Origin: Cladocopium goreaui
Taxonomy: Eukaryota > Sar > Dinophyceae > Suessiales > Symbiodiniaceae
Assembly: GCA_947184155.2 (NCBI GenBank)
Contig: CAMXCT020006647.1
Coordinates: 186,001-250,000, forward strand
Direction of reading: 5' to 3'
DNA: 64,000 nucleotides
A program made the position numbers and the translations under genes. How positions within the stretch are numbered: the first letter of the stretch is position 1; the number at the start of each line of letters is the position of its first letter. Below, one piece after another: positions 1 to 64,000 of the stretch. The notes beneath the pieces are model-generated. The model saw nothing but the letters and a program-made list of their open reading frames with translations, was not told where the DNA came from and ran no database searches.

Positions 1-295
1 TAGTATAGTACTTATTTATACTTTGTTTGTTCAGCATTAATTCAAAGTCACTATATATTACTAAATTGATACTTATATTTGTGGACATCTATCAAGATTC
101 GGTATATCATCGATAGTTCCAGGGTCATCCATGGTAATAATTAATGGTGAAAACTCACCGGTAATGGTACTTGTACGAATACTAATTGGAGGGTTCGTGG
201 AGGGGTTGATGATGGAGGGGGTTTAATGGAGGGTTAATGGAAGGAGTTAATCGGGTCAAAATGGGTCAATTTAATTGAAATCACTGTTTGTGGGG
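1..295. other. AT-rich non-coding stretch
   Basis: No convincing coding segment or repeat was seen. It has several short GGAGGGG/TTAATGGAGG runs around 195-245. It is probably intronic or intergenic. Confidence 0.4.
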
Positions 296-876
296 ACCTT
301 GATTTTCAATCAACACCAACCACAGTCAAAATTTGGATGCTTTGGGTGTGGTAGAGTTACTTGCATTCAGGCCATTTGTTGGGGAATGTGTCGAGAAGTC
401 CCATACCATACATGGAACCTGCGGGTAAATGTCAACGAATTACGCAACAATCGAGACACATCAAGAAGGAATACGGATAAACATATGACAACATTGAAAA
501 TATTGAGTTGTCTGAAAATGGGGTATGCGGTGTCCCAAAATCCATTGGCTTATCATTGTTTTCACTGTTAAAACGGGTATTTGGCGTAGTGCACCATTTT
601 TAGACACAACCATATTGGTTTCAACGGTAAACAGGACAATCTTCGAGCCCACTTCACTGGGATCCCAGTGAAGGTGGGAAACATGTTTGTAGTGAGGAGG
701 ATGATGCTCCTCAAACAGCTTGGAATCTATAAGACGGACAGAATCTTTGATCGTCAAATTTCGAAAAATAGAATTGAAGAAGAGATATAAAACATGGTCA
801 CTTTTTTGGAAAACATAAGGTCAACTTGATAAATGATGACCAGCTTTGTGCTTCGCGAGGATAAACTTGATGTGGA

Positions 877-909
877 GACAACAGCCGGGAGCTCCCAGAG
901 ACGGACCAG
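877..909 (+). CDS. Candidate exon in repeat copy A
   Basis: A short GC-rich island beginning after an AG and conserved in copy B (18229-18262). Two frames are open across it, so the frame and the true boundaries are unresolved. Conservation against drifted surroundings is the main support. Confidence 0.3.
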
Positions 910-1720
910 CGAATGTCTGATTGGGATCAGACCATTGGATCTTTGTTAACTTTTGGATGGTTTAGTTTCAGAATGACTAGCAAATTCGTTTTTCTAATTA
1001 TTTCTGACGATTTCTGACCTGCACATCCTGCACTAAAATCACCAGATAGCTAGGGTTGATGTCATTGCCTGTCGGAGCTCCTGCTGCCCATGTGTTTATC
1101 AAAAAATTGAACAATACCCTTAGCAATCTAACATGGAGTCTGAAAGATTTCGATGTGTAGAGTGTAGATGACTTTTTTGTTGTCTTGTTGAGGCTGGGGA
1201 TTTTGCCCTGCCGCTATGCTAGAAAATCTCAGATCAGACACAAGCATATATATATATATGATATAGTTATTGGAAACAGGTTGCATTATGTGAACATGGT
1301 TTGCCATTTATTCGACCTGGCCCAAAAATGCCCAAGAGATGATTTCAGAGTCTCATTGTTCCAGACGGTTGCTTGGAGTACTTAGCGTGGGTTTATGAGA
1401 TACACGGCTTGACACGGCTTGCCCTATACCCAAATGTTGCTGGCAAGCTTTTGTGATTTGCATTTCGTCCCCAAAACTGAATGATGATGATCACAACTGT
1501 GGTATGCTTCTTAGGGGTGGACTGAAGTAACCTCAACCAGCTGACTTCCCCATGTGCAAATACCGCACTAAAATTATATATAGATTATATATTATGTATA
1601 TTATTTTTCTTTGTACATAGTAACATAGCAGTAGAAAATAATAGAAAATAGATAACTATGGCATTTAACATGCATATACCATAGCCACAGCTATGGCATC
1701 CATGCCTCCATTCATCCAAG

Positions 1721-1771
1721 GCCAGTCGCAGCAAGGATCAGATCTTGGAGAGGTCCAAGGCCACCATGGAG
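1721..1771 (+). CDS. Candidate coiled-coil exon (copy A)
   Basis: Seventeen codons between an AG acceptor and a possible GC donor, reading ASRSKDQILERSKATME. The composition is charged and helix-forming. The homologous exon in copy B (19348-19398) reads ANRSKDQILETSKATLE, so the frame survives despite substitutions, which supports real coding. There is no start codon, so it would be an internal exon. Confidence 0.55.
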
Positions 1772-1926
1772 GCGCGATCCGACGCGATCCGATGATCCCG
1801 AAGGATTTGATCCGACAGATAATGCATGGGATATGGATGGTTAATAATTAGTGGTTAATAGTGGTTAATAGCGGTTAATAGGCTATAAACCAACAATGGG
1901 AATATGATGATCTATACATATCTATA

Positions 1927-2042
1927 CTGCTTGGTGCTTTGGAACATGGCGAACACATATATTTCCATTTCATATATGGGATGGAATATTCCTTCCCATT
2001 GACGAACTCATATTTTTCAGAGGGGTTGAAACCACCAACCAG
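1927..2042. mobile_element. MITE-like element, CTGGTTGGTGG family
   Basis: Starts CTGCTTGGTG and ends ACCACCAACCAG, imperfect terminal inverted repeats of about 12 bp. The interior motifs CATATATGGGATG and CCCATTGACGAACTCATATTTTTCAGAGGGG recur in the other copies. Non-autonomous, with no coding capacity. Confidence 0.75.
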
Positions 2043-2555
2043 TAATGATACAATGATATTCCTTATCCAACGGGAAAATGATTCTGTTTAAATTGGGATA
2101 ACCATGATGATGGGTAAAATTTAATCACATTCTTATCCCGTTGTACTGTTTGACAAATATACATCCCCATTATAGAAGGAACCAGTTCCCATTCATCGTA
2201 TTAGCAGAATATCGAGATAATCGGTTCATAAGCTTTGCAGAAGAATGACAATGGAACTGCAATAATGACGGTTTAATTTGGTGGGAGCATTGATGGGATC
2301 TATGTATATATTACTCTATTTTTCCAATTGGAAATCCACTACTTGGGGAATCTCGAAAGGGACTGTTTTAGACATGTTTTTGGGGTTCCTGAAGCAAATT
2401 TGTAAGTTTATAGAATATAACTGGGCATATGACCATTGTTAGAGGGGCTGTATCTTATCCTTTTCCAATTTATGCTACTTTTGCTATTTCTACTACTTGT
2501 ACTACTTTTGCTACTCTTACTACTTTTGCTTCTTTTGCTTCTTTTACTACTTAAC

Positions 2556-3078
2556 TAATTTTACTACGTTGACTACGTTTACTACGTTTACTACGTTTAC
2601 TACGTTTACTACGCTTACTACGTTTCCTACGTTTAGTACGCTTAGTACGCTTACTACGTTTACTGCGTTTACGTTTACTACGTTTACTACCTTTACTACG
2701 TTTCCTACCTTTACTACGTTTACTACGTTTACTACGTTTACTACGTTTACTACGTTTACTACGTTTACTACGTTTGCTGCGTTTGCTACGTTTGCTACGT
2801 TTGCTACGTTTGCTACGTTTGCTACGTTTGCTACGTTTGCTACGTTTGCACGTTTTCTACGTTTGCTACGTTTGCTACGTTTGCTACGTTTGCTACGTTT
2901 TCTACGTTTGCTACGTTTGCTACGTTTGCTACGTTTACTACGTTTACTACGTTTACTACGTTTACTACGTTTACTACGTTTACTACGTTTACTACGTTTA
3001 CTACGTTTACTACGTTTACTACGTTTACTACGTTTACTACGTTTACTACGTTTACTACGTTTACTACGTTTACTACTA
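2556..3078. repeat. 9-bp tandem repeat (TTTACTACG)n
   Basis: More than 50 tandem copies of a 9-bp unit. Blocks of TTTACTACG at each end flank a block of about 18 TTTGCTACG variants (around 2770-2930). Because the unit is a multiple of three, both strands give long frames with no stop (TTF, LRL, VNV repeats). These are not taken as genes. Confidence 0.95.
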
Positions 3079-3241
3079 CTACTACTTCTTCTTTTACTAC
3101 CCTCACTACTTTTACACTACTTTTACTACTTTTAGTACTTCGCTGCAACCCTGACGCTGCTCCGTGGCGGAATTGTGGAAGGGCTGCGTATTTTTGAAAT
3201 GCCATGTCGGTGGACTTTCGATATGTAGATGTATATGTGAT

Positions 3242-3296
3242 CAATGATGATGATGATGATCATCATCATCATCATCATCGTCATCATCATCATCAC
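3242..3296. repeat. (GAT/ATC)n trinucleotide repeat with inversion
   Basis: GATGATGATGATGATG is followed directly by CATCATCATCATC, so the tract is an inverted trinucleotide repeat that could fold as a hairpin. Confidence 0.85.
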
Positions 3297-3850
3297 CCCT
3301 TATGAAGATAAAATTATGCTATTATCAGATTCAACATCTTTGCCATGGGGGTGGCGGAATTTTTGATCCCTTATGAAGATATGTTGATGCTAATATCAAG
3401 TTCAGCATATTTGTCAGAGGTGGTGGTGGATTTGTTGACCCGTTATGAAGAGAAGTTGGTGCTATTCCTTATTCAACACATTTGTCAGAGGGGGTGGCGG
3501 ATGTTGATCTCTTATGAAAATAAGTGGGTGTGACTACCCCATTTAACAAATTTGTCAAAGGGGGTGGTGGATTTGTTGATCCCTTTTGAAGATGAGTTGA
3601 TGTGATTACCCCATGCAAAATGTTATTCAGACGGGGTGGTGGATGTTTGATCCTTTTTGAAGATAAGTTGATGTGATTACACCATTCAATTCCATTCAAC
3701 ATATTTGGCAGAGGCGTTGGTGGATTTGTGATCCTTTTTGAAAATAAGTTGATGTGATTACACCATTCAACATATTTGTCATAGAGGCGGCAAATTTTTG
3801 ATCCCTTTTGAATATAAGACCTATAAGTTGATGCTGCTACCCCATTCCAC
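3297..3850. repeat. ~70-bp minisatellite, about 7 diverged units
   Basis: Repeating cores GATCCCTTTTGAAGATAAG, TTGATGTGATTACCCCATTC and AACATATTTGTCAGAGG recur about every 60-75 bp. Units have drifted and differ by small indels. The short open frames here are by-products of the repeat. Confidence 0.85.
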
Positions 3851-3854
3851 AGGT

Positions 3855-3975
3855 GATGATGATCATCATCATCATTATGATGATGATGGTGGTGAGATCA
3901 TGATGATGGTGATGATGATGATGATGATGGTGATGTTGATGATGATGATGGTGGTGATGATGATGATGATGATTG
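3855..3975. repeat. (ATG/GATG)n microsatellite
   Basis: Nearly pure ATG/GTG trinucleotide tract with a few interruptions. It joins the minisatellite on its left to the G-rich array on its right. Confidence 0.9.
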
Positions 3976-4049
3976 TAAGTGTGGAGCAACGTACGTCCGG
4001 GTTGGACGGTACTACTTTTAGACGCACCGCCCACCATTTGCCCCACAGT

Positions 4050-4725
4050 TTACATGGGGTAGGATGGGGTGGGGTGGAATGGAGTGGGGTGGGGATGTCA
4101 ATGTTCCCTTGGCCATGTTCCCACGACCATGCACAAGATGTTGATGCTACGCTCACATGGGGTGGGGTGGGGTGGGAATGTTAATGTTCCTTCGGCCACG
4201 TTCCCTCGACCTTGCACAAGATGTTGATACTACGCTCACATGGGGTGGGGTGGGGGTGGATGTGAACGTTCCTTCGACTGCGTTCCCTCGACCCTTCACA
4301 AGATGCTGATGCTACGCTCACATGGGGTGGGGCGGGGTGGGGTGGGGATGTTAACGTTCCTTCGACCACTTCCGTCGACCTTGCGTAAGATGTTGATGCT
4401 ACGATCACATGGGGTGGGGTAGGGATGTTATAACGTTCCTTCGGCCACATTCCCTCGACCTTTCGCAAGATGCTGCTGCTATGCTCGCATGGGGTGGGGT
4501 GGGGTGGGATGTTAACGTTCCTTCGACTACGTTCCCTCGACCCTTCACACGATGTTGATGCTACGCTCACATGGGGTGGGGTGGGGTGGGGTGGGGTGGG
4601 GTGGGGGGGTGCGAACGTTCACCCGACTTTGCACAAAGACTTTGAGGCTGCATCAGTGGGGTGGGGTGGGATGGGGCGATGATAACGCTCAGCCGACCTT
4701 GCGCAAGACTTTGATGCTGCGCCCA
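4050..4725. repeat. ~85-bp G-rich minisatellite, 7-8 units
   Basis: Each unit contains a GGGGTGGGGTGGGG run, then TTAACGTTCCTTCG, CGTTCCCTCGACC, CACAAGATGTTGATGCTACG and CTCACATGGGG. The longest G tract is near 4571-4611. The runs fit the G-quadruplex pattern on the plus strand. No coding content. Confidence 0.9.
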
Positions 4726-4734
4726 AGATGATCT

Positions 4735-5317
4735 AATTATGGGGTTTTGCAGCAATTTTGCTAGGATTCTGTTAGAGCTGTTCGTTCTAACAAGATTGCT
4801 GGAACTGTGCATTTTGTAACGGATGACCCATGCCTTAAGAAATTATTCCAGGCTATCAACTAGGTTATGGAATAATTTCTTTTGGAATAATTTTCAAGGA
4901 ATAATTTTTGAGGGGGGTAGGTATACGATTATGCATGTTGGCATTTGAAAATCATGATCCAGCCCGTCAAGATACCCCGGAATAATTAGGTTTTGGAATA
5001 ATTTTTGGTAACTTAAAACATCTTGAAGCAGCCTATACTTCCTAGGTTTGGCCTGGCCTTTCCAAAAGCCATTCCTAGCTTGGCGGTGTTTGCCTGAAAA
5101 CTTTTTGCTGGAAATGCCAATTGCAGTTATTTAAGGCATCATGCAGTTTGGGCAATTGCTGCCAACCTTTTTTTGCAGCATACTTGCACGCACAACTAGT
5201 GTCGACCGGACCACCTTTCTCTCACGGTACTTTCTCTCGAGAGCTCTTTGGGTGGCAATGAATGGGGAATGTTAGGAAAATACCTAGGAAAAGGCCAGGT
5301 TGAGTGCCATTGTGTGG
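4735..5317. other. Intron-like stretch with degenerate repeats
   Basis: Contains several GGAATAATTTTTGG-type repeats (about 4838-5005), related to sequence near 6000-6100. GATTCTGTTAGA and GCTGGAACTGTGCATTTTG both recur at 6180-6235. No convincing exon. Confidence 0.4.
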
Positions 5318-5745
5318 GCTTTCCCCAGGGGGGAAATTATTCTAGGGGTATTGGAGATGCCTGGTACCCCTCAAAAACGAAAGCGGACAGCTAATCACAA
5401 AATTAGCCCAGAAATTGGCAAGAATTGCCAAAAAAACAAATGAAACCCCACACATTTCCCACCCATTCCCACTATGGCCAACGGGAGTTTTTTGGAAGGA
5501 AATGAAGGGAATATGGAAGAAATAGGGGCGCGGACGCAAAGTTGGGAAAACCTCTAGAAGAGAGCCAAGTTGTTTTTTTTTCTCCGGGCTTTCCCCAGGG
5601 GAGAAATTATTCTGGAGGTATTGGAGATGCCTGGCACCCCTGAAAAACAAAAGGGGGCAGCTGCTACAATCACAAAACAAATCCAGAAATTTGCAAAAAA
5701 ATTAACCAGTGACAACCAAATATTTTGCTTTTCCCACTCATTCCC
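5318..5745. repeat. Direct duplication, ~270-bp period
   Basis: GGCTTTCCCCAGGGG followed by GAAATTATTCT, GTATTGGAGATGCCTGG and ACCCCT occurs at about 5318 and again at about 5588. Each is followed by a purine-rich AAAACAAAAG tract and AATCACAAAA. It is a two-copy tandem duplication with moderate drift. Confidence 0.8.
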
Positions 5746-5909
5746 ACTAAGGCCAGAACCACCAAACTAGCCCAGTTTCAAACACCCAAAACAAACTAAA
5801 ACCATGTTCAGCCAGTGGGTTGCTGAGAGGAAATTTGTTTAAAGATACTATTGTGACTCTTCTTGATCCTATCTGAGTATGTTGAAAATTGTTTAAATTT
5901 GTGCCCCAG

Positions 5910-5975
5910 CTCTGCAAGAAGGGAAACCGTTCTCGGCCGTTTGCGCGCAGCTGCTTACGATCACTTGCGTTTGGC
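5910..5975 (+). CDS. Candidate exon (RRETVLGRLRAAAYDHLRLA)
   Basis: A GC-rich island after TGCCCCAG in AT-rich surroundings. One frame reads SARRETVLGRLRAAAY and stays open past the island. The donor is unclear. Support is composition, a good acceptor and a helix-like peptide. Confidence 0.4.
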
Positions 5976-6239
5976 TAGAAATAGACTATACCGGTATCAT
6001 TTTGATGGAAATTATTCCATTTTTCCATATGAACTCATGAGTTCTTAGAATAATTTATTTTTTTGAACTCAACGGGTGCCGGAATAATATTATAATTATT
6101 CTGAGGTATGTTGACGGGGGCATCCCCTTAAGGCATCCCTCATTGTAACGGTTTATTAGCATTCTGTTTGAACTGTTAGTGCAACCAAAACTGCTGGAAC
6201 TGTGCATTTTGAACCAAATTTCAAGGATTCTGTTAGAAG

Positions 6240-6365
6240 AAGACGATGATCATACCAGTGATGTTGCTGTTGTTGTTGTTGATGATGATGATGAGGGATG
6301 ATGATGATGGTGATGGTAATGCCGATGATGCTGATGATGTTGATGATGATAATGATGATGACAAT
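6240..6365. repeat. GAT/GTT trinucleotide-rich tract
   Basis: Interrupted GATGAT/GTTGTT/GATGCTGAT repeats, one of several such tracts in the window. Confidence 0.8.
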
Positions 6366-7501
6366 GCTACCGTCGAACTCTTCCAGAAGCGGGGCAAATG
6401 TGGGAGTTGATCGTACTTTTACTACTCACGCAAAATCGACATGGGCCCTCCTTTGACTGAGGAGGATAGAAAATTGGACAGAGGTGGTTATAACCCTGGT
6501 TATACCCATTTATATGGTTCGAATTTTATAGGAACCATAATTCTGGAGGAATTATAATGACATCACATCGTGATGTCACTGGGACTCGGGCAATCATCCC
6601 CAAATCGCTTGATTTCACTTTTTTGTGCATTGTGTACTTTTTGTTCCAAGTCTTTGTTGAAGAGAGACGTCGAGAAAAAAAACACACTCACCACGCTATT
6701 GATGGACTATGTGGTGGAATGTATATGAATGTGTGCCATCATGTTTACTCATTGTACGTACATCAATTGAGTTCACATTTAGTCTGCATTTCTTTTGGTC
6801 CATGATTTATCGTCCCCATAAATGTCTTAAACAGCAACTATCCACAATGCGACTCCGGTTTGTGACCGCCAAATACCAGTGGTATCCAGTCTCTCGCATC
6901 CATCACCTTTTTTTTGGGTTGTGCAGGTTGAAGGTTTGTAAAGTTTACCTGCAAAAATAATCTTGTGAGTGACTGAGTAACCCCGGAAAAATTGCCGAAA
7001 GGTGTTACAAAAGGGTGTTATATGAATGTAGATGATATTTACTTCTTATTTCCAGGTTTCCATGTTTTCTATTTATTTGGGGGTTGCTATATAATTACAA
7101 ACGATTGAGATGTCCGATTTACTATTATGGTCTTGTTTACCAATGATTAGTGTTACTGAACTAGCCACTCGTAGTTCATGTGCCCATTCATGTTTGTGAT
7201 GTTTCCATTTTCAAAGCCAGAATCGCAATGGCTCAATTTTTTACACCCTCCAAAAAGAGTGGATACCTTTGACATACATAAAAACACCATCTGGTGATGA
7301 AAATCCACTATTTATAATTATTTATAGATGATTTCCCAGCTATAAACTTCCTTTTGCAGGGGTTTTTCCAACTAGCCAAATTTGATTACCAGAGGGTAAA
7401 TCCATGTAAATCCCATAATCAACACAGAAGAACGCCCGAATCCCTAGTTGACCATTAAAGCAATAGTTCATATTATGTAATGTCCAGAATGACCCTGCCA
7501 G
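6366..7501. other. Intron-like stretch
   Basis: Mostly low-complexity AT-rich DNA. A weak exon-like segment at about 6431-6483 (open frame KIDMGPPLTEEDRKLD followed by a GT) and a MITE-end fragment (GATTACCAGAGGGTAAATCC near 7383) are the only items noted. Confidence 0.35.
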
Positions 7502-7537
7502 GCTGAACGACGCAAGGCAGAGGACCTGCAAGTGGAG
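7502..7537 (+). CDS. Candidate coiled-coil micro-exon
   Basis: Twelve codons after CCTGCCAG reading AERRKAEDLQVE, then a possible GC donor (GAG|GCG). The peptide is strongly charged and heptad-compatible. The same GAG|GCG boundary appears at 1771, 9704 and 19398. Confidence 0.5.
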
Positions 7538-8649
7538 GCGCGGAGTTTGGGGGGATTTTGGTATTGTCCAAAATTACTGAAATGTATTGAAATGTATTCT
7601 TCATTATTTTACTACTTTTAAATAGTAATTTAATTACGGCAATTTTTGCAGTTATTTGTTTAAACCCAGCCACACCACTGAACATAGCCACTTGCAGACT
7701 ACCTCTGGTAAGACACATCCATGTTCATCCACTATAGAGGCGATTATGTCGAATCGATTTTGGTCTTTTCACGATAGGGGACAGGCATGCGCTGATAGTT
7801 TTGAACATGGCCATGAAATGATGATAGTTTTAGTGATGATTTTGAGCATGGGCAAGGATGAAGACATGATGAGATGATACCATCAAGTCCATGGGAGGAA
7901 ACGACAGAGATATAAAAAACCGACTATGTTGGAATATGCTGCTTGTGCCCCACCGATAAAGTCTCAATAGTTTGCTTACACCAACCAGAAAAGAAACTTG
8001 TTTGTGGAGACCATGTTTATAGTATATCCTAGACAAAAATATGTTGCGTTGCTTGATTTTTTGTTTGGAAAAAAACAAGAATTCAACTGTCATTATGTTG
8101 ATTACATGTCACCAACTTTTTTTTTACTTTCCTGAATTGGTTTATCCACAATGCACGGACTGTTTTTGGCTGTTAAGTTCCTTCTCGGTTTCCAGCCCTG
8201 ATTATTGAATAGAGCCAACTGACTAGACGCAGTGCCGTCCGCACCAGGTCTCACGGTTGGAACAACAGCACCTGAACCCAGTGGCCCATGGGTATGTGGT
8301 ATGTCCAAAATTTGGGAACTTTTTTTTTTTGATAGGGACATACAGGAACAACCCAGGAAAAACATGGAAAAAACCGTTCTGGCGTGGAGTTTCCAATTTT
8401 TTCCTGGTGAAATTCGCTAGGCATCAGCTTAGCCCCGGTTCTTTCAGGCTGCCTGGTGGCTTCAATTTTTTTGCATATGTTGCAGCCACGCCAAAAATGG
8501 GATGATGGCGATCCTCACGCATGAACAGCTTTCACATTTTTCCCATGGGGTTGAAACCAGCCACATTCTGGAATTTGTGCAATGGAAATCGGCAGAAGCA
8601 TAAGACCTAGAGTAATTCTTGGATATTTTTGTGGTAGACGCATTACATT

Positions 8650-8755
8650 TACCCTCTGGTAATTTAACATAGCTATTGAAAATGACCATTAATAGTGGAT
8701 TTTCCCATTAAAAATGGTGATTTTCAATAGCTATGTTAGTCATAACCAGAGGGTA
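8650..8755. mobile_element. MITE-like element, TACCCTCTGGTAA family
   Basis: Starts TACCCTCTGGTAATTTAACA and ends AACCAGAGGGTA. The arms continue inward (AACATAGCTATTGAAAAT with ATTTTCAATAGCTATGTT), so the whole 106 bp is nearly one long palindrome. It matches the elements at 53537, 54671 and 59478. Confidence 0.85.
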
Positions 8756-8812
8756 CTTACAACTCTCCAAAAAAATGATACGTGGCAAACGAGCCTCCAT
8801 GGGGAACGGCAG

Positions 8813-8874
8813 ATAGGTTGGAAGATCAGGAAACCCGCATGCGGGGCTTGCGCGAGCAGCTCCAGGTGGCACGG
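8813..8874 (+). CDS. Candidate coiled-coil exon
   Basis: 62 nt between an AG (GGGAACGGCAG) and a GT donor (GCACGG|GTTTTT). After two leading bases it reads RLEDQETRMRGLREQLQVAR, a typical coiled-coil sequence. High GC against an AT-rich background supports an exon. Confidence 0.6.
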
Positions 8875-9162
8875 GTTTTTCTGTATGGGTCAGTTAAGCA
8901 CCAACGGAATGGCCCCACAATATTTGCTATGTGAGGAATTCAAACACATTAAACCATATGAAACATGTTGAACCGTTTGATTTTGCCGGGGGGGGATTTT
9001 GACATCATATATATTCATGTAAGATCATGTAAGATCATGTAAGGGCATGTGTGTTTTGTCGCCAAGTTCAGAAATGCGCATAATAGGGTATGAAATATTT
9101 TGCCAGTGTTCATACATGTATATATATATATTCTGTTTTGTTTTGCAGCCCTTGACGCGTAG

Positions 9163-9222
9163 GCGAGGGAACTGCAAAGTCAACAAGAACAGCTGGTGTG
9201 GAAGCAGGAGTTGGATCGGAAG
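9163..9222 (+). CDS. Candidate coiled-coil exon
   Basis: Twenty codons reading ARELQSQQEQLVWKQ and onward to DRK, flanked by TAG on the left (the in-frame stop just upstream fixes the boundary) and GGAAG|GTGC on the right. The exact acceptor is uncertain, because a better polypyrimidine AG lies about 14 nt upstream but would put the stop in frame. Confidence 0.55.
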
Positions 9223-9324
9223 GTGCTTTTCGGATTGGCTAGGAACCGAATTAGTGTAAACAGGTTTCAGTTAAAAGTCCATCTCCACCTGCGATTATGT
9301 TCCTGGCTTTCATATTTTTGCAGC

Positions 9325-9404
9325 CAAAACATGGATGGAACCACCAATCAAGAAGGGTTTGACCGATGAACTAGCACCGCAGCTTCAAACCCCTGAACTG
9401 CTTG
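9325..9404 (+). CDS. Candidate exon
   Basis: 80 nt after ATTTTTGCAG, with a donor at CTTG|GTCAGTAAG. Only one frame is open; it reads KTWMEPPIKKGLTDEL then APQLQTPELL. Good splice signals on both sides. Its phase does not match the neighbouring candidates as drawn, so either an exon is missing or a boundary is off. Confidence 0.6.
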
Positions 9405-9644
9405 GTCAGTAAGTCCCTCAACCGGGGCAGACGTCATTCCGTTTCCAACTGTGTGCTGACCGTACTCTACGAAACATTTTCCAAGGTTCTAAGTCGCATG
9501 TTCTTCTTATCAGAACCCCCCAAAAAGATAGAAAAGAACAGATCCTATTAAGACAAATCTGAAACAGTGACAAATCATAATCATAGAGTTCTCCATTTTG
9601 CTGGGCTTCTCTGGCCAGTTTTTTTCAGCCCAGTTTTTGCCCAG

Positions 9645-9704
9645 GTTAGTGATGAGCAAGCCACACGGCGCGAGAATCAACAGCTCCAAGAATTGCGCCA
9701 TGAG
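9645..9704 (+). CDS. Candidate coiled-coil exon
   Basis: Twenty codons after TTGCCCAG reading VSDEQATRRENQQLQEL then RHE, followed by a possible GC donor (GAG|GCGTGG). Strong heptad-like charge pattern. Confidence 0.6.
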
Positions 9705-10179
9705 GCGTGGGAAATCCACGAACTCAACGGATGAAATGGATGTTTATAGCTGGGTAAAATCTTCGGTAAACTAACATAACTATATTGAGATTATAAATCC
9801 TTGATATCGATGTTTATTACCAGAGGGTATAAATCGGAGATTTTCCCAGCCGTCACGTTTTATTTTGCCCGAAGGGTAATACCATACGCTGCGTTTAATG
9901 TATATTATGGTAAATATAGCCACATTGTTCGTTTGTTTTGTTTGGGTAAATGTTGGCAAGTCTTCCATACAATACATGGAGCATCTGGGAATGTTGTAAA
10001 GAGGGGGAATAATTGCTAATCAGATTGGTATCAGATGAGTTTTCTTCTACAGCTTACAGTAAGTACTGGCTATTTTGCTGTGAAGGTGAATCTTCCCAAA
10101 ACGGATAGTTCTCCCTACAGCTTTTAGGGGGGTCGTCAACCACCCAAGGGGTTGGGTTAACACAACCCTCCCCCCTGTT

Positions 10180-10290
10180 GGGACAGGTATGGAAGGGGTG
10201 GGTGGTGGGGTAGGCCTTCAGGTATGGAAGGGTGGTGGCGTGTGGTGGGACAGGTAGGCCTTCAGGTATGGAAGGGGGGTTGTGTATGAG
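10180..10290. repeat. GGTATGGAAGGGG minisatellite
   Basis: Units of CTTCAGGTATGGAAGGG with GGTGGGACAGGTA repeat three times. The same unit recurs at 13270-13385, so it is a dispersed minisatellite. Confidence 0.75.
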
Positions 10291-10699
10291 GGAAACATAT
10301 GTAAAATGTGTCGTACGCACTTTCCCTGGTAAAATATTCAATTTTAATTAAGTAGTCCAGATCCGGCTCAAAGTCCAAAAGTGAAAACCTAGGATCGCGG
10401 GAGAATTAAAAGTTAATATAATATATATATACACAATAGTTTAGTATGTTTAAGTTTATATGATATTATTTTTAAGATCAATATTAAGATATTAAACATA
10501 TAAAATATGTCCCTTTTGAAAATTTCAATATGCAAGTGAAGTTTTGATCTTTGCTTATCTGACTGGTACGGGATATTATATATGCTGCAGTATGGACTGA
10601 GCAGTAATCACGGAAGGAAAGCTGCTTTCTGAGCGCAGCGTACTGAGTTGTATTTGGGCCTGACATTGTAGCCTTAAAAAAACATGAGAAGTAGAAGAA

Positions 10700-10890
10700 G
10701 TGGTTGTGTGCGAAAGGGCCTGTGTGTAAAAGCTGTTTGTGTGTAAAAGTGTTTGTGGGTAAAAGTGTTTGTGTGTAAAAGGGTTGTGTGTAAAAGAGTA
10801 TGTGTGTAAAAGCGTATGCGTGTAAACGTGTTTGTGTGTAAACGTCTTTGTGTGTAGAAGAGTTTCTGTGTAAACGCGTTTGTGTTTTCT
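10700..10890. repeat. GTGTGTAAAAG minisatellite, left block
   Basis: Irregular units of about 18 bp (GTGTAAAAGTGTTTGTGT and variants). The same type of sequence resumes at 11800-12150 on the other side of the ATG array. Confidence 0.85.
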
Positions 10891-10986
10891 TGGCTGCAGG
10901 GATAATCTTTGGGATGTTTACAACAGACTCCCGTCCTTGCTGGAAGTGACGGTTGTGGTATGTTTGACAGGTGAGTAACGTGACAA

Positions 10987-11198
10987 ACATGGTTATGATG
11001 GCAAAGATGGTGGTGATCATGATGATGATGATGATGATGACGACAATAACGATGATGATGATGATGATGATGATGATGACGATGACGATGATGACGACAA
11101 TAACGATGATGATGATGATGATGATGAGGATGATGATGATGATGATGATGACGATGATGACGACAATAACGATGATGATGATGATGATGATGAGGATG

Positions 11199-11276
<78 letters not shown>

Positions 11277-11545
11277 GCAATAACGATGATGATGGCGATG
11301 ACGATGATGAGGATGATGATGTGGATGAGGATGATGAGGACGAGGATGAGGATGAGGATGATGATGATGATGATGATGATGACGATGACGATGACGATGG
11401 TGATGACAATAATGATGGTGATGGCGATGACGATGATTAGGATGATGATGTGGATGAGGATGATGAGAATGAGGATGAGGATGATGATGATGTTGATGAT
11501 GATGGTGATGAAGAAGATGATGATGATAAAGAAGATGAAGATGAG
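10987..11545. repeat. Long (GATGAT)n array with ACAATAACGATG spacers
   Basis: Over 500 bp of GAT/GAC/GAG trinucleotides, with GACAATAACGATGATG interruptions at 11040, 11096, 11160 and 11276, hinting at a higher-order unit of about 60-120 bp. Several frames are stop-free only because the unit is 3 bp; no gene is called. Confidence 0.95.
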
Positions 11546-11799
11546 GAGCATTTCTCAGTAGCATGTCTCAGGAGCAGCAGTAGCATTTCTAAGAAGCATT
11601 CCCACGTAGCATTGGTAACTTGCATTTCTAAGTAGGCTTGGTCAGTAGCATTTTCAAGTAGCATTGTCCAGTAGCCAAAAAAACGCTGATTGCTTCTCCG
11701 CATGCAGAATCCGCAATGTTTTTTTTTTTTTAAGGGTTGAAGTAGCATTACCAAGTCAAACAAAGGTTCGAAGTGGCATTCCTTAGGAAGCATTGCTAA

Positions 11800-12150
11800 G
11801 TAAACGTGTTTGTGTGTGAATGGGGTGCGTGTGTGTGTATGTAAAAGGGTCTCTGTGTAAAAGTGTTTGTGTGAAAGTGCTTGTGCGGTGCGTAAAAGGG
11901 TATGTGCGTTAAAGCGTTTGCGTGTGAAAGCGTAGTGTGTGCAAAAGTGTCAGTCTGTGTGTAAAAGCATCGGCGTGTAAAAGGGATTGTGTGCGAAATT
12001 GTTTGTAAAAGCATCTGTGTGTGTGCGTAAAAGTGTTTGAGTATTACGTCTGTATGTGAAAGCGTATGTGTGTGATACAGCCTTTGTGTAAGAGCACATT
12101 TGTGTGTAAGGCATGTTTGTATGTATGAGCATGCTTGTATGTAAAAATGT
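11800..12150. repeat. GTGTGTAAAAG minisatellite, right block
   Basis: Irregular GTGTGTAAAAG/GTGTGAAAGCG units, same family as 10700-10890. Confidence 0.85.
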
Positions 12151-12307
12151 CCGTCTCAAGTCTTCTTCGTGTGTCTCCTTCGTATCATCTTTCCTTTATT
12201 CCTCCTTGAATTTCTTCATATGTACCTACTTTTCACAACATGTCTGCACCATGTCGCTTCATTTTAGGTATCATCGTATATTTCTATACTTATGTTTCAT
12301 GCTATAA

Positions 12308-12577
12308 GATCTTCATACTTACACCTCTCACTATGCTCCTCTACGCTCTCGGGCCATCCGTCGTCTAGTTGAGTTTGGTGGCGGCGTTCGCGCTGACGCG
12401 TTTGCTTGTGACGTCGCAAATCGCTTCGCTGGTGACGTCGATTTCCTCGTCGCCTGTGACGTCGTGTATCTTCTGCGTAAAGCCATTTTGGCAGGCACGG
12501 CAGTGTGGAGGTCGGAGGTCGGTCTAACAGGTTATATTTCATGGACAAAGGACAAAGGAGAGTTTACGCACAAGCAC
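12308..12577 (+). CDS. Stop-free 90-codon segment without ATG
   Basis: The frame opens after TAA at 12305-12307 and closes with TGA at 12578-12580. It includes HYAPLRSRAIRRLVEFGGG, then ADAFACDVANRFAGDVDFLV. The middle carries three 8-residue units (CDVANRFA, GDVDFLVA, CDVVYLLR) from a 24-bp repeat with GTGACGTCG at 12408, 12432 and 12456. With no in-frame ATG it would be an internal exon or a fragment of a mobile element. Family not recognised. Confidence 0.45.
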
Positions 12578-12639
12578 TGAAGTGTTGAAGTTGTGAGGTG
12601 CTTCAAGTTCAACGAATGTGCAAATGGTGTTTGAGATGC

Positions 12640-13005
12640 CAATGAATCAGAGAAACCATGCACAACATACTGAATGAACCAATGGCACTGTCAAGTTTGC
12701 CAGATGATAAGAAGCTTTACTAAACCCTAAATCCCCACCCCATAACCTCAAAAGGTAGAACTCTCTGCGCTAAGGGGTCTGCCAGGGGATTAGAGCCCCA
12801 ACTATCAAGCCAAAACCCTCTTCCACCCACCTCACCCACCCCAAAACCTTCAAAAGTAGTTTGGCAGATGATTAGAAACAGTACTACCCCCTCAACCCCC
12901 CCCCCCGCCCCAACTACCCCAACCCATCCCAGGTAGAACCATTGGCATTGTCAGGTTGCCGCATGATTAGAAACCTTGCTAAACCCGAAACCCACCCCAC
13001 CGGAT
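12640..13005. repeat. Degenerate C-rich repeat, three units
   Basis: TTGCCAGATGATAAGAAGC, TTGGCAGATGATTAGAAAC and TTGCCGCATGATTAGAAAC begin three units, each followed by a CCC-rich part and AGGTAGAAC. A run of 12 C's lies near 12896-12908. Confidence 0.7.
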
Positions 13006-13239
13006 TGCAAGATTGGCGTTTCTCTCGTCGATGTACCTCCATGCACGCAATTAACACGTAATTTGGAGAGCTTCACAAGACTTTTCGCCGCAAGTGATCT
13101 GCAAAATGTCGTCGTAAGTGAATTGCTGCATGACCTTTGTTCGCAAAGCACGAAGAGTGTTATCCTGTATTTTGCACCATCCACCATGTGCTGTCGCTCT
13201 TCTAGACGATGGGCAACCCTTAGACCCAGTGCTCACGTG

Positions 13240-13500
13240 AGAGGAGCTAGGCCTCGTCCCTTCAGCTTGTTGGAGGGACCGGAAGGCCTTCAGGATCCAT
13301 CAGGTATGGAAGGGGAACAGGGGCCTTCCGCTTGTTGGAGGAGACAGCCCTCAGGTGTGGAAGGGGGGACAGGTATGGAGGGAGGGGGGGTGGTGGAGGC
13401 CATACTGAGGTAAGCGGCGGAGGTCGTTCGGGGGGTGTGGTGGTGGGGCTGGTAGGCTCTTGTGGTCGGAGGGAGGGGGTGATGGTGACTATAACCTCCC
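13240..13500. repeat. TCAGGTATGGAAGGGG minisatellite, second locus
   Basis: Same unit as at 10180-10290, followed by GGAGGG/GTGGTGG-rich sequence. Strong purine asymmetry; open frames here are low-complexity and not credible as genes. Confidence 0.75.
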
Positions 13501-13822
13501 CCCACAATTCATAGGGACACTTTTTGCCAAATTTTCAACGGACAAGCTGAACTTATCAGGTTGTTGAACTGAGAAAAAATCATCCAGACGATTAGATTCC
13601 ACTCTTCAATTAATTCATGGTTCCAAACTAATTTAATGATGGGAACATCATACTTATATATCCATTTTTGCATATTTTTGCATTGATCAATACTCATAAT
13701 AATATAGTTTTAAGGTCCATTTTCCATAACCATGTCAAATCCCCCGAGGCTATCGGTTTTTCATTACGCATTTTCTAAAGGCCTAACCTTTGCCAGCCAA
13801 ATCCCGCCGTGTTGAATTTCAG

Positions 13823-13861
13823 GAGAGCCTGCGCGCGGAGAAGCAGCTTCAAGAGAATGAG
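13823..13861 (+). CDS. Candidate coiled-coil micro-exon
   Basis: Thirteen codons after GAATTTCAG reading ESLRAEKQLQENE, followed by a GT donor (GAATGAG|GTGAAC). Clear signals on both sides and a typical coiled-coil composition. Confidence 0.65.
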
Positions 13862-14782
13862 GTGAACGATGAGCGTTGAAGAATTCACCCGGAGGGTAAT
13901 CCAACATGGCTAGCTGCGAAATCCACGAACCAAATGGAGGATTTAATAAGGAAATACGGGGAAATCATGTACAGTATAGAATTCTATAAATGGGCAAGTT
14001 TGCAAACCATGTTATTACCGGAGGGTACATTTTTTTTCCTCTATCAATGGCCGTTCGAAAATGGAAAAATTCTGACATTCCAAACCATATATGATGGTCA
14101 GATAGACCACAATACCCAATTTTGAAACACAACAATCTCTAAAAATTGAACATCATTGAACCGTTTACCATCGAAAAAGGGTCCCAGTTCGTACGAGGGT
14201 CTGAAATCTGACGGATGTTTGGGCGCAAAGCCAACATGTCCATACATATCCAAAATGTGGAATAAACGTGTTGATGAACACGTTCAATTTATGAAATCTA
14301 TGTACAGTGGGGGATGTTCCATTGCAATGTTTGATTACCGGAGGGTACTTGTACATATCTTGTGCATGTCAGCAACCGTCGGTCTTTCATCAGTTATTTA
14401 GATATATTTAGATTATGTTCCATTTCTTTTGCGCAATGCAATGAAGAGTACAACCAACAATAGTGGGCCGAGACTTCCCAAACCAAAGAGGAATAGAAAT
14501 GAATAAACATACGTATTGTTGAGAATGGGTTTGGCAATTTAAGACCGCCAATTCGCATTCCTTCCGAAAACTATAGTTGCATTTGCTGCAGGTGATTGTT
14601 CAAATATTTTTTCCATGGGTCATTCCACCATTTGGGAAATCTCTCTGGCCCCAGCTACCCTCCGGCAATCATCACATGGTTTGCTGGAAAATCCATCAGC
14701 AATAGTTCGATGATTTTCCCAGCTATAAACCTCCACCTCCATAGTAGTTCAGGGATTTCCCACTACCAAAGGCTAACTTTAG

Positions 14783-14854
14783 CCAGGCACGGCTGGTGCA
14801 AGAATACTCCCAAAAGCTTAGCAGCTACGCACCTTGGCGCCGGCTGGAGCTGAT
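14783..14854 (+). CDS. Candidate exon
   Basis: After AACTTTAG, one frame reads QARLVQEYSQKLSSYAPWRR and then LELM, ending near a GC donor. The right boundary is approximate (14843-14858). It sits just downstream of a fragment resembling the TACCCTCTGGTAA family (GATGATTTTCCCAGCTATAAAC). Confidence 0.5.
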
Positions 14855-15084
14855 GGCGGGAAATCACAAACCATTTTTTGGGAAAAGAACGGTGGATTTG
14901 GTTGCCCCAAAGCAGAAACACGCTTTTAAATGATATAAGATACGACAAATCATATCTATCCAAGTGGGGTTCAACTCTTGAACCTTTTGAAGATTTGCAT
15001 CAGGATCAACGGAACCTGGTGGGCCAGTCGATCCCTGCTGTGCCTGGTCTCAGGAATCTCAGTGCAAAAACTTGAAAGATGAAG

Positions 15085-15167
15085 TGTTGAACATGAGCTC
15101 AAGGTCGCGGCTGCGAGATCTGGGATCTTGGAGCCGATGCGACAGAAAGAGCTAATTGGGAGATATG
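15085..15167 (+). CDS. Candidate exon
   Basis: A frame reading VEHELKVAAARSG then ILEPMRQKELIGRY ends at TATG|GTGAGAT, a good GT donor. The left boundary is uncertain: a second frame (ESQCKNLKDE, from 15054 after GGTCTCAG) overlaps upstream and may be a separate exon or the true start. Confidence 0.45.
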
Positions 15168-15536
15168 GTGAGATAAGGATGTTACTTGTTTAACCAACAA
15201 GACCTTATAGACCTGTGTATGATGTCTTACCAAGCTTCAGCATGTCCAAAATTTGTGAACTCAAAACTCAAAACCAATGGGTTTCCTCTCTGTTGCGGAC
15301 ATGATGGAACGGCATGAACCGACCTCGTGTGCGTGACTTGGTCATGAAAAACTGCTGACCATGAGAGTCGTCATGAGTGGATTCAGCCGCCGAACGCTTG
15401 TATTTGTTTGCTGTTTTCTCATGTCATTTTATTTAATGATCATGTTTTTATGCCCTTCACTTACATGTGATTCCATGTCAATTACGATGTGATTTGTACA
15501 GATGATTTACATGTTGTGATTTCACGACCCTCCCAG

Positions 15537-15636
15537 CTGTCCAGGCAGGATCAGGAACGGAGAGATTGGAGGAAGCAGCTCGATGAGGCCTTTTCTGATG
15601 TGACTTTGTTCACCCCAAATGGCTGCGGGAAGATTG
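15537..15636 (+). CDS. Candidate exon
   Basis: 100 nt after CCCTCCCAG and before ATTG|GTATTT. It reads LSRQDQERRDWRKQLDEAFS followed by DVTLFTPNGCGKI. Canonical AG and GT signals, charged first half. Confidence 0.65.
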
Positions 15637-16249
15637 GTATTTTCTATTCGTTTATCCAGCTATATATCTAATTCATATGGACCTACTGGTCTGATTTGAT
15701 ATGATACAACCTGATCTAGTCAATACAAAATCGAAATCTAGCATTGGTTCCGGCTGGGTGGGCCTAGCTCATGGGGCCGCACCTATAGCTCATATAGCAC
15801 GGACAAGACTCGTGATAGCACGTGACAGCTGATGGAAATAGATTGATGTTTCAACACCAAATTTTAAATATTCCCCTGAATGGGGCAGGCGAGCACACCC
15901 AGGGCAGGCCTTTATCTATTCTATTCTATTCTGACTTTTTGATAAAGATTGAGGGGTTTCAACGTGTTTGAACCATGGCAGCCAACAGAAAAAAGGTTGG
16001 GAAGACATTGCGCTATACTTGGAGATGACGATGTTGAATAATTCCTTTAATTGTTGTCCATGTTGGGGTTCAACGTCAAATTTCTAGGATGTTACTAAGA
16101 AGCATGGAACCATCGCCCCATTTAAAGATGATTTTGCTCTTTTTCATTGCCAGATTGGATTTATGTGTTGCTAGTAGGTCAATACATGAGATACGGTCAA
16201 AATAATCGTAGACTACTTTAGTAACGGAGGGTCCAGCTGTGTTGAGAAA

Positions 16250-16890
16250 CTGCACCAAACCATGCAAAGCGATAGGGCCCCTCAAAAAAAGATAACTTGT
16301 AACCATATGAGAGTGCATTAAACTTGGTGTAAACCCAGCAAATTTTGCTGTGTGCCTTCACGCGATGGGCAAAACTGATGAAGAAAATTCAACCTGCAGT
16401 GCCCACGTTTTGTGCAGTTGCCATATCATTTGTTATCCAAGGCAATCGAACCGTTGCTTTCTGCAGGCAGTTTATTTTGTTCTCCCAGGTCCCAAAGCAC
16501 TGGAATTGAATTCAATTAAATGCAACCGAATTCTGAATCAAATAAAAAATGTCTTCAATCTAATTCTGAATTCCGTTTTATGTGCTTCAATTTAATTCGA
16601 ATTTTGTTTTCCTTTGTTTCCTTTTCTTTTTCTTTCCTTCCTTTTTTCTTTTGTCTTCCTTTTGAAACTAAATGCAATCAAATTCTGAAGTAAATCAAAA
16701 TTGATGTTGAAGCCAATTCTGAATTACATTTATATTTAAGGTTATTTCCTTTTTGTTTGATTTGTCCTATTCCGCTGCATTCTTGCATGATTTAGTGTTG
16801 ATTTGAACAAAACACTGTAAAGCGATAGGCCCCCCAAAAAAATATAGGCGATAACCCATATTTTTGTACCAGGCGTAAACAATTGATTTT
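16250..16890. repeat. Pair of short direct repeats around AAAGCGATAGG
   Basis: AAAGCGATAGGGCCCCTCAAAAAAA (near 16264) and AAAGCGATAGGCCCCCCAAAAAAA (near 16818) share flanks including a downstream GGYGTAAAC about 60-70 bp later. The spacer is TTTCCTTTT-rich and AT-rich. Confidence 0.6.
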
Positions 16891-17654
16891 GACCGGCTCA
16901 CATGTAAATCCCCTCACAATAGTGGTAGGTTAAACTAGTCAAAGCAGCATTTTTCTTGGTCACAAGTCAAAAGATAGTTGTTAAGTCTTCCTTTCTGTTG
17001 CTTGACTTGAATATCTGAAATCCTCAAGTTAACCTTCCTTCCTGTTACTTTAATCCATTTGGGTATGGGTCAAGATTAGAGACCTGTCAAACCCCAGAGT
17101 TAAGATGAGTTAAGTATGTTTTTAGTACAGTATGGACCATCCAATACAATTTTGACCCATAAAATGTTAGATCCTCAAGTCACCATAGGTTTCAATGCTA
17201 AAACAGTGAACTTTTGGATGATTTGGTGATACCCCTATTTTAGGAGACCTCCACATTCCGATACAACTATTTAGTTCTATCACATTTGATCTATCTAGCA
17301 ATACATGTTCGAAAGCACCCTTTGTGGTTTATATTGGTTTGTTGTGATTTATATGCACATGGTCACAATATAGATATATCTTACAGAAACCATGGGTTAA
17401 TGTCACATCTATGTCCGTTTCGCCAAATTCATCTGTTATAATCATCCACTAAATTTCATTCAATCATGGATGATTATCCATAAAATCATAGATCCATGAA
17501 TTTTCATGGATTTTCATTGTAACCATCCACTAAATTTGATGTGGGGGATTATCCATTATAATCATTGGGATTAAGTTTTCATCATAAATCCTGGGGGGTT
17601 TTCACTAAATCTGCGGATTTAAATCATCCATTAAAGTCCATGGAAAATCCGCAG
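16891..17654. other. Intron-like stretch
   Basis: AT-rich. Around 17440-17650 it carries overlapping direct and inverted copies of ATCATCCACTAAATTT and ATGGATGATTATCCAT. No exon seen. Confidence 0.4.
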
Positions 17655-17755
17655 AAACGCTCAGTGAATTCCTCCAGGAACGCGGCCGAGCCTGCGAACT
17701 GAAGGACGACTCGTGTTGGGCATACAATTTTGACGACATTCGGTCAATGACCCAG
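17655..17755 (+). CDS. Candidate exon
   Basis: 101 nt after AATCCGCAG, before ACCCAG|GTATGC. Only one frame is open: TLSEFLQERGRACELKDDS then CWAYNFDDIRSMTQ. Both splice signals are good. It lies at the left edge of repeat copy B. Confidence 0.7.
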
Positions 17756-18228
17756 GTATGCCATATGCTTTGGGTGTGGTATGAGTTACTTGCATTTAGG
17801 TCATTTGTTTGGGAATGTGTCAAGAAATCCTATGCCATAGATGGAACATAGGGCAAATGTCATTTTGCAACAATCAAGACACATCAAGAAGCAGTATGCA
17901 TAAAACATGATAACACCCGAAATATTGGTTTGAGTGATAAACGAGACAATTTTCGAGCCCACTTCTTGCACTAGTCACCAGGATTATCCGAGCAAAGGTG
18001 GAATAAGTTTCAATGATTTAGAAAAAACACTGCTCATGTGTTGTGAGGAAGATGATACCCAAACAGCTTGGGATCTAATTATAAGAAGGACAGAACCTTT
18101 GATCATCCAATTTCAACAAATACTCGTAGAATTGAGGAAAAGATAAAACTCACTTTTGGCAAGGATCAGGTCAACTTGATGATTGATGACCAGCTTTGTG
18201 CTTCGGCGGGAGGATAAACTTGATGCAG

Positions 18229-18262
18229 AGACAGCAGCCGGGAGCTCCCAGAGACGGACCAG
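18229..18262 (+). CDS. Candidate exon in repeat copy B
   Basis: GC-rich segment after GATGCAG, conserved with 877-909 in copy A. Reading frame undecided. Confidence 0.3.
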
Positions 18263-18639
18263 AAAGAATGTCTGGGATCAGACCATTGGATTGTGGTGAA
18301 CTTTTGGATAGTTTGGATAACTATATCATATATATGTATATATATGCAAATTTCTGATTATTTCTGGTTATCCTATTTCGCATTTCTGATTATTTCTGAC
18401 CATTTCTGACCATTTCTGGCCTACCCTCAGATGATCAGATCACTAGATTTGATGTCATTGCCTGTCGGAAATCCTACTGCTTCACTTTCATGTGTTCCCA
18501 GTCATCTTGAACAAACCCTCCAGCAATCTAACATGGTGTCCAATATGTAGAGTGTAGATGACTTTCTTGTTTAGGCTGGGGATTTTGCCCCGCCGCCATG
18601 TTATAGTACATTGCAAGAAAAAACTTGGATCACATAATG

Positions 18640-18960
18640 TCTATATATATATATATGTAAATATATGGATTAATATATGTATAATTATATATATATATGT
18701 ATTTATATATATATATATGTATTTATGTATCTATGCTAATATGTATACATGTATATGTGTATAAATGTATACATGTCTATTTTTATATACGTATAATATT
18801 TGTTTTTATGTATATATGGATATATGCATATATATATATATTTTGTGTATATATTTGTGTTTACATATATATATATATATGTATATATATGTATATATAT
18901 ATTATATGTATTTAAATAAATATGTATATATAGATATGGTTTATATTTATATATATGCAT
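18640..18960. repeat. TATATGTA microsatellite
   Basis: Low-complexity TATATATGTATA tract. The apparent open frames (tyrosine/isoleucine/cysteine-rich) are artefacts of the repeat. Confidence 0.95.
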
Positions 18961-19347
18961 TGTTATTGCAAATATGCTGCATTATGTAGACATGGTTTGC
19001 CATTGATTCGACACACCCCAAGAGATGATTTTCAGAGTCGAATTGTCCCAACGGATTGCTTGGAGTACTTGGTGTGGGTTTATGAGCTACACGGCTTGAC
19101 ATGGCTTGTCTTATACCCAAACATTGCTGGCAGATCAGTGGTTTTGACGATCCCCAAATGACTGTGGTATTTTTTAGGGGGTAGAGTGAACCAGCAACCA
19201 GCTGGTTTTCCAATGTGTAAATACCGCCAGAAAATTATGTACATAATCATACATAGTAATATAGTAGTAGACATTATACATATCATACATACTGTAACAT
19301 ATTCTGAGCAGCAAAATTCCTTGCTGCGATTGGAGTTTTCTCTCGAG

Positions 19348-19398
19348 GCCAATCGCAGCAAGGATCAGATCTTGGAGACGTCCAAGGCCACCCTGGAG
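19348..19398 (+). CDS. Candidate coiled-coil exon (copy B)
   Basis: Seventeen codons after TCTCGAG reading ANRSKDQILETSKATLE with a possible GC donor. It is the counterpart of 1721-1771. The frame is preserved between copies, so coding is likely. It is the last candidate exon before the retroelement. Confidence 0.6.
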
Positions 19399-19578
19399 GC
19401 GCGATCTCAGAGGATTTGCAGATCCTGGGACGATATCATGGGGATATGATGGGTTTATAACGGGGATAATTATGTGGAATTTACCATTTACTTTACATTC
19501 CATGTTGCGGAGAATCATGGATTTGCTGATATCCTATGATCAGTATGTTATATACTATATACGTATATATATATATAT

Positions 19579-19783
19579 TGCGAAAGGGAACTAGGTAATA
19601 CAATCATTTCACATGCTGAGCATGTAGTCAGTGATGCATGGACTGCCAATCACTTGGCTCAAGTCATGCGCGAGGAAAAAGACCGTTCTCCGAACGCCAT
19701 GCAGTGACGTTGCCCTGCACTACCAGCACAACCGGTACTACAATCAAAAGGGATAATCCAGAACAAGGATCAATTTGTTCACA
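19579..19783 (+). repeat. Left (5') LTR, 205 bp
   Basis: Starts TGCGAAAGGGAAC and ends CAGAACAAGGATCAATTTG then TTCACA. It matches 38503-38686 in order: AAAGGGAAC, GGCTCAAG, GAGGAAAA, GGTACTAC, CCAGAACAAGGAT and TTTGTTCACA. The ends fit the TG...CA rule. The boundaries rest on this alignment and on the adjacent primer-binding-like site. It lacks matching flanking duplication. Confidence 0.7.
19645..19663 (+). promoter_or_regulatory. Spliced-leader-like relic in left LTR
   Basis: Contains GCCA and then TTGGCTCAAG, the exact last 10 bases of the dinoflagellate spliced leader as I know it (ending GCCATTTTGGCTCAAG). The right LTR has an even closer match at the aligned place. It may mark where the element's RNA was trans-spliced and hence the start of the R region. 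Confidence 0.5.
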
Positions 19784-19795
19784 GGTTATCAGCCG
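19784..19795 (+). other. Putative primer-binding site
   Basis: GGTTATCAGCCG lies directly after the left LTR. Its complement, CGGCTGATAACC, has the form of a tRNA anticodon stem-loop (7-nt loop CTGATAA between CGG and CC). Drosophila copia also uses a GGTTAT... site that pairs with an internal part of initiator tRNA. The primer tRNA here is not identified. Confidence 0.45.
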
Positions 19796-19803
19796 TAGGG
19801 CTC

Positions 19804-19824
19804 ACTTCTCCCGCCGGGAGAGTG
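19804..19824 (+). other. Hairpin motif CTTCTCCCGCCGGGAGAG
   Basis: A perfect inverted repeat (CTCCCG/CGGGAG) in the 119-nt leader between the LTR and ORF1. Near-copies occur in ORF3 (about 26241) and in the 3' non-coding region (about 38230 and 38363). Repeated use within one element suggests an RNA structure, perhaps for packaging or translation. Confidence 0.5.
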
Positions 19825-19902
19825 GTACCTGCGTGCTGGTAGCCGGGCCGTCTGAGCAATTGATTGAGGACGCAAAGGACCAATCAGCTCATCATCGCAA
19901 AG

Positions 19903-22900
19903 ATGCAAGGCGGCAGCGGAGATTCGCGCACCACGCAGTTTACCTTCAATGAGAACGCTGCTATGCCGGTCGAGGAGGTCAATCAATCTTCCCCTGGCGA
20001 CACGGCAGACAGTGGCGGGATACGCTCTACCCGAACTACACAGTCCGGATGGCAAGTCACATCAAACAGACGAAGAATATCCACCCAAAGTACACCTAGA
20101 TCTTCTCGAAACAGTGCTCGGAGTGATGTTGTCCGCCAAGGGCATCGACCATCTCGAGGACGTACTACTCCAAGGGACAGATCCACCAGGGCCGTGACCG
20201 ACCGAATTGGTGAGAGGACCGGGGATAGTCGTGTTAAGAGGAGATCAACGGATACTTCTGTGGCTAGTGAACCTATTGCCATGATAGAAGAACTACGGGC
20301 ACAATGTCAATCCCTACGTAATCAGCTGAACAACATGGAAGCATACGCTGCATCCAGGGATCAACTGATTCATGACATCGAGATCAGGTTCACTGAGTAT
20401 CTTCGGGAACACAATCAGAATGTATTTGATGAGGTCAATGCACTCAATCATAGATTGTCATGTTCCGCAAATGAGGTTGCAGAATATCAAGCAGAACTAA
20501 TGGTAGCATCTCAGGAAGATGAAGGTGCAACAATACGCATCCAAGACCTTGAACGCCGAGGTGCCCTAATGGAACATGGTGCACGACGGATCCATCAACG
20601 TGGTATGGAGATCCAGGAGGAGTACAAGGATGAAGTACATCACCTTCAAGGACTACTGGGTAATACGGAGGCAAGACTACAACAACTTCATCAAACCAAT
20701 GTCTTAACCACCGATATTGCCAATCGACTATACAATGAAGGTCAAGAAATGCAAAATGATTTCCAGAACTCAATCATGGAATATCGTAATCGATCTGAAA
20801 TGGCATCCTCCTCTAGTAATCAACTTGAAGTGATTAGCCAGCAACAATCAATTGCAGTTCATGAATTATCTGAGCGAAATCAGCTATTGAGTGAAGCCTT
20901 GGTTCAATCTCGTAAACAGGCCGAGCTGTATGAGAGCAGTATTGATGAGATCACTAGAGAGTCTAGGAAGAAGGTGTTCGAGGCAAATCAGGCCAAATTG
21001 GAAAGTGATCTGAAGCATCGAAACACTGAACATGATACCGTCAAAAGAATTGCATCATACAGGAACCAAGAGGCCGAAGCAATATCTCACCTGAGGCTTG
21101 AATCACAGGCTAGTGCAAACTTGATCGCAAGGGCAGAGCACTATGAAGAGCTCTATGCCAACGAGCAGAAGATGAACTGCGAATTGAAGGATGAGATCAA
21201 GTTGCAAAACACGAAGTTACGAAGATCATTGACTCAGGGTTCTACGACCGACGGTCGTGGCCCCGAAGAGATGCTTGTTGAAGATCTACGTAATCAAGCT
21301 AAGATCGCTCAAATCAGGGTTCAAGATCTAGATCATGAAGTTCATGAATGCTTACAAGAGAACTTGTTGTTAAAAGAAAGGTTGGCTGAAGTTGCGGATG
21401 TAGGGGCGTCGTCCCTCACCAATGCTGAGGTCCGAACTCTAAGATCTGAACTAGAGAGTGAGCGAAAATTAAAATTGGCGAGTGGTGTTCAACAATATGA
21501 GAGATCATGCATGTTCATGGGGGAAATCCAGGATAGGGATGAAAAGATTGGCATCAAGAATTCTGAGATTGTCGACATGAAACGTCACTTAGATGAACTG
21601 AGAAAGAGTCTCAAGGATTCTGAAACATCTATGGCTAGGATCAATCCTGACACACTTCCCTATTCGGCAGGCATTCCCAACTCCGATCTCGCATCCAGAC
21701 TGGTCATCGACAAACTGGAGAATGACGTGAGTGAGGCTAACTGTGAAAACGCTATTCTGAAATCTTGGGTCTCGCAGATCGACAAGGAGTTGACTTATGA
21801 GACAAATGTAGCTCATTCCTATCGTGGGCATGCTTTACCTCCTCAACAACCACAGCATTCTCAATCAAGCAAAAGAATCGCTGATCTACTGAAAGAGGTT
21901 GACAACAAGATCGCTGGCGGAACTGAGAGGGAATACTACAAGCCACCGAGTGGATGGGGCGGTCCGCCTGACCCTGATGGACCTCCGGACCCTTTCGGGC
22001 CTAATGGTCCAGGACCACCTCCTGAACCTCCTGGTTTGCCTTCGGTTCGAGGATCACAACGCGATTCAGCAGATGATGTCTCCACAGCGGCTTACACTGC
22101 GGAAGAAGTACCAAGAATGTCAAGACGAGAGGCTGACAAAGTCTATGTTAGTCCATGGCCAAAGCAACAGAATCTTGGGGTTTGGCAATCAGATCTCATC
22201 AAGAGTGTTGTCCTTTCGGCAAATGACGGGGATAAAGCCGCATGGGAGGCATGGCTACAGCCGGCTATTCGACCTAATCCTGACATCGAGCTGTTGAATG
22301 ACAGTGGGGGGCAACGGTATCAGTCCATCGACGCCAAGTTGTCAATCGCATTGTCAAACGTGATAGCCCAAGCCGGTGATGTTGCTCGTCATGTAGCGAT
22401 CAAATTGAGATTGAGAACACAAAGTCATAGCCGAAGAGGAACCTACGTCATGGGACGGGAAATCTTGGCTTTGATTCTGGAGCACTTCAGAACCCCAGGT
22501 CAACGAGAAACATCCTTCACCATGGAGCACATCGTATCGATGAAGTATCTCGGTGACTCGAACCTAGAAGTGTTCTACGAGAAATGGATGGAGATGGTAT
22601 CAAACATGATGCCGGATGACGTACCTCCTGATGATTGGCTTCGTGACGCTCTATACAAGAAGATTCGAAATTCGAGTCTTATGATGTTTGACATCAAGCA
22701 GTACGAGTCATGGATGGAAGGAGACCAAAGACGAAATTATCGCTACCTGTTGGATGTCATCGAAAGGCACATCTCCAGAATCAGAGAGGACAAGCATGTG
22801 GCAGCCAGAGAGAAGTATGCGAGAGACTTTGCAGGCGGCGGCAAACCTTCAGCTCCTGCTCCGAACCCAACTGCTGCTGCACCGGATGCAAATCCAAAAG

Positions 22901-24366
22901 CGAAGCCTAAAGCTACTCCCAAGGAGAAGGCAGCGCCCAAGGCGAAGGCCAAGGCCGATGCAGCTCCAGTTCTACCATCACCTCAGCCTAAACAGCATGC
23001 AAAAGGAAAAGGAAAAGGTCAAGGGAAAGGGAAGGACCGATCAAACGGCCGAAGTACCAGCCCCAGATCCAAGAAGAAGATCCCATGCCATTTCCATTTC
23101 ATCAAGAAAGCATGCAGAAAAGGCAAGGATTGTGAATACAGTCACGACCAAAAGGTATTTGATGCGAACAAGAATGCAAAAGGCAACGGTCGGAAGCCAG
23201 GAACTCCAAGAAGTCAGTCTCCGGCAAACAAGACCAAGAAGATTGATGAACCATGCTGGCATTGGGCTAAGGGCAAGTGTCGGTATGGAGACAAATGCAA
23301 CAAACGCCACGATCCTCATCTATTCAACACTGCTCCAAACACTGAAGCACCAAGCTCAAAGGCTACTCCTGCACTTATCCATGATTGGAGTGATGATGAA
23401 GGGACGTTCCATAAGGTTGCATCAAACGTGATCAAGAAGAAGATCAGATTTGATGAGTCTAAAACTCAAGTTCAAACTTACGTGAAGAAGGACTTCGTGA
23501 AGTGCAGCCGGAAATCCCAAACCATCCCCAAAGGTCATGGTAAAGTTGGCAAGCCCACTGATCAGATAAGGAAAGATGAGCAATGGTCTTATTCATGCAG
23601 GTTAGCTTCGAGCCGAGGGAAAGCAATGGCTATTCTGATCGATGAGAAGGGTGAACACAGTGACATTGATGAAGTCCTAATCATAGTCGGCCCTAGCATG
23701 GACATCCTGATCAGACTCGACGTCGAGGACGGTGAGGTGTCCAGGGAAGTATTTGTGGAAAACTATGTTCAGCATATTGAAGGTCGATATGGTAAAAGGG
23801 GCAACACAATGTGTATCACTGTTCCTGTTGAAGAGAGAGATAAGAGATTCATATTGGATTCTGGAAGTGGCCATGATCTCATTTCATCCACACGGATAAG
23901 TAGAATGGATCTCCCAACATACGATGACAAGGTCGTCAACTTCCATACAGCAAATGGGGTAACGTGTTCGACCAAACGTTCAAGCATCAAGTTCGAGGCA
24001 TTTAGCGAACCAGCAGAAGCTCACATCTTGGAGGACACACCCTCCGTGCTCTCCATGGGAAAGCGATGCGTTGATCTTGGTTATTCTTTTGTATGGCCGA
24101 CCGGAAGAACTCCATTCATGTTGGATCCAAATGGCAACTTCATCGAGATGACTGTTAAAGACTATATTCCCTATGTGAGCGTCGATCAAGAAAAGTTCAA
24201 GTTGAAATCATCTTGTGTAGAGAAGATCATGGCAATTCTTGATGATGGATGCTCAACATCGGAAGGTGAAGGTCTTTGGTCATTGATGGAGAAAGTGGGG
24301 ATGAACTTGAAGATCTTTCCGACTCCGTTGGACGATCCAATGTTAAATCACCCAAGAGATCAATGA
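19903..24366 (+). CDS. ORF1: Gag with coiled coil, CCCH fingers and protease
   Basis: Predicted 1487 residues from the first ATG (MQGGSGDSRTT); the frame opens after TGA at 19861. Residues about 125-640 are a long charged coiled coil, unusual for a Copia Gag. About 680-715 is Pro/Gly-rich. About 750-965 is an all-helical Gag-like block. About 985-1055 is Lys/Ala/Pro-rich. Two CCCH fingers follow: CHFHFIKKACRKGKDCEYSH (near 1061) and CWHWAKGKCRYGDKCNKRH (near 1117). They replace the usual CCHC knuckle and should bind RNA. Near 1319, LDSGSGHDLIS is the active-site loop of a retropepsin-type aspartic protease (DSG). The ORF would give the particle protein plus the protease that cuts it. It ends at TGA 24364-24366, overlapping ORF2 by ATGA. 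Confidence 0.85.
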   Translation: MQGGSGDSRTTQFTFNENAAMPVEEVNQSSPGDTADSGGIRSTRTTQSGWQVTSNRRRISTQSTPRSSRNSARSDVVRQGHRPSRGRTTPRDRSTRAVTDRIGERTGDSRVKRRSTDTSVASEPIAMIEELRAQCQSLRNQLNNMEAYAASRDQLIHDIEIRFTEYLREHNQNVFDEVNALNHRLSCSANEVAEYQAELMVASQEDEGATIRIQDLERRGALMEHGARRIHQRGMEIQEEYKDEVHHLQGLLGNTEARLQQLHQTNVLTTDIANRLYNEGQEMQNDFQNSIMEYRNRSEMASSSSNQLEVISQQQSIAVHELSERNQLLSEALVQSRKQAELYESSIDEITRESRKKVFEANQAKLESDLKHRNTEHDTVKRIASYRNQEAEAISHLRLESQASANLIARAEHYEELYANEQKMNCELKDEIKLQNTKLRRSLTQGSTTDGRGPEEMLVEDLRNQAKIAQIRVQDLDHEVHECLQENLLLKERLAEVADVGASSLTNAEVRTLRSELESERKLKLASGVQQYERSCMFMGEIQDRDEKIGIKNSEIVDMKRHLDELRKSLKDSETSMARINPDTLPYSAGIPNSDLASRLVIDKLENDVSEANCENAILKSWVSQIDKELTYETNVAHSYRGHALPPQQPQHSQSSKRIADLLKEVDNKIAGGTEREYYKPPSGWGGPPDPDGPPDPFGPNGPGPPPEPPGLPSVRGSQRDSADDVSTAAYTAEEVPRMSRREADKVYVSPWPKQQNLGVWQSDLIKSVVLSANDGDKAAWEAWLQPAIRPNPDIELLNDSGGQRYQSIDAKLSIALSNVIAQAGDVARHVAIKLRLRTQSHSRRGTYVMGREILALILEHFRTPGQRETSFTMEHIVSMKYLGDSNLEVFYEKWMEMVSNMMPDDVPPDDWLRDALYKKIRNSSLMMFDIKQYESWMEGDQRRNYRYLLDVIERHISRIREDKHVAAREKYARDFAGGGKPSAPAPNPTAAAPDANPKAKPKATPKEKAAPKAKAKADAAPVLPSPQPKQHAKGKGKGQGKGKDRSNGRSTSPRSKKKIPCHFHFIKKACRKGKDCEYSHDQKVFDANKNAKGNGRKPGTPRSQSPANKTKKIDEPCWHWAKGKCRYGDKCNKRHDPHLFNTAPNTEAPSSKATPALIHDWSDDEGTFHKVASNVIKKKIRFDESKTQVQTYVKKDFVKCSRKSQTIPKGHGKVGKPTDQIRKDEQWSYSCRLASSRGKAMAILIDEKGEHSDIDEVLIIVGPSMDILIRLDVEDGEVSREVFVENYVQHIEGRYGKRGNTMCITVPVEERDKRFILDSGSGHDLISSTRISRMDLPTYDDKVVNFHTANGVTCSTKRSSIKFEAFSEPAEAHILEDTPSVLSMGKRCVDLGYSFVWPTGRTPFMLDPNGNFIEMTVKDYIPYVSVDQEKFKLKSSCVEKIMAILDDGCSTSEGEGLWSLMEKVGMNLKIFPTPLDDPMLNHPRDQ

Positions 24367-26129
24367 AGAAACGTAAGAAAGCTAAGGTAAGAGATGATCA
24401 ACATGAAGTGGCTGTTGGAAGTGATGCAGGTGATGCTGAGGAAATGTCATGCTATGCTGACGAGTATGCCGAGTTTGAGGACGACGGATACGATCCCAGC
24501 ATCGCACCTGATGACATCCATGAAGATCATCCAATTGAAGTTGAAGAAATTCCTGAAGATGGAGGAGGTGAAGACGACGATGATGTCATTGATGTTGATG
24601 AGGAAGATGGAGGAGTCCGATTGAGTAAGAGGGGAACTTTGAAGAATGAAGCACGATCGAAGGTTCACCTTCTAACTCATCGCTATAAGAACCCTTACTG
24701 TGAGTCTTGCGTGCGTGCCAAGATGAAGCACAGGAAAACGTTCAGAGGTGCATTTCAGCGTAAGCTCACGAAGTTTGGGGACCTGATCACATTCGACTAC
24801 GTTGACAACCGTCGTATTGCTGAACAGGACTATGGCGACGACAAAACCATCTTTGTCATCAGGGATAGATATACAGGAATGCTTCAGTCTTATCCTTCTG
24901 CCAGAAAGGACACAGACGCCGTTATACGGGCGGTCAAACAGTTCATGGGCCGTCGTAAGATTCGAGAAGCATATTCCGATGATGCCCCACAGTTCGACAA
25001 GGCAATGAAGATCCTAAAGATCCCAATGGATACTTCTTTGGCCGGAAAGACCAAGCACAACTCGCTCGCAGAGAGAACTAACCAATTCGTCCTCGTGGCA
25101 ACAACAACCTGTCTACTTGAGGCAGGAATTCCACCATGCTTTTGGATGTATGCCATCAGATGCGTGAGCCATTTGCTCAACATCGAGCCCAACGACGATG
25201 AGGTAAGTTCTTGGTGCAAACTTCATGGAGAAGAATTCAAAGGGAAGATGATACCCTTCGGTGCCCTCGTGTACTTCAAGCCCAGTGGTTCACGTGAACG
25301 AGAACAACAACACAAGTTTGACCCTATGGGAATCCCTGGAGTGTTCGCCGGATACTCCATTGGCCCCGGGCTTCATTGGTCGAGGAAGTACAGGGTATGG
25401 GCACTATGTGATTGGAGCAAGCAGAACTTGGCTTATGATGCGGAGAAGCCCATTGCAAAGCTGAGGACTCCACACTATACCGAAAGGGTCGAGCTAAAGG
25501 AACCCCTTGAATTCCCATGCAAGTTAGAGTATGAAAGGATCAATGTTTCCATTGAAGGATTGAAAGTGAAAGATCGTCTTGAAGGAAACCCAGAAATTCT
25601 ACCGCCACCTCCACCGGATGATGATGATGATGGTGGAGATGATGACGATGGTCATGGTGGTGGTGGTGTACCTTCGTCGAAGGTCCCACGGGAACCAACT
25701 GATGGAGAGTTGGAAGCTGAAAGGCACTTTGATGCAATATCGGAAAGATTGGGACCACCAGGTATCGATAAGCCAGCACATCCAGATCTTCATATCCCTG
25801 AAGGAGGACCTGAACATTACTCCGTTGGAAAGGGTGGAGATGGGGTCGTATACCTGAATGACGATGGTGAATGGGTGAAACTCAATGCTCGCGGCCATCC
25901 ATATCGTATTGATGAACGTGGTTTTCGCAGAATATCAACTACTCCAAGGCCTTCAAAGTATACCCCTGACGAGTGGAGAAAGATGTCACCGACTGTCAGA
26001 AAAGGGATTGCCAAGGCCGAAGAGAAGAAGCTTGAAGCAGAAAGGAGAAGAAGAAGAGTGATGCGAAAATCAAGGAAAGTGAGGAGCGAGCAAAGAGAAA
26101 AGAAGAAAAGAAGAAAGAGAAAGAAGTAA
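24363..26129 (+). CDS. ORF2: Copia-type integrase
   Basis: 588 residues if started at the ATG inside the ATGA overlap (MKKRKKAKVRDD). The same frame is open back to 24270, so a -1 frameshift from ORF1 is also possible. Residues 25-90 are very acidic. At about 102-116, HLLTHRYKNPYCESC is the HHCC zinc-binding motif before the core. The catalytic triad reads D145 (TFDYVD), D206 (YSDDAPQF) and E237 (NSLAERTNQ), a D-x60-D-x30-E spacing. HNSLAER resembles the QNGVAER motif common in Copia integrases. The C-terminus is Asp/Gly-rich, then strongly Lys/Arg-rich. It inserts element cDNA into host DNA. ORF3 follows in the -1 frame with no stop in the region of overlap (26036-26129). Confidence 0.85.
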   Translation: MKKRKKAKVRDDQHEVAVGSDAGDAEEMSCYADEYAEFEDDGYDPSIAPDDIHEDHPIEVEEIPEDGGGEDDDDVIDVDEEDGGVRLSKRGTLKNEARSKVHLLTHRYKNPYCESCVRAKMKHRKTFRGAFQRKLTKFGDLITFDYVDNRRIAEQDYGDDKTIFVIRDRYTGMLQSYPSARKDTDAVIRAVKQFMGRRKIREAYSDDAPQFDKAMKILKIPMDTSLAGKTKHNSLAERTNQFVLVATTTCLLEAGIPPCFWMYAIRCVSHLLNIEPNDDEVSSWCKLHGEEFKGKMIPFGALVYFKPSGSREREQQHKFDPMGIPGVFAGYSIGPGLHWSRKYRVWALCDWSKQNLAYDAEKPIAKLRTPHYTERVELKEPLEFPCKLEYERINVSIEGLKVKDRLEGNPEILPPPPPDDDDDGGDDDDGHGGGGVPSSKVPREPTDGELEAERHFDAISERLGPPGIDKPAHPDLHIPEGGPEHYSVGKGGDGVVYLNDDGEWVKLNARGHPYRIDERGFRRISTTPRPSKYTPDEWRKMSPTVRKGIAKAEEKKLEAERRRRRVMRKSRKVRSEQREKKKRRKRKK

Positions 26130-26185
26130 AGAAAGCCAAATCCTCCAAGAAAGACGACAAAGACGATCACGTCTCAGGAGTGGCC

Positions 26186-29100
26186 ATGTCCCAAGACTAC
26201 ATCCGAAGAGGCAAGGTTTTTCAATATGGAAAAGGGTCCGTTTCTCCCGTCGGGAGAGGGGTCTCTGCCTCTGCTCCATGTTATTCAGACCTGTCGGATA
26301 CTGACGTACCGGATGATGATGACTTCTTGATGGAGTGGGATGAATGGTCTGAGATCGAGAAGGGCAAGGGACCGAAAGCCACTTGGAACAACGACAAAGT
26401 GTATGACTTCAACCAGGGGAAGGTGGTGGCTGCTGCGACATTGCACAACACCAACGAAGTACCCCAAGACGCTCGTGGCCTCAGTGATGTTTTCCTTCCA
26501 TTTCCATGCATGCCATGCATTAATCATTGTGATGATCATCGAGAAAAGCTGACTTCAAATGGTGATGGAATCAATATCAATAAGATGTTCAACACTGCAG
26601 TGGCAAGGCCTGTTGGTCGTAAGGAAATGATGGAAAACGATGATGCACGTAAAGCTATGAGGAAGGAATGGTTGGGTCAACATGCTGCTGGAGTCTATGA
26701 TTTCAGTGTCGTTAGAGAATATGATGACGTTGTTCGTGAAGCAAAGGCAAACAAGACAGAGGTTCACATGGCCAGAGTACATGGTATCTGTGTTGAGAAA
26801 AACTATCAGTTGCCTGCAGGAAGTCCCAGTAGAAAATTCAAAGGCCGAGGTGTCTTGCTTGGTAACCAGGTGAAGAACCAATTCTGGGAGGCTGCCTTCT
26901 TCCAGGACTTGGGCAATTCTCCAGCTACTTTTGAGGCATCGAGATGGGCTGATTTCTATGGGTGTCTTCCAGGCCACAATGTAAAACTTGCCGACGCCAT
27001 TCAGGCATACATTCAAGCAAAACTAACCGGACCACCATGTTGGGTTGAGCTACCTGAAGATGCATGGCCAGACGATGTCGATATTCGAAAGTTCCGTAGA
27101 CCAGTTGTAAGATTGGTTAAAGCTTTGTATGGTCACCCCGATTCGGGAACAATGTGGGAACAACACTGTGATCAGAAAGTTCGTGAACTCGACTTCGTTC
27201 CTGTTGGAGAAGAATGGCCCTCAATGTATTTTCACAAGAAACTGAAGTTACTTCTTGTCATCTATGTAGACGACTTAAAGCTGGCAGGACCGGAAGAGAA
27301 CCTGACTAAGGGTTGGGAGATGCTTCGATCAAAACTCAACATCGAGCCCGAGACTGACTTAGGACTCTACCTTGGTTGTATTTTGAGAAAGGGATCTACC
27401 AAACTTCATGATGGAACCCCGGTTTCAACTATGACCTACGACATGGAAGGATTGTTGAAGCTGTCAGTTGAGAAGTACTTGGACATTGTTGGAAAAGATA
27501 CGAAGTTGAAACAAGTATCTACTCCAAGTCTACCTGAAGAAACAAAGAAACACAAGTCTAGAGCACCATGTCCCGGGAACCCCAAGAACAAGAAGGTATG
27601 TCCATGGTGTACTCATGAATTTGATCCGGACGCTCCATTGTTTTATGAACAAGGAACCCAAGGGGAAGACGTCTCGCCTGGGGAGTCTGAGAGAGGTGCA
27701 TTAGCGCCACACGCTGCTAGCGTGTTGATGAAGCTGCTGTACGCGGCGAGGATTGCTCGTTTTGATCTGCTTCGTTCCATCAATTCCCTGGCCAGGAATG
27801 TAACAAAGTGGACCATTGATGACGATGCAAAGTTGTATCACTTAATGTGCTACGTGAATTCCAGCCTATCTAAAAGAATGACCGGATGGGTTGGGGACAA
27901 CTTCAATGAATTGACATTGTCTTTATTTGCTGATGCTGATTTTGCAGGGTGTGCCCAGTCTTTGAGATCAACTTCAGGGTCTCATATGCATATCCAGGGT
28001 AACCACACTCGGTTTCCTTTGTCCGGGGGCAGCAAACGGCAAGGATGCGTAAGCCATTCGACGCCTGAGGCCGAAATCGTTGCAGCCGATGTCACCCTCC
28101 GTACTATGGGCTTGCCCGCAATGAGCATCTGGGAAACGCTGACGGGAAAGTCGCCCAAATTATTGTTTCATGATGACAATCAGGGCATGATCGGTGTAGT
28201 CAGGTCGGGTCGTAACCCCACTATGCGGCATCTTGAGAGGACCCATGGCATAGCCATCACTTCCCTCCATGAACATTTTACTCGGGAAAACTACGTACTC
28301 ATGTACGAGGTGACCTCGAAAATGGCCGCTGACATTCACACCAAAGGTTTCAAGAATCCGTTAGCATGGAAAAGAGCATGTATGCTCATCAACCTGTTGG
28401 ACCCTGGTGACATCGGTACGAAAGATCTGCTCGATATGGTCTCACCTACCACGGATGTTGATACCACTGTCCGACAAGTGTTTCAAACCAAAACTCAAGA
28501 TGTTCCAAATTTTCCGTATACCGAAATACCTATTCTACCACCTGAGGTGTATCAGAAGGGTCTTTCTGGTAAAGAACAAGTACAACAACTACCTGGTATG
28601 GATCCCATATTGGTTGTTAAGACGCCAACTTTCTTTAGAAAGCGACCATCTGGTGTATCATTGCCTCATGATTGTTTGAGAAGTACCTGGATACTATCTC
28701 ATGGCAAATGGATCAAGGTTGAGGATCGAGTTCCACCCGTTCAACAACAAGACCGTTTTGATCAATGGGTAGAACGAGCTTGTTTCCAATACCATCCGTG
28801 TCAATTTAGTATATCACCGTCGGTGATTACTAGGCAATCAGCTGGTGTTGTCTCACCGGGACACCTGGCGTCAACAGCACGACAAGGGCTCCATGCTGCT
28901 GCGGTGCCGACTCGTCAGACTCACGTCCTGAAGTATCCTCAGTTAACTGTGGGAGTAGGTCAACTATTTTGTCATCAATCCCATGGAAATGAACCCACAA
29001 CCATTCATGCAGCTCCGTGTGGTACTGCTCGGGTGATCAACACGCTCCTTCGAGTTGTTCATGGGGGGAGTTCTGGATGGGGTAGTCTTCCAATGGGATT

Positions 29101-32100
29101 TCCTCCGACGGGGGACCCCGATGATGATCCATATCCCACAGAAAACAAAGATCCCAATCGACAACGAATTGTATTCGCTGGTGGTGATGTGATTGCTGGT
29201 AGGGTGTCAAAAGACAAAGCCTATAACCCATCAACATCATCAAGAAAGGGAAAGAAAATATCCAAAAATGAACGTGATCAAGATGAATGGATATGGAAGG
29301 ATGAAACAACATTGATGAGAGTGCACAAAATACCAAGAAGAAAGATGTTTACCCCCAAAGAGGCTGACTTTCTGCCATGTAAGCTGAGACGGTTTAGAGA
29401 TGAACGGGAAACCAACCAAGTGTTTCAGTCAAGTGGAAGATTGATCCACGATTCATGGAGATTGGTGGGGAATAACATCGAGAAGACCAATAAGAGAAAT
29501 GAATTTTGGACAGGGACCACTACCTTCAAGATCATATCCAATGCAGACATCAAAGATGTGATGGACAGCGGGTCTGACGTGGAGGACAGGGCATCGTGCC
29601 AGGACACTGTGGTCACCTGTATCCTTGATGGGAACATGAAAATCATTCCGTTGGATGACATGTTTATAGCCCATCATTACAAGTTGAAGCATGAGACCAG
29701 AAAACAAAATGATTGGGATATTCAGATGAATCTACATCGAAAGAATGGGAAGATTCTGACGTATCACTTCAAGCAGTCCTATGCTGATTTTCTCGGGAAA
29801 ATACTCAATGACGTTACCATATCTCTCAACGTCTATGAGATGAAGGATGATATCCCATGCTTGCTCCTCATGTGTGCTGAAACGCAAAGCATCATTACAA
29901 AGATTCACAAACAGAGTCGGTTTAAGATGATGCATGTGGTCACGATTACCGAAGATGACAACCTCATGTCCAACTACGGAAGGGCAAAATGGAGACGTTG
30001 CATCAGGGGTCCTAGTGACTGCGTGTTCTTTGCGGGACCTTGCACCGGTGGTTCACCGTGGAATCGGTTAAACAAAAATGTGAGTGAGGTCACAGCGCAC
30101 AACATCAGAATGAAAGCACTTCTATATTGGGAGCTATGGGAAGAGTTCACATTGTGTCTGCAACGTGTACATGTTTTGCATGCAATGGCATTGTTGGAAC
30201 TACCTCGGGGATGCGACTATTGGAATGATGAGAGAATGAAGTTTCTGATCAATGGGACCCAATCGACTGTGCATGACTTTGATGGATGCATGTATGGTTT
30301 GAAGTCACAATTCAAAGACGTTGGGACCGCAATCAAGAAACCGTGGAGGATCGTATCATGGGGGGTTGAGTTCTTTGACTTGCATGTGAAATGTGATGGC
30401 TCACACACTCACGGTCAATGTGCGGGCAGAGAAACACGTGCAACACAATTATATACCGAGAAGATTGTCAGAGCTATCCTTCGAGGTGTCACCAATCAAA
30501 TGTTGATTAACAACGTTTATGGGAAGAGATTTCGACCAAAGGTTATGGAAGAGGAAGATTACTATAAGTCGAAGTCGTGTGCATGTGTCATCATAAATGA
30601 CTATGAATGCAACACCAACGTGAAGACCATCAATGAACAACTATTCATTAACTTCATCACCCAACGAGGCGGTGTGAAGGTGAAGCTGAGGTTGTATCCA
30701 CGTCGTGGATCAATATTAGCGGATCCGGATCCCGTTAGAGGTGGATTGAAGGTGAAGTCGGGCTGTTACCTGCGTCGTTGGTGCGCCTTGACGGATCCGG
30801 ATTCCGCATACCTCACTTCGGTCTTCGCAATGGCTGGGACTGACCTTGTGATCCCTTCAGCGGCCAAAGGCATTAGTTTGCTGAAATCAACTTTGTCCCT
30901 CATCCAGGAGAAGAAACAAGAGCACAACCTTCCTGCTCCATTCTCAACCTATGAGGAGGCAAACTTCAGGGGTTACAAGGACAAGGACCTCGACGAATGG
31001 TTGGATCGAGTGAAGATTTCTCCTCCTGTCGTTGTGGCCTTAGCTTTTGTCATGGATAGAAGTGGCAGGGCGTTCGTGACTCATGCAATCAGGTTGCTCA
31101 TGAAAATGTTATCAAAAGTGACCAATGAGAATGAGTTGAAGATGTCTGCCATCAGCTTCATTGACAAAGGGGCCCGACTATCGAAATTGGTGGAAGGAGC
31201 CGCTAGAAATCCAGATGAGAAAAGCATCATGCAGATGTTGTGCACCTTCGAGTGTGCAATCAGAATAGATGAACTATGGGATACCCTCAAAGACCACTAT
31301 ACTGGGCAAAATAGTATGATCAACAAGGAGATCACAGTCAGAGATTTGCGCGACAAGATCGCAAATACTAGCCCAGCAAACCTCGGATCATTGAACCAGA
31401 CGTATCCTCCGTATGGGAGTCCTTGCTACCAAATCCGAAAGAGGACAAACTTCGAGGAAATCGCACGTCGAAAATGGGAAAAGTGGTCGTTTGAAGTGAT
31501 GCGGAGAGAAGAACCTGAACCATCTGAAGTTGAAAACCGCATCCAATATCTGGTCAACATCATGTACGAGGAGAGCTACAGCCTCGGCTATGCACTCCGA
31601 CGTCACAATGCCAGAGCGACCAGCAGCCAGGGTAAAACCATCATCGTTCAGAATGTCCTGGAAGACTGGATGTCAATGAGTTATGATCTCAGCTTGGAAC
31701 GGACGGCAGCTGTTGTCCATTTGCAAACCATTCTCATGATCTCCAAAATGCTACATGAGTGGATGACAAAATTGGAAAACTTCAGATCAATGTCACACCT
31801 GAGCGGGATCATCAAGGCTGATCTGGTCAGAATGAAACAGGCCATTGACCTCCGCGACGACCTATGGGAGTTGGGGGGCTACAACATTGAGAGGGCCGAC
31901 CAGGGCATGTTTGAGGAGGTGGAGAAACGGAACAGGACATTTTCCTGTATCCGCGACTATGTGACGACCACTGCCACCACACAGATGGGCCAAGGAGCCA
32001 CAGAGGTCTCCCACATTGATGGCTGGGACATCCCGCTGATGCCGAGAGACGGCAGAAACCCTCCAAGTCAACCGGATCATCCAGGTTGGGATCCTTCACC

Positions 32101-33901
32101 TATCAGAATGATGAATGACAAGCAACAGAGGGAAGCCGATGCACAGCGGGCACAACAGCAACAACAACAGACTGGGCCTAGTAGTTCCACCGCCGGTGGA
32201 CACGATGGTTACAGCTCTGCAGCTGGGAGTGCACCACCACCAAAAGCTCCACCATCGAAGGCAAGGCCATCTACACCTCCTGCAAGAAAGGACTGGGTGA
32301 TTCCTCGGGTACCGAATGGATATCTTTTCAGAACTTCATCAATGCCCGATCAAAGGAACTCCGAGTTCATCACCTCAGCATGGATGGACGAGCATAATCA
32401 CTTTCTTCTATCAATCGTCCAAGGCCCAGCAGCTCAAGCTGCCAGCACTTCAGGTTCAGCACCTTGGGCACAATACTTGAGGAGAGTGACCGCATATGCT
32501 TGCATGGTCTTCGGAATCTGCAACCCGGCAGTCGTGACGGAGGACACCGCGTCTACCATCTCTGAGAAAGACTGGTTGAGGTGCTACAGCCACGTTGTCC
32601 GCAAGTACATGCTGACGCGGACAGGGTGCTATCTGTCGACTGCAGGAATGCTCATGATGCTAGGGCATCACGACGTGAACGTTGCCAACCAATCTGACCT
32701 TGGCCGCATCAAGAAGATGATCACCAACCCACTTGCTTGCAGGATCATCGATGCACCAAGCGGTCCAAGAGATCATGACATGTTGGCAGGTGATTTCAGG
32801 GCTGGAACAACCATCCTCATCACCGACCTGATGTTCCGCGTGGGGACCCAAAGTGGGACGCATGGCATCCAAATGGGATTAGCTGACATGGGATGGGAAA
32901 GTGTCGAGGTGTTCAAGATCCATGATTCTGAAGCAGAACGACCCCTTCAGCAATTCCTCGACACCCTTGACAAGGTCAAGCAGTACCTCAGCACGGATAC
33001 CGTCGACGATGGTTTGATAACTGTGCACCTTTGGTTGTCATTGCAGTTCCTACATGCACAAAAACCACCTCATTGTGTCATGCTTGAAAACGACTTCAAG
33101 AATCAGTTTGTCAAGGGGGTGCTCGATCTTGATCAAGTTACGTCCAGACCCCTGATGGTCGCCATCAACAATGACTCCATGTTCAACGGAGTGGACTCTG
33201 TTACGTCCAGGATCGCAGAGGAGCTGATTGAGAAGATGAGGCTCCAAGGGATCTTGGTAACATCGGATCAGAGGATGTGGCGGTCAATGTACTCGCAATT
33301 CGGAAAACAGTATTCGATTTTGAGTACAACCAAGAAGGGGACTTTGGGAAAGACGGCAATTTGGTCTGTCATCGAGAAGAATCTATTTCGCCAAAGGGTC
33401 TTCCTCATGTGTGCCACGAATAGGGAACATGTATCAGTTCTCAATGAGGGAGCGTTCAAACCTGACGAATCGGGCATCATCGCCAAAGTTCTGGAGGATA
33501 TGACCGGACCAACTGAGGCGTTCAAGATCGCAGGTGGCGAAATGACCCCTGGTGACTATGCAAATGACGACACCACAATCTTCCAGCGAGGCCCTGGAAC
33601 CGCCGTGAACAGATTCACCAAAGACAAAAGGTTCAAGACCAGTTGGGTCGAACCGGTGGTCGGCACCCATGAGCTGGAACCAGTGGTTTCCGATCGGTGC
33701 ATGTGGTTCACCATTGACAAGGAGAATGAAGACATCCTGTGCGGAAGCTGTAGAGGCGCAGAGACGATGGATGAGGTCGAGACGTGCCAGTCGAGACCAA
33801 CCCATTGCATTAATTGCTCCGCCAACACCCAGGACCATTACAAGCGTTCATCCCCACATTGGAGGCCAGGAAGTCCGTACTACTCCTTGCAGCTAGGTTG
33901 A
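26186..33901 (+). CDS. ORF3: reverse transcriptase-RNase H with a long unknown extension
   Basis: 2571 residues from the first ATG; the frame is open from 26036, so fusion to ORF2 by a -1 frameshift is possible. Residues about 130-460 are a Copia reverse transcriptase: LVKALYGHPDSG, then the YVDD active site at 360-363. RNase H follows, with acidic residues in ADADFAG (about 583-585), STPEAE (E628), HDDNQG (D663) and AADIHTK (D716). After about 745 no known retroelement domain is evident. Residues about 1285-1292 read PCTGGSPW; then FDGCMYGL (1365) and CDGSHTHGQCAG (1403), a Cys/His-rich block that looks metal-binding. A 24-residue tandem duplication lies at 1495-1542. The last about 1020 residues look globular but unassigned, with a Gln/Pro/Ser linker near 1980-2035 and a C-terminal Cys cluster (CGSC ... 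CINC, about 2519-2548). Confidence 0.85.
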   Translation: MSQDYIRRGKVFQYGKGSVSPVGRGVSASAPCYSDLSDTDVPDDDDFLMEWDEWSEIEKGKGPKATWNNDKVYDFNQGKVVAAATLHNTNEVPQDARGLSDVFLPFPCMPCINHCDDHREKLTSNGDGININKMFNTAVARPVGRKEMMENDDARKAMRKEWLGQHAAGVYDFSVVREYDDVVREAKANKTEVHMARVHGICVEKNYQLPAGSPSRKFKGRGVLLGNQVKNQFWEAAFFQDLGNSPATFEASRWADFYGCLPGHNVKLADAIQAYIQAKLTGPPCWVELPEDAWPDDVDIRKFRRPVVRLVKALYGHPDSGTMWEQHCDQKVRELDFVPVGEEWPSMYFHKKLKLLLVIYVDDLKLAGPEENLTKGWEMLRSKLNIEPETDLGLYLGCILRKGSTKLHDGTPVSTMTYDMEGLLKLSVEKYLDIVGKDTKLKQVSTPSLPEETKKHKSRAPCPGNPKNKKVCPWCTHEFDPDAPLFYEQGTQGEDVSPGESERGALAPHAASVLMKLLYAARIARFDLLRSINSLARNVTKWTIDDDAKLYHLMCYVNSSLSKRMTGWVGDNFNELTLSLFADADFAGCAQSLRSTSGSHMHIQGNHTRFPLSGGSKRQGCVSHSTPEAEIVAADVTLRTMGLPAMSIWETLTGKSPKLLFHDDNQGMIGVVRSGRNPTMRHLERTHGIAITSLHEHFTRENYVLMYEVTSKMAADIHTKGFKNPLAWKRACMLINLLDPGDIGTKDLLDMVSPTTDVDTTVRQVFQTKTQDVPNFPYTEIPILPPEVYQKGLSGKEQVQQLPGMDPILVVKTPTFFRKRPSGVSLPHDCLRSTWILSHGKWIKVEDRVPPVQQQDRFDQWVERACFQYHPCQFSISPSVITRQSAGVVSPGHLASTARQGLHAAAVPTRQTHVLKYPQLTVGVGQLFCHQSHGNEPTTIHAAPCGTARVINTLLRVVHGGSSGWGSLPMGFPPTGDPDDDPYPTENKDPNRQRIVFAGGDVIAGRVSKDKAYNPSTSSRKGKKISKNERDQDEWIWKDETTLMRVHKIPRRKMFTPKEADFLPCKLRRFRDERETNQVFQSSGRLIHDSWRLVGNNIEKTNKRNEFWTGTTTFKIISNADIKDVMDSGSDVEDRASCQDTVVTCILDGNMKIIPLDDMFIAHHYKLKHETRKQNDWDIQMNLHRKNGKILTYHFKQSYADFLGKILNDVTISLNVYEMKDDIPCLLLMCAETQSIITKIHKQSRFKMMHVVTITEDDNLMSNYGRAKWRRCIRGPSDCVFFAGPCTGGSPWNRLNKNVSEVTAHNIRMKALLYWELWEEFTLCLQRVHVLHAMALLELPRGCDYWNDERMKFLINGTQSTVHDFDGCMYGLKSQFKDVGTAIKKPWRIVSWGVEFFDLHVKCDGSHTHGQCAGRETRATQLYTEKIVRAILRGVTNQMLINNVYGKRFRPKVMEEEDYYKSKSCACVIINDYECNTNVKTINEQLFINFITQRGGVKVKLRLYPRRGSILADPDPVRGGLKVKSGCYLRRWCALTDPDSAYLTSVFAMAGTDLVIPSAAKGISLLKSTLSLIQEKKQEHNLPAPFSTYEEANFRGYKDKDLDEWLDRVKISPPVVVALAFVMDRSGRAFVTHAIRLLMKMLSKVTNENELKMSAISFIDKGARLSKLVEGAARNPDEKSIMQMLCTFECAIRIDELWDTLKDHYTGQNSMINKEITVRDLRDKIANTSPANLGSLNQTYPPYGSPCYQIRKRTNFEEIARRKWEKWSFEVMRREEPEPSEVENRIQYLVNIMYEESYSLGYALRRHNARATSSQGKTIIVQNVLEDWMSMSYDLSLERTAAVVHLQTILMISKMLHEWMTKLENFRSMSHLSGIIKADLVRMKQAIDLRDDLWELGGYNIERADQGMFEEVEKRNRTFSCIRDYVTTTATTQMGQGATEVSHIDGWDIPLMPRDGRNPPSQPDHPGWDPSPIRMMNDKQQREADAQRAQQQQQQTGPSSSTAGGHDGYSSAAGSAPPPKAPPSKARPSTPPARKDWVIPRVPNGYLFRTSSMPDQRNSEFITSAWMDEHNHFLLSIVQGPAAQAASTSGSAPWAQYLRRVTAYACMVFGICNPAVVTEDTASTISEKDWLRCYSHVVRKYMLTRTGCYLSTAGMLMMLGHHDVNVANQSDLGRIKKMITNPLACRIIDAPSGPRDHDMLAGDFRAGTTILITDLMFRVGTQSGTHGIQMGLADMGWESVEVFKIHDSEAERPLQQFLDTLDKVKQYLSTDTVDDGLITVHLWLSLQFLHAQKPPHCVMLENDFKNQFVKGVLDLDQVTSRPLMVAINNDSMFNGVDSVTSRIAEELIEKMRLQGILVTSDQRMWRSMYSQFGKQYSILSTTKKGTLGKTAIWSVIEKNLFRQRVFLMCATNREHVSVLNEGAFKPDESGIIAKVLEDMTGPTEAFKIAGGEMTPGDYANDDTTIFQRGPGTAVNRFTKDKRFKTSWVEPVVGTHELEPVVSDRCMWFTIDKENEDILCGSCRGAETMDEVETCQSRPTHCINCSANTQDHYKRSSPHWRPGSPYYSLQLG
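30668..30811 (+). repeat. 72-bp in-frame tandem duplication inside ORF3
   Basis: GGVKVKLRLYPRRGSILADPD and a diverged second copy (GGLKVKSGCYLRRWCALTDPD) are directly adjacent. The phase is kept (24 codons). It falls between the Cys/His-rich block and a segment starting MAGTDLVIPSAAKG that looks like the beginning of an independent protein, so it may mark a fusion junction. Confidence 0.8.
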
Positions 33902-36900
33902 AGGTTGCATTCGAGGATCTTGGTGTTGACATTGTTGACATCAATCAAGGATTCCAAACATGGCTCACATTTACTGCGTCTTCGTTGATTTCAAATGCAT
34001 CGTTGGCGTATGGGGAGCACTTGATGAAATCTCTATCTCACATGGGAGGAGTCAGAATTTCGAAGAGGCAAGCTCTGGAAATTTTCCGGAACGGACGCGG
34101 CAAGCAATTCAGCATATATCGAGAAAGAGTTTTCGATGATGTTGCAAAGAAGTGGCTTTTGATCTATAGAGTCACAAAGGATTGCGGAAATGTCGCATAC
34201 AAAGACTTCTTCGAGAAGGTTGCCGTTCCCGAGGTGAAGGAGAGGAACGAGATTTTTGGATTCTCCCGTGCATCTGCCGAGAAAACTGGAGATATCATCG
34301 AGTTCTGGCTTGGTGTCTTGGACGTGGCCAATATGGCCAAGGGAGTCGTAGATGTTTTCAATGCTAGTGTTGATCCAGCTGAGTATCTCAATGGATTGGA
34401 AAAGGCACTGGCTCAATTTACATCGACCTCCCGAACCTCGAGCACCATCAATGACAAGAGACGGGGATCCTTCGACTGCACACTGCAAACTGCAGAAGCC
34501 GAAAGGGTCATGAAGCTCATCCACGCAATCCCCGGATATGATTCGCTGGCCAATTTCTGCTGCCTCACGGACTGGGAGAAGGATCAGGTATTCTCTCATT
34601 ATCGCAGGAAGAACAACATCACAGGGGGTGACGCCAGCATGGGCACTGATGCCGATGCCAAGCCAGGTGACGAGTCGTCGGCTCACCCTGGGGAGGAGGA
34701 AGCTGATGAGCCAGCGAACGACCCCACCGATGTGGTCAGGGACTCAGAGAATTCCGGGAAACAACAACTTTTGGATGCGTTGGGAAAACTATTCACCGTC
34801 TCTGAGGATGTCAACGTGTGCTTGTATTGTGGTAGCACCCAACATGGCCATCTTGAATGTGAACATGAGAAGAGAGATGAAGTCAGAAAAGTGCTAAAGG
34901 CCGTCCGAGCGTCGCTCGAGGCTGATAGTCCAACATCTGATGACGTCGATATGGAGCCTCCTGAGCACAAGAAGGACGGTTCAGGTGCTACTGATGGGTC
35001 GGGGCAAACGGATGAACCCACAAAATCGAGGTTTGGTGAACACCAATGGTACGACAGCATCAGAACTATGTCTGAAGTTGGTGACCTCGATGAGTATGGC
35101 AGATTCTGCATAGAAGGACGTGATGTGACAAAGCTAGGACCACAGAACATTGTTGACCTCAACGAAGTGGTCAGAGACGCTATTGTCAGAGGAGGAGGTG
35201 ACTCTTGGTCAGTGCCAGACTTCATGGCAAGCTACTCTGATAACAACATCAGGAAGCCCTTCTACAAGAGAGTCGAGGCGCCGCAAGATGGTTTCTTGAA
35301 AATCATCCCGACCACGGGGGTCCATTTCTTCAACTGCTCTTACTTTGGCGGTGTAGAATATGCGGCCAACTACCGATTCGAGACTGGCAACCGACTCAAT
35401 ACCTACGAGGACAAGGTGAGTACATCACTAAACAGGATCCTGCGGCACATCGTGGGGAAGGTATCAGAACAACAGAGTTTGTCATGTGATGACGCCGGCT
35501 GGGTGCCCATCGAGGAGGTGCTCAAATGTGAGTCCATCTGGAGGCACGAGTACGCACGCTGGCCACATGTATTCCTTGCTCCAAAAGGAAGAGCAAATGA
35601 TCAGAGTGCATGGAATGTCGATGAGGCAAACTACCGCATGACGTTGCTCTTCAAGATTATGTTCCACTGTGCCCGGTATGGACGTCGTGTTCGTGAACAA
35701 GTGTTGGCATTTGGTATCAACAAGGACATCGAGCGCACCAGCCTGACGTGCATTGACAACAAAGTCGATGCGAACACGAACATTCCTGATGAAGGTCTAC
35801 TGCTCTACCCTGTGGCGGTCCGTGCTCCTACGGGGCACAAGGAAGGATCTTCGAGGGACGACGTCTCATTGCTGTCCTCATTACTTTCACATCCAATCGC
35901 GCCCAACACCATTTTGTCGTTACCGGTTTGTTTCCACATCACCAAGAAGACCAACCTTCGAAGCATTTGGAGGCAGGGATTAATTCCAGGAGGTCTTGGA
36001 GAAGGTCATCGGATGTTCACGTTCTTCAACCCGTACGTGCCATGGGATCACAGATCATGGACTATCACGAAGAGCGTTGATACGCGAAAGGGGGACTACA
36101 TTTGCTTGTTCATCCCGACCGAGACCTTGATGGTGGAATATGGCGGTCGACTGACTGACTCGGGACAGATCGTCTCACCAAAGATCATCCCGTTCTCGGC
36201 AATCAAAGGAGGATGGATTCAGGACCCAAAAGACCAAAACAATAAGACATGGCTCCGGTTGTTCGTCCCGTCGGGCGACGACCAGGTAGTCCGGTCTGGA
36301 ACTGTCAAATCAAGAACGGTAGCCACCAAGGAGTCCATCTTGAGGGTTGCAAGTCAATGCATCGACGCCGAAGATCAACCGTTTGACGAAACCGCCATGG
36401 ATGCCATGAACATCGTCAACCAATTCAAGAACGACCTCATCAAGCCTGGCGGACAAGAACAATACCTGGCCCGCATCAAGCTGATTGACTACATAGTCGA
36501 ACGCAAAAGGGTGCAAACATCAGGTTGCCGCCATTGTCCTCACTGTCTCAATGAGACGCCGACAAAACTAGCAGTGTGTCTAGTTTGCTGGACGGAACTG
36601 GAAAGTTGTGGAATCCGTCCCTATCGGCTACAAGCTCCTGAAGACGATGAAGATGAGGCCACGAAGAAAGAGATCGATGAAGAAGTTCGTCGACAAGAAG
36701 AATCGTTGTTCAAGGATACGGTCCATCAAGCACAAGAAAACGTATCCGAATCCAACGACTATGGCTTCAATCCCGACGAGGTCGACTACAACGAAGGCGA
36801 TGATGAAGAAATGGATCAGGAGGAGGAAGCCCAACAGGAAGACGACGAAATCGTTGAAGAAGACGAAGATGAAATGGAAGTCGAACCTGAAGATGAATCC

Positions 36901-37323
36901 TCTTCCAAACTTCCAGCATGGACCAAGAACCTCGAGAGCGGCAGCAAGGGTATGCCAGAAGACGGACTTATCAACAATGATGTCTCCGAGGCCGCGGCTC
37001 ACTTGTATGACAATGCTGTCATGTCAAAGGTCATCACAATGTTCAGGCTCTACTACAAACAGAGAGTCACTCTGACCCCAGAGGAGTACTATGAGATGAT
37101 GACGGAAACCAAGCGAGTCCGGCTGGACCTGGACGACTTCTGTCCTTATACAGGAGAAGACCAGGATGGCAACCTCAAGCGACCGACGGAGCTGGAATTG
37201 GATGAACTCTTTCAGCAGAAAGGGAAGAGGAATTCATGGTCAGAAGGAGAGAAGTTATACTCAGGGCGACCAAGAAACATGATGATGCCTGTCATCAAGA
37301 CTTTAGAGATCTATGAAAGATGA
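33814..37323 (+). CDS. ORF4: CCHC knuckle plus Tpt1/KptA-like domain
   Basis: The frame opens after TAA at 33811; the first ATG is at 34024 (MKSLSHMGG), and the preceding 70 codons could be reached by a -1 frameshift from ORF3. Numbering from 33814 (1169 codons): C336-x2-C339-x4-H344-x4-C349 is an exact retroviral CCHC knuckle. At 535-575, LNRILRH then DDAGWVPIEEVL matches the N-terminal lobe of RNA 2'-phosphotransferase (Tpt1/KptA: L..LLRH ... GW..I..LL). At 633-645 INKDIERTSL resembles its N-D-K-x-R-F segment, and at 707-735 FHITKKTNLRSIWRQGLIPG then GHRMF resembles its YHGT ... GL ... RxH segment. R544, H545, R641 and R733 could be the R-H-R-R catalytic set. A Cys-rich ribbon (CRHCPHC ... 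CLVC) lies at 905-925, an acidic stretch at 940-1030. It ends in an ATGA overlap with ORF5. Confidence 0.75.
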   Translation: MLRQHPGPLQAFIPTLEARKSVLLLAARLKVAFEDLGVDIVDINQGFQTWLTFTASSLISNASLAYGEHLMKSLSHMGGVRISKRQALEIFRNGRGKQFSIYRERVFDDVAKKWLLIYRVTKDCGNVAYKDFFEKVAVPEVKERNEIFGFSRASAEKTGDIIEFWLGVLDVANMAKGVVDVFNASVDPAEYLNGLEKALAQFTSTSRTSSTINDKRRGSFDCTLQTAEAERVMKLIHAIPGYDSLANFCCLTDWEKDQVFSHYRRKNNITGGDASMGTDADAKPGDESSAHPGEEEADEPANDPTDVVRDSENSGKQQLLDALGKLFTVSEDVNVCLYCGSTQHGHLECEHEKRDEVRKVLKAVRASLEADSPTSDDVDMEPPEHKKDGSGATDGSGQTDEPTKSRFGEHQWYDSIRTMSEVGDLDEYGRFCIEGRDVTKLGPQNIVDLNEVVRDAIVRGGGDSWSVPDFMASYSDNNIRKPFYKRVEAPQDGFLKIIPTTGVHFFNCSYFGGVEYAANYRFETGNRLNTYEDKVSTSLNRILRHIVGKVSEQQSLSCDDAGWVPIEEVLKCESIWRHEYARWPHVFLAPKGRANDQSAWNVDEANYRMTLLFKIMFHCARYGRRVREQVLAFGINKDIERTSLTCIDNKVDANTNIPDEGLLLYPVAVRAPTGHKEGSSRDDVSLLSSLLSHPIAPNTILSLPVCFHITKKTNLRSIWRQGLIPGGLGEGHRMFTFFNPYVPWDHRSWTITKSVDTRKGDYICLFIPTETLMVEYGGRLTDSGQIVSPKIIPFSAIKGGWIQDPKDQNNKTWLRLFVPSGDDQVVRSGTVKSRTVATKESILRVASQCIDAEDQPFDETAMDAMNIVNQFKNDLIKPGGQEQYLARIKLIDYIVERKRVQTSGCRHCPHCLNETPTKLAVCLVCWTELESCGIRPYRLQAPEDDEDEATKKEIDEEVRRQEESLFKDTVHQAQENVSESNDYGFNPDEVDYNEGDDEEMDQEEEAQQEDDEIVEEDEDEMEVEPEDESSSKLPAWTKNLESGSKGMPEDGLINNDVSEAAAHLYDNAVMSKVITMFRLYYKQRVTLTPEEYYEMMTETKRVRLDLDDFCPYTGEDQDGNLKRPTELELDELFQQKGKRNSWSEGEKLYSGRPRNMMMPVIKTLEIYER

Positions 37324-38006
37324 TGGAATTTCTGGTACGCGCTGGGTACACTCCTGAGTCATTAGGCTTTCTCATGCCAATGAACCGAATGCAGGCTGAT
37401 GCCCAAGGGAAACAGGAGATGCGAATAACCATCAGCAATTTCCTTCGACGACTGCTCAAAGGAACCTTTCCGGAGCACGAGTCATACACCTTCTTTCGCT
37501 CCGGGAGCCACGGCTTCCCCAACTGCATCGAACTCCCAGCCTTCTCGGTATATCTGAGCCTGAGGGAGAAAGAACAGAGAGTAGAGCTGCTCTTTGCAGC
37601 CCAACAATGTGGCATTCCTTTACCTCAAAACTTTGTCAGCAAGATGGCTTATGCTATTCAGCTGGCCGAGGCCGAGGCGCAGAGGGGAAAGACCGAAATG
37701 AAAGCGAAGATGGCTCCAACCCTTGGCGACGAAGTGGTGAGTGAAGTATTCAAAGCGGTTGGACATACTGCAGCTTCTAAGTTTGCTAAACCAACTGCGC
37801 AACCTTCACAGACACCTGAAGGCACTGGTTCAGCATCATCCTCATCGGCTAGTGCACCAAAGGGCAAGGCTATGCCGAAATCCCATGAACCATCAAAGGC
37901 ACCGCCTGCAAAGCCTTCATCGCCGAAAGCTGCTCCGAAACGTGCGGCAGGATGGGAGAGAACTCCAACAGCACCTCAATGGAAGAAAGTCCGCCGTGAG
38001 CAGTAA
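37320..38006 (+). CDS. ORF5: small protein with basic Pro/Ser tail
   Basis: 228 residues, starting MMEFLVRAGYTPES at the ATG of an exact ATGA overlap with ORF4. An in-frame TGA at 37314, two codons upstream, leaves almost no room for a frameshift, so reinitiation is the likeliest route. The first about 150 residues look helical and globular (LRRLLKGTFPEHESYTFF; QRVELLFAAQQCGIPLP). The rest is Ala/Pro/Ser/Lys-rich and ends PQWKKVRREQ, which could bind nucleic acid or act as a nuclear signal. No family recognised. Confidence 0.7.
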   Translation: MMEFLVRAGYTPESLGFLMPMNRMQADAQGKQEMRITISNFLRRLLKGTFPEHESYTFFRSGSHGFPNCIELPAFSVYLSLREKEQRVELLFAAQQCGIPLPQNFVSKMAYAIQLAEAEAQRGKTEMKAKMAPTLGDEVVSEVFKAVGHTAASKFAKPTAQPSQTPEGTGSASSSSASAPKGKAMPKSHEPSKAPPAKPSSPKAAPKRAAGWERTPTAPQWKKVRREQ

Positions 38007-38502
38007 ACCAATTACTTTGATCCGTAAAAATGATCACTGGAATATGAGATGTGTATCGTCTTTGTGAACAGATGATCAGGAAAGGATCAACTGAGTGGAC
38101 TCTGAGCGAGGCAGTAGACTAATTCGCTTAGGTTCAAGATTTTTGATATTCCCAATCTGCACGAATTCTGCACTGTGCACGTGAATTCGTTAGTTAGCAT
38201 TGTAAATCTTTAGTAGCGAAGCGATCCATTTCTCCCGACGGGTGAGTGGTATGCCTAGCCAACGTAGAAAAGTAGATGTTAGCTAGCAATAATTCGCGTT
38301 GTACAGCTTGATGACGCGCCGAAGCATCGACAGCCAGAGAGTAGGCGAACCCTGAACCATTATTCCCGACGGGTATGTGGGGAAGGGGGAGCCGAATGGC
38401 ACGTTTTATGTACAAAGGCGTAATTCAAGTAGCAGAAACCAATCTAATTCAAAGTTCCCTCTCTCGTGTCCGTGGTTCGAAGAATACCACGGGCATGGGG
38501 GG
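38007..38502 (+). other. 3' non-coding region of the retroelement
   Basis: About 500 bp between ORF5 and the right LTR. It carries two copies of the CCCGACGGG motif: TTTCTCCCGACGGGTGAGTGG at about 38229 and ATTCCCGACGGGTATGTGG at about 38362. No ORF of note. Confidence 0.6.
38491..38502 (+). other. Putative polypurine tract
   Basis: GGGCATGGGGGG directly precedes the proposed right LTR (TGTCAAAGGG). It is G-rich with one CAT interruption. The position is right for plus-strand priming and supports the LTR boundary. Confidence 0.55.
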
Positions 38503-38686
38503 TGTCAAAGGGAACACAGCGGTAGCACATGTAACAATGAACAATGTTACGGCCATCATGGCTCAAGCGCCCGCAAGAGGAAAACGGCTGCGCGCTGACT
38601 GCAATGCCTGAGTGAGGTTCGGTAATAACTAGCACACAAGGTACTACCATTCGACTACATCCAGAACAAGGATTCATTTGTTCACA
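38503..38686 (+). repeat. Right (3') LTR, 184 bp
   Basis: Starts TGTCAAAGGGAAC and ends CAGAACAAGGATTCATTTG then TTCACA. It aligns to the left LTR but is 21 bp shorter with many substitutions. TGT...ACA ends fit Copia LTRs. The right flank is the interior of a CTGGTTGGTGG-family MITE. Confidence 0.7.
38551..38567 (+). promoter_or_regulatory. Spliced-leader-like relic in right LTR
   Basis: GGCCATCATGGCTCAAG matches the dinoflagellate spliced-leader end GCCATTTTGGCTCAAG at 14 of 16 bases. It lies where the left LTR has its own TTGGCTCAAG, so the feature belongs to the LTR and is not a chance hit in one copy. Confidence 0.55.
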
Positions 38687-38761
38687 TTTCCATATATGGG
38701 ATGTCATCCGAAACCCATTGACGAACTCATATTTTTCAAGATGGTTAAAACCACCAACCAG
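38687..38761. mobile_element. Truncated MITE, CTGGTTGGTGG family
   Basis: Only the right part of the element is present (TTTCCATATATGGGATGTC ... ACCACCAACCAG). It abuts the right LTR exactly. The missing left half is not at the other end of the retroelement. Confidence 0.85.
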
Positions 38762-38820
38762 TATATCTATATACCTATATATATATATATACACATATCG
38801 ATATATATATATATATATAG
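38762..38820. repeat. (AT)n microsatellite
   Basis: TATATATATACACATATCGATATATAT tract. Confidence 0.9.
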
Positions 38821-39374
38821 GGCCACCAAAAAAAAACTGAAATCTGAAATCTAATATCCCCAAAATTTGGTGATGATTTGTGCTAGAAATTAGAAAGAAA
38901 ACCACAGCTGTATTAAAACCTTGCATGACTTGCAGGTCTGGCATATCAACATGTGGGGTTCCCCCAGTGTGACATGTTCTTCCCGATCCCAATGGCCAAC
39001 ATGACATAACATGACTCTGCTTTGAGGATTAGATTAACTTGCCCACAAACATCGCCAAAGTCATGATTGTTGGCCTATCAATGGGCTGATCCAAAGCTAT
39101 CACCACTGATCTCCCCTACCCCCAAATTATTGGTACTTCGTTAAACCTTGGATGGTTTTTTGAGCAAATTCATGTGAGATATTTGCATGAAATAACGATA
39201 TATCATATATCAGCTAAAAGAACCACATGGTTTCATTCTATACATGGGGTCATGGGGATATCATCTGGGATATATCAACCATAATCAACCTAATCAGCTA
39301 GACAAAAGCAGATTTTCCATGTGTTTTCCCTTGTTTTGCGGCATGAAAAAGGTTGGTGTCCTGCCATCTGGTAG

Positions 39375-39422
39375 GACACCAAAGATGAGCAGCTGCGATC
39401 CTTAATCGACCGTGTGGAACGG
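39375..39422 (+). CDS. Candidate coiled-coil exon
   Basis: Sixteen codons after CATCTGGTAG, before GAACGG|GTGGGA, reading DTKDEQLRSLIDRVER. First candidate exon right of the retroelement; same strand and character as those on the left. Confidence 0.6.
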
Positions 39423-39562
39423 GTGGGAACTCAGTGGAGGAAACTGAAGGAAAAATGGTGGGTAATAGTAATATGTAATATGAGTCATCCATCAAAATAT
39501 CCCAATATATTTCATAATGCTGTTGATCTATGGTAATATGTGATATGAGTCATATATCATAA

Positions 39563-39668
39563 CTGGTTGGTGCTTTGGAACAGGAATTTTATGACCTTCC
39601 ATTCAGTTGGGAATGTCATAATCCCAACTGACGAAGTCATACTTTTCAGGGTTCAAACCACCAACCAG
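39563..39668. mobile_element. MITE, CTGGTTGGTGG family
   Basis: CTGGTTGGTG...CCACCAACCAG ends; interior CCATTCAGTTGGGAATGTC and CCCAACTGACGAAGTCA form an inner inverted repeat (CAGTTGGGA/TCCCAACTG). Confidence 0.9.
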
Positions 39669-40600
39669 ATAATATCCCAATGTATTTCATAATATTGTTG
39701 ATCTATGGTAATATTTGAATCATGATATATGGGTAAAATTATGGAAAGATGGTTGGATATAATCATCTTACCATATATCATAATATCCATAATGCCCCAA
39801 TATATTTCACATATTATCATATTATATCATAGTTGGATATATATATATAAATCATATAATATCCCAATATCCCATTGGTTGGATATAATCATCTGGAGAA
39901 TTTATGACTGGCTGACTGGCGTTTTGGGAAGTTTATTCTTTCCGAAATTTGGACATGGCAATCTTTGTTGAGGTTGACACTTTTGGGGTGAGCCTTGGAA
40001 TTTGGGGTATCCATGGGTATCCGACAAAGCCACGAATGTCACAACCGGTTGTCTGAGGTAAAGCAAACCAAAAAATGTTTCTGGAAGACCCTTCAATTAA
40101 AACTACGAAACATCTTCCTGGAAAACAGTCACACCGGAATTTCTGCAAAGACATCCCTTGAAGTGCCCTGTTCTTATGGAATCGTAAAAGTGGTTCATCA
40201 TCCTTCCCATGATTTGGCCGCCACAACTTCTGAGAAAGTCCAACCCTTCTTCGGAAAAAAACATATCATATTGATGATATTGTCCCAAGATAGACCCGCT
40301 CTATCCCCATTGTATCTCCATTATTGTTGGTTTCACACCCCTAATGTTTCGGTTAGCACCCTATTAGTTAAAATATAAAAACTCCCCATTGTCCATTGTT
40401 CATGATAAAGTTGGTTCAATCCATTTATTGTTGCTTCGCACCAGGCATTTCCAACCATTTACGGTTGATTTTCCAAGTTGTCCCATCAAACATAGTCATG
40501 ATACAAAATTGCCCAAAATTCCCCCCCAAAAAAATGTTGGTTGCTACACCCAATTTTGGGTAGAAACCCACTGTTTATAGCCATTGAATGCTGTTTATAG
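39669..40600. other. Intron-like stretch
   Basis: AT-rich, with repeated ATATCCCAATATATTTCATAATATTG (39500-39830). Both strands have open frames at 39930-40380 but without a consistent protein-like signal; not called. Confidence 0.4.
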
Positions 40601-40648
40601 ATGGCTTTTACCAACTGTTCCGCATGTTGGAGTTTCGAGTTGTGCCAG

Positions 40649-40692
40649 GAGAATTTGGAAGGGCGACTCAAGTCCGTACAACAGCGAGTCAG
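40649..40692 (+). CDS. Candidate coiled-coil exon
   Basis: After GTTGTGCCAG it reads ENLEGRLKSVQQRV, with a GA donor possible at GTCAG|GAAAGC. The frame stays open beyond, so the right end is uncertain. Confidence 0.55.
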
Positions 40693-41084
40693 GAAAGCTT
40701 CCTGCGCCACCTGCTACATGCTGAAGTGTGAGATGCATCCCATTCCATCCCATCAGTGTAGTAAACCCATTATATTGTGTAATATTATGGGGAAACCACT
40801 GTGATACATATGGGTAATATTATTGTATGTATATATATATATGTATATATATGGTTAATATCCTGGGTATACACTATATGTATTTTAATAATTAGTGTAC
40901 ATAGTGTAATATGATAATACATATTAATATAGGGATGTCATAATACTAATCATCATTATATATGATTATATAATTTGATATTGTATAGTGTTCATCACCA
41001 GTTATGATACAATGTTGGTTTTTAACCCCATAGTGCAATAATGTTGGTTTATAACTATAATCATACACCAACTTGTTATTATAG

Positions 41085-41189
41085 CCGGTTGGTGGTTTGG
41101 AACATGAATTTGATTTTCCAAAAAAGGGGAATGTCAATCCCAACTGACGAACTCATATTTTTCAAAGGGGTAGGTATACCACCAACCAG
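41085..41189. mobile_element. MITE, CTGGTTGGTGG family
   Basis: CCGGTTGGTGGTTTGGAACA...GGTATACCACCAACCAG, interior slightly decayed (GATTTTCCAAAAAAGGGGAA). Confidence 0.85.
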
Positions 41190-41938
41190 TATATATATAC
41201 ATATGTACATAATATATATATATATTTACATACGTACATATATGTACATATATGTACGTGTATATATATATAATGTATATCCCATTATAACTCTATCATA
41301 TATATATATACCAGCCTATTTCCGAGGATGTTTCAAATTTCTGTGATTTCTCAGAATTCCCATAAGATGATCCCATGACTGTCAGAAGAGACAATGACAT
41401 AAATTGATGATTGCTATTGCAAAATATGCTTTTATATTGATGGGGAATAGCGATATTACTATTATTATTGCTATATTTTGATTATTGTTATTTTGATTAT
41501 TGTCAATACAGTTCTTTTGTGATAACTATGAAATATCGATGGGGATTATTAATAGTTATTACAGTTATTTGATAACAGGTTTAGTTATTGCTATTATTTT
41601 TGTTGCTACTACTCACCGGTTATAAACGTAGGGAATGGGGGAATGAGATGATGATTTGATTAATTTAATTATTATGGATCACTCCCCCATTATTTGGTAA
41701 GTTGATCATTTCCCATCAGTTACCTCTATATTTCCCATCAGTTATGATAGCTAATTACAACCATCATGAGTTAATTTACCACTATATCAGCTATATCTTT
41801 CCTACATATACCGTATAGTTGGTATAGTTGATTGGATATGTCCAAAAAAATCAGGCAAACATATGAAAACAGATGTTAGGTCATTTCATTCGATATTTCC
41901 AGCCAGTTGATTGCTCCAATCTGTTATCAATGGGAATT

Positions 41939-42070
41939 CCAGGATCCTAAAATGGAGGTACCTACCATAAACAAAAGGCCTATTTTTCAGGCCTAAATTT
42001 CAGGGGATATCCCTCCAAAATATGGCCCAAAATATGGTGCGTTTACGTGCCTCCATTTTAGGATCCTGGA
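41939..42070. mobile_element. MITE-like element, CCAGGATCCTAAAATGGAGG family
   Basis: Starts CCAGGATCCTAAAATGGAGG and ends CCTCCATTTTAGGATCCTGG, a 20-bp perfect terminal inverted repeat. Fragments of the same family lie at about 45450-45515 and 57508-57555. Confidence 0.85.
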
Positions 42071-42110
42071 GATCTCCCATTGAAATATATATATATACAT
42101 ATGTAACTAT

Positions 42111-42156
42111 CTGGTTGGTGGTGTATATACTGTAGTATATACCACATATATATATA
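42111..42156. mobile_element. Deleted MITE remnant, CTGGTTGGTGG family
   Basis: CTGGTTGGTGGTGTATATAC then a mirrored GTATATACCAC; only the ends remain. Confidence 0.6.
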
Positions 42157-42210
42157 TAGCCATTGATGTTCCCTCCAAAACTTTCCCATTTTTTACGTCG
42201 TCATGTTGAG

Positions 42211-42275
42211 GAGCTGGAGTCGACCGGCACCGGTCACACTGAACAACTGCAACTCATACAGCACAGCCTGGACAG
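42211..42275 (+). CDS. Candidate exon
   Basis: 65 nt after CATGTTGAG, reading ELESTGTGHTEQLQLIQHSL then D, with a GC donor (GACAG|GCCC). The same frame is open to the left (RHVE), so the acceptor could be earlier. Confidence 0.5.
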
Positions 42276-42882
42276 GCCCTTTTTTTGGGGAACCGAAATG
42301 CTGTTGTTGGGTGGGTGAAAGTGATTTTTGGGGTTCAAAAACAGGGTTGATGTTGGGTTTATTCACTGTTTATACTGACTTTATGTTGTGTTTATATCTG
42401 TTTGATGATGGGTTTCTGATGGTTTCAAGCATTGTTTGCCCGTAAGATTTACATGAGGTGGTGTTGAAATGCAGCATTCGAGTTGGTTGTTGGTTAAATC
42501 TTGAATTCTGCCTGCAACATATTGCAACATCCTGCAACCACAATGCTAGTGCATGGTTTAGCATCTTGAACCTCATGTTCGTTTCTAAATTTGCCACATA
42601 TGGGGATATTACCCTGTTTTGGGCAAACATTTTGTTTTAAGGTGTGGTGGTGTTGGATTCACCGGAAGCAGAAACACATCAACCAGTTTCTCAGTTGAAC
42701 CGAACCAGAAAGCAGATTTGGACAGATCGTCATTTCAAATATACATATATATATATTATATTATACATAGATATACATAGACATACATAGACATACATAA
42801 TTGTATGTAAACTAAGATTTGTTAAGCATCGTCATTGCGCTTCATCGCGGCATATCGCCGCTGCAACGGTCGGACGGTCCAG

Positions 42883-42937
42883 GCAAGAACAAGATGTTCA
42901 GCACCTGAGCCGACTGCCAAGTCCAAGGCCCACTGAG
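42883..42937 (+). CDS. Candidate exon
   Basis: After GACGGTCCAG it reads QEQDVQHLSRLPSPRPTE. A GC donor at CCAAG|GCCC (about 42927) or a later one is possible. The island also extends leftwards in the same frame (ASSRHIAAATVGRSR). Confidence 0.5.
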
Positions 42938-42989
42938 TTTCCCTCTGAGAACAAAAGAATCGTTGATTTTGATGATTTCCAAAGATGTC

Positions 42990-43120
42990 CCACCATAAAT
43001 TCAGATATATAGATCATCTATGTATGTATATATATAGTTATATAATTATTCATTATATACATATATATATATACACATATAATTATATATTCATTATATA
43101 TATATATGTATGTATGCACC
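42990..43120. repeat. TATATA-rich microsatellite
   Basis: AT dinucleotide tracts with ATGTATGTATATATATAG and CATATATATATATACAC. Confidence 0.85.
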
Positions 43121-44960
43121 ATATTATCTTGATGACTTGAGTACGATCATTTCCGACATTCTTTCCATTGGAGGCATCAATCTTTGGAGGAGCCACAGGC
43201 ATTGGTGCGGTGGGATGGCTGGTTTCATCAAATTTGGGAAAATCCCACATCAACGAAGATTTTAGTGGATAGCCTCTACTAATAACTAACAGTTTGCTAC
43301 GGAACATGTCCGAGAGAGAGAGAGATATATATATTTATATTAGGTAGATCATCGAAGTTTTTTTTAGTGGCTTTCATAGCAAACTGTTAAATTACCAGAA
43401 GGTAGAATAGCCATCTAGAATTAAGTGGGGAAATCCCTTGTTTAAATGAGGGGCTGATGGGAAAGACATCTATAGTAACCCCTAAAAAGATTCATAATGG
43501 CTTCAATTGATCATTCCAATTTTAGGATTTAGTTCTTCCAAATTCTATCTTAATTGGGGTCTGCTTTCTCGGTACATCCGGCAATCAAACGTGGTTCGAT
43601 GTTCAACTAGAAACCTCCATGTGCGATTTCCCAGCCAACCCCCCAAAGATAGAACAGACCAGATTCAAAACAAAAGTGGAGAATTCAACCATTTTTTGCC
43701 CCATTGTCAAAATGATAGATATAGTTACTTCTTTATTATAATATTCCAGATTTGTAGTTTGTTTCTATATGCCCGTTTATATACCATTCAATATCCCATA
43801 TGGGTTATTATTGTTTGTGTCCATGATAGTTGGTTATGTTTCCACAAAACATCCCATATTATATCATATCACCAACTAAAACGAACTGATCTATAGAAAT
43901 GTAACAAACTATGACTATATCTAGATATCATTGAGTGGTTCATAATGATCCTTGATATTTCGACAATATCAATCCCATATTATCACCATTTATCCCCATA
44001 TTTCCATTAAACATCCCATGTCCAGCATATGATGTGACATATAAATATAATTCCACTAATATCATTAAATATCTCATATCATTAATATCCATATTCCATT
44101 CTATTCCGTTGTATTTGGTTCTGTTTCCATTACTATCCCCATTAACAATATATATATGTGTTTTTCCATGATAGTTAAAGGTTATATAGTTTCCATTATT
44201 CCATTGATATTCCATAATTATAGTTGGTGATATGTTCATGACAGATTGATAATTATAGTTGTAATTATAATAAATCATGTGGGTAAAACAATGCCACAAA
44301 CCACAAAAATGACTGGGAATCCCCACTATAAAAATGGCACTTCCATTGTTAGCAATATTCCATGGTTAATTGATATTCCATGTGGAACCCCCACAAATTG
44401 TAATTATTATTTCAGTCCCACCTATAAAAATGGTGATCACTTGGGGGTGGTGATGACTGGGCACTGTTTTACCCACAGCCAGTTTATCAATCTGTCCTGG
44501 AATAACCGGAATATCCCAATCATGACAACTATGGTCATTCATTATTGACCAAATTATCCCATAGTTGTCCTGGTAATATCCCATAGCTGTAATATCCCAT
44601 ATGTCATGGTAATATCCCAATTGAATTATGAATTATTCATATGGGATATTACCAACTATGGGATAATATTCAATTGGGATATTACCAATATGATTGACCA
44701 TGGCAACTATCATCATTTCAATGGTCTTATCAATTCCATTAAATTATCAATATCATTGGAATCTATTCAAATTACATGGAATTACCCATTATTACATTGG
44801 GGTATTCTCAATGATTACTATCATCGTTTCAATGATATTATCATTTCCATGAAATGATCTGTTGTGATTATCAAAAATATGATATTGTGATCTGTAATTA
44901 TGCTCTGTTGTTATTGGGATATTACAATTATGATATTATCATTGATGTTCCATCTGCTGT
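43120..44960. other. AT-rich intron-like stretch with palindromes
   Basis: At 44540-44700 there are multiple direct and inverted copies of GGTAATATCCCA and TGGGATATTACCAA. MITE-end fragments (ATTACCAGAAGGTA near 43394) occur. No exon found. Confidence 0.4.
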
Positions 44961-45072
44961 ACCTTCGGACAATCAAACATGGCAATGGAAATTCACCATT
45001 TATAGTTGATTTTCCCATGAAAATCTCTATTTTTAGGTGCTTTTCAAATGCCATGTTTGATTACCAGAGGGT
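44961..45072. mobile_element. MITE-like element, variant of TACCCTCTGGTAA family
   Basis: Arms ACCTTCGGACAATCAAACATGGCAATGGAA and CAAATGCCATGTTTGATTAC, ending CAGAGGGT, with a TTTCACC/GATTTTCCC interior. The same end (GCCATGTTTGATTACCAGAG) lies at 51648. Confidence 0.7.
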
Positions 45073-45880
45073 GATATCCATATCATGGATAATATTTCAA
45101 TTGATGGATGACAGCTATCAGATATCATTGTATAATATCATTATCATTGATGTTCCATGTGTTTAATTATCAATATCTATTGGGTATCATCAATTCTATA
45201 ATTTTAATGATATTATTATTGATGTTCCGATCATTGTTTCGTCAATTGTATTATTGCAATAAATGTTAATATATTGTATTATTGTAATAAATGCTATACA
45301 CTGATAATGAAAATATTGTAAAACTATAGTGTATTCCATTGTTATTATGATTCTATCTATTACTATAATCACATAGTTCTGATAGATAGATTATCATGTC
45401 ATTATGCTATAATATCATTATAATATATATATGGATATATAATTAAGGGAATATCCCCAGAAAATATGGCCTTATATGGTACAGTACCTCCATTTTAGGA
45501 TCCTGAAATTCCCATTGATCTATTGTAATTACCCACTTCCATTGTTATTATGATAACTTCATGATCATTATGACCATTGTTATATGTAGTGATCATTAGT
45601 GTATTGATAATTCCATTATTAGCAATATTCCATTGTTAATTCCATTATTTTATTGTGATAAAATTACTATTATTAATATCCCATGATTAATATTCCATTA
45701 TTCTATTGTTTACATATAATATGCCATTGGTATTCCATTAATATTACTATTAGCTAAGTTGGTTTATAACTCCAATAACTATGGTTTATGGTACTTATAA
45801 CTATAGTTACTGGGGCTTATAAACCAACTTATAACTGGGGGGGGGCACATTGTAGAATTACCCACTTCCTGACATTCCAG
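45073..45880. other. AT-rich intron-like stretch
   Basis: Low complexity; includes a fragment of the CCAGGATCCTAAAATGGAGG family near 45450-45515. No exon. Confidence 0.4.
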
Positions 45881-45957
45881 AGGTGACCCCTTCCCGTGGC
45901 CTCCATCGCCTGGAGAAGTTGGAAGATCAGCTGTCGCGAGTCTCGCAGAGGGTCCAG
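45881..45957 (+). CDS. Candidate coiled-coil exon
   Basis: 77 nt after GACATTCCAG, reading VTPSRGLHRLEKLEDQLSRV then SQRVQ, followed by a GC donor (GTCCAG|GCGTGG). Strong heptad pattern in a GC-rich island. Confidence 0.65.
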
Positions 45958-47416
45958 GCGTGGCGGATCTGGGGAGGATCTGGATGGGTTTTGGCTGGAA
46001 ATCTTGGGAAAAATCATGGAAAATCATGGGAAATGGTCGGAAAATGATGGGAAAATGATGAACACATGATTCTGACATGCCGAAAGTCTATTGAAACACA
46101 GGGGAAAAGTGTTTTTTTTGTATTCGGCGTGGACATATATCAATATCTTGTCGATTTTTGGCAGAGTTTCAAACACTGCGGAATTGTTGCTGACATGATT
46201 TCTTGATTCGATGATACCCCCGATGCCCCTTGCCTTGTTGACTTTACACATGGCATAGCTGTTACCCAAAACCGCCAGATTTCCCTGCAATCAAGTCAAA
46301 GACAGAACGAAATCTAACTTGTACAGTTAGTGCACCCTCAAGATGGGATACAAGCAGAGTTTTATTGAAAACTATGCTTAGTTTTTACGTTTTCTGCGAT
46401 AACATTGGACCCCCCCCTACGATATTGTACTATATCCCACTACATCCGAGGATATCCCCATTAAGAAAAACATCAAGCCGTTTCTTTGGCTATTTTTCAT
46501 GCGGATATCGTGGGATTCTTATGGAAAATTCAATGGTCAAATCCCATGACATTCATCATCGAAGCAGTTTTCCATCATTGAATTAACCAATATCATGTTT
46601 ATCGAATTTTCAGGGGGACATATCATCAATGATTCGAATCTATATCCCAACAAGTTAGTGAACATCTATGATCATCTGTGAACATCGATGATGTCCCCAA
46701 GGTTTTTTCTATGAATCAGATGCTATCCCATTCTAGTTGGTCTAATCAGCCCGGTTTTGATAGTTGTTTTTTCTCCAACAATCTATTCTACTTTTAACAT
46801 CAATGCTATTTCTGTGAATCAAACAGGATCAAGAGCCACTCTTCAGTAGAAATGGTTACAGTCAATTAAACAAACATGTTCTAAGATATATATATATATG
46901 TATATTCTACTATATTAGTTAAATCCTCATTGAAATGTTTCAATCCCACTATATTCATCTATACATCAATGAACATCAATCATCAATGGGATGTTTCCCT
47001 TATCCCCATTTTTCCTGAAGTGTTCATTGATGTATAGATGTATACCACCATTGATGTAAAGATGTACAACTCTATTCATCCCTGTTTTTTTTAATGATCT
47101 ATGTCTACAATAGACATATGGTTTATCCATAATATTCTTGATGGTTTATCCATATATATATATATACCCCCATATTTAGTGATTCATCTATTCTTCCCAA
47201 ATCTTCATCAATGGTGAAATTTTATCAAAGAATAGGGAAGATTGAAGAAGATGATAGAACATTCATCATGGTTTATCATAGGGATATTCATCCCCATTGT
47301 TCAATATTCAATAGCGATATTTTTCACCAGGATGAGTAGTTTATTATGGTTTATGAATAGTTTATTTTAGTTTGTTTATGATATTTTTTCATGTTCCTAT
47401 TCATGTTCAATAGGGA
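45958..47416. other. Intron-like stretch
   Basis: Repeated GGAAAATCATGGGAAA right after the exon, then AT-rich DNA with GAACATCAATGA / TTCATTGATGT inverted pieces (46960-47060). No exon. Confidence 0.4.
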
Positions 47417-47512
47417 TACCCTCTGGTAAAATCACCATTTTCTAGCTGAGTAAATCCACTATTTCGACTGGGCCATTTTCAATAGCAAACTGCAACAAAT
47501 TACCAGATGGTA
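47417..47512. mobile_element. MITE, TACCCTCTGGTAA family (subtype)
   Basis: TACCCTCTGGTAAAATCACC ... CAAATTACCAGATGGTA. Together with its right flank (CCATCATTAACCATTGATAT) it is homologous to 60773-60935. Confidence 0.8.
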
Positions 47513-47764
47513 ACCATCATTAACCATTGATATCCCCATTAACCATCATTAACCATGGATATCCCATATGGATAGCATTAACCATCAAAAAAACCATTGG
47601 TTACCGTCATTACCAGGCCGGGTAGCCGCTTGAGGTATCGGTCGTAACGGTATCCGTTATGGTAGATCCACTATTTCTATGGCCATTTTCCCCATTGATA
47701 GTTGATTAAATCCATTGATCATGGGATTAACCGTTGGTACATCCCAGATGAATGATGATATCCC

Positions 47765-47865
47765 ATGAACCATCATTAACCATCATTAACCATCATTAAC
47801 CATCATTAACCATCATTAACCATCATTAACCATCATTAACCATCATTAACCATCATTAACCATTG
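47765..47865. repeat. 10-bp tandem repeat (CATCATTAAC)n
   Basis: About ten near-perfect copies of CATCATTAAC. Shorter runs of the same unit occur at 47515-47560, 49850, 60150 and 60890, often next to MITE ends. Confidence 0.95.
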
Positions 47866-48059
47866 ATATCCCCATTAACCATTGGTATTTTTCCTTATTC
47901 ATCCCCATTTTTGGTGAAAAATGTGAATCCTGAGGGCCGGGGGGGCGGGCTGGGCCAGGGCTGTCCCGGCCAGGCCTTGGAGTCACAGGTGCGAAGAAGT
48001 TGACGACACGCATGGGCCAATGTCATGTATGGGGAAGATGTCTGTGGTGCAAATGCTAC

Positions 48060-48240
48060 ATATATGGTAAATATATGGTAAATATGTGGTAAATATGTAT
48101 ATATATATATATATACATATTATAATACATATATATATATATTATAATACATATATATATATATATTATAGAGATTATATATATATTATATTATTATATA
48201 TGTATATGATATATAATATCTATAATATATATATATGGTA
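48060..48240. repeat. TATATA microsatellite with AATATGTGGTAA units
   Basis: AT-dinucleotide tracts and TATATATTATAATACATAT repeats. Confidence 0.9.
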
Positions 48241-48827
48241 AAACTATAGTTATATCCATATCCGAATCACTGGGAAATGGCGGGTTGTTGGTTTCAAAAT
48301 CAAATTTTATTTTGTGGGTATAGCAGTATAGCTAAGCCTGTTGGAATTGTTGAACGGATTTGACTTTTTTTGGGGTCCATTGCCATGCTTCCGTCTCAAC
48401 CATCTTTGGACGCTGATCCAAAGTGGCTAATTCAATGCTTGTTTTTATTTTTATTTTTTAAGATTTTTGTTTTTTTGGACTCAATCATATTCGATTTTTA
48501 GAACGGGCTTAAGCTTAAAACAAGGGGGTGAACATATTCGAAAATACGAATTGATCTTCAGCGGCAAAAAGATGGGCACGAAAATTAACCCAGATCCGCT
48601 TCAAAGATCCGCATCAAGAAGCCCCTCTTAGAGGACAAACCGCATTTTTGACAAGCCCCCAAAAAAAGGTTGCTACAGGTATACCATATCCAATAATATA
48701 TATAGGTTAATATTTGGTATACCAAATCATTAATCCAAATATGACAAAGCCCACATCCACTTTGGTTAATCATCATTAATTCCCCCCATGTAAAATTGGC
48801 GTTTCGGCGAAACGCGTTTCGCTTCAG

Positions 48828-48889
48828 CGCAGTCGCTGACGCCCCACATGAGTGCCCTGGTGGAGCGACTCAAAGAGATTACTCCCAAG
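48828..48889 (+). CDS. Candidate exon
   Basis: 62 nt after TTCGCTTCAG, reading QSLTPHMSALVERLKEITPK, followed by a GC donor (CCCAAG|GCTGGG). High GC; helical charged middle. Confidence 0.6.
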
Positions 48890-49159
48890 GCTGGGGGATG
48901 CTGGGGGTCCGGTTTGGAAATGCTGGGCGAGTCATGGAATTATTTTATGATTTATGAAGACTGACTAGTCATGGATAAAATGGTATCCACTTTTTGTGGA
49001 TTATCATGAAAATTCTGAATTGGATACTTATGAACAATAAACATCCTAAGTTATTTGTTTTTATAGAATCTTCATGGAGATCTTTTTATGAGGTCTTTCA
49101 TGGGAAAAAATCATTTGGAGGGATAGATATAACGGAATTTAATGGTATAATCTGCACAA

Positions 49160-49285
49160 CTGGTTGGTGGTTTGGAACCATGGAATTTTATGACTTTCCA
49201 TTCAGTTGGGAATGGAATCATCATCCCAACTGTTACTCACTCAGTCCATCATTTTTCAGATGGGTAGGGCTCAACCACCAAGCAG
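49160..49285. mobile_element. MITE, CTGGTTGGTGG family (long subtype)
   Basis: Interior GGAATGGAATCATCATCCCA and TGTTACTCACTCAGTCCATC. Almost identical to 49710-49839 over its first ~110 bp, so one is a recent copy of the other. Confidence 0.9.
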
Positions 49286-49709
49286 ATTTCCTTCATGACC
49301 GTCGTGATGTCACTGGAATGGACCAGAAATTGGTTTCGGGAAATCATCATCCCGCTGGCCGTTTCAGCTCCAAGGAGAGTGAAGATATTTCAGCCAGATT
49401 TTTGCTGGTTGAATACCATTAGAGTCAGATTAGTCTTGAAATAACTGATACAAAAATTCGAAACTGATGGCTAGTTATGAACCACTATGATAAAACACAT
49501 AGCCATAGTCGAAAGTTGGATTTATATGGCCACTATTCGAGGATGGTTATGGTTGTACCTTCATAAACAGGGATTTATCATGGCCAACATCAGGATTCCC
49601 AATATGAATCACCATTTTGATGGTCCAAAAAAGATAATTTGTCATGCTTAAGTCGCGATGTTTCATGCTTTAAGCACCATCTTTTCACGGTTATATCACG
49701 ATTTTTTAT

Positions 49710-49839
49710 CTGGTTGGTGGTTTGGAACCATGGAATTTTATGACTTTCCATTCAGTTGGGAATGGAATCATCATCCCAACTGTTACTCACTCAGTCCATC
49801 ATTTTTCAGAGGGGTAGGTGGCGAAAAACCACCAAGCAG
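49710..49839. mobile_element. MITE, CTGGTTGGTGG family (long subtype)
   Basis: Near-identical to 49160-49285; both end CCACCAAGCAG instead of CCACCAACCAG. Confidence 0.9.
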
Positions 49840-49998
49840 TCATGATTATTAACCATCATTAACCATATAATAACCATCATATTAACCATTATTAACAGTA
49901 TATTAACCACATTATTGGTGAATATTCCAATGTTAAGCACTATTTTTCCATGGTAAAATTAAAAAAAACGGCACCAACTGACCTCGATTTCCCGACAG

Positions 49999-50048
49999 AG
50001 AGACAGGTCATCAGTCACGACCATGACCTCCAAATGCTCAGAAGTGAG
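49999..50048 (+). CDS. Candidate coiled-coil exon
   Basis: 50 nt after TTCCCGACAG, reading RQVISHDHDLQMLRSE, then GT (GTGAG|GTGGCT). The frame stays open a few codons more. Confidence 0.55.
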
Positions 50049-50721
50049 GTGGCTGGGTTACAGTAGTTGAAGGATGTTGAAGGGAATGATACGAAATTTG
50101 GGTTAGTGATGGTTAGTGGATGGTCTGGGATTATGAAACTAACCTATCTACGGTAGGGAAACAAAAACAAGAACCAACGAGTTGATTTTATGAGATTTTG
50201 ATGAGATGGGATTGGCTATTTCCAGCTCACTTGACAATTCAAATGCTGGTGAAATCATCGTAAACATTGCGATTTAGCAGGCTAATCATTGTTTTTCTGT
50301 GGGGATTCAACTTCAAGAATACGCCAGAACGAATGTTGAACCAAGTTAATGGGCGATTTTCACTAACAAGGGCTGGGAGTGTCAGCAACAAAAAAACTGC
50401 AGTTGTTTCAGGGGGAATTAGCCAACGAATGGGACGTTGAATAAGGTGCTGAACGACATATGATCATAAATTATCGTATTTGTTGTTGAATGCCGTATTT
50501 GCTCAACAACAATAAAATATAACCTATGTACATGGTGGTATTTGACTTGACATATCTTGAAGTCGTTTGAAATCCATAAATTCTGGCAACCTGGCCGACA
50601 GCCTCAGAAAAATGATGGTGCAAGCTGAAAACATTGTGATAGAACACAGAAAACACATCAAACACATCGTTACCACGTGTTCACCAGGTTTTCACCAGGT
50701 TTTCATCAAGGGCTGCCTCAG

Positions 50722-50769
50722 GAGGCACTTTGTTCGAGCTGCGTTGCAGGTTGCAGCGTTGAAGCAAAG
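50722..50769 (+). CDS. Candidate exon
   Basis: 48 nt after CTGCCTCAG and before CAAAG|GTCAGTG, a strong GT donor. It reads RHFVRAALQVAALKQ, an amphipathic-helix type of peptide. Confidence 0.5.
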
Positions 50770-51001
50770 GTCAGTGCAAGCGCCTGTACCACACGTGCTG
50801 CAGGACTGGGAGACAGCATACATGATGAATGTAGGGGTAGCATGGCTATTTCTTGTGAAGGGTCGCAGCTGATATGAAAATCACATAAAATCACCATTTG
50901 AGTTGGGAAAAGCCATGATCAACCATAAGATTTAGGGTTTTCCCAGGTTTTCCCGACATCCCAATGACCAATCGATACATTCTGTGACTTTCTCTGGCAA
51001 G

Positions 51002-51041
51002 GAGACGTCGACAGAAACCATCCCTGCGCCTTCGCCGGAGG
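51002..51041 (+). CDS. Candidate exon
   Basis: 40 nt after CTCTGGCAAG reading ETSTETIPAPSPE, then GG|GTACAA. The donor coincides with a CCGGAGGGTA motif typical of MITE ends. Confidence 0.4.
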
Positions 51042-51059
51042 GTACAAATCAAGTTCTCG

Positions 51060-51924
51060 AACAGGTTCAACGAAGAAATCGCTGAGATATGCTGGGATAC
51101 TGTTCTATCTTTTTGGAGGTTCCTATAATTGTATATAATTGTATGTATATGTACTTCTGGCCCATTCTCACATATGTTCTGATGGTGATGTTTCATGTTC
51201 TTTTGGGGTGTGACCCTCCAAACATGGCTATGTCACCCGTAAACCGCTTGACAAGAACCAACAACAAACACAAACTACAATGAAGCATCAGATATCTTCA
51301 TCGGGTGACAACTTTCCAGAGCACCGAGAATGGAAAGCAGACTGCAATGCTTGTGCTTTTCGCTATCTCTCATGGCTATTGGCACACTATCTGAGGGACG
51401 AACCGTGGTGCTGTGTATCTTCCACGTTGTTCGTTTCAATCCCCATTTTTTGTTGTGTTTCGTATCGTGTTTTTTGTCACCTCCCAAAGTGTGTTTTCCC
51501 CTTCTGTCTCCGTTCGCCAAGCTGGTAGGGCCCCATCGAAAGAGTGAGCGAAGAAAGGGTAGACGTTCCATCCTCAGGAAATCCCCGAAGGAAACGGATG
51601 TTTTTTCGTTCGCTGGGAACATCATCTACAAATGGTGGATTTTCCATTGCCATGTTTGATTACCAGAGGGTAAGCCCAGAAATGAGAAGACATGATGGTT
51701 TTCTGTGGGATTCTTGTGGGATTATATTGGGTTAATAGGGATTATTCCAGCGTTAAGATGTTTAGTCATATTGCCATTCAATGCGCTTTGACGCTGGGTA
51801 GAAATCCAGCTGTAAAGACAGGGGATATTCACCAACATGTGGACTTACACCGGATTTTTTTGGGCTTACACTAAATTATTCAGTGGTGACAAATCGGGAT
51901 TGGGCATTCCTTGCCTGCAATCAG
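51060..51924. other. Mixed-complexity stretch, no gene called
   Basis: 51280-51640 is less AT-rich and has overlapping open frames on both strands, but none with a convincing protein signal. A MITE end lies at 51648-51670. Confidence 0.35.
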
Positions 51925-51972
51925 CGGAGTTTCGACCAAATGAGGGTGTTCCTGTAGATCTTCCGGAAACAG
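51925..51972 (+). CDS. Candidate exon
   Basis: After CTGCAATCAG it reads EFRPNEGVPVDLPET. Weak donor; low confidence. Confidence 0.35.
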
Positions 51973-52084
51973 TTTGGCAAGTGGCATGTCTGGCATGTGC
52001 TGTATGTGTATGTACACATAGGTAATTAGACAGGTAGATAGCTAGATGAGATGGAAAATGATGGGATACTAAAGGACGGAATAA

Positions 52085-52245
52085 GATTGGTAGACACATG
52101 TTGGTCTATCTATCTACCTATCTATACATCTATCCAAATCAAATCAATCCAAATCAAAACTATTCTACTCTAATCTATCTATCGACCTCTCTTTCTCTCT
52201 TTCTCTTTGTCTCTCTCTCTCTCTATATATATATACACACACACC
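52085..52245. repeat. CTAT/CTCT simple repeats
   Basis: TCTATCTATCTACC then TCTCTCTTTCTCTTTG and (TC)n(TA)n tracts. Confidence 0.85.
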
Positions 52246-52363
52246 GTTATATACCCTAGGGCAAACTAACCTAGATCTGGAAAACCCATGGTTTCCTGTG
52301 AAAATAATCTACACATGGTGGGGAAAACCACATAAGTTTAAGTTTACCCTAGGGTAACTCCAG

Positions 52364-52425
52364 GATCCAATTCAGCTCTGGAAGTCTTCGCCAAGGCAGC
52401 CCCTTCCTCATCCCCATCAGATGAG
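52364..52425 (+). CDS. Candidate exon
   Basis: 62 nt after AACTCCAG, reading SNSALEVFAKAAPSSSPSDE, then a GC donor (GATGAG|GCACCA). The only frame with a protein-like composition. Confidence 0.5.
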
Positions 52426-52813
52426 GCACCACATTTCTCGGATTTTTGCAGGATTTTTTGGCCAAGTTGGATGGATTTGGAGTTTTCCCCTATGGAAAAA
52501 ATGGTGATTTTCCCATTCATAATGGTGATTTGATTAATGAGTAGGATTGATATCAAACTTTTTTTTCCAAATGGTTATTTTCAGTATTGTCTGAAAGTTT
52601 GATATTCCAAAAAAGGATCTCCGGTCCTTATGATTGTCTCGAACAAGATGGCCATCTGATGGTTGACTTTCGTAGATGTTTATAGAAACCAAGCACAAGC
52701 GAGATTTGATGTAAATCTGAAAACTTCACAAAAAGAGAGATATTAATTATATATTATCATAACAACAGCTACTATCTTTAATATTAGCACATTATTTTAT
52801 ATCTACATATATA

Positions 52814-52884
52814 CTGGTTGGTGGTTTTGGAACATGAATTTTATGACTTTCCATTCAGTTGGGAATGTTTTTCAACCACCAACC
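52814..52884. mobile_element. Deletion derivative of CTGGTTGGTGG MITE
   Basis: Left half intact, right half reduced to TTTTTCAACCACCAACC. Confidence 0.8.
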
Positions 52885-52926
52885 TCTATAAATTGACAGA
52901 GATCTCCCCCAAAAAATCCGCTTCAG

Positions 52927-52999
52927 GAGGTGGGTTCACCCCAACGGGCGCGTGCAGAATGGCAGTTGCAGCAAGCGGCCAAACGCCGGGAACTCAAGG
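52927..52999 (+). CDS. Candidate coiled-coil exon
   Basis: After TCCGCTTCAG it reads EVGSPQRARAEWQLQQAAKR then RELK; a GA donor (CAAGG|GATATC) fits dinoflagellate practice. High GC and heptad-like. Confidence 0.65.
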
Positions 53000-53379
53000 G
53001 ATATCCCCGGTTTTTTGCTGGGAAAATGCTAGGTCTATAGCTGGGAAAATCTTCTTGGTAGATTTTCTGTTGCCTTTTTTTTTTTGAAAAACCGGCTATT
53101 TGCATATTTTTTTTGTTTTTGTGAAGGACGACGTGTGGAGAAAACTAACGAAAACAATGGGGATATACAGGATATACAGTTAAGTAGTTAAGTTATGTAT
53201 AACATCTAAACAATCGTTATGTATTGTACAACGCAATATACAACTATAAGGGACTCAGCAGTATAGTTGGTCAACGGATTGATATTTGTGACAGCGGACT
53301 TATTGAGCAATGGTGGTTCCAAAGCCAAGACTTCACCATTCCAATCCGGCTCTTGTTCAAATGCATCATGTGTATGCAT

Positions 53380-53470
53380 ATATATATTTATTATATATAT
53401 ATATACGTACTTATATAATATATATAATATACAATTATATATGTATATAATATATATATACATAGTTATC
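53380..53470. repeat. TATATA microsatellite
   Basis: Dense TATATATA tract; short tyrosine-rich frames are artefacts. Confidence 0.9.
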
Positions 53471-53536
53471 CCGGAGTAGATGGAAGATGGACTGTTTGTT
53501 TCTTGTATATTTAATACATGTATACATTTACAATAT

Positions 53537-53640
53537 ACCAGCTGGTTATTTAGCATAGCCATGGAAAATCACAATTTTTAATAGGTATACCATCTGTAAA
53601 TGGGTCATTTCCCATGGCTATGTTAAATAACCAGGGGGTA
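53537..53640. mobile_element. MITE, TACCCTCTGGTAA family (diverged)
   Basis: TACCAGCTGGTTATTTAGCA ... GCTATGTTAAATAACCAGGG with ends TACC/GGTA; long palindrome as at 8650. Confidence 0.8.
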
Positions 53641-53742
53641 AACCTGTTGGCTTTTATATCAGCACTCAGCAATTTTATGGGACTTTAAACCACCCAAATC
53701 TCGTCTGGATGGTTGTTTCTTATATATTTATACCATAATATT

Positions 53743-54092
53743 ACGGCCAGGCGCTGTGTGTTGCCCGGAGGTTCAAATGGCGTTTAAACATGTTTATATA
53801 AACATTATCCTTCAACATGCTCAAACGCCTGCGCAGGGCCAGTGTTTTGAGATTTCCCAGACGACGAACCCTAAACCCTAAAACCCTAAACCATCCTAAA
53901 CCCTAAAGCCCCAAACCCTTAAATCCCAACCCCTAAAAGCCTAAACCCTAAAACCTAGGCTCTGAAAACTTTGAATCCTAATCTGGAAAACACTGCGTAT
54001 ACGCAGAATTTTTTCTGCAATCTCTCCTATCACATATTCGACAACACGACATTCTCAATGTTAATGTCTGGGCAACACACGGCGTCTGTGGG
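53743..54092. mobile_element. 350-bp inverted-repeat element with telomere-like core
   Basis: Bounded by imperfect inverted repeats of about 25 bp (CAGGCGCTGTGTGTTGCCC at left; GGGCAACACACGGCGTCTG at right) and by TAATATT on both sides (53736-53742 and 54093-54099), a likely 7-bp target duplication. Inside are nested inverted repeats (GGCGTTTAAACATG/CATGCTCAAACGCC and CCAGTGTTTT/GGAAAACACTG) around the telomere-like tract. Confidence 0.75.
53868..53957. repeat. Interstitial telomere-like (CCCTAAA)n tract
   Basis: AACCCTAAACCCTAAAACCC and degenerate units, complementary to TTTAGGG, the plant/dinoflagellate-type telomere repeat. It sits inside an inverted-repeat element, not at a chromosome end. 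Confidence 0.8.
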
Positions 54093-54265
54093 TAATATTC
54101 TAATGACTAATAATATCCAATGATAATAAATAACAAGTAGCAATAATAACTAGTAAGAATATGATATTCTCTACTGTAATACATATATACAGAATATGTT
54201 GTGCCATCAGTGACAGCCCAGCTCTCGCGAGGTTGTGCCATCCCATAGCGGCGTCCATCTTCCAG

Positions 54266-54324
54266 GCCACCCATGACACATGACGACTGGAGATTCCCGG
54301 CCGGCACCACGCATCAGCCAGGCG
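54266..54324 (+). CDS. Candidate exon
   Basis: 59 nt after CATCTTCCAG, before AGGCG|GTTATA, reading PPMTHDDWRFPAGTTHQPG. Acceptor is good, donor acceptable. Confidence 0.5.
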
Positions 54325-54471
54325 GTTATAGGGATTTCTCAATAGTATCCCATATATCCCATATATAATCCATATATTATTAGGGATCCATATTATTAGG
54401 ATTTATTAGGGGTTATAACCCATATATATATATATATATCATATATGGTGGTTATAATCCATATAATTATC

Positions 54472-54589
54472 CTGGTTGGTGGTGAAAAAACAGGAATTTT
54501 GGATGACTTCCATATATGGGATAGATCATCCGAAACCCATTGACGAAGTCCATCATTTTTCAAGATGGAAAAATAGCACCACCAGCCAG
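54472..54589. mobile_element. MITE, CTGGTTGGTGG family (CATATATGGG subtype)
   Basis: CTGGTTGGTGGTG ... CACCACCAGCCAG with interior CCATATATGGGATAGATCATC. Confidence 0.85.
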
Positions 54590-54670
54590 TTTTTTTCATT
54601 TATGATATGAATTGATGTACAGAGGATGGAGTGATTCATGTATGATATTTATCCATCGGAATGTATGATA

Positions 54671-54784
54671 TACCCTCTGGTAATTTAACATAGCTATTGA
54701 ACATGACCATAGAAATAGTTGATTTTCCCCCCAAAAAAAAGTGGTGATTTTCCAGTTCGCTATGTAAACGTTTACCAGAGGGTA
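54671..54784. mobile_element. MITE, TACCCTCTGGTAA family
   Basis: TACCCTCTGGTAATTTAACA ... GTTTACCAGAGGGTA; loop contains a poly-C/poly-A run. Confidence 0.9.
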
Positions 54785-54841
54785 CATATTGGTGTCAAAA
54801 ATCCCATGGGATTCCTATGATTGGATTTTTCATGTCGGCAG

Positions 54842-54865
54842 GCTCCGTGACGCCGCCGTCTGATG
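54842..54865 (+). CDS. Candidate micro-exon
   Basis: 24 nt between CATGTCGGCAG and GTGAGCG, a good GT donor, reading SVTPPSD. Too short to be sure. Confidence 0.3.
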
Positions 54866-54958
54866 GTGAGCGAGCGCTCGAGCTTTGGTGGCTTAAATCA
54901 TCTTACCCTGTGGTTATGACTAACAGTTCGCCATGGTCAAGCCATGGCCCTACAACAC

Positions 54959-55963
54959 CCGACAGAATTATGGAAAAAAAAACGTTTCAATTTACAGGCG
55001 CCGCCTGTCTATGATAGAAAAGTTACGAACCTTTTTTTTTCCATAATTACTTTTTCCATAATTATTTTTTTTCCATAATTCTGTCGGTGACTGTATGTCC
55101 ATCGATTCGCAATTTGAATGCATTTTAAGGGGGAATATTGAATTATAGAAAATATGTGTCTAAAGATCTGGTATATGCCCCTAAGTCTTCCATTGATATA
55201 CATAATATCATGTGATGTTCGCAATTTGAATGCATTTTAAGGGGGAATATTGAATTATAGAAAATATGTGTCTAAAGATCTGGTATATGCCCCTAAAGCC
55301 TGCCATTGATATATAATATCATGTGATGTTCGCAATTTGATCTAAAGATCTGGTATATGCCCCTAAAGCCTGCCATTGATATACATAATATCATGTGATG
55401 TTCGCAATTTGAATGCATTTTAAGGGGGAATATTGAATTATAGAAAATATGTGTCTAAAGATCTGGTATATGAGGGCTATTACCCATGGACCATAGTGGT
55501 ACCAACAAAGGAAAAACAATTGCACCACCAAAACTCATTGTTGTACGTACATACATATGCGGGATGTATCCTTTTGCCAAGCCACCAATTGGGTTGATAC
55601 TACATACTTGCATTTGCATACATATTTCCATAACCCCCCAAAAAAAGGGGTTTGAATTGTGGATCCATGACATGTCCAACAGGTGGAGCCCCAAACATTA
55701 ATTATGGAAAAAATAATTATGGAAAAAATAATTATGGAAAAAATAATTATGGAAAAACCGGTCAATCTGCCCTAGCCCCCTGATTTTACAGGAAAAATCA
55801 ATTATGGAAATAATGGCCACCTCCAAGAATTATGGAAAAAAAAAGGTTCGGATCACTTCCGGGATATTTTGAACCCTTATGGGGAAAAACCCAATTATGG
55901 AAAAATCGGACGCAGGCGCCGCCTGTCTAAGTTGAACGTTTTTTTTTCCCATAATTCTGTCGG
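54959..55963. mobile_element. ~1 kb composite inverted-repeat element
   Basis: Left end CCGACAGAATTATGGAAA and right end CCCATAATTCTGTCGG are inverted. Both carry AACGTT and a nearby GGCGCCGCCTGTCTA. A shorter unit (54959-55087) with the same ends is included, so a second copy or internal duplication made the composite. TTATGGAAAAAATAA repeats fill 55700-55760. Confidence 0.7.
55106..55471. repeat. ~112-bp tandem repeat, four units
   Basis: Units begin TTCGCAATTTGA at 55106, 55218, 55329 and 55401. Unit 3 lacks about 40 bp. TCTAAAGATCTGGTATATGC is in every unit. Units are nearly identical, so the array is young. Confidence 0.95.
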
Positions 55964-55966
55964 TTA

Positions 55967-56410
55967 CCATAATCGAAATAGATGATTTACCGAACCTAAT
56001 AGCATGGTGGGTCTTTCAATGGCTTAGTCATAACCAGATAGTAAATCACAATGAAACCACAATGAAATCAATTGGATATTGGGCCAAAACCTGACCATAA
56101 AGATAATGACAAAATTATTTGCATATCTTTTTTCTTCGTCATCAGTGTGGACACCAAACGAGATCTTAAAAACGTCACCAGTCTGTCTCCCTTTCCAACG
56201 AGAGCGCCTGGTGTCGCATTCGAATTGCTCGGCCAATGACCGAGTGATTCCTGTTTCGCTAATGACGTTGCTGCCCTCGATGGCCGTTCCGAAAAAGGCT
56301 TGTGGATTTTCCGTTGATGACCAATTTTGCAGAATTTTGCCTCGAATTTTTCAATGGCTATCCTTAGATATCCTGGAAATATATCCTGGAAAATTGACAC
56401 TTAGACTTAC
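55967..56410. other. Stretch with higher complexity, unresolved
   Basis: 56100-56300 is less AT-rich. The minus strand has an open frame containing TRRSRWKGRQTGDVFKISFG, the plus strand another. Neither has clear splice signals or a recognised family. Confidence 0.3.
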
Positions 56411-56515
56411 ATGGTGGTGAAAAAAACATGAAGTTTATGACTTCCATATATGGGATGTCATCCGAAACCCATTGACTCATATTTTTCAAGATGGAAAGAT
56501 AGCACCACCAACCAG
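56411..56515. mobile_element. MITE, CTGGTTGGTGG family, left end decayed
   Basis: TGGTGGTGAAAAAAACATG ... GCACCACCAACCAG with CATATATGGGATGTCATCC interior. Confidence 0.85.
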
Positions 56516-57008
56516 ATATATCAATGTGGGATATCCCGTGTATATAATAATATTATACATTAGGGATTATATTGGGATTATATTGATGGTTACTAGCCAT
56601 ATGTAACCAATATATCAATATGGGATATCCTGTTTTTATATGGTTACTATCCTAATCCACCAATACGACTTCCATCTGGGGGGTTAGTCGTTCGTCGTCC
56701 TGGGCTGGGCCTCCCCAAAAAATGGTGGCGACAGACCTGGCAACGATCAACCATGGATGGGGGATGGTGGTCACTATTTATTTAATAGACATTCCAAATA
56801 GTAATAGGGGCTAAGCCTCATTAATGATATCATTGAACAGTTTTCATTGATGATAGTTAATTTAAATCCAGTACCATCAACTAACAATCAATTATCATCA
56901 ATAGTTAAAACATGTTAAAACCTCATTTTTCAGTGATGATATCATCATGAAACAGTTTTCATTGATCTATCCATTGATAGTAACCGGCTCTCCGCTTGGC
57001 GGGGCCAG

Positions 57009-57070
57009 GATGCTTCTCTTTCCCATCGCTTCGTCATGAGAGCTGAAGGCGTGGCAGCGAATCAGCGATG
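57009..57070 (+). CDS. Candidate exon
   Basis: 62 nt after GCGGGGCCAG, before GCGATG|GTTTAA, reading DASLSHRFVMRAEGVAANQR. Good signals on both sides. Confidence 0.6.
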
Positions 57071-58380
57071 GTTTAATGGTGTTTTTTTTTTTAAAAAAAA
57101 ATGGTGGTTGAATGCGACGAAAATGGTGGTTTAATGCGAGTTAATGGTGATGAAAAATGGGATTGAGATAGCTAAATTGCCTTGCACATCACTTGGTAAA
57201 CTGTTGGGTTGATTATGGGGATATAACGAACTAGTTCATGGGTTTTTAAACCAACAAACATCACTGGAGGCACTTTCAAGAAGAACGATCGCTGTCTAAA
57301 CATATGGGTTGATAAATGTTGACAACAATTATAGCAACAATATATGTTGACGCATCATATACCATCCACGATCATCCATTGATAGGTCATTGAGATATCC
57401 AATATTTATTAATAAATGAACTATTATAAGAAATACATATGGATGAATATATCCATATACTATTTACATATTTCAGGATAATGTGTATATATATATATAT
57501 ACATGCCGGGATTTCCAGGACTCTAAAATGGAGGTATTGTGCCATGTAAGGCCATTGACACAGATTATTTACATCACCAGGACATCCCATTAAATCACCA
57601 TGAAATCACTATTCAACCACCATTTTCCCTAGTATCAAAAGGTAAAAAGTGGTGATTTTCCCTATTGAAACACTATTAAGTCCCATTAAATCACCATGAA
57701 ATTACCATTAGATCACCATGAATCCACCATGAAATGACCAAATGACCAAGGCCATGACCGCCAGGTGACAAGAGCATCTTCTTTATCTCAGAGGCGATTT
57801 TTGGCTCCACCTTGGATGGTTCCATGGTAAAAATCCCATGATTTTGTTGGCCCATCCACAGTATGCTGACTTTAATGGGATTGAATCGGGATTTTTAATG
57901 GGATTCAATGGTGACTTTACTGATACAAGTGGTGCTTTTACTAGAAATAGTGTGTTTTACTAGTAGAAATGGTGATGAAGTTAATTTGCTAGTGATGATT
58001 TGTCTATTAATAATAATGTCAAACAATTTTGGATCCACAGTGATTTGTGAACAGATAAACAAGTCTAACCCAGCCTTCAGATAGCGGTTTTAACGACATG
58101 TTCTTCTTAATTGGATGTGCATTTAATCGTTACAATCCACCTGATCCATTCTGAACATGTAGATAAATACATATAGATAATTATAGATACTTATCATTAT
58201 TACTGTGTGTTTTATTGTCATTTATATATATACATATATATATATACATATACAGTGTACACATGCATATAATGTATTGGATCTTTCGTTTACATTGTTA
58301 CTATTCTCAAACTCCTGTTATCATCGCTATTATTGTTCTATACACACGTGTATGCACATCTAAGTTATTTCATTAACTTT
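57071..58380. other. Intron-like stretch
   Basis: AT-rich; includes a fragment of the CCAGGATCCTAAAATGGAGG family (57508-57555), repeats of CACCATGAAATCACCA (57590-57735) and a weak exon-like segment at 57775-57828. Confidence 0.4.
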
Positions 58381-58454
58381 TATCATTATTTTTTAGAGAC
58401 CCCACTGACACACATCTAATGTATTTTATCATTATTTTTTAGAGACCCCACTGA
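58381..58454. repeat. 46-bp direct duplication
   Basis: TATCATTATTTTTTAGAGAC then CCCACTGA occurs at 58381 and 58427, a recent tandem duplication. Confidence 0.9.
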
Positions 58455-58834
58455 GACATCTTCATATATATATTTATAGTATAATTTCTGTCTGCTTGCA
58501 TAGTGCAACTTTCTAGCTATGATGGTATTGACGGCGATGTAACTGCCTCGTATTTTTTTAGAACTATATCTATATATATATTGATTATCTTATTGTTTCG
58601 TGCGTACATGTTTTCGCCTGTCAGATGCCGAGGTGACTTAAGCATCAGCGCTTCATGTTGGCCTGGTTTTTTCTTGGTCAGAATATATGATTTGTGCACA
58701 GGGTTGCACTCGATGGTAAACAAGGGAGTAAATGGAGAGGACAAGGACCCACAAGAGGCAGATGCAAAGTCACTACTTCTTTGCTTCAGATGTAAACCTA
58801 CCATTTTGGGATCAAAAATTGGTCACATCCTTTT

Positions 58835-58951
58835 CTGGTTGGTGGTTTGGAACATGTCTTATGACTTTCCATTCAGTTGGGAATGTCATCATCCCAACTG
58901 ACGAAGTCCATCATTTTTCAGAGGGGTAAGTATAGGTATACCACCAACCAG
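58835..58951. mobile_element. MITE, CTGGTTGGTGG family
   Basis: Well preserved: CTGGTTGGTGGTTTGGAACA ... GGTATACCACCAACCAG, with CAGTTGGGA/TCCCAACTG inner arms. Confidence 0.9.
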
Positions 58952-59079
58952 ATAATATATATATATACAAGATAAATGGTTATTATATACTATGTAGCCA
59001 TCTATAACCATTTTCTACCATCTATAACCAACCAAGTACTTGAAGGGTTATGGCTGATGAATGACCCCATTTACCACAG

Positions 59080-59096
59080 CCAGAACCATCCGAGAG
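59080..59096 (+). CDS. Possible 17-nt micro-exon
   Basis: Lies between TTTACCACAG and GTAAGAA, the most canonical donor in the window, but only 17 nt long, so highly uncertain. Confidence 0.25.
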
Positions 59097-59257
59097 GTAA
59101 GAAATAGATAGAAACCCCGAGGGGTACCCCGAGTCCGCAGTTCTCATCCAGCCCCAGTTATCATCCATTAAATAATGGGATTTTCAAACATAAACCAGCC
59201 ATAAACCCATTTTTCTTTGGGATTTTTCAAAAAAAAACCATCCAGCTATTGGTGCAG

Positions 59258-59305
59258 GCGGTGGCGGAGCTCCTACGCCAGGAAGTGAAGTTGCCCACTC
59301 GCATG
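59258..59305 (+). CDS. Candidate exon
   Basis: Sixteen codons after TTGGTGCAG, before CGCATG|GTGCGG, reading AVAELLRQEVKLPTRM. Helical and GC-rich. Confidence 0.6.
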
Positions 59306-59477
59306 GTGCGGTGGCAATTTTTGGATCCAAGGGGAGTTCAAAGGTGTTTTTCATCCAACGCTTGTGGATATCGATCATGGCACCCTGTCGAAATATCGAT
59401 GGATCCGGAATCATCACCATATTGGCTGAATCGCAATGGAAGATTGTCCAGCCATGTTTGATTATCGAAGGGCAGTT

Positions 59478-59572
59478 TACCCTCTGGTAATTTAACATAG
59501 CCATGGAAAATGGCCCATTTATAGATGGTTTACCTATTAAAAATGGTGATTTTCCATAGTTATGTTAGTTTA
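59478..59572. mobile_element. MITE, TACCCTCTGGTAA family
   Basis: Left arm intact (TACCCTCTGGTAATTTAACA), right arm decayed after GCTATGTTAGTTT-like sequence. Confidence 0.85.
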
Positions 59573-59599
59573 CTAAAGTGATATGGTGGAAAAATCCTT

Positions 59600-60451
59600 T
59601 GCCGAATCTGTACAAAGGTCACCGCTCTACCAATCTCTACCAAGCTGCTGGAACCTTTCAAGGTAGCCAGAGATGGATAAGTCAGCCATATCACCCATCC
59701 CGGCAGCCCCGACGTGATTTTTTTCTATAAATTCATAGTTTCAGAAATGTCCCGGCAATGTCCCATTGAATTTATAGATATCCATTAAATACTTTATAAT
59801 GGACAATATTAAATCTATAGATAATCCATCATATCCCCATAGATTATCCCGTTAAATACTCCAACTTTCGATTGTAGTTGGCTATACATCCGATGAAAAT
59901 GCATCCCGTTAACATCCCATATTTTCCGATATGTAAAAAAAAACATAAATGGACAAGTTTCAGTTTTTTGATTATAGTTGGCTATACATTCCATGATAAT
60001 ATGGAGGTTTCCTGAAATAGGGCTACCCCCAGTCATCATTCATTTATTGATGGGTTTTTCCATTATAAACCAACCATTTTGGGGTATCCCCCATTTATGT
60101 AAACCCCCATAATTATTGTGTATATAATATTGATCATGAAATTAACCATCATTAACAATCATTAACCATCATTAACCATAGATATTTAACCCATCAGGTT
60201 GTGGAATGGTGGTTAATTAAATAGATTTTTCTAATTGATCCCATCAAACCATATTTTGATAGGTACCCCATCATTAACCCATCAAAACCCATTTTGATAG
60301 ATTTGATGGGTATCACAATAGATTTTGATCATTAACCCATCATTATTGTGGTATCAATATCAATTAGAAAAAAAAATCCAGCTATTGGTACCACAAAAAA
60401 CTCCGCGGAACCCAAACATTCTTCGCCGTCAGGTGATGTGTGGCGTTGCAG
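59600..60451. other. Intron-like stretch
   Basis: AT-rich; contains a local duplication (GATTATAGTTGGCTATACAT near 59870 and 59969) and CATCATTAACC runs. No exon. Confidence 0.4.
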
Positions 60452-60491
60452 CCTTTCAGAGGAGAACGAAGTGCGGCGATGGAAATCAAAG
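60452..60491 (+). CDS. Candidate exon
   Basis: After GGCGTTGCAG, one frame reads LSEENEVRRWKSK; another reads PFRGERSAAMEIKGDALKP and stays open longer. Frame and right boundary unresolved. Confidence 0.4.
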
Positions 60492-60772
60492 GGGACGCCT
60501 TGAAACCGGTGGAAATTCGGAAAAGTTTTGATGTTGGGATTCAGATTTCATCATCCAAAAAAAGGGATGATTATGATGATTTACTGTTCCATCTAGGGAT
60601 GAGAATTGTTTTTGGAAGTTTTTGAGTTTGATCGCTGTTTTCAATTTGGGCATCTAAGTGATATGTTCATAGCTATTTTCCAGTGGCGAAATGCCGAATC
60701 CTAGTGTCCGAGTGATTCGTGGAAACGCTTCAAAGTTTCGACTAAGATTTGGACTTTCCATGTATCAATATG

Positions 60773-60888
60773 TACCCTCTGGTAAACATACAAAAAACGA
60801 TGGAACGATCCACCATTTTCAATGGGTAAATCCACAATTTCAATGGCCATTTTCCAGTTCGCAAACTGTAACAAATTACCAGAGGGTA
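60773..60888. mobile_element. MITE, TACCCTCTGGTAA family (subtype)
   Basis: TACCCTCTGGTAAACATACA ... CAAATTACCAGAGGGTA; same subtype and same right flank as 47417-47512. Confidence 0.85.
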
Positions 60889-61000
60889 ACCATCATTAAC
60901 CATTGATATCCCCATTAACCATCATTAACCATTGTAACATAGTCATTACCAGAGGGTACCACTCAGTTCCATGACGAAACGATGAATATCGACTCGGCAG

Positions 61001-61040
61001 GACAGGGGCGCACCATGAACGTGCTTGCCCTTGGCAATTG
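61001..61040 (+). CDS. Candidate exon
   Basis: After ACTCGGCAG, before AATTG|GTGTGC, reading QGRTMNVLALGN. Confidence 0.4.
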
Positions 61041-61291
61041 GTGTGCACCCTGGGTCAGAAGGTGCTTTCATAGTGTCAAAAGCCTTGAAACCAGTGAAAG
61101 CGGCTTACTTTTTGGGGGTCCTGTATCTTGTTGTGAGTTGCCGGACAGATTATTCTATTTTAATGTTTGTAGAATGTTTTATACCAAATGTTCGAGGTTC
61201 AGTGCTAACTTTCGCTGGGGTTTTGTTCGATGAGGCTATTGCTGTTGTAGAACCCGTTTATCATCAAGAAGACATTGCGTATGATATATAG
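61025..61291 (+). CDS. Open frame with hydrophobic peptide, unassigned
   Basis: No ATG at its start. It contains KAAYFLGVLYLVVSC and later FAGVLFDEAIAVVEP and closes with TAG. The composition is more protein-like than most non-coding frames nearby, but it overlaps the exon call at 61001 in another frame. No family recognised. Confidence 0.2.
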   Translation: MPLAIGVHPGSEGAFIVSKALKPVKAAYFLGVLYLVVSCRTDYSILMFVECFIPNVRGSVLTFAGVLFDEAIAVVEPVYHQEDIAYDI

Positions 61292-61651
61292 ACCTGCATC
61301 CGCTTGTCTTTGTCTCACAGATTCTACAAATGCATCATCGGTAGAACTGGACCCTTTGCAAGGATCCTTTGAAATTTAAACATCACAATATTGAAACTGC
61401 AATGATAGTACTATACCCAATTGGAACACTTGTAATTCGGAGCTTGTAATCATAATCAAAAAAAATACAAATTCTACACTGGTTGGAATACAACACAATT
61501 ATGGTTAAACATGTCGTAAGCATTACACATTTTTTTTTGCGGTGTTCAAAGGTTCAACCTTTGATACTCTGATACTCAACATCCAGCGAATCGAAAAAAA
61601 ACATCGAAAAAAACAGCAGGGTCTCTTCAGAATGCACATCACAACATTCAT

Positions 61652-61885
61652 CTGGTTGGTGCTTTGGAACATGTTTTTTTTTTCTTTCCATTTCATATAT
61701 CTGGGTAAATTATAACGACCTCACTGCGACCTCACTGGAATCATGGTTAATAAGAGGAATCATCCCCAAATGGCCTTAATTCAGGTTAGTGAATTATTAT
61801 AATTTACCCAGATATATGGGATGTCATCCGAAACCCATTGACGAACTCCATCATTTTTCAAGATGGTTATTGCACCACCAACCAG
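61652..61885. mobile_element. MITE, CTGGTTGGTGG family, with nested insertion
   Basis: CTGGTTGGTGCTTTGGAACA ... CACCACCAACCAG, interrupted at its CATATATGGG site by the element at 61701-61811. Confidence 0.9.
61701..61811. mobile_element. Nested MITE with CTGGGTAAATTATAA ends
   Basis: Perfect 15-bp terminal inverted repeats (CTGGGTAAATTATAA / TTATAATTTACCCAG), inserted in the older MITE. ATATAT flanks both sides where intact copies have it once, so it is probably the target duplication. Confidence 0.9.
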
Positions 61886-62089
61886 TCATGGTTGGCGATT
61901 ACATGATTTGGCTATTCTACGGGATATTGATCATCAATTGGTTATTAATCATTCCGTCAATCATCATGAAAAGATTGTTGTTCCCATATTGAGCTAGCCA
62001 AAAAATAGTAATAAACCATCATTAAGGGGTATAATAATCGAAGAATATCAATGATATGAATCCGGTTAACCATAATATTAGCACCCACA

Positions 62090-62210
62090 ATATGGTCATA
62101 TATATATAGTCACTATATATATATAGTCACTATATATATATATATAATTGTCATTAACTAATCATTATCCATCATTATCCATCTTTTATCCATCTTTTAT
62201 CCATCTTTAA
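62090..62210. repeat. AGTCACTATATATATAT and CCATC simple repeats
   Basis: Three AGTCACTATATATATAT units, then TTATCCATC repeats. Confidence 0.85.
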
Positions 62211-62246
62211 CCATAAACAGAATCGGTGCTCAGAATCGGAGCTCAG

Positions 62247-62326
62247 AATCGATGCGAACATTCTGAGGCTCAGGAAGGTGCCGCCCAGCTCAGTCAGGCG
62301 CTGAAACGACAGCTGACATGCAGCAG
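62247..62326 (+). CDS. Candidate coiled-coil exon
   Basis: 80 nt after CGGAGCTCAG, reading NRCEHSEAQEGAAQLSQALK then RQLTCS, with a GC donor (AGCAG|GCGCGG). Heptad-like charge pattern. Confidence 0.65.
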
Positions 62327-62696
62327 GCGCGGGTGATCTTGGCCATAAAGATTGGTGGCTGAAGCTTCTAGAGGTTCTAACATAAATAGATGCTGATAAC
62401 ATCAATTTTTGGATGAACACCAATAAACTCAACAAATGTGAATTTAGTATGGTTTTATCCCAAAAGTGATTTTATCAGCATCTATTTATGTTGTGGTTCT
62501 CTAGAAGTTTGGATGTGAAACGATGTTAGAAGTTTGGATATTGACCAATGCAATTGGGTTTGTTGCATGCTAACACCCAAATTTCGGATGTACCCCACAT
62601 TTCGGATGTGTGTATAAATCACAACACACGGGATTTACCAAGATGTTTGCTGGCGTATTGGCTAGCAAGAATTCGATATGGGATACTGATGGATAC

Positions 62697-62810
62697 TGGT
62701 TGGTGGTTTGGAACCATGGAATTTTATGACTTTCCAGAAACAGTTGGGAATGTCATAATCCCAATGAGCACGAGCATATTTTTTGGAGGGGTAGGTCAAC
62801 CACCAACCAG
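62697..62810. mobile_element. MITE, CTGGTTGGTGG family
   Basis: CTGGTTGGTGGTTTGGAACC ... CAACCACCAACCAG. Flanked by GATA on both sides (GGATA|C... and ...AG|GATATG), though this is not certain to be a target duplication. Confidence 0.9.
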
Positions 62811-62994
62811 GATATGACTGGAGAAAATAAAAAGTGATCTATGTAACCGTCAATGGTAGGTAATTGACAACGCAGTAAGACAAGTGGATTCAATGTAGCC
62901 TTTGGATGCCTTTGGGAGATAATTACACCGGACTCACTGAAACACATTGAAACAGGAGAACTGTGAATTCAACTGCCCAACATGGACAATTGAT

Positions 62995-63110
62995 TATATA
63001 TTATGTATATATATGATTATATATAATGATATATACATATATATATGATTGTATATATATATGATTATATATATGATTATATATATATGATTATATATAT
63101 ATACAAGTAA
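62995..63110. repeat. TATATATGATTA microsatellite
   Basis: ATATATGATTATATATATGA units. Confidence 0.9.
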
Positions 63111-63420
63111 TATACAAGTATATAAGCTAGGAATTACTGTAATCAATAGAATTGACAAGAAATCATGGGAGACCAGGGCAGGTGAGTTTGCTTGCTATGG
63201 CAGGGCCCACCTTTTACATCCTTTTACTAGGTCCATTATCCATGTCCAATTGAATACCAAATAATCCACAATTTACAATCATTTATATCCATGACCCGGT
63301 CGATTCCTAGATATAAAACGATGTTTTTTTTAAAAATAAACATACTTTAAAAGATGTGGAAAACCATTGTTTTTTCCTAGATAACCCCTTTTTTTCCAGG
63401 TAAACCCGGGCACTTAAAAG

Positions 63421-63499
63421 CCTGTGCTGGAGATCCCCCCCTCGCCTGAGATCTTTCCTGCGGAAGTTGCTGGCTGAGAAGGAACTGACAATCCCAGAG
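63421..63499 (+). CDS. Candidate exon
   Basis: 79 nt after CACTTAAAAG, before CCAGAG|GTGCCA, reading RSPPRLRSFLRKLLAEKELT then IPE. Last candidate exon in the window. Confidence 0.6.
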
Positions 63500-64000
63500 G
63501 TGCCACGGTGACCTGGATAGAAACCAACCATTTTGAAATTAACAATGGTGGTATCATGGGGATATGATAGGATATATTTTACTAGTATGATATGGATCTA
63601 TATCTTAGAGAAAAGATTTCTGAAAACATCGATTAGCTACAAACTTGTGGTCCATATTTATCTATCGATTGGTCAAACGTCTCCGTTGTCGTTGTTCAGA
63701 CTTTCATTTGCTTGATTGCACCTCATATCCACATGCGTGTATGTTTTTATTTCTTGGTGGCAGCTCATTAAAATGTCCTTAGTTCATCTAGATCTCTCTT
63801 TGTATTGGCTCTTGGCTATTACAGATTTAGTGGCTTGCTGAGTTACCCTCCTGTGGCCACCATTTGAAGATCATTTTCTGGAGGAGAAACCAGCCAGGTT
63901 TTCCACATCTTTTTGTATGTCTGACATTTTTTTTAAAATCAATTTCAGCCAGGTTTTCCACATTATTGTTCCAAGCTAATGGATATTTTATCCTCCATTT
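63500..64000. other. Intron-like end of window
   Basis: AT-rich, with a short direct repeat GCCAGGTTTTCCACAT (63892 and 63948). No exon seen. Confidence 0.4.

What the first reader, a model, noticed from the sequence alone, without database searches (positions are those of the whole stretch)
35440..36015. Tpt1/KptA-like RNA 2'-phosphotransferase domain inside a Copia retrotransposon ORF
ORF4 has LNRILRH followed by DDAGWVPIEEVL, then INKDIERTSL, then FHITKKTNLRSIWRQGLIPG and GHRMF. That is the order of conserved segments in Tpt1/KptA. The R-H dyad and two later arginines are in place to form the known R-H-R-R active site. The spacing between lobes is longer than in cellular enzymes, so this would be a divergent family. 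I know of no Copia element described with such an enzyme. It could repair RNA ends, modify RNA 5' phosphates with ADP-ribose, or process a tRNA primer.
Basis: partly seen in the sequence, partly recalled or inferred. Interest (0 to 1): 0.88.

Follow-up and report, generated by a model that had tools for sequence, protein, structure and literature searches.

The report
RNA-repair enzyme inside giant dinoflagellate retrotransposons
A large "copy-and-paste" jumping gene from what looks like a dinoflagellate carries, inside its own polyprotein, a relative of the cellular enzyme Tpt1 that removes 2'-phosphates from RNA, and a second, unrelated class of jumping gene in the same genome carries one too, which hints at an RNA-repair step that such elements may have recruited more than once.

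Summary
Confirmed. ORF4 (33814-37323) holds a Tpt1/KptA-type domain at about 35401-36288: Pfam PTS_2-RNA E 2e-5 (25.1 bits, cut-off 26), profile-profile E 1.8e-10; from a weak AlphaFold model the first 14 PDB matches are Tpt1/KptA. The host is a Copia-type LTR retrotransposon of about 19 kb (19579-38686). The window copy is frame-broken; a 97.7%-identical copy has one 6048-aa ORF and identical 199-bp LTRs. The family is large: 997 candidates, 108 of 108 scored at 96-100% identity. R544, H545 and R733 are kept in 41/42, 41/42 and 43/43 rows; dN/dS of 0.03-0.16 in 7 of 10 pairs shows purifying selection. DIRS-type elements in the same genome carry a more canonical Tpt1 with R-H-R-R, so two or more captures are likely. 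I found no report of Tpt1 in a retroelement in the papers searched. Likely role: NAD+-dependent removal of 2'-phosphate from RNA that the element reverse-transcribes or primes from. A half-tRNA-like primer site makes primer healing testable, but no matching tRNA was found.

The parts
19579..19783 (+). 5' LTR (TG...CA, 205 bp), 72.6% identical to the 3' LTR of the sister copy C5816
19784..19798 (+). primer binding site GGTTATCAGCCGTAG directly after the LTR; its complement reads as a tRNA anticodon arm ending at nucleotide 40
   Evidence: exact in 5 places in the sequence held, behind three kinds of LTR; half-tRNA rule from PMC1181622 passages
19864..24366 (+). gag-like ORF with two CCCH zinc fingers (23086-23115, 23254-23280) and an aspartic protease motif (23851-23877)
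   Evidence: Pfam zf-CCCH and Asp_protease_2 (E 0.0044, under cut-off) on the sister copy
24270..26129 (+). integrase ORF, D-D-E motifs at 24786-24806, 24969-24995, 25053-25079 (read by eye; no Pfam integrase hit in the sister copy)
26036..33901 (+). Copia reverse transcriptase (RVT_2, YVDD at 27263-27289), RNase H motifs (27932-28084, by eye), then about 1,900 aa of unknown sequence
33814..37323 (+). ORF4, the frame that holds the Tpt1-like domain; corresponds to part of the 6048-aa ORF of the sister copy
35401..36288 (+). Tpt1/KptA-like RNA 2'-phosphotransferase domain (limits approximate)
35443..35448 (+). R544-H545, the R-H dyad
   Evidence: 41 of 42 rows each
35692..35694 (+). R627, best candidate for the third arginine (K-x-R-F position)
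   Evidence: 43 of 43 rows; alignment
35734..35736 (+).
   Evidence: 43 of 43 rows
35935..35937 (+). H708 of FHIT, at the place of HGT in cellular Tpt1
   Evidence: 42 of 43 rows
36010..36012 (+). R733, fourth residue of the tetrad
   Evidence: 43 of 43 rows
37320..38006 (+). C-terminal piece of the polyprotein in another frame
38497..38502 (+). polypurine tract GGGGGG before the 3' LTR
38503..38686 (+). 3' LTR, poorly alike to the window's own 5' LTR; no target-site duplication seen, so a mosaic or decayed copy

Best explanation
SHOWN: the segment is a Tpt1/KptA-type domain built into the polyprotein of a high-copy Copia-type LTR retrotransposon (one 6048-aa ORF in a sister copy), conserved in its key residues and under purifying selection; DIRS-type elements of the same genome carry a more canonical version. 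INFERRED: after translation the domain is released or stays near the reverse transcriptase and uses NAD+ to remove 2'-phosphates from RNA. Such phosphates arise when RNA is cut by metal-independent nucleases, which leave 2',3'-cyclic ends, and is then opened or rejoined by a plant/fungal-type RNA ligase; they would be expected to hinder cDNA synthesis. The element thereby keeps its own RNA, or the tRNA fragment it uses as a primer, fit for reverse transcription. Odds of the steps: Tpt1 homology 0.95; catalytic in the window family 0.7; substrate is RNA that the element copies or primes from 0.45.
For: Homology; fold, from a weak model. Key residues in the window family: R544 41/42, H545 41/42, R627 43/43, H708 42/43, R733 43/43, the window itself counted; in the DIRS type R-H in 12 of 12 rows and K-x-R-F, HGT/S and R-R in 11 of 11 rows that reach them. 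Selection: of 10 pairs, 7 gave a ratio: 0.143 (window/C5816), 0.065, 0.162, 0.063, 0.029, 0.094, 0.031; 3 were saturated. Same ORF as RT: one 6048-aa frame, one 3924-aa frame, and RT, Tpt1 and tyrosine recombinase on one protein in 3 of 8 public DIRS-type proteins (P0065, P0066, P0070). [quoted passage not shown] alanine in place of two Tpt1 active-site arginines slows step 2 by 710- and 210-fold (PMC6333775, passages).
Against: No activity, expression or substrate was tested. The third arginine of the window family is not settled. The C1050-type family has lost the histidine and C1335/C2768 have it displaced, so not every copy need be catalytic (though alanine for that histidine cost only threefold in step 2; PMC6333775). 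DIRS elements are not known to prime from tRNA (recalled), which argues against a role limited to tRNA priming. The tRNA predicted by the primer site was not found with the two exact patterns that were answered. Pfam named no partner ligase, kinase or 2H phosphoesterase in the polyproteins scanned.
Confidence: 0.45

Rival explanations
1. Counter-defence: the enzyme undoes host damage, repairing host tRNAs or element RNA cut by host RNases, as proposed for KptA of large phages and RNA viruses, rather than serving reverse transcription itself.
For: KptA domains are reported in polyproteins of some positive-strand RNA viruses and in jumbo phages, with RNA repair proposed (PMC9503650, passages). 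Presence in two unrelated element classes fits a general pressure from the host.
Against: Pfam named no tRNA ligase or other repair domain in the polyproteins scanned; I know of no RNase defence described for this host (recalled, not searched). Hard to separate from the best explanation by sequence.
Confidence: 0.25
2. RNA end capping: the domain ADP-ribosylates 5'-phosphate ends of element RNA or cDNA, protecting them, instead of removing 2'-phosphates.
For: Tpt1 and TRPT1 modify the 5'-phosphate of RNA in vitro (PMC9458441, passages).
Against: The residues used for 2'-phosphate transfer are kept in full in the DIRS type; no hydrolase partner was recognised.
Confidence: 0.12
3. Catalytically dead relic used as an RNA-binding module.
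For: Histidine lost in the C1050-type family, which is nevertheless under purifying selection; long insertions and an unclear third arginine in the window family.
Against: R-H, H-x-T and R733 positions are nearly invariant in the window family and invariant in the DIRS type.
Confidence: 0.15
4. Chance similarity, or a host gene caught in one copy only.
For: The window copy alone scores just under the Pfam cut-off, and none of the 150 PF01885 matches scored is the window copy itself.
Against: 108 of 108 scored copies, the window's included, hold the whole 380-aa region at 96-100% identity; 23 of 60 relatives carry PF01885; profile and fold evidence.
Confidence: 0.02

Closest known systems
Cellular Tpt1/KptA/TRPT1 (RNA 2'-phosphotransferase, PF01885)
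   Same: Order of motifs (R-H, G-W, R-A-x-x-G-H, H-x-T, R), profile match, best structural matches.
   Different: Part of a retrotransposon polyprotein; long insertions; third arginine uncertain; path of 6.4-6.7 changes per column to the nearest cellular rows on the tree.
SymbioDIRS-Dnmt3 and SymbioLINE-Dnmt elements (PMC5890265; passages read)
   Same: Retroelements of a dinoflagellate with a captured nucleic-acid enzyme, reported as under purifying selection. My DIRS-type Tpt1 element C945 has similar parts (RT, RNase H and a DNMT-like remnant by eye, tyrosine recombinase).
   Different: The captured enzyme is a cytosine methyltransferase; the main text has no hit for 'phosphotransferase' or 'PTS' and says Copia elements there lack any DNMT. 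Supplementary files were not read.
Orchid Ty3/Gypsy elements with an AlkB-type m6A RNA demethylase (PMC9289625; passages read)
   Same: LTR retrotransposon with an acquired RNA-modifying enzyme, shown active in vitro.
   Different: Other superfamily, other chemistry, separate ORF, flowering plants.
KptA domains in polyproteins of RNA viruses, e.g. Beihai picorna-like virus (PMC9503650; passages read)
   Same: Tpt1/KptA built into the polyprotein of a replicating RNA element.
   Different: No reverse transcription; the main text has no hit for retrotransposon, retroelement or Copia.
Hemivirus-type Copia elements (Ty5, copia, 1731, Osser), which prime from half tRNAs (PMC1181622; passages read)
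   Same: Primer site directly after the LTR whose complement reads as an anticodon arm ending at nucleotide 40.
   Different: Here the predicted anticodon would be GAU and no such tRNA gene was found; the Tpt1 domain is extra.

Membership tests
Tpt1/KptA family (PF01885) | significant sequence-profile match | tested here: met
   E 2e-5, 25.1 bits; this is 0.9 bits under Pfam's curated cut-off for this copy, but 23 of 60 relatives carry PF01885 and profile-profile E is 1.8e-10
Tpt1/KptA family (PF01885) | R-H dyad in the N lobe | tested here: met
   R544 41/42, H545 41/42
Tpt1/KptA family (PF01885) | third active-site residue, Arg of K-x-R-F | tested here: inconclusive
   no K-x-R-F in the window family; R627 and R641 are both invariant; alignment favours R627
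Tpt1/KptA family (PF01885) | fourth active-site residue, Arg after the H-x-T helix | tested here: met
   R733 43/43, aligned
Tpt1/KptA family (PF01885) | winged-helix lobe plus ADP-ribosyltransferase lobe | tested here: inconclusive
Tpt1/KptA family (PF01885) | NAD+-dependent 2'-phosphotransferase activity | not testable with these tools
   needs an assay
Copia-type LTR retrotransposon | integrase upstream of an RVT_2 reverse transcriptase and RNase H | tested here: met
   RVT_2 E 4e-7, 30.3 bits and 4.7e-7, 30.1 bits in the sister copy, both just under the cut-off of 31.6; integrase and RNase H motifs by eye
Copia-type LTR retrotransposon | paired LTRs with TG...CA ends and short target-site duplication | tested here: met
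   sister copy LTRs 199 bp, 100% identical, its duplication blurred by a CATA repeat; C1335 and C2768 (other family) LTRs with 5-bp duplications GAATC and GTATT as I read them. The window copy itself has unlike LTRs and no duplication
Hemivirus (half-tRNA primed Copia) | primer site complementary to a host tRNA up to nucleotide 40 | tested here: inconclusive
   site exact in 5 places; no matching tRNA gene with two exact patterns; only 63 of 41,400 tRNA candidates were scored
DIRS-type elements (locus C945; C251, C2112, C2057 by likeness) | tyrosine recombinase instead of DDE integrase | tested here: met
   C945: XerC/XerD-like region, weak, E 0.03-0.07; the same region conserved in 5 of 8 public proteins; catalytic motifs by eye
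DIRS-type elements (locus C945; C251, C2112, C2057 by likeness) | split repeats A-coding-B-A-B | tested here: inconclusive
   73-78 bp identical repeats at both ends in 4 of 4 loci; full repeat layout not worked out

The most novel reading that the evidence does not exclude
The element-encoded Tpt1 is a primer-healing enzyme: Copia elements of this genome prime from a tRNA half cut in the anticodon arm, whose raw 3' end carries a 2'-phosphate or cyclic phosphate, and the Tpt1 domain, tethered to the reverse transcriptase, turns it into a usable 3'-OH. It would answer how half-tRNA primers get their 3'-OH, and would mean that retroelements recruited tRNA-splicing repair chemistry at least twice.
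Probability: 0.18. Interest if true: 0.92.

Novelty: new variant of a known kind. Interest (0 to 1): 0.74.

Why it matters
Captured enzymes in retroelements are considered rare (PMC9289625, abstract passage) and are telling: they hint at which host steps limit the element. An RNA 2'-phosphate eraser, in high copy number, under purifying selection and apparently captured more than once, would say that 2'-phosphorylated RNA is a real problem for reverse transcription in this host. It would give a direct assay for a question that I believe is open (recalled): how a half-tRNA primer gets its 3'-OH. It also adds a eukaryotic setting for Tpt1 beyond tRNA splicing.

Tried and rejected
Chance match: rejected by copy number, profile and fold. 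Single-copy gene capture: rejected. Decayed domain: rejected for the families by selection ratios, although the window copy itself is frame-broken, one pair (C2112/C251) has dS 1.66 near saturation, and the C1050 pairs rest on 1-3 nonsynonymous differences each. Stops do occur: 5 of 150 rows show one inside the match. Simple half-tRNA story: weakened, because the exact anticodon-arm pattern has no match and the one match with a T-arm-like continuation (C951) runs, as I read it, from the primer site into the reverse complement of an LTR end, so it is element sequence and not a tRNA. One origin of all retroelement Tpt1: the tree places the DIRS type among cellular rows and joins the two Copia groups only weakly (79/79, long branches); its own count says that one origin is not ruled out, so the number of captures is not settled. 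The class A loci were at first taken for Copia; no such primer site was found at up to 4 mismatches near their 5' ends, and C945 carries a tyrosine recombinase. Structure of DIRS protein P0071 without an alignment was useless (mean pLDDT 39.3). A viral-contig scan with A1 could not start. A search for Copia RVT_2 in the genome did not complete, so the share of Copia elements with Tpt1 is unknown. In the tree the rows P0042, C5598 and C1693 were left out. In one search, 18 of 60 relatives were dropped for covering too little of the region. The alignment behind the model used 32 of the 60 relatives. The full-text library lacks bioRxiv and PMC6573784, PMC1369817, PMC6182162 and PMC5776459; supplements could not be read. 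Searches behind 'no report found', judged by listings: 20 of 56 listed; 14 of 14; 20 of 29; 10 of 1,195; 8 of 8; 12 of 30.

Full report

THE HOST ELEMENT. The window copy spans 19579-38686: LTR, primer site, gag with CCCH fingers, protease motif, integrase, RVT_2 reverse transcriptase, RNase H, a long unknown stretch, the Tpt1 domain, a C-terminal part, polypurine tract, LTR. It is broken into several overlapping frames. A sister copy on contig C5816 is 97.7% identical over 18 kb, has one ORF of 6048 residues with the Tpt1 motif at residue 5190, and LTRs of 199 bp that are 100% identical, so recent transposition is likely. In the window copy the two LTRs are poorly alike and no target-site duplication is seen: a mosaic or decayed copy. 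In the whole genome the 380-aa region has 997 candidates; 108 were scored and 108 of 108, the window's included, match over full length at 96-100% with no internal stop.

NOT ONE FAMILY BUT SEVERAL. A PF01885 search of the genome gave 1496 candidates, 150 scored, all 150 over the cut-off, 5 with a stop inside; the window copy is not among them, as its score is lower. By score they fall into 3 at 174-180 bits (short open frames of 185-335 aa, cellular-like; one, L003, lies on the 7.4-Mb contig C1, probably bacterial), 22 at 92-101 bits, 3 at 61-64 bits and 122 at or under 54.5 bits. I opened 4 of the 22 and 6 of the 122. Of the 4 (C945, C251, C2112, C2057) I read C945 through: a reverse transcriptase and RNase H that Pfam does not recognise (motifs by eye), a DNMT-like remnant (by eye), Tpt1, and at the end a tyrosine recombinase. 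C2112 gave Tpt1 and no RT by Pfam. All 4 have 73-78 bp identical repeats at their ends and like Tpt1 domains. This is close to the make-up of the SymbioDIRS-Dnmt3 elements (PMC5890265, passages), whose authors also note that Pfam misses the DIRS reverse transcriptase. Of 8 public relatives, RT was found in 5, recombinase in 5, both together with Tpt1 in 3. Of the 6 opened low scorers, C1335 and C2768 have short LTRs (144 and 135 bp by BLAST), the same primer site and, as I read them, 5-bp target-site duplications; RVT_2 in C2768 scores 21.8 bits, E 1.6e-4, well under the cut-off. C1050, C1597, C1693 and C5598 are placed with them by their Tpt1 domain only.

ACTIVE SITE AND SELECTION. In the window family R544 and H545 are kept in 41 of 42 rows, R627, R641 and R733 in 43 of 43, H708 in 42 of 43, the window counted. 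In the DIRS type the full canonical set is kept: R-H in 12 of 12 rows, K-x-R-F, HGT/S and R-R in 11 of 11 rows that reach them. In C1335/C2768 the histidine is displaced, in the C1050 group it is lost. Nonsynonymous to synonymous ratios over the domain are 0.143, 0.065, 0.162, 0.063, 0.029, 0.094 and 0.031 for 7 of 10 pairs; 3 were saturated, and the C1050 pairs rest on 1-3 nonsynonymous differences. So the domain is kept for its function in several families. A tree of 19 rows makes each of the three retroelement groups one clade, sets the DIRS type among cellular rows with modest support, and joins the two Copia groups weakly with long branches; one origin is not ruled out. Two or more captures is the simplest reading, given two unrelated kinds of element; it is not proven.

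HOW IT MAY WORK. Tpt1 uses NAD+ to take a 2'-phosphate off RNA in two steps (PMC6333775, start of abstract and passages). A library protocol removes such a phosphate with Tpt1 at ligated junctions on the way to cDNA (PMC4005677, passages). That makes removal of 2'-phosphate from template or primer RNA the plainest reason for a reverse-transcribing element to carry the enzyme. A narrower version is suggested by the primer site: GGTTATCAGCCGTAG follows the LTR exactly in 5 places in the sequence then held, behind three kinds of LTR and with differing sequence after it. Its complement reads as an anticodon arm and ends where half-tRNA primers of hemiviruses end, nucleotide 40 (PMC1181622, passages). 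A half tRNA made by a metal-independent nuclease would have a blocked 3' end; some Tpt1 enzymes are reported to act on terminal 2' and 3' phosphates (title only, in the references of PMC9458441). Against this, no matching tRNA gene was found with two exact patterns (the tRNA survey scored only 63 of 41,400 candidates), and the DIRS class, not known to prime from tRNA (recalled), has the better conserved enzyme. I therefore hold the general version at 0.45 and the primer version at 0.18.

WHAT IS KNOWN. Retroelements with captured DNMT (PMC5890265) and with an RNA demethylase (PMC9289625) are in print, as are KptA domains in RNA-virus polyproteins (PMC9503650); for each I read passages. Six full-text searches, judged by listings that were cut short in four of them, and term look-ups in PMC5890265, PMC9503650, PMC9289625, PMC11453091 and PMC6431247 gave no report of Tpt1 in a retroelement. 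The library is partial, so this is not proof of novelty. I rate it a new variant of a known kind.

LIMITS. No expression or activity was tested. RVT_2 scores sit under Pfam's cut-off. Copy counts are lower bounds.

Noticed in passing
window 19579-19783 and 38503-38686; C5816 LTR (L037); DIRS-type repeat in L038/L011: LTRs and the DIRS repeat contain a stretch like the end of the dinoflagellate spliced leader (such as GCCATCATGGCTCAAG; leader recalled): 0 of 500 shuffles as good for the window 3' LTR, C5816 and C945, 8 of 500 for the window 5' LTR, but 52 and 212 of 500 for C1335 and C2768. Possibly relics of trans-splicing taken up during reverse transcription.
   Followed up: partly
L036 about 8460-8505: A second element with another LTR and the same 15-nt primer site lies downstream of the C5816 copy; whether it has a Tpt1 domain is unknown.
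   Followed up: no
own genome contig C1 (7.4 Mb), L003: Contig C1 holds 30 of the 40 tRNA matches listed and a free-standing KptA; it looks like a bacterial chromosome in the assembly.
   Followed up: no
L011:6179-9997: The DIRS-type Pol of C945 carries a DNMT-like remnant between RNase H and Tpt1 (by eye; no Pfam hit), so one element may have collected two nucleic-acid enzymes.
   Followed up: no
window 28100-33900: About 1,900 residues between RNase H and the Tpt1 part have no significant Pfam match and lie in the single open frame of the sister copy; function unknown.
   Followed up: no
L019-L026: A family with open frames near 4026 aa (C1050 group) keeps much of the Tpt1 domain but has lost the R-H histidine while under purifying selection (ratios 0.029-0.094, few changes); a change of chemistry or substrate is possible.
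   Followed up: partly
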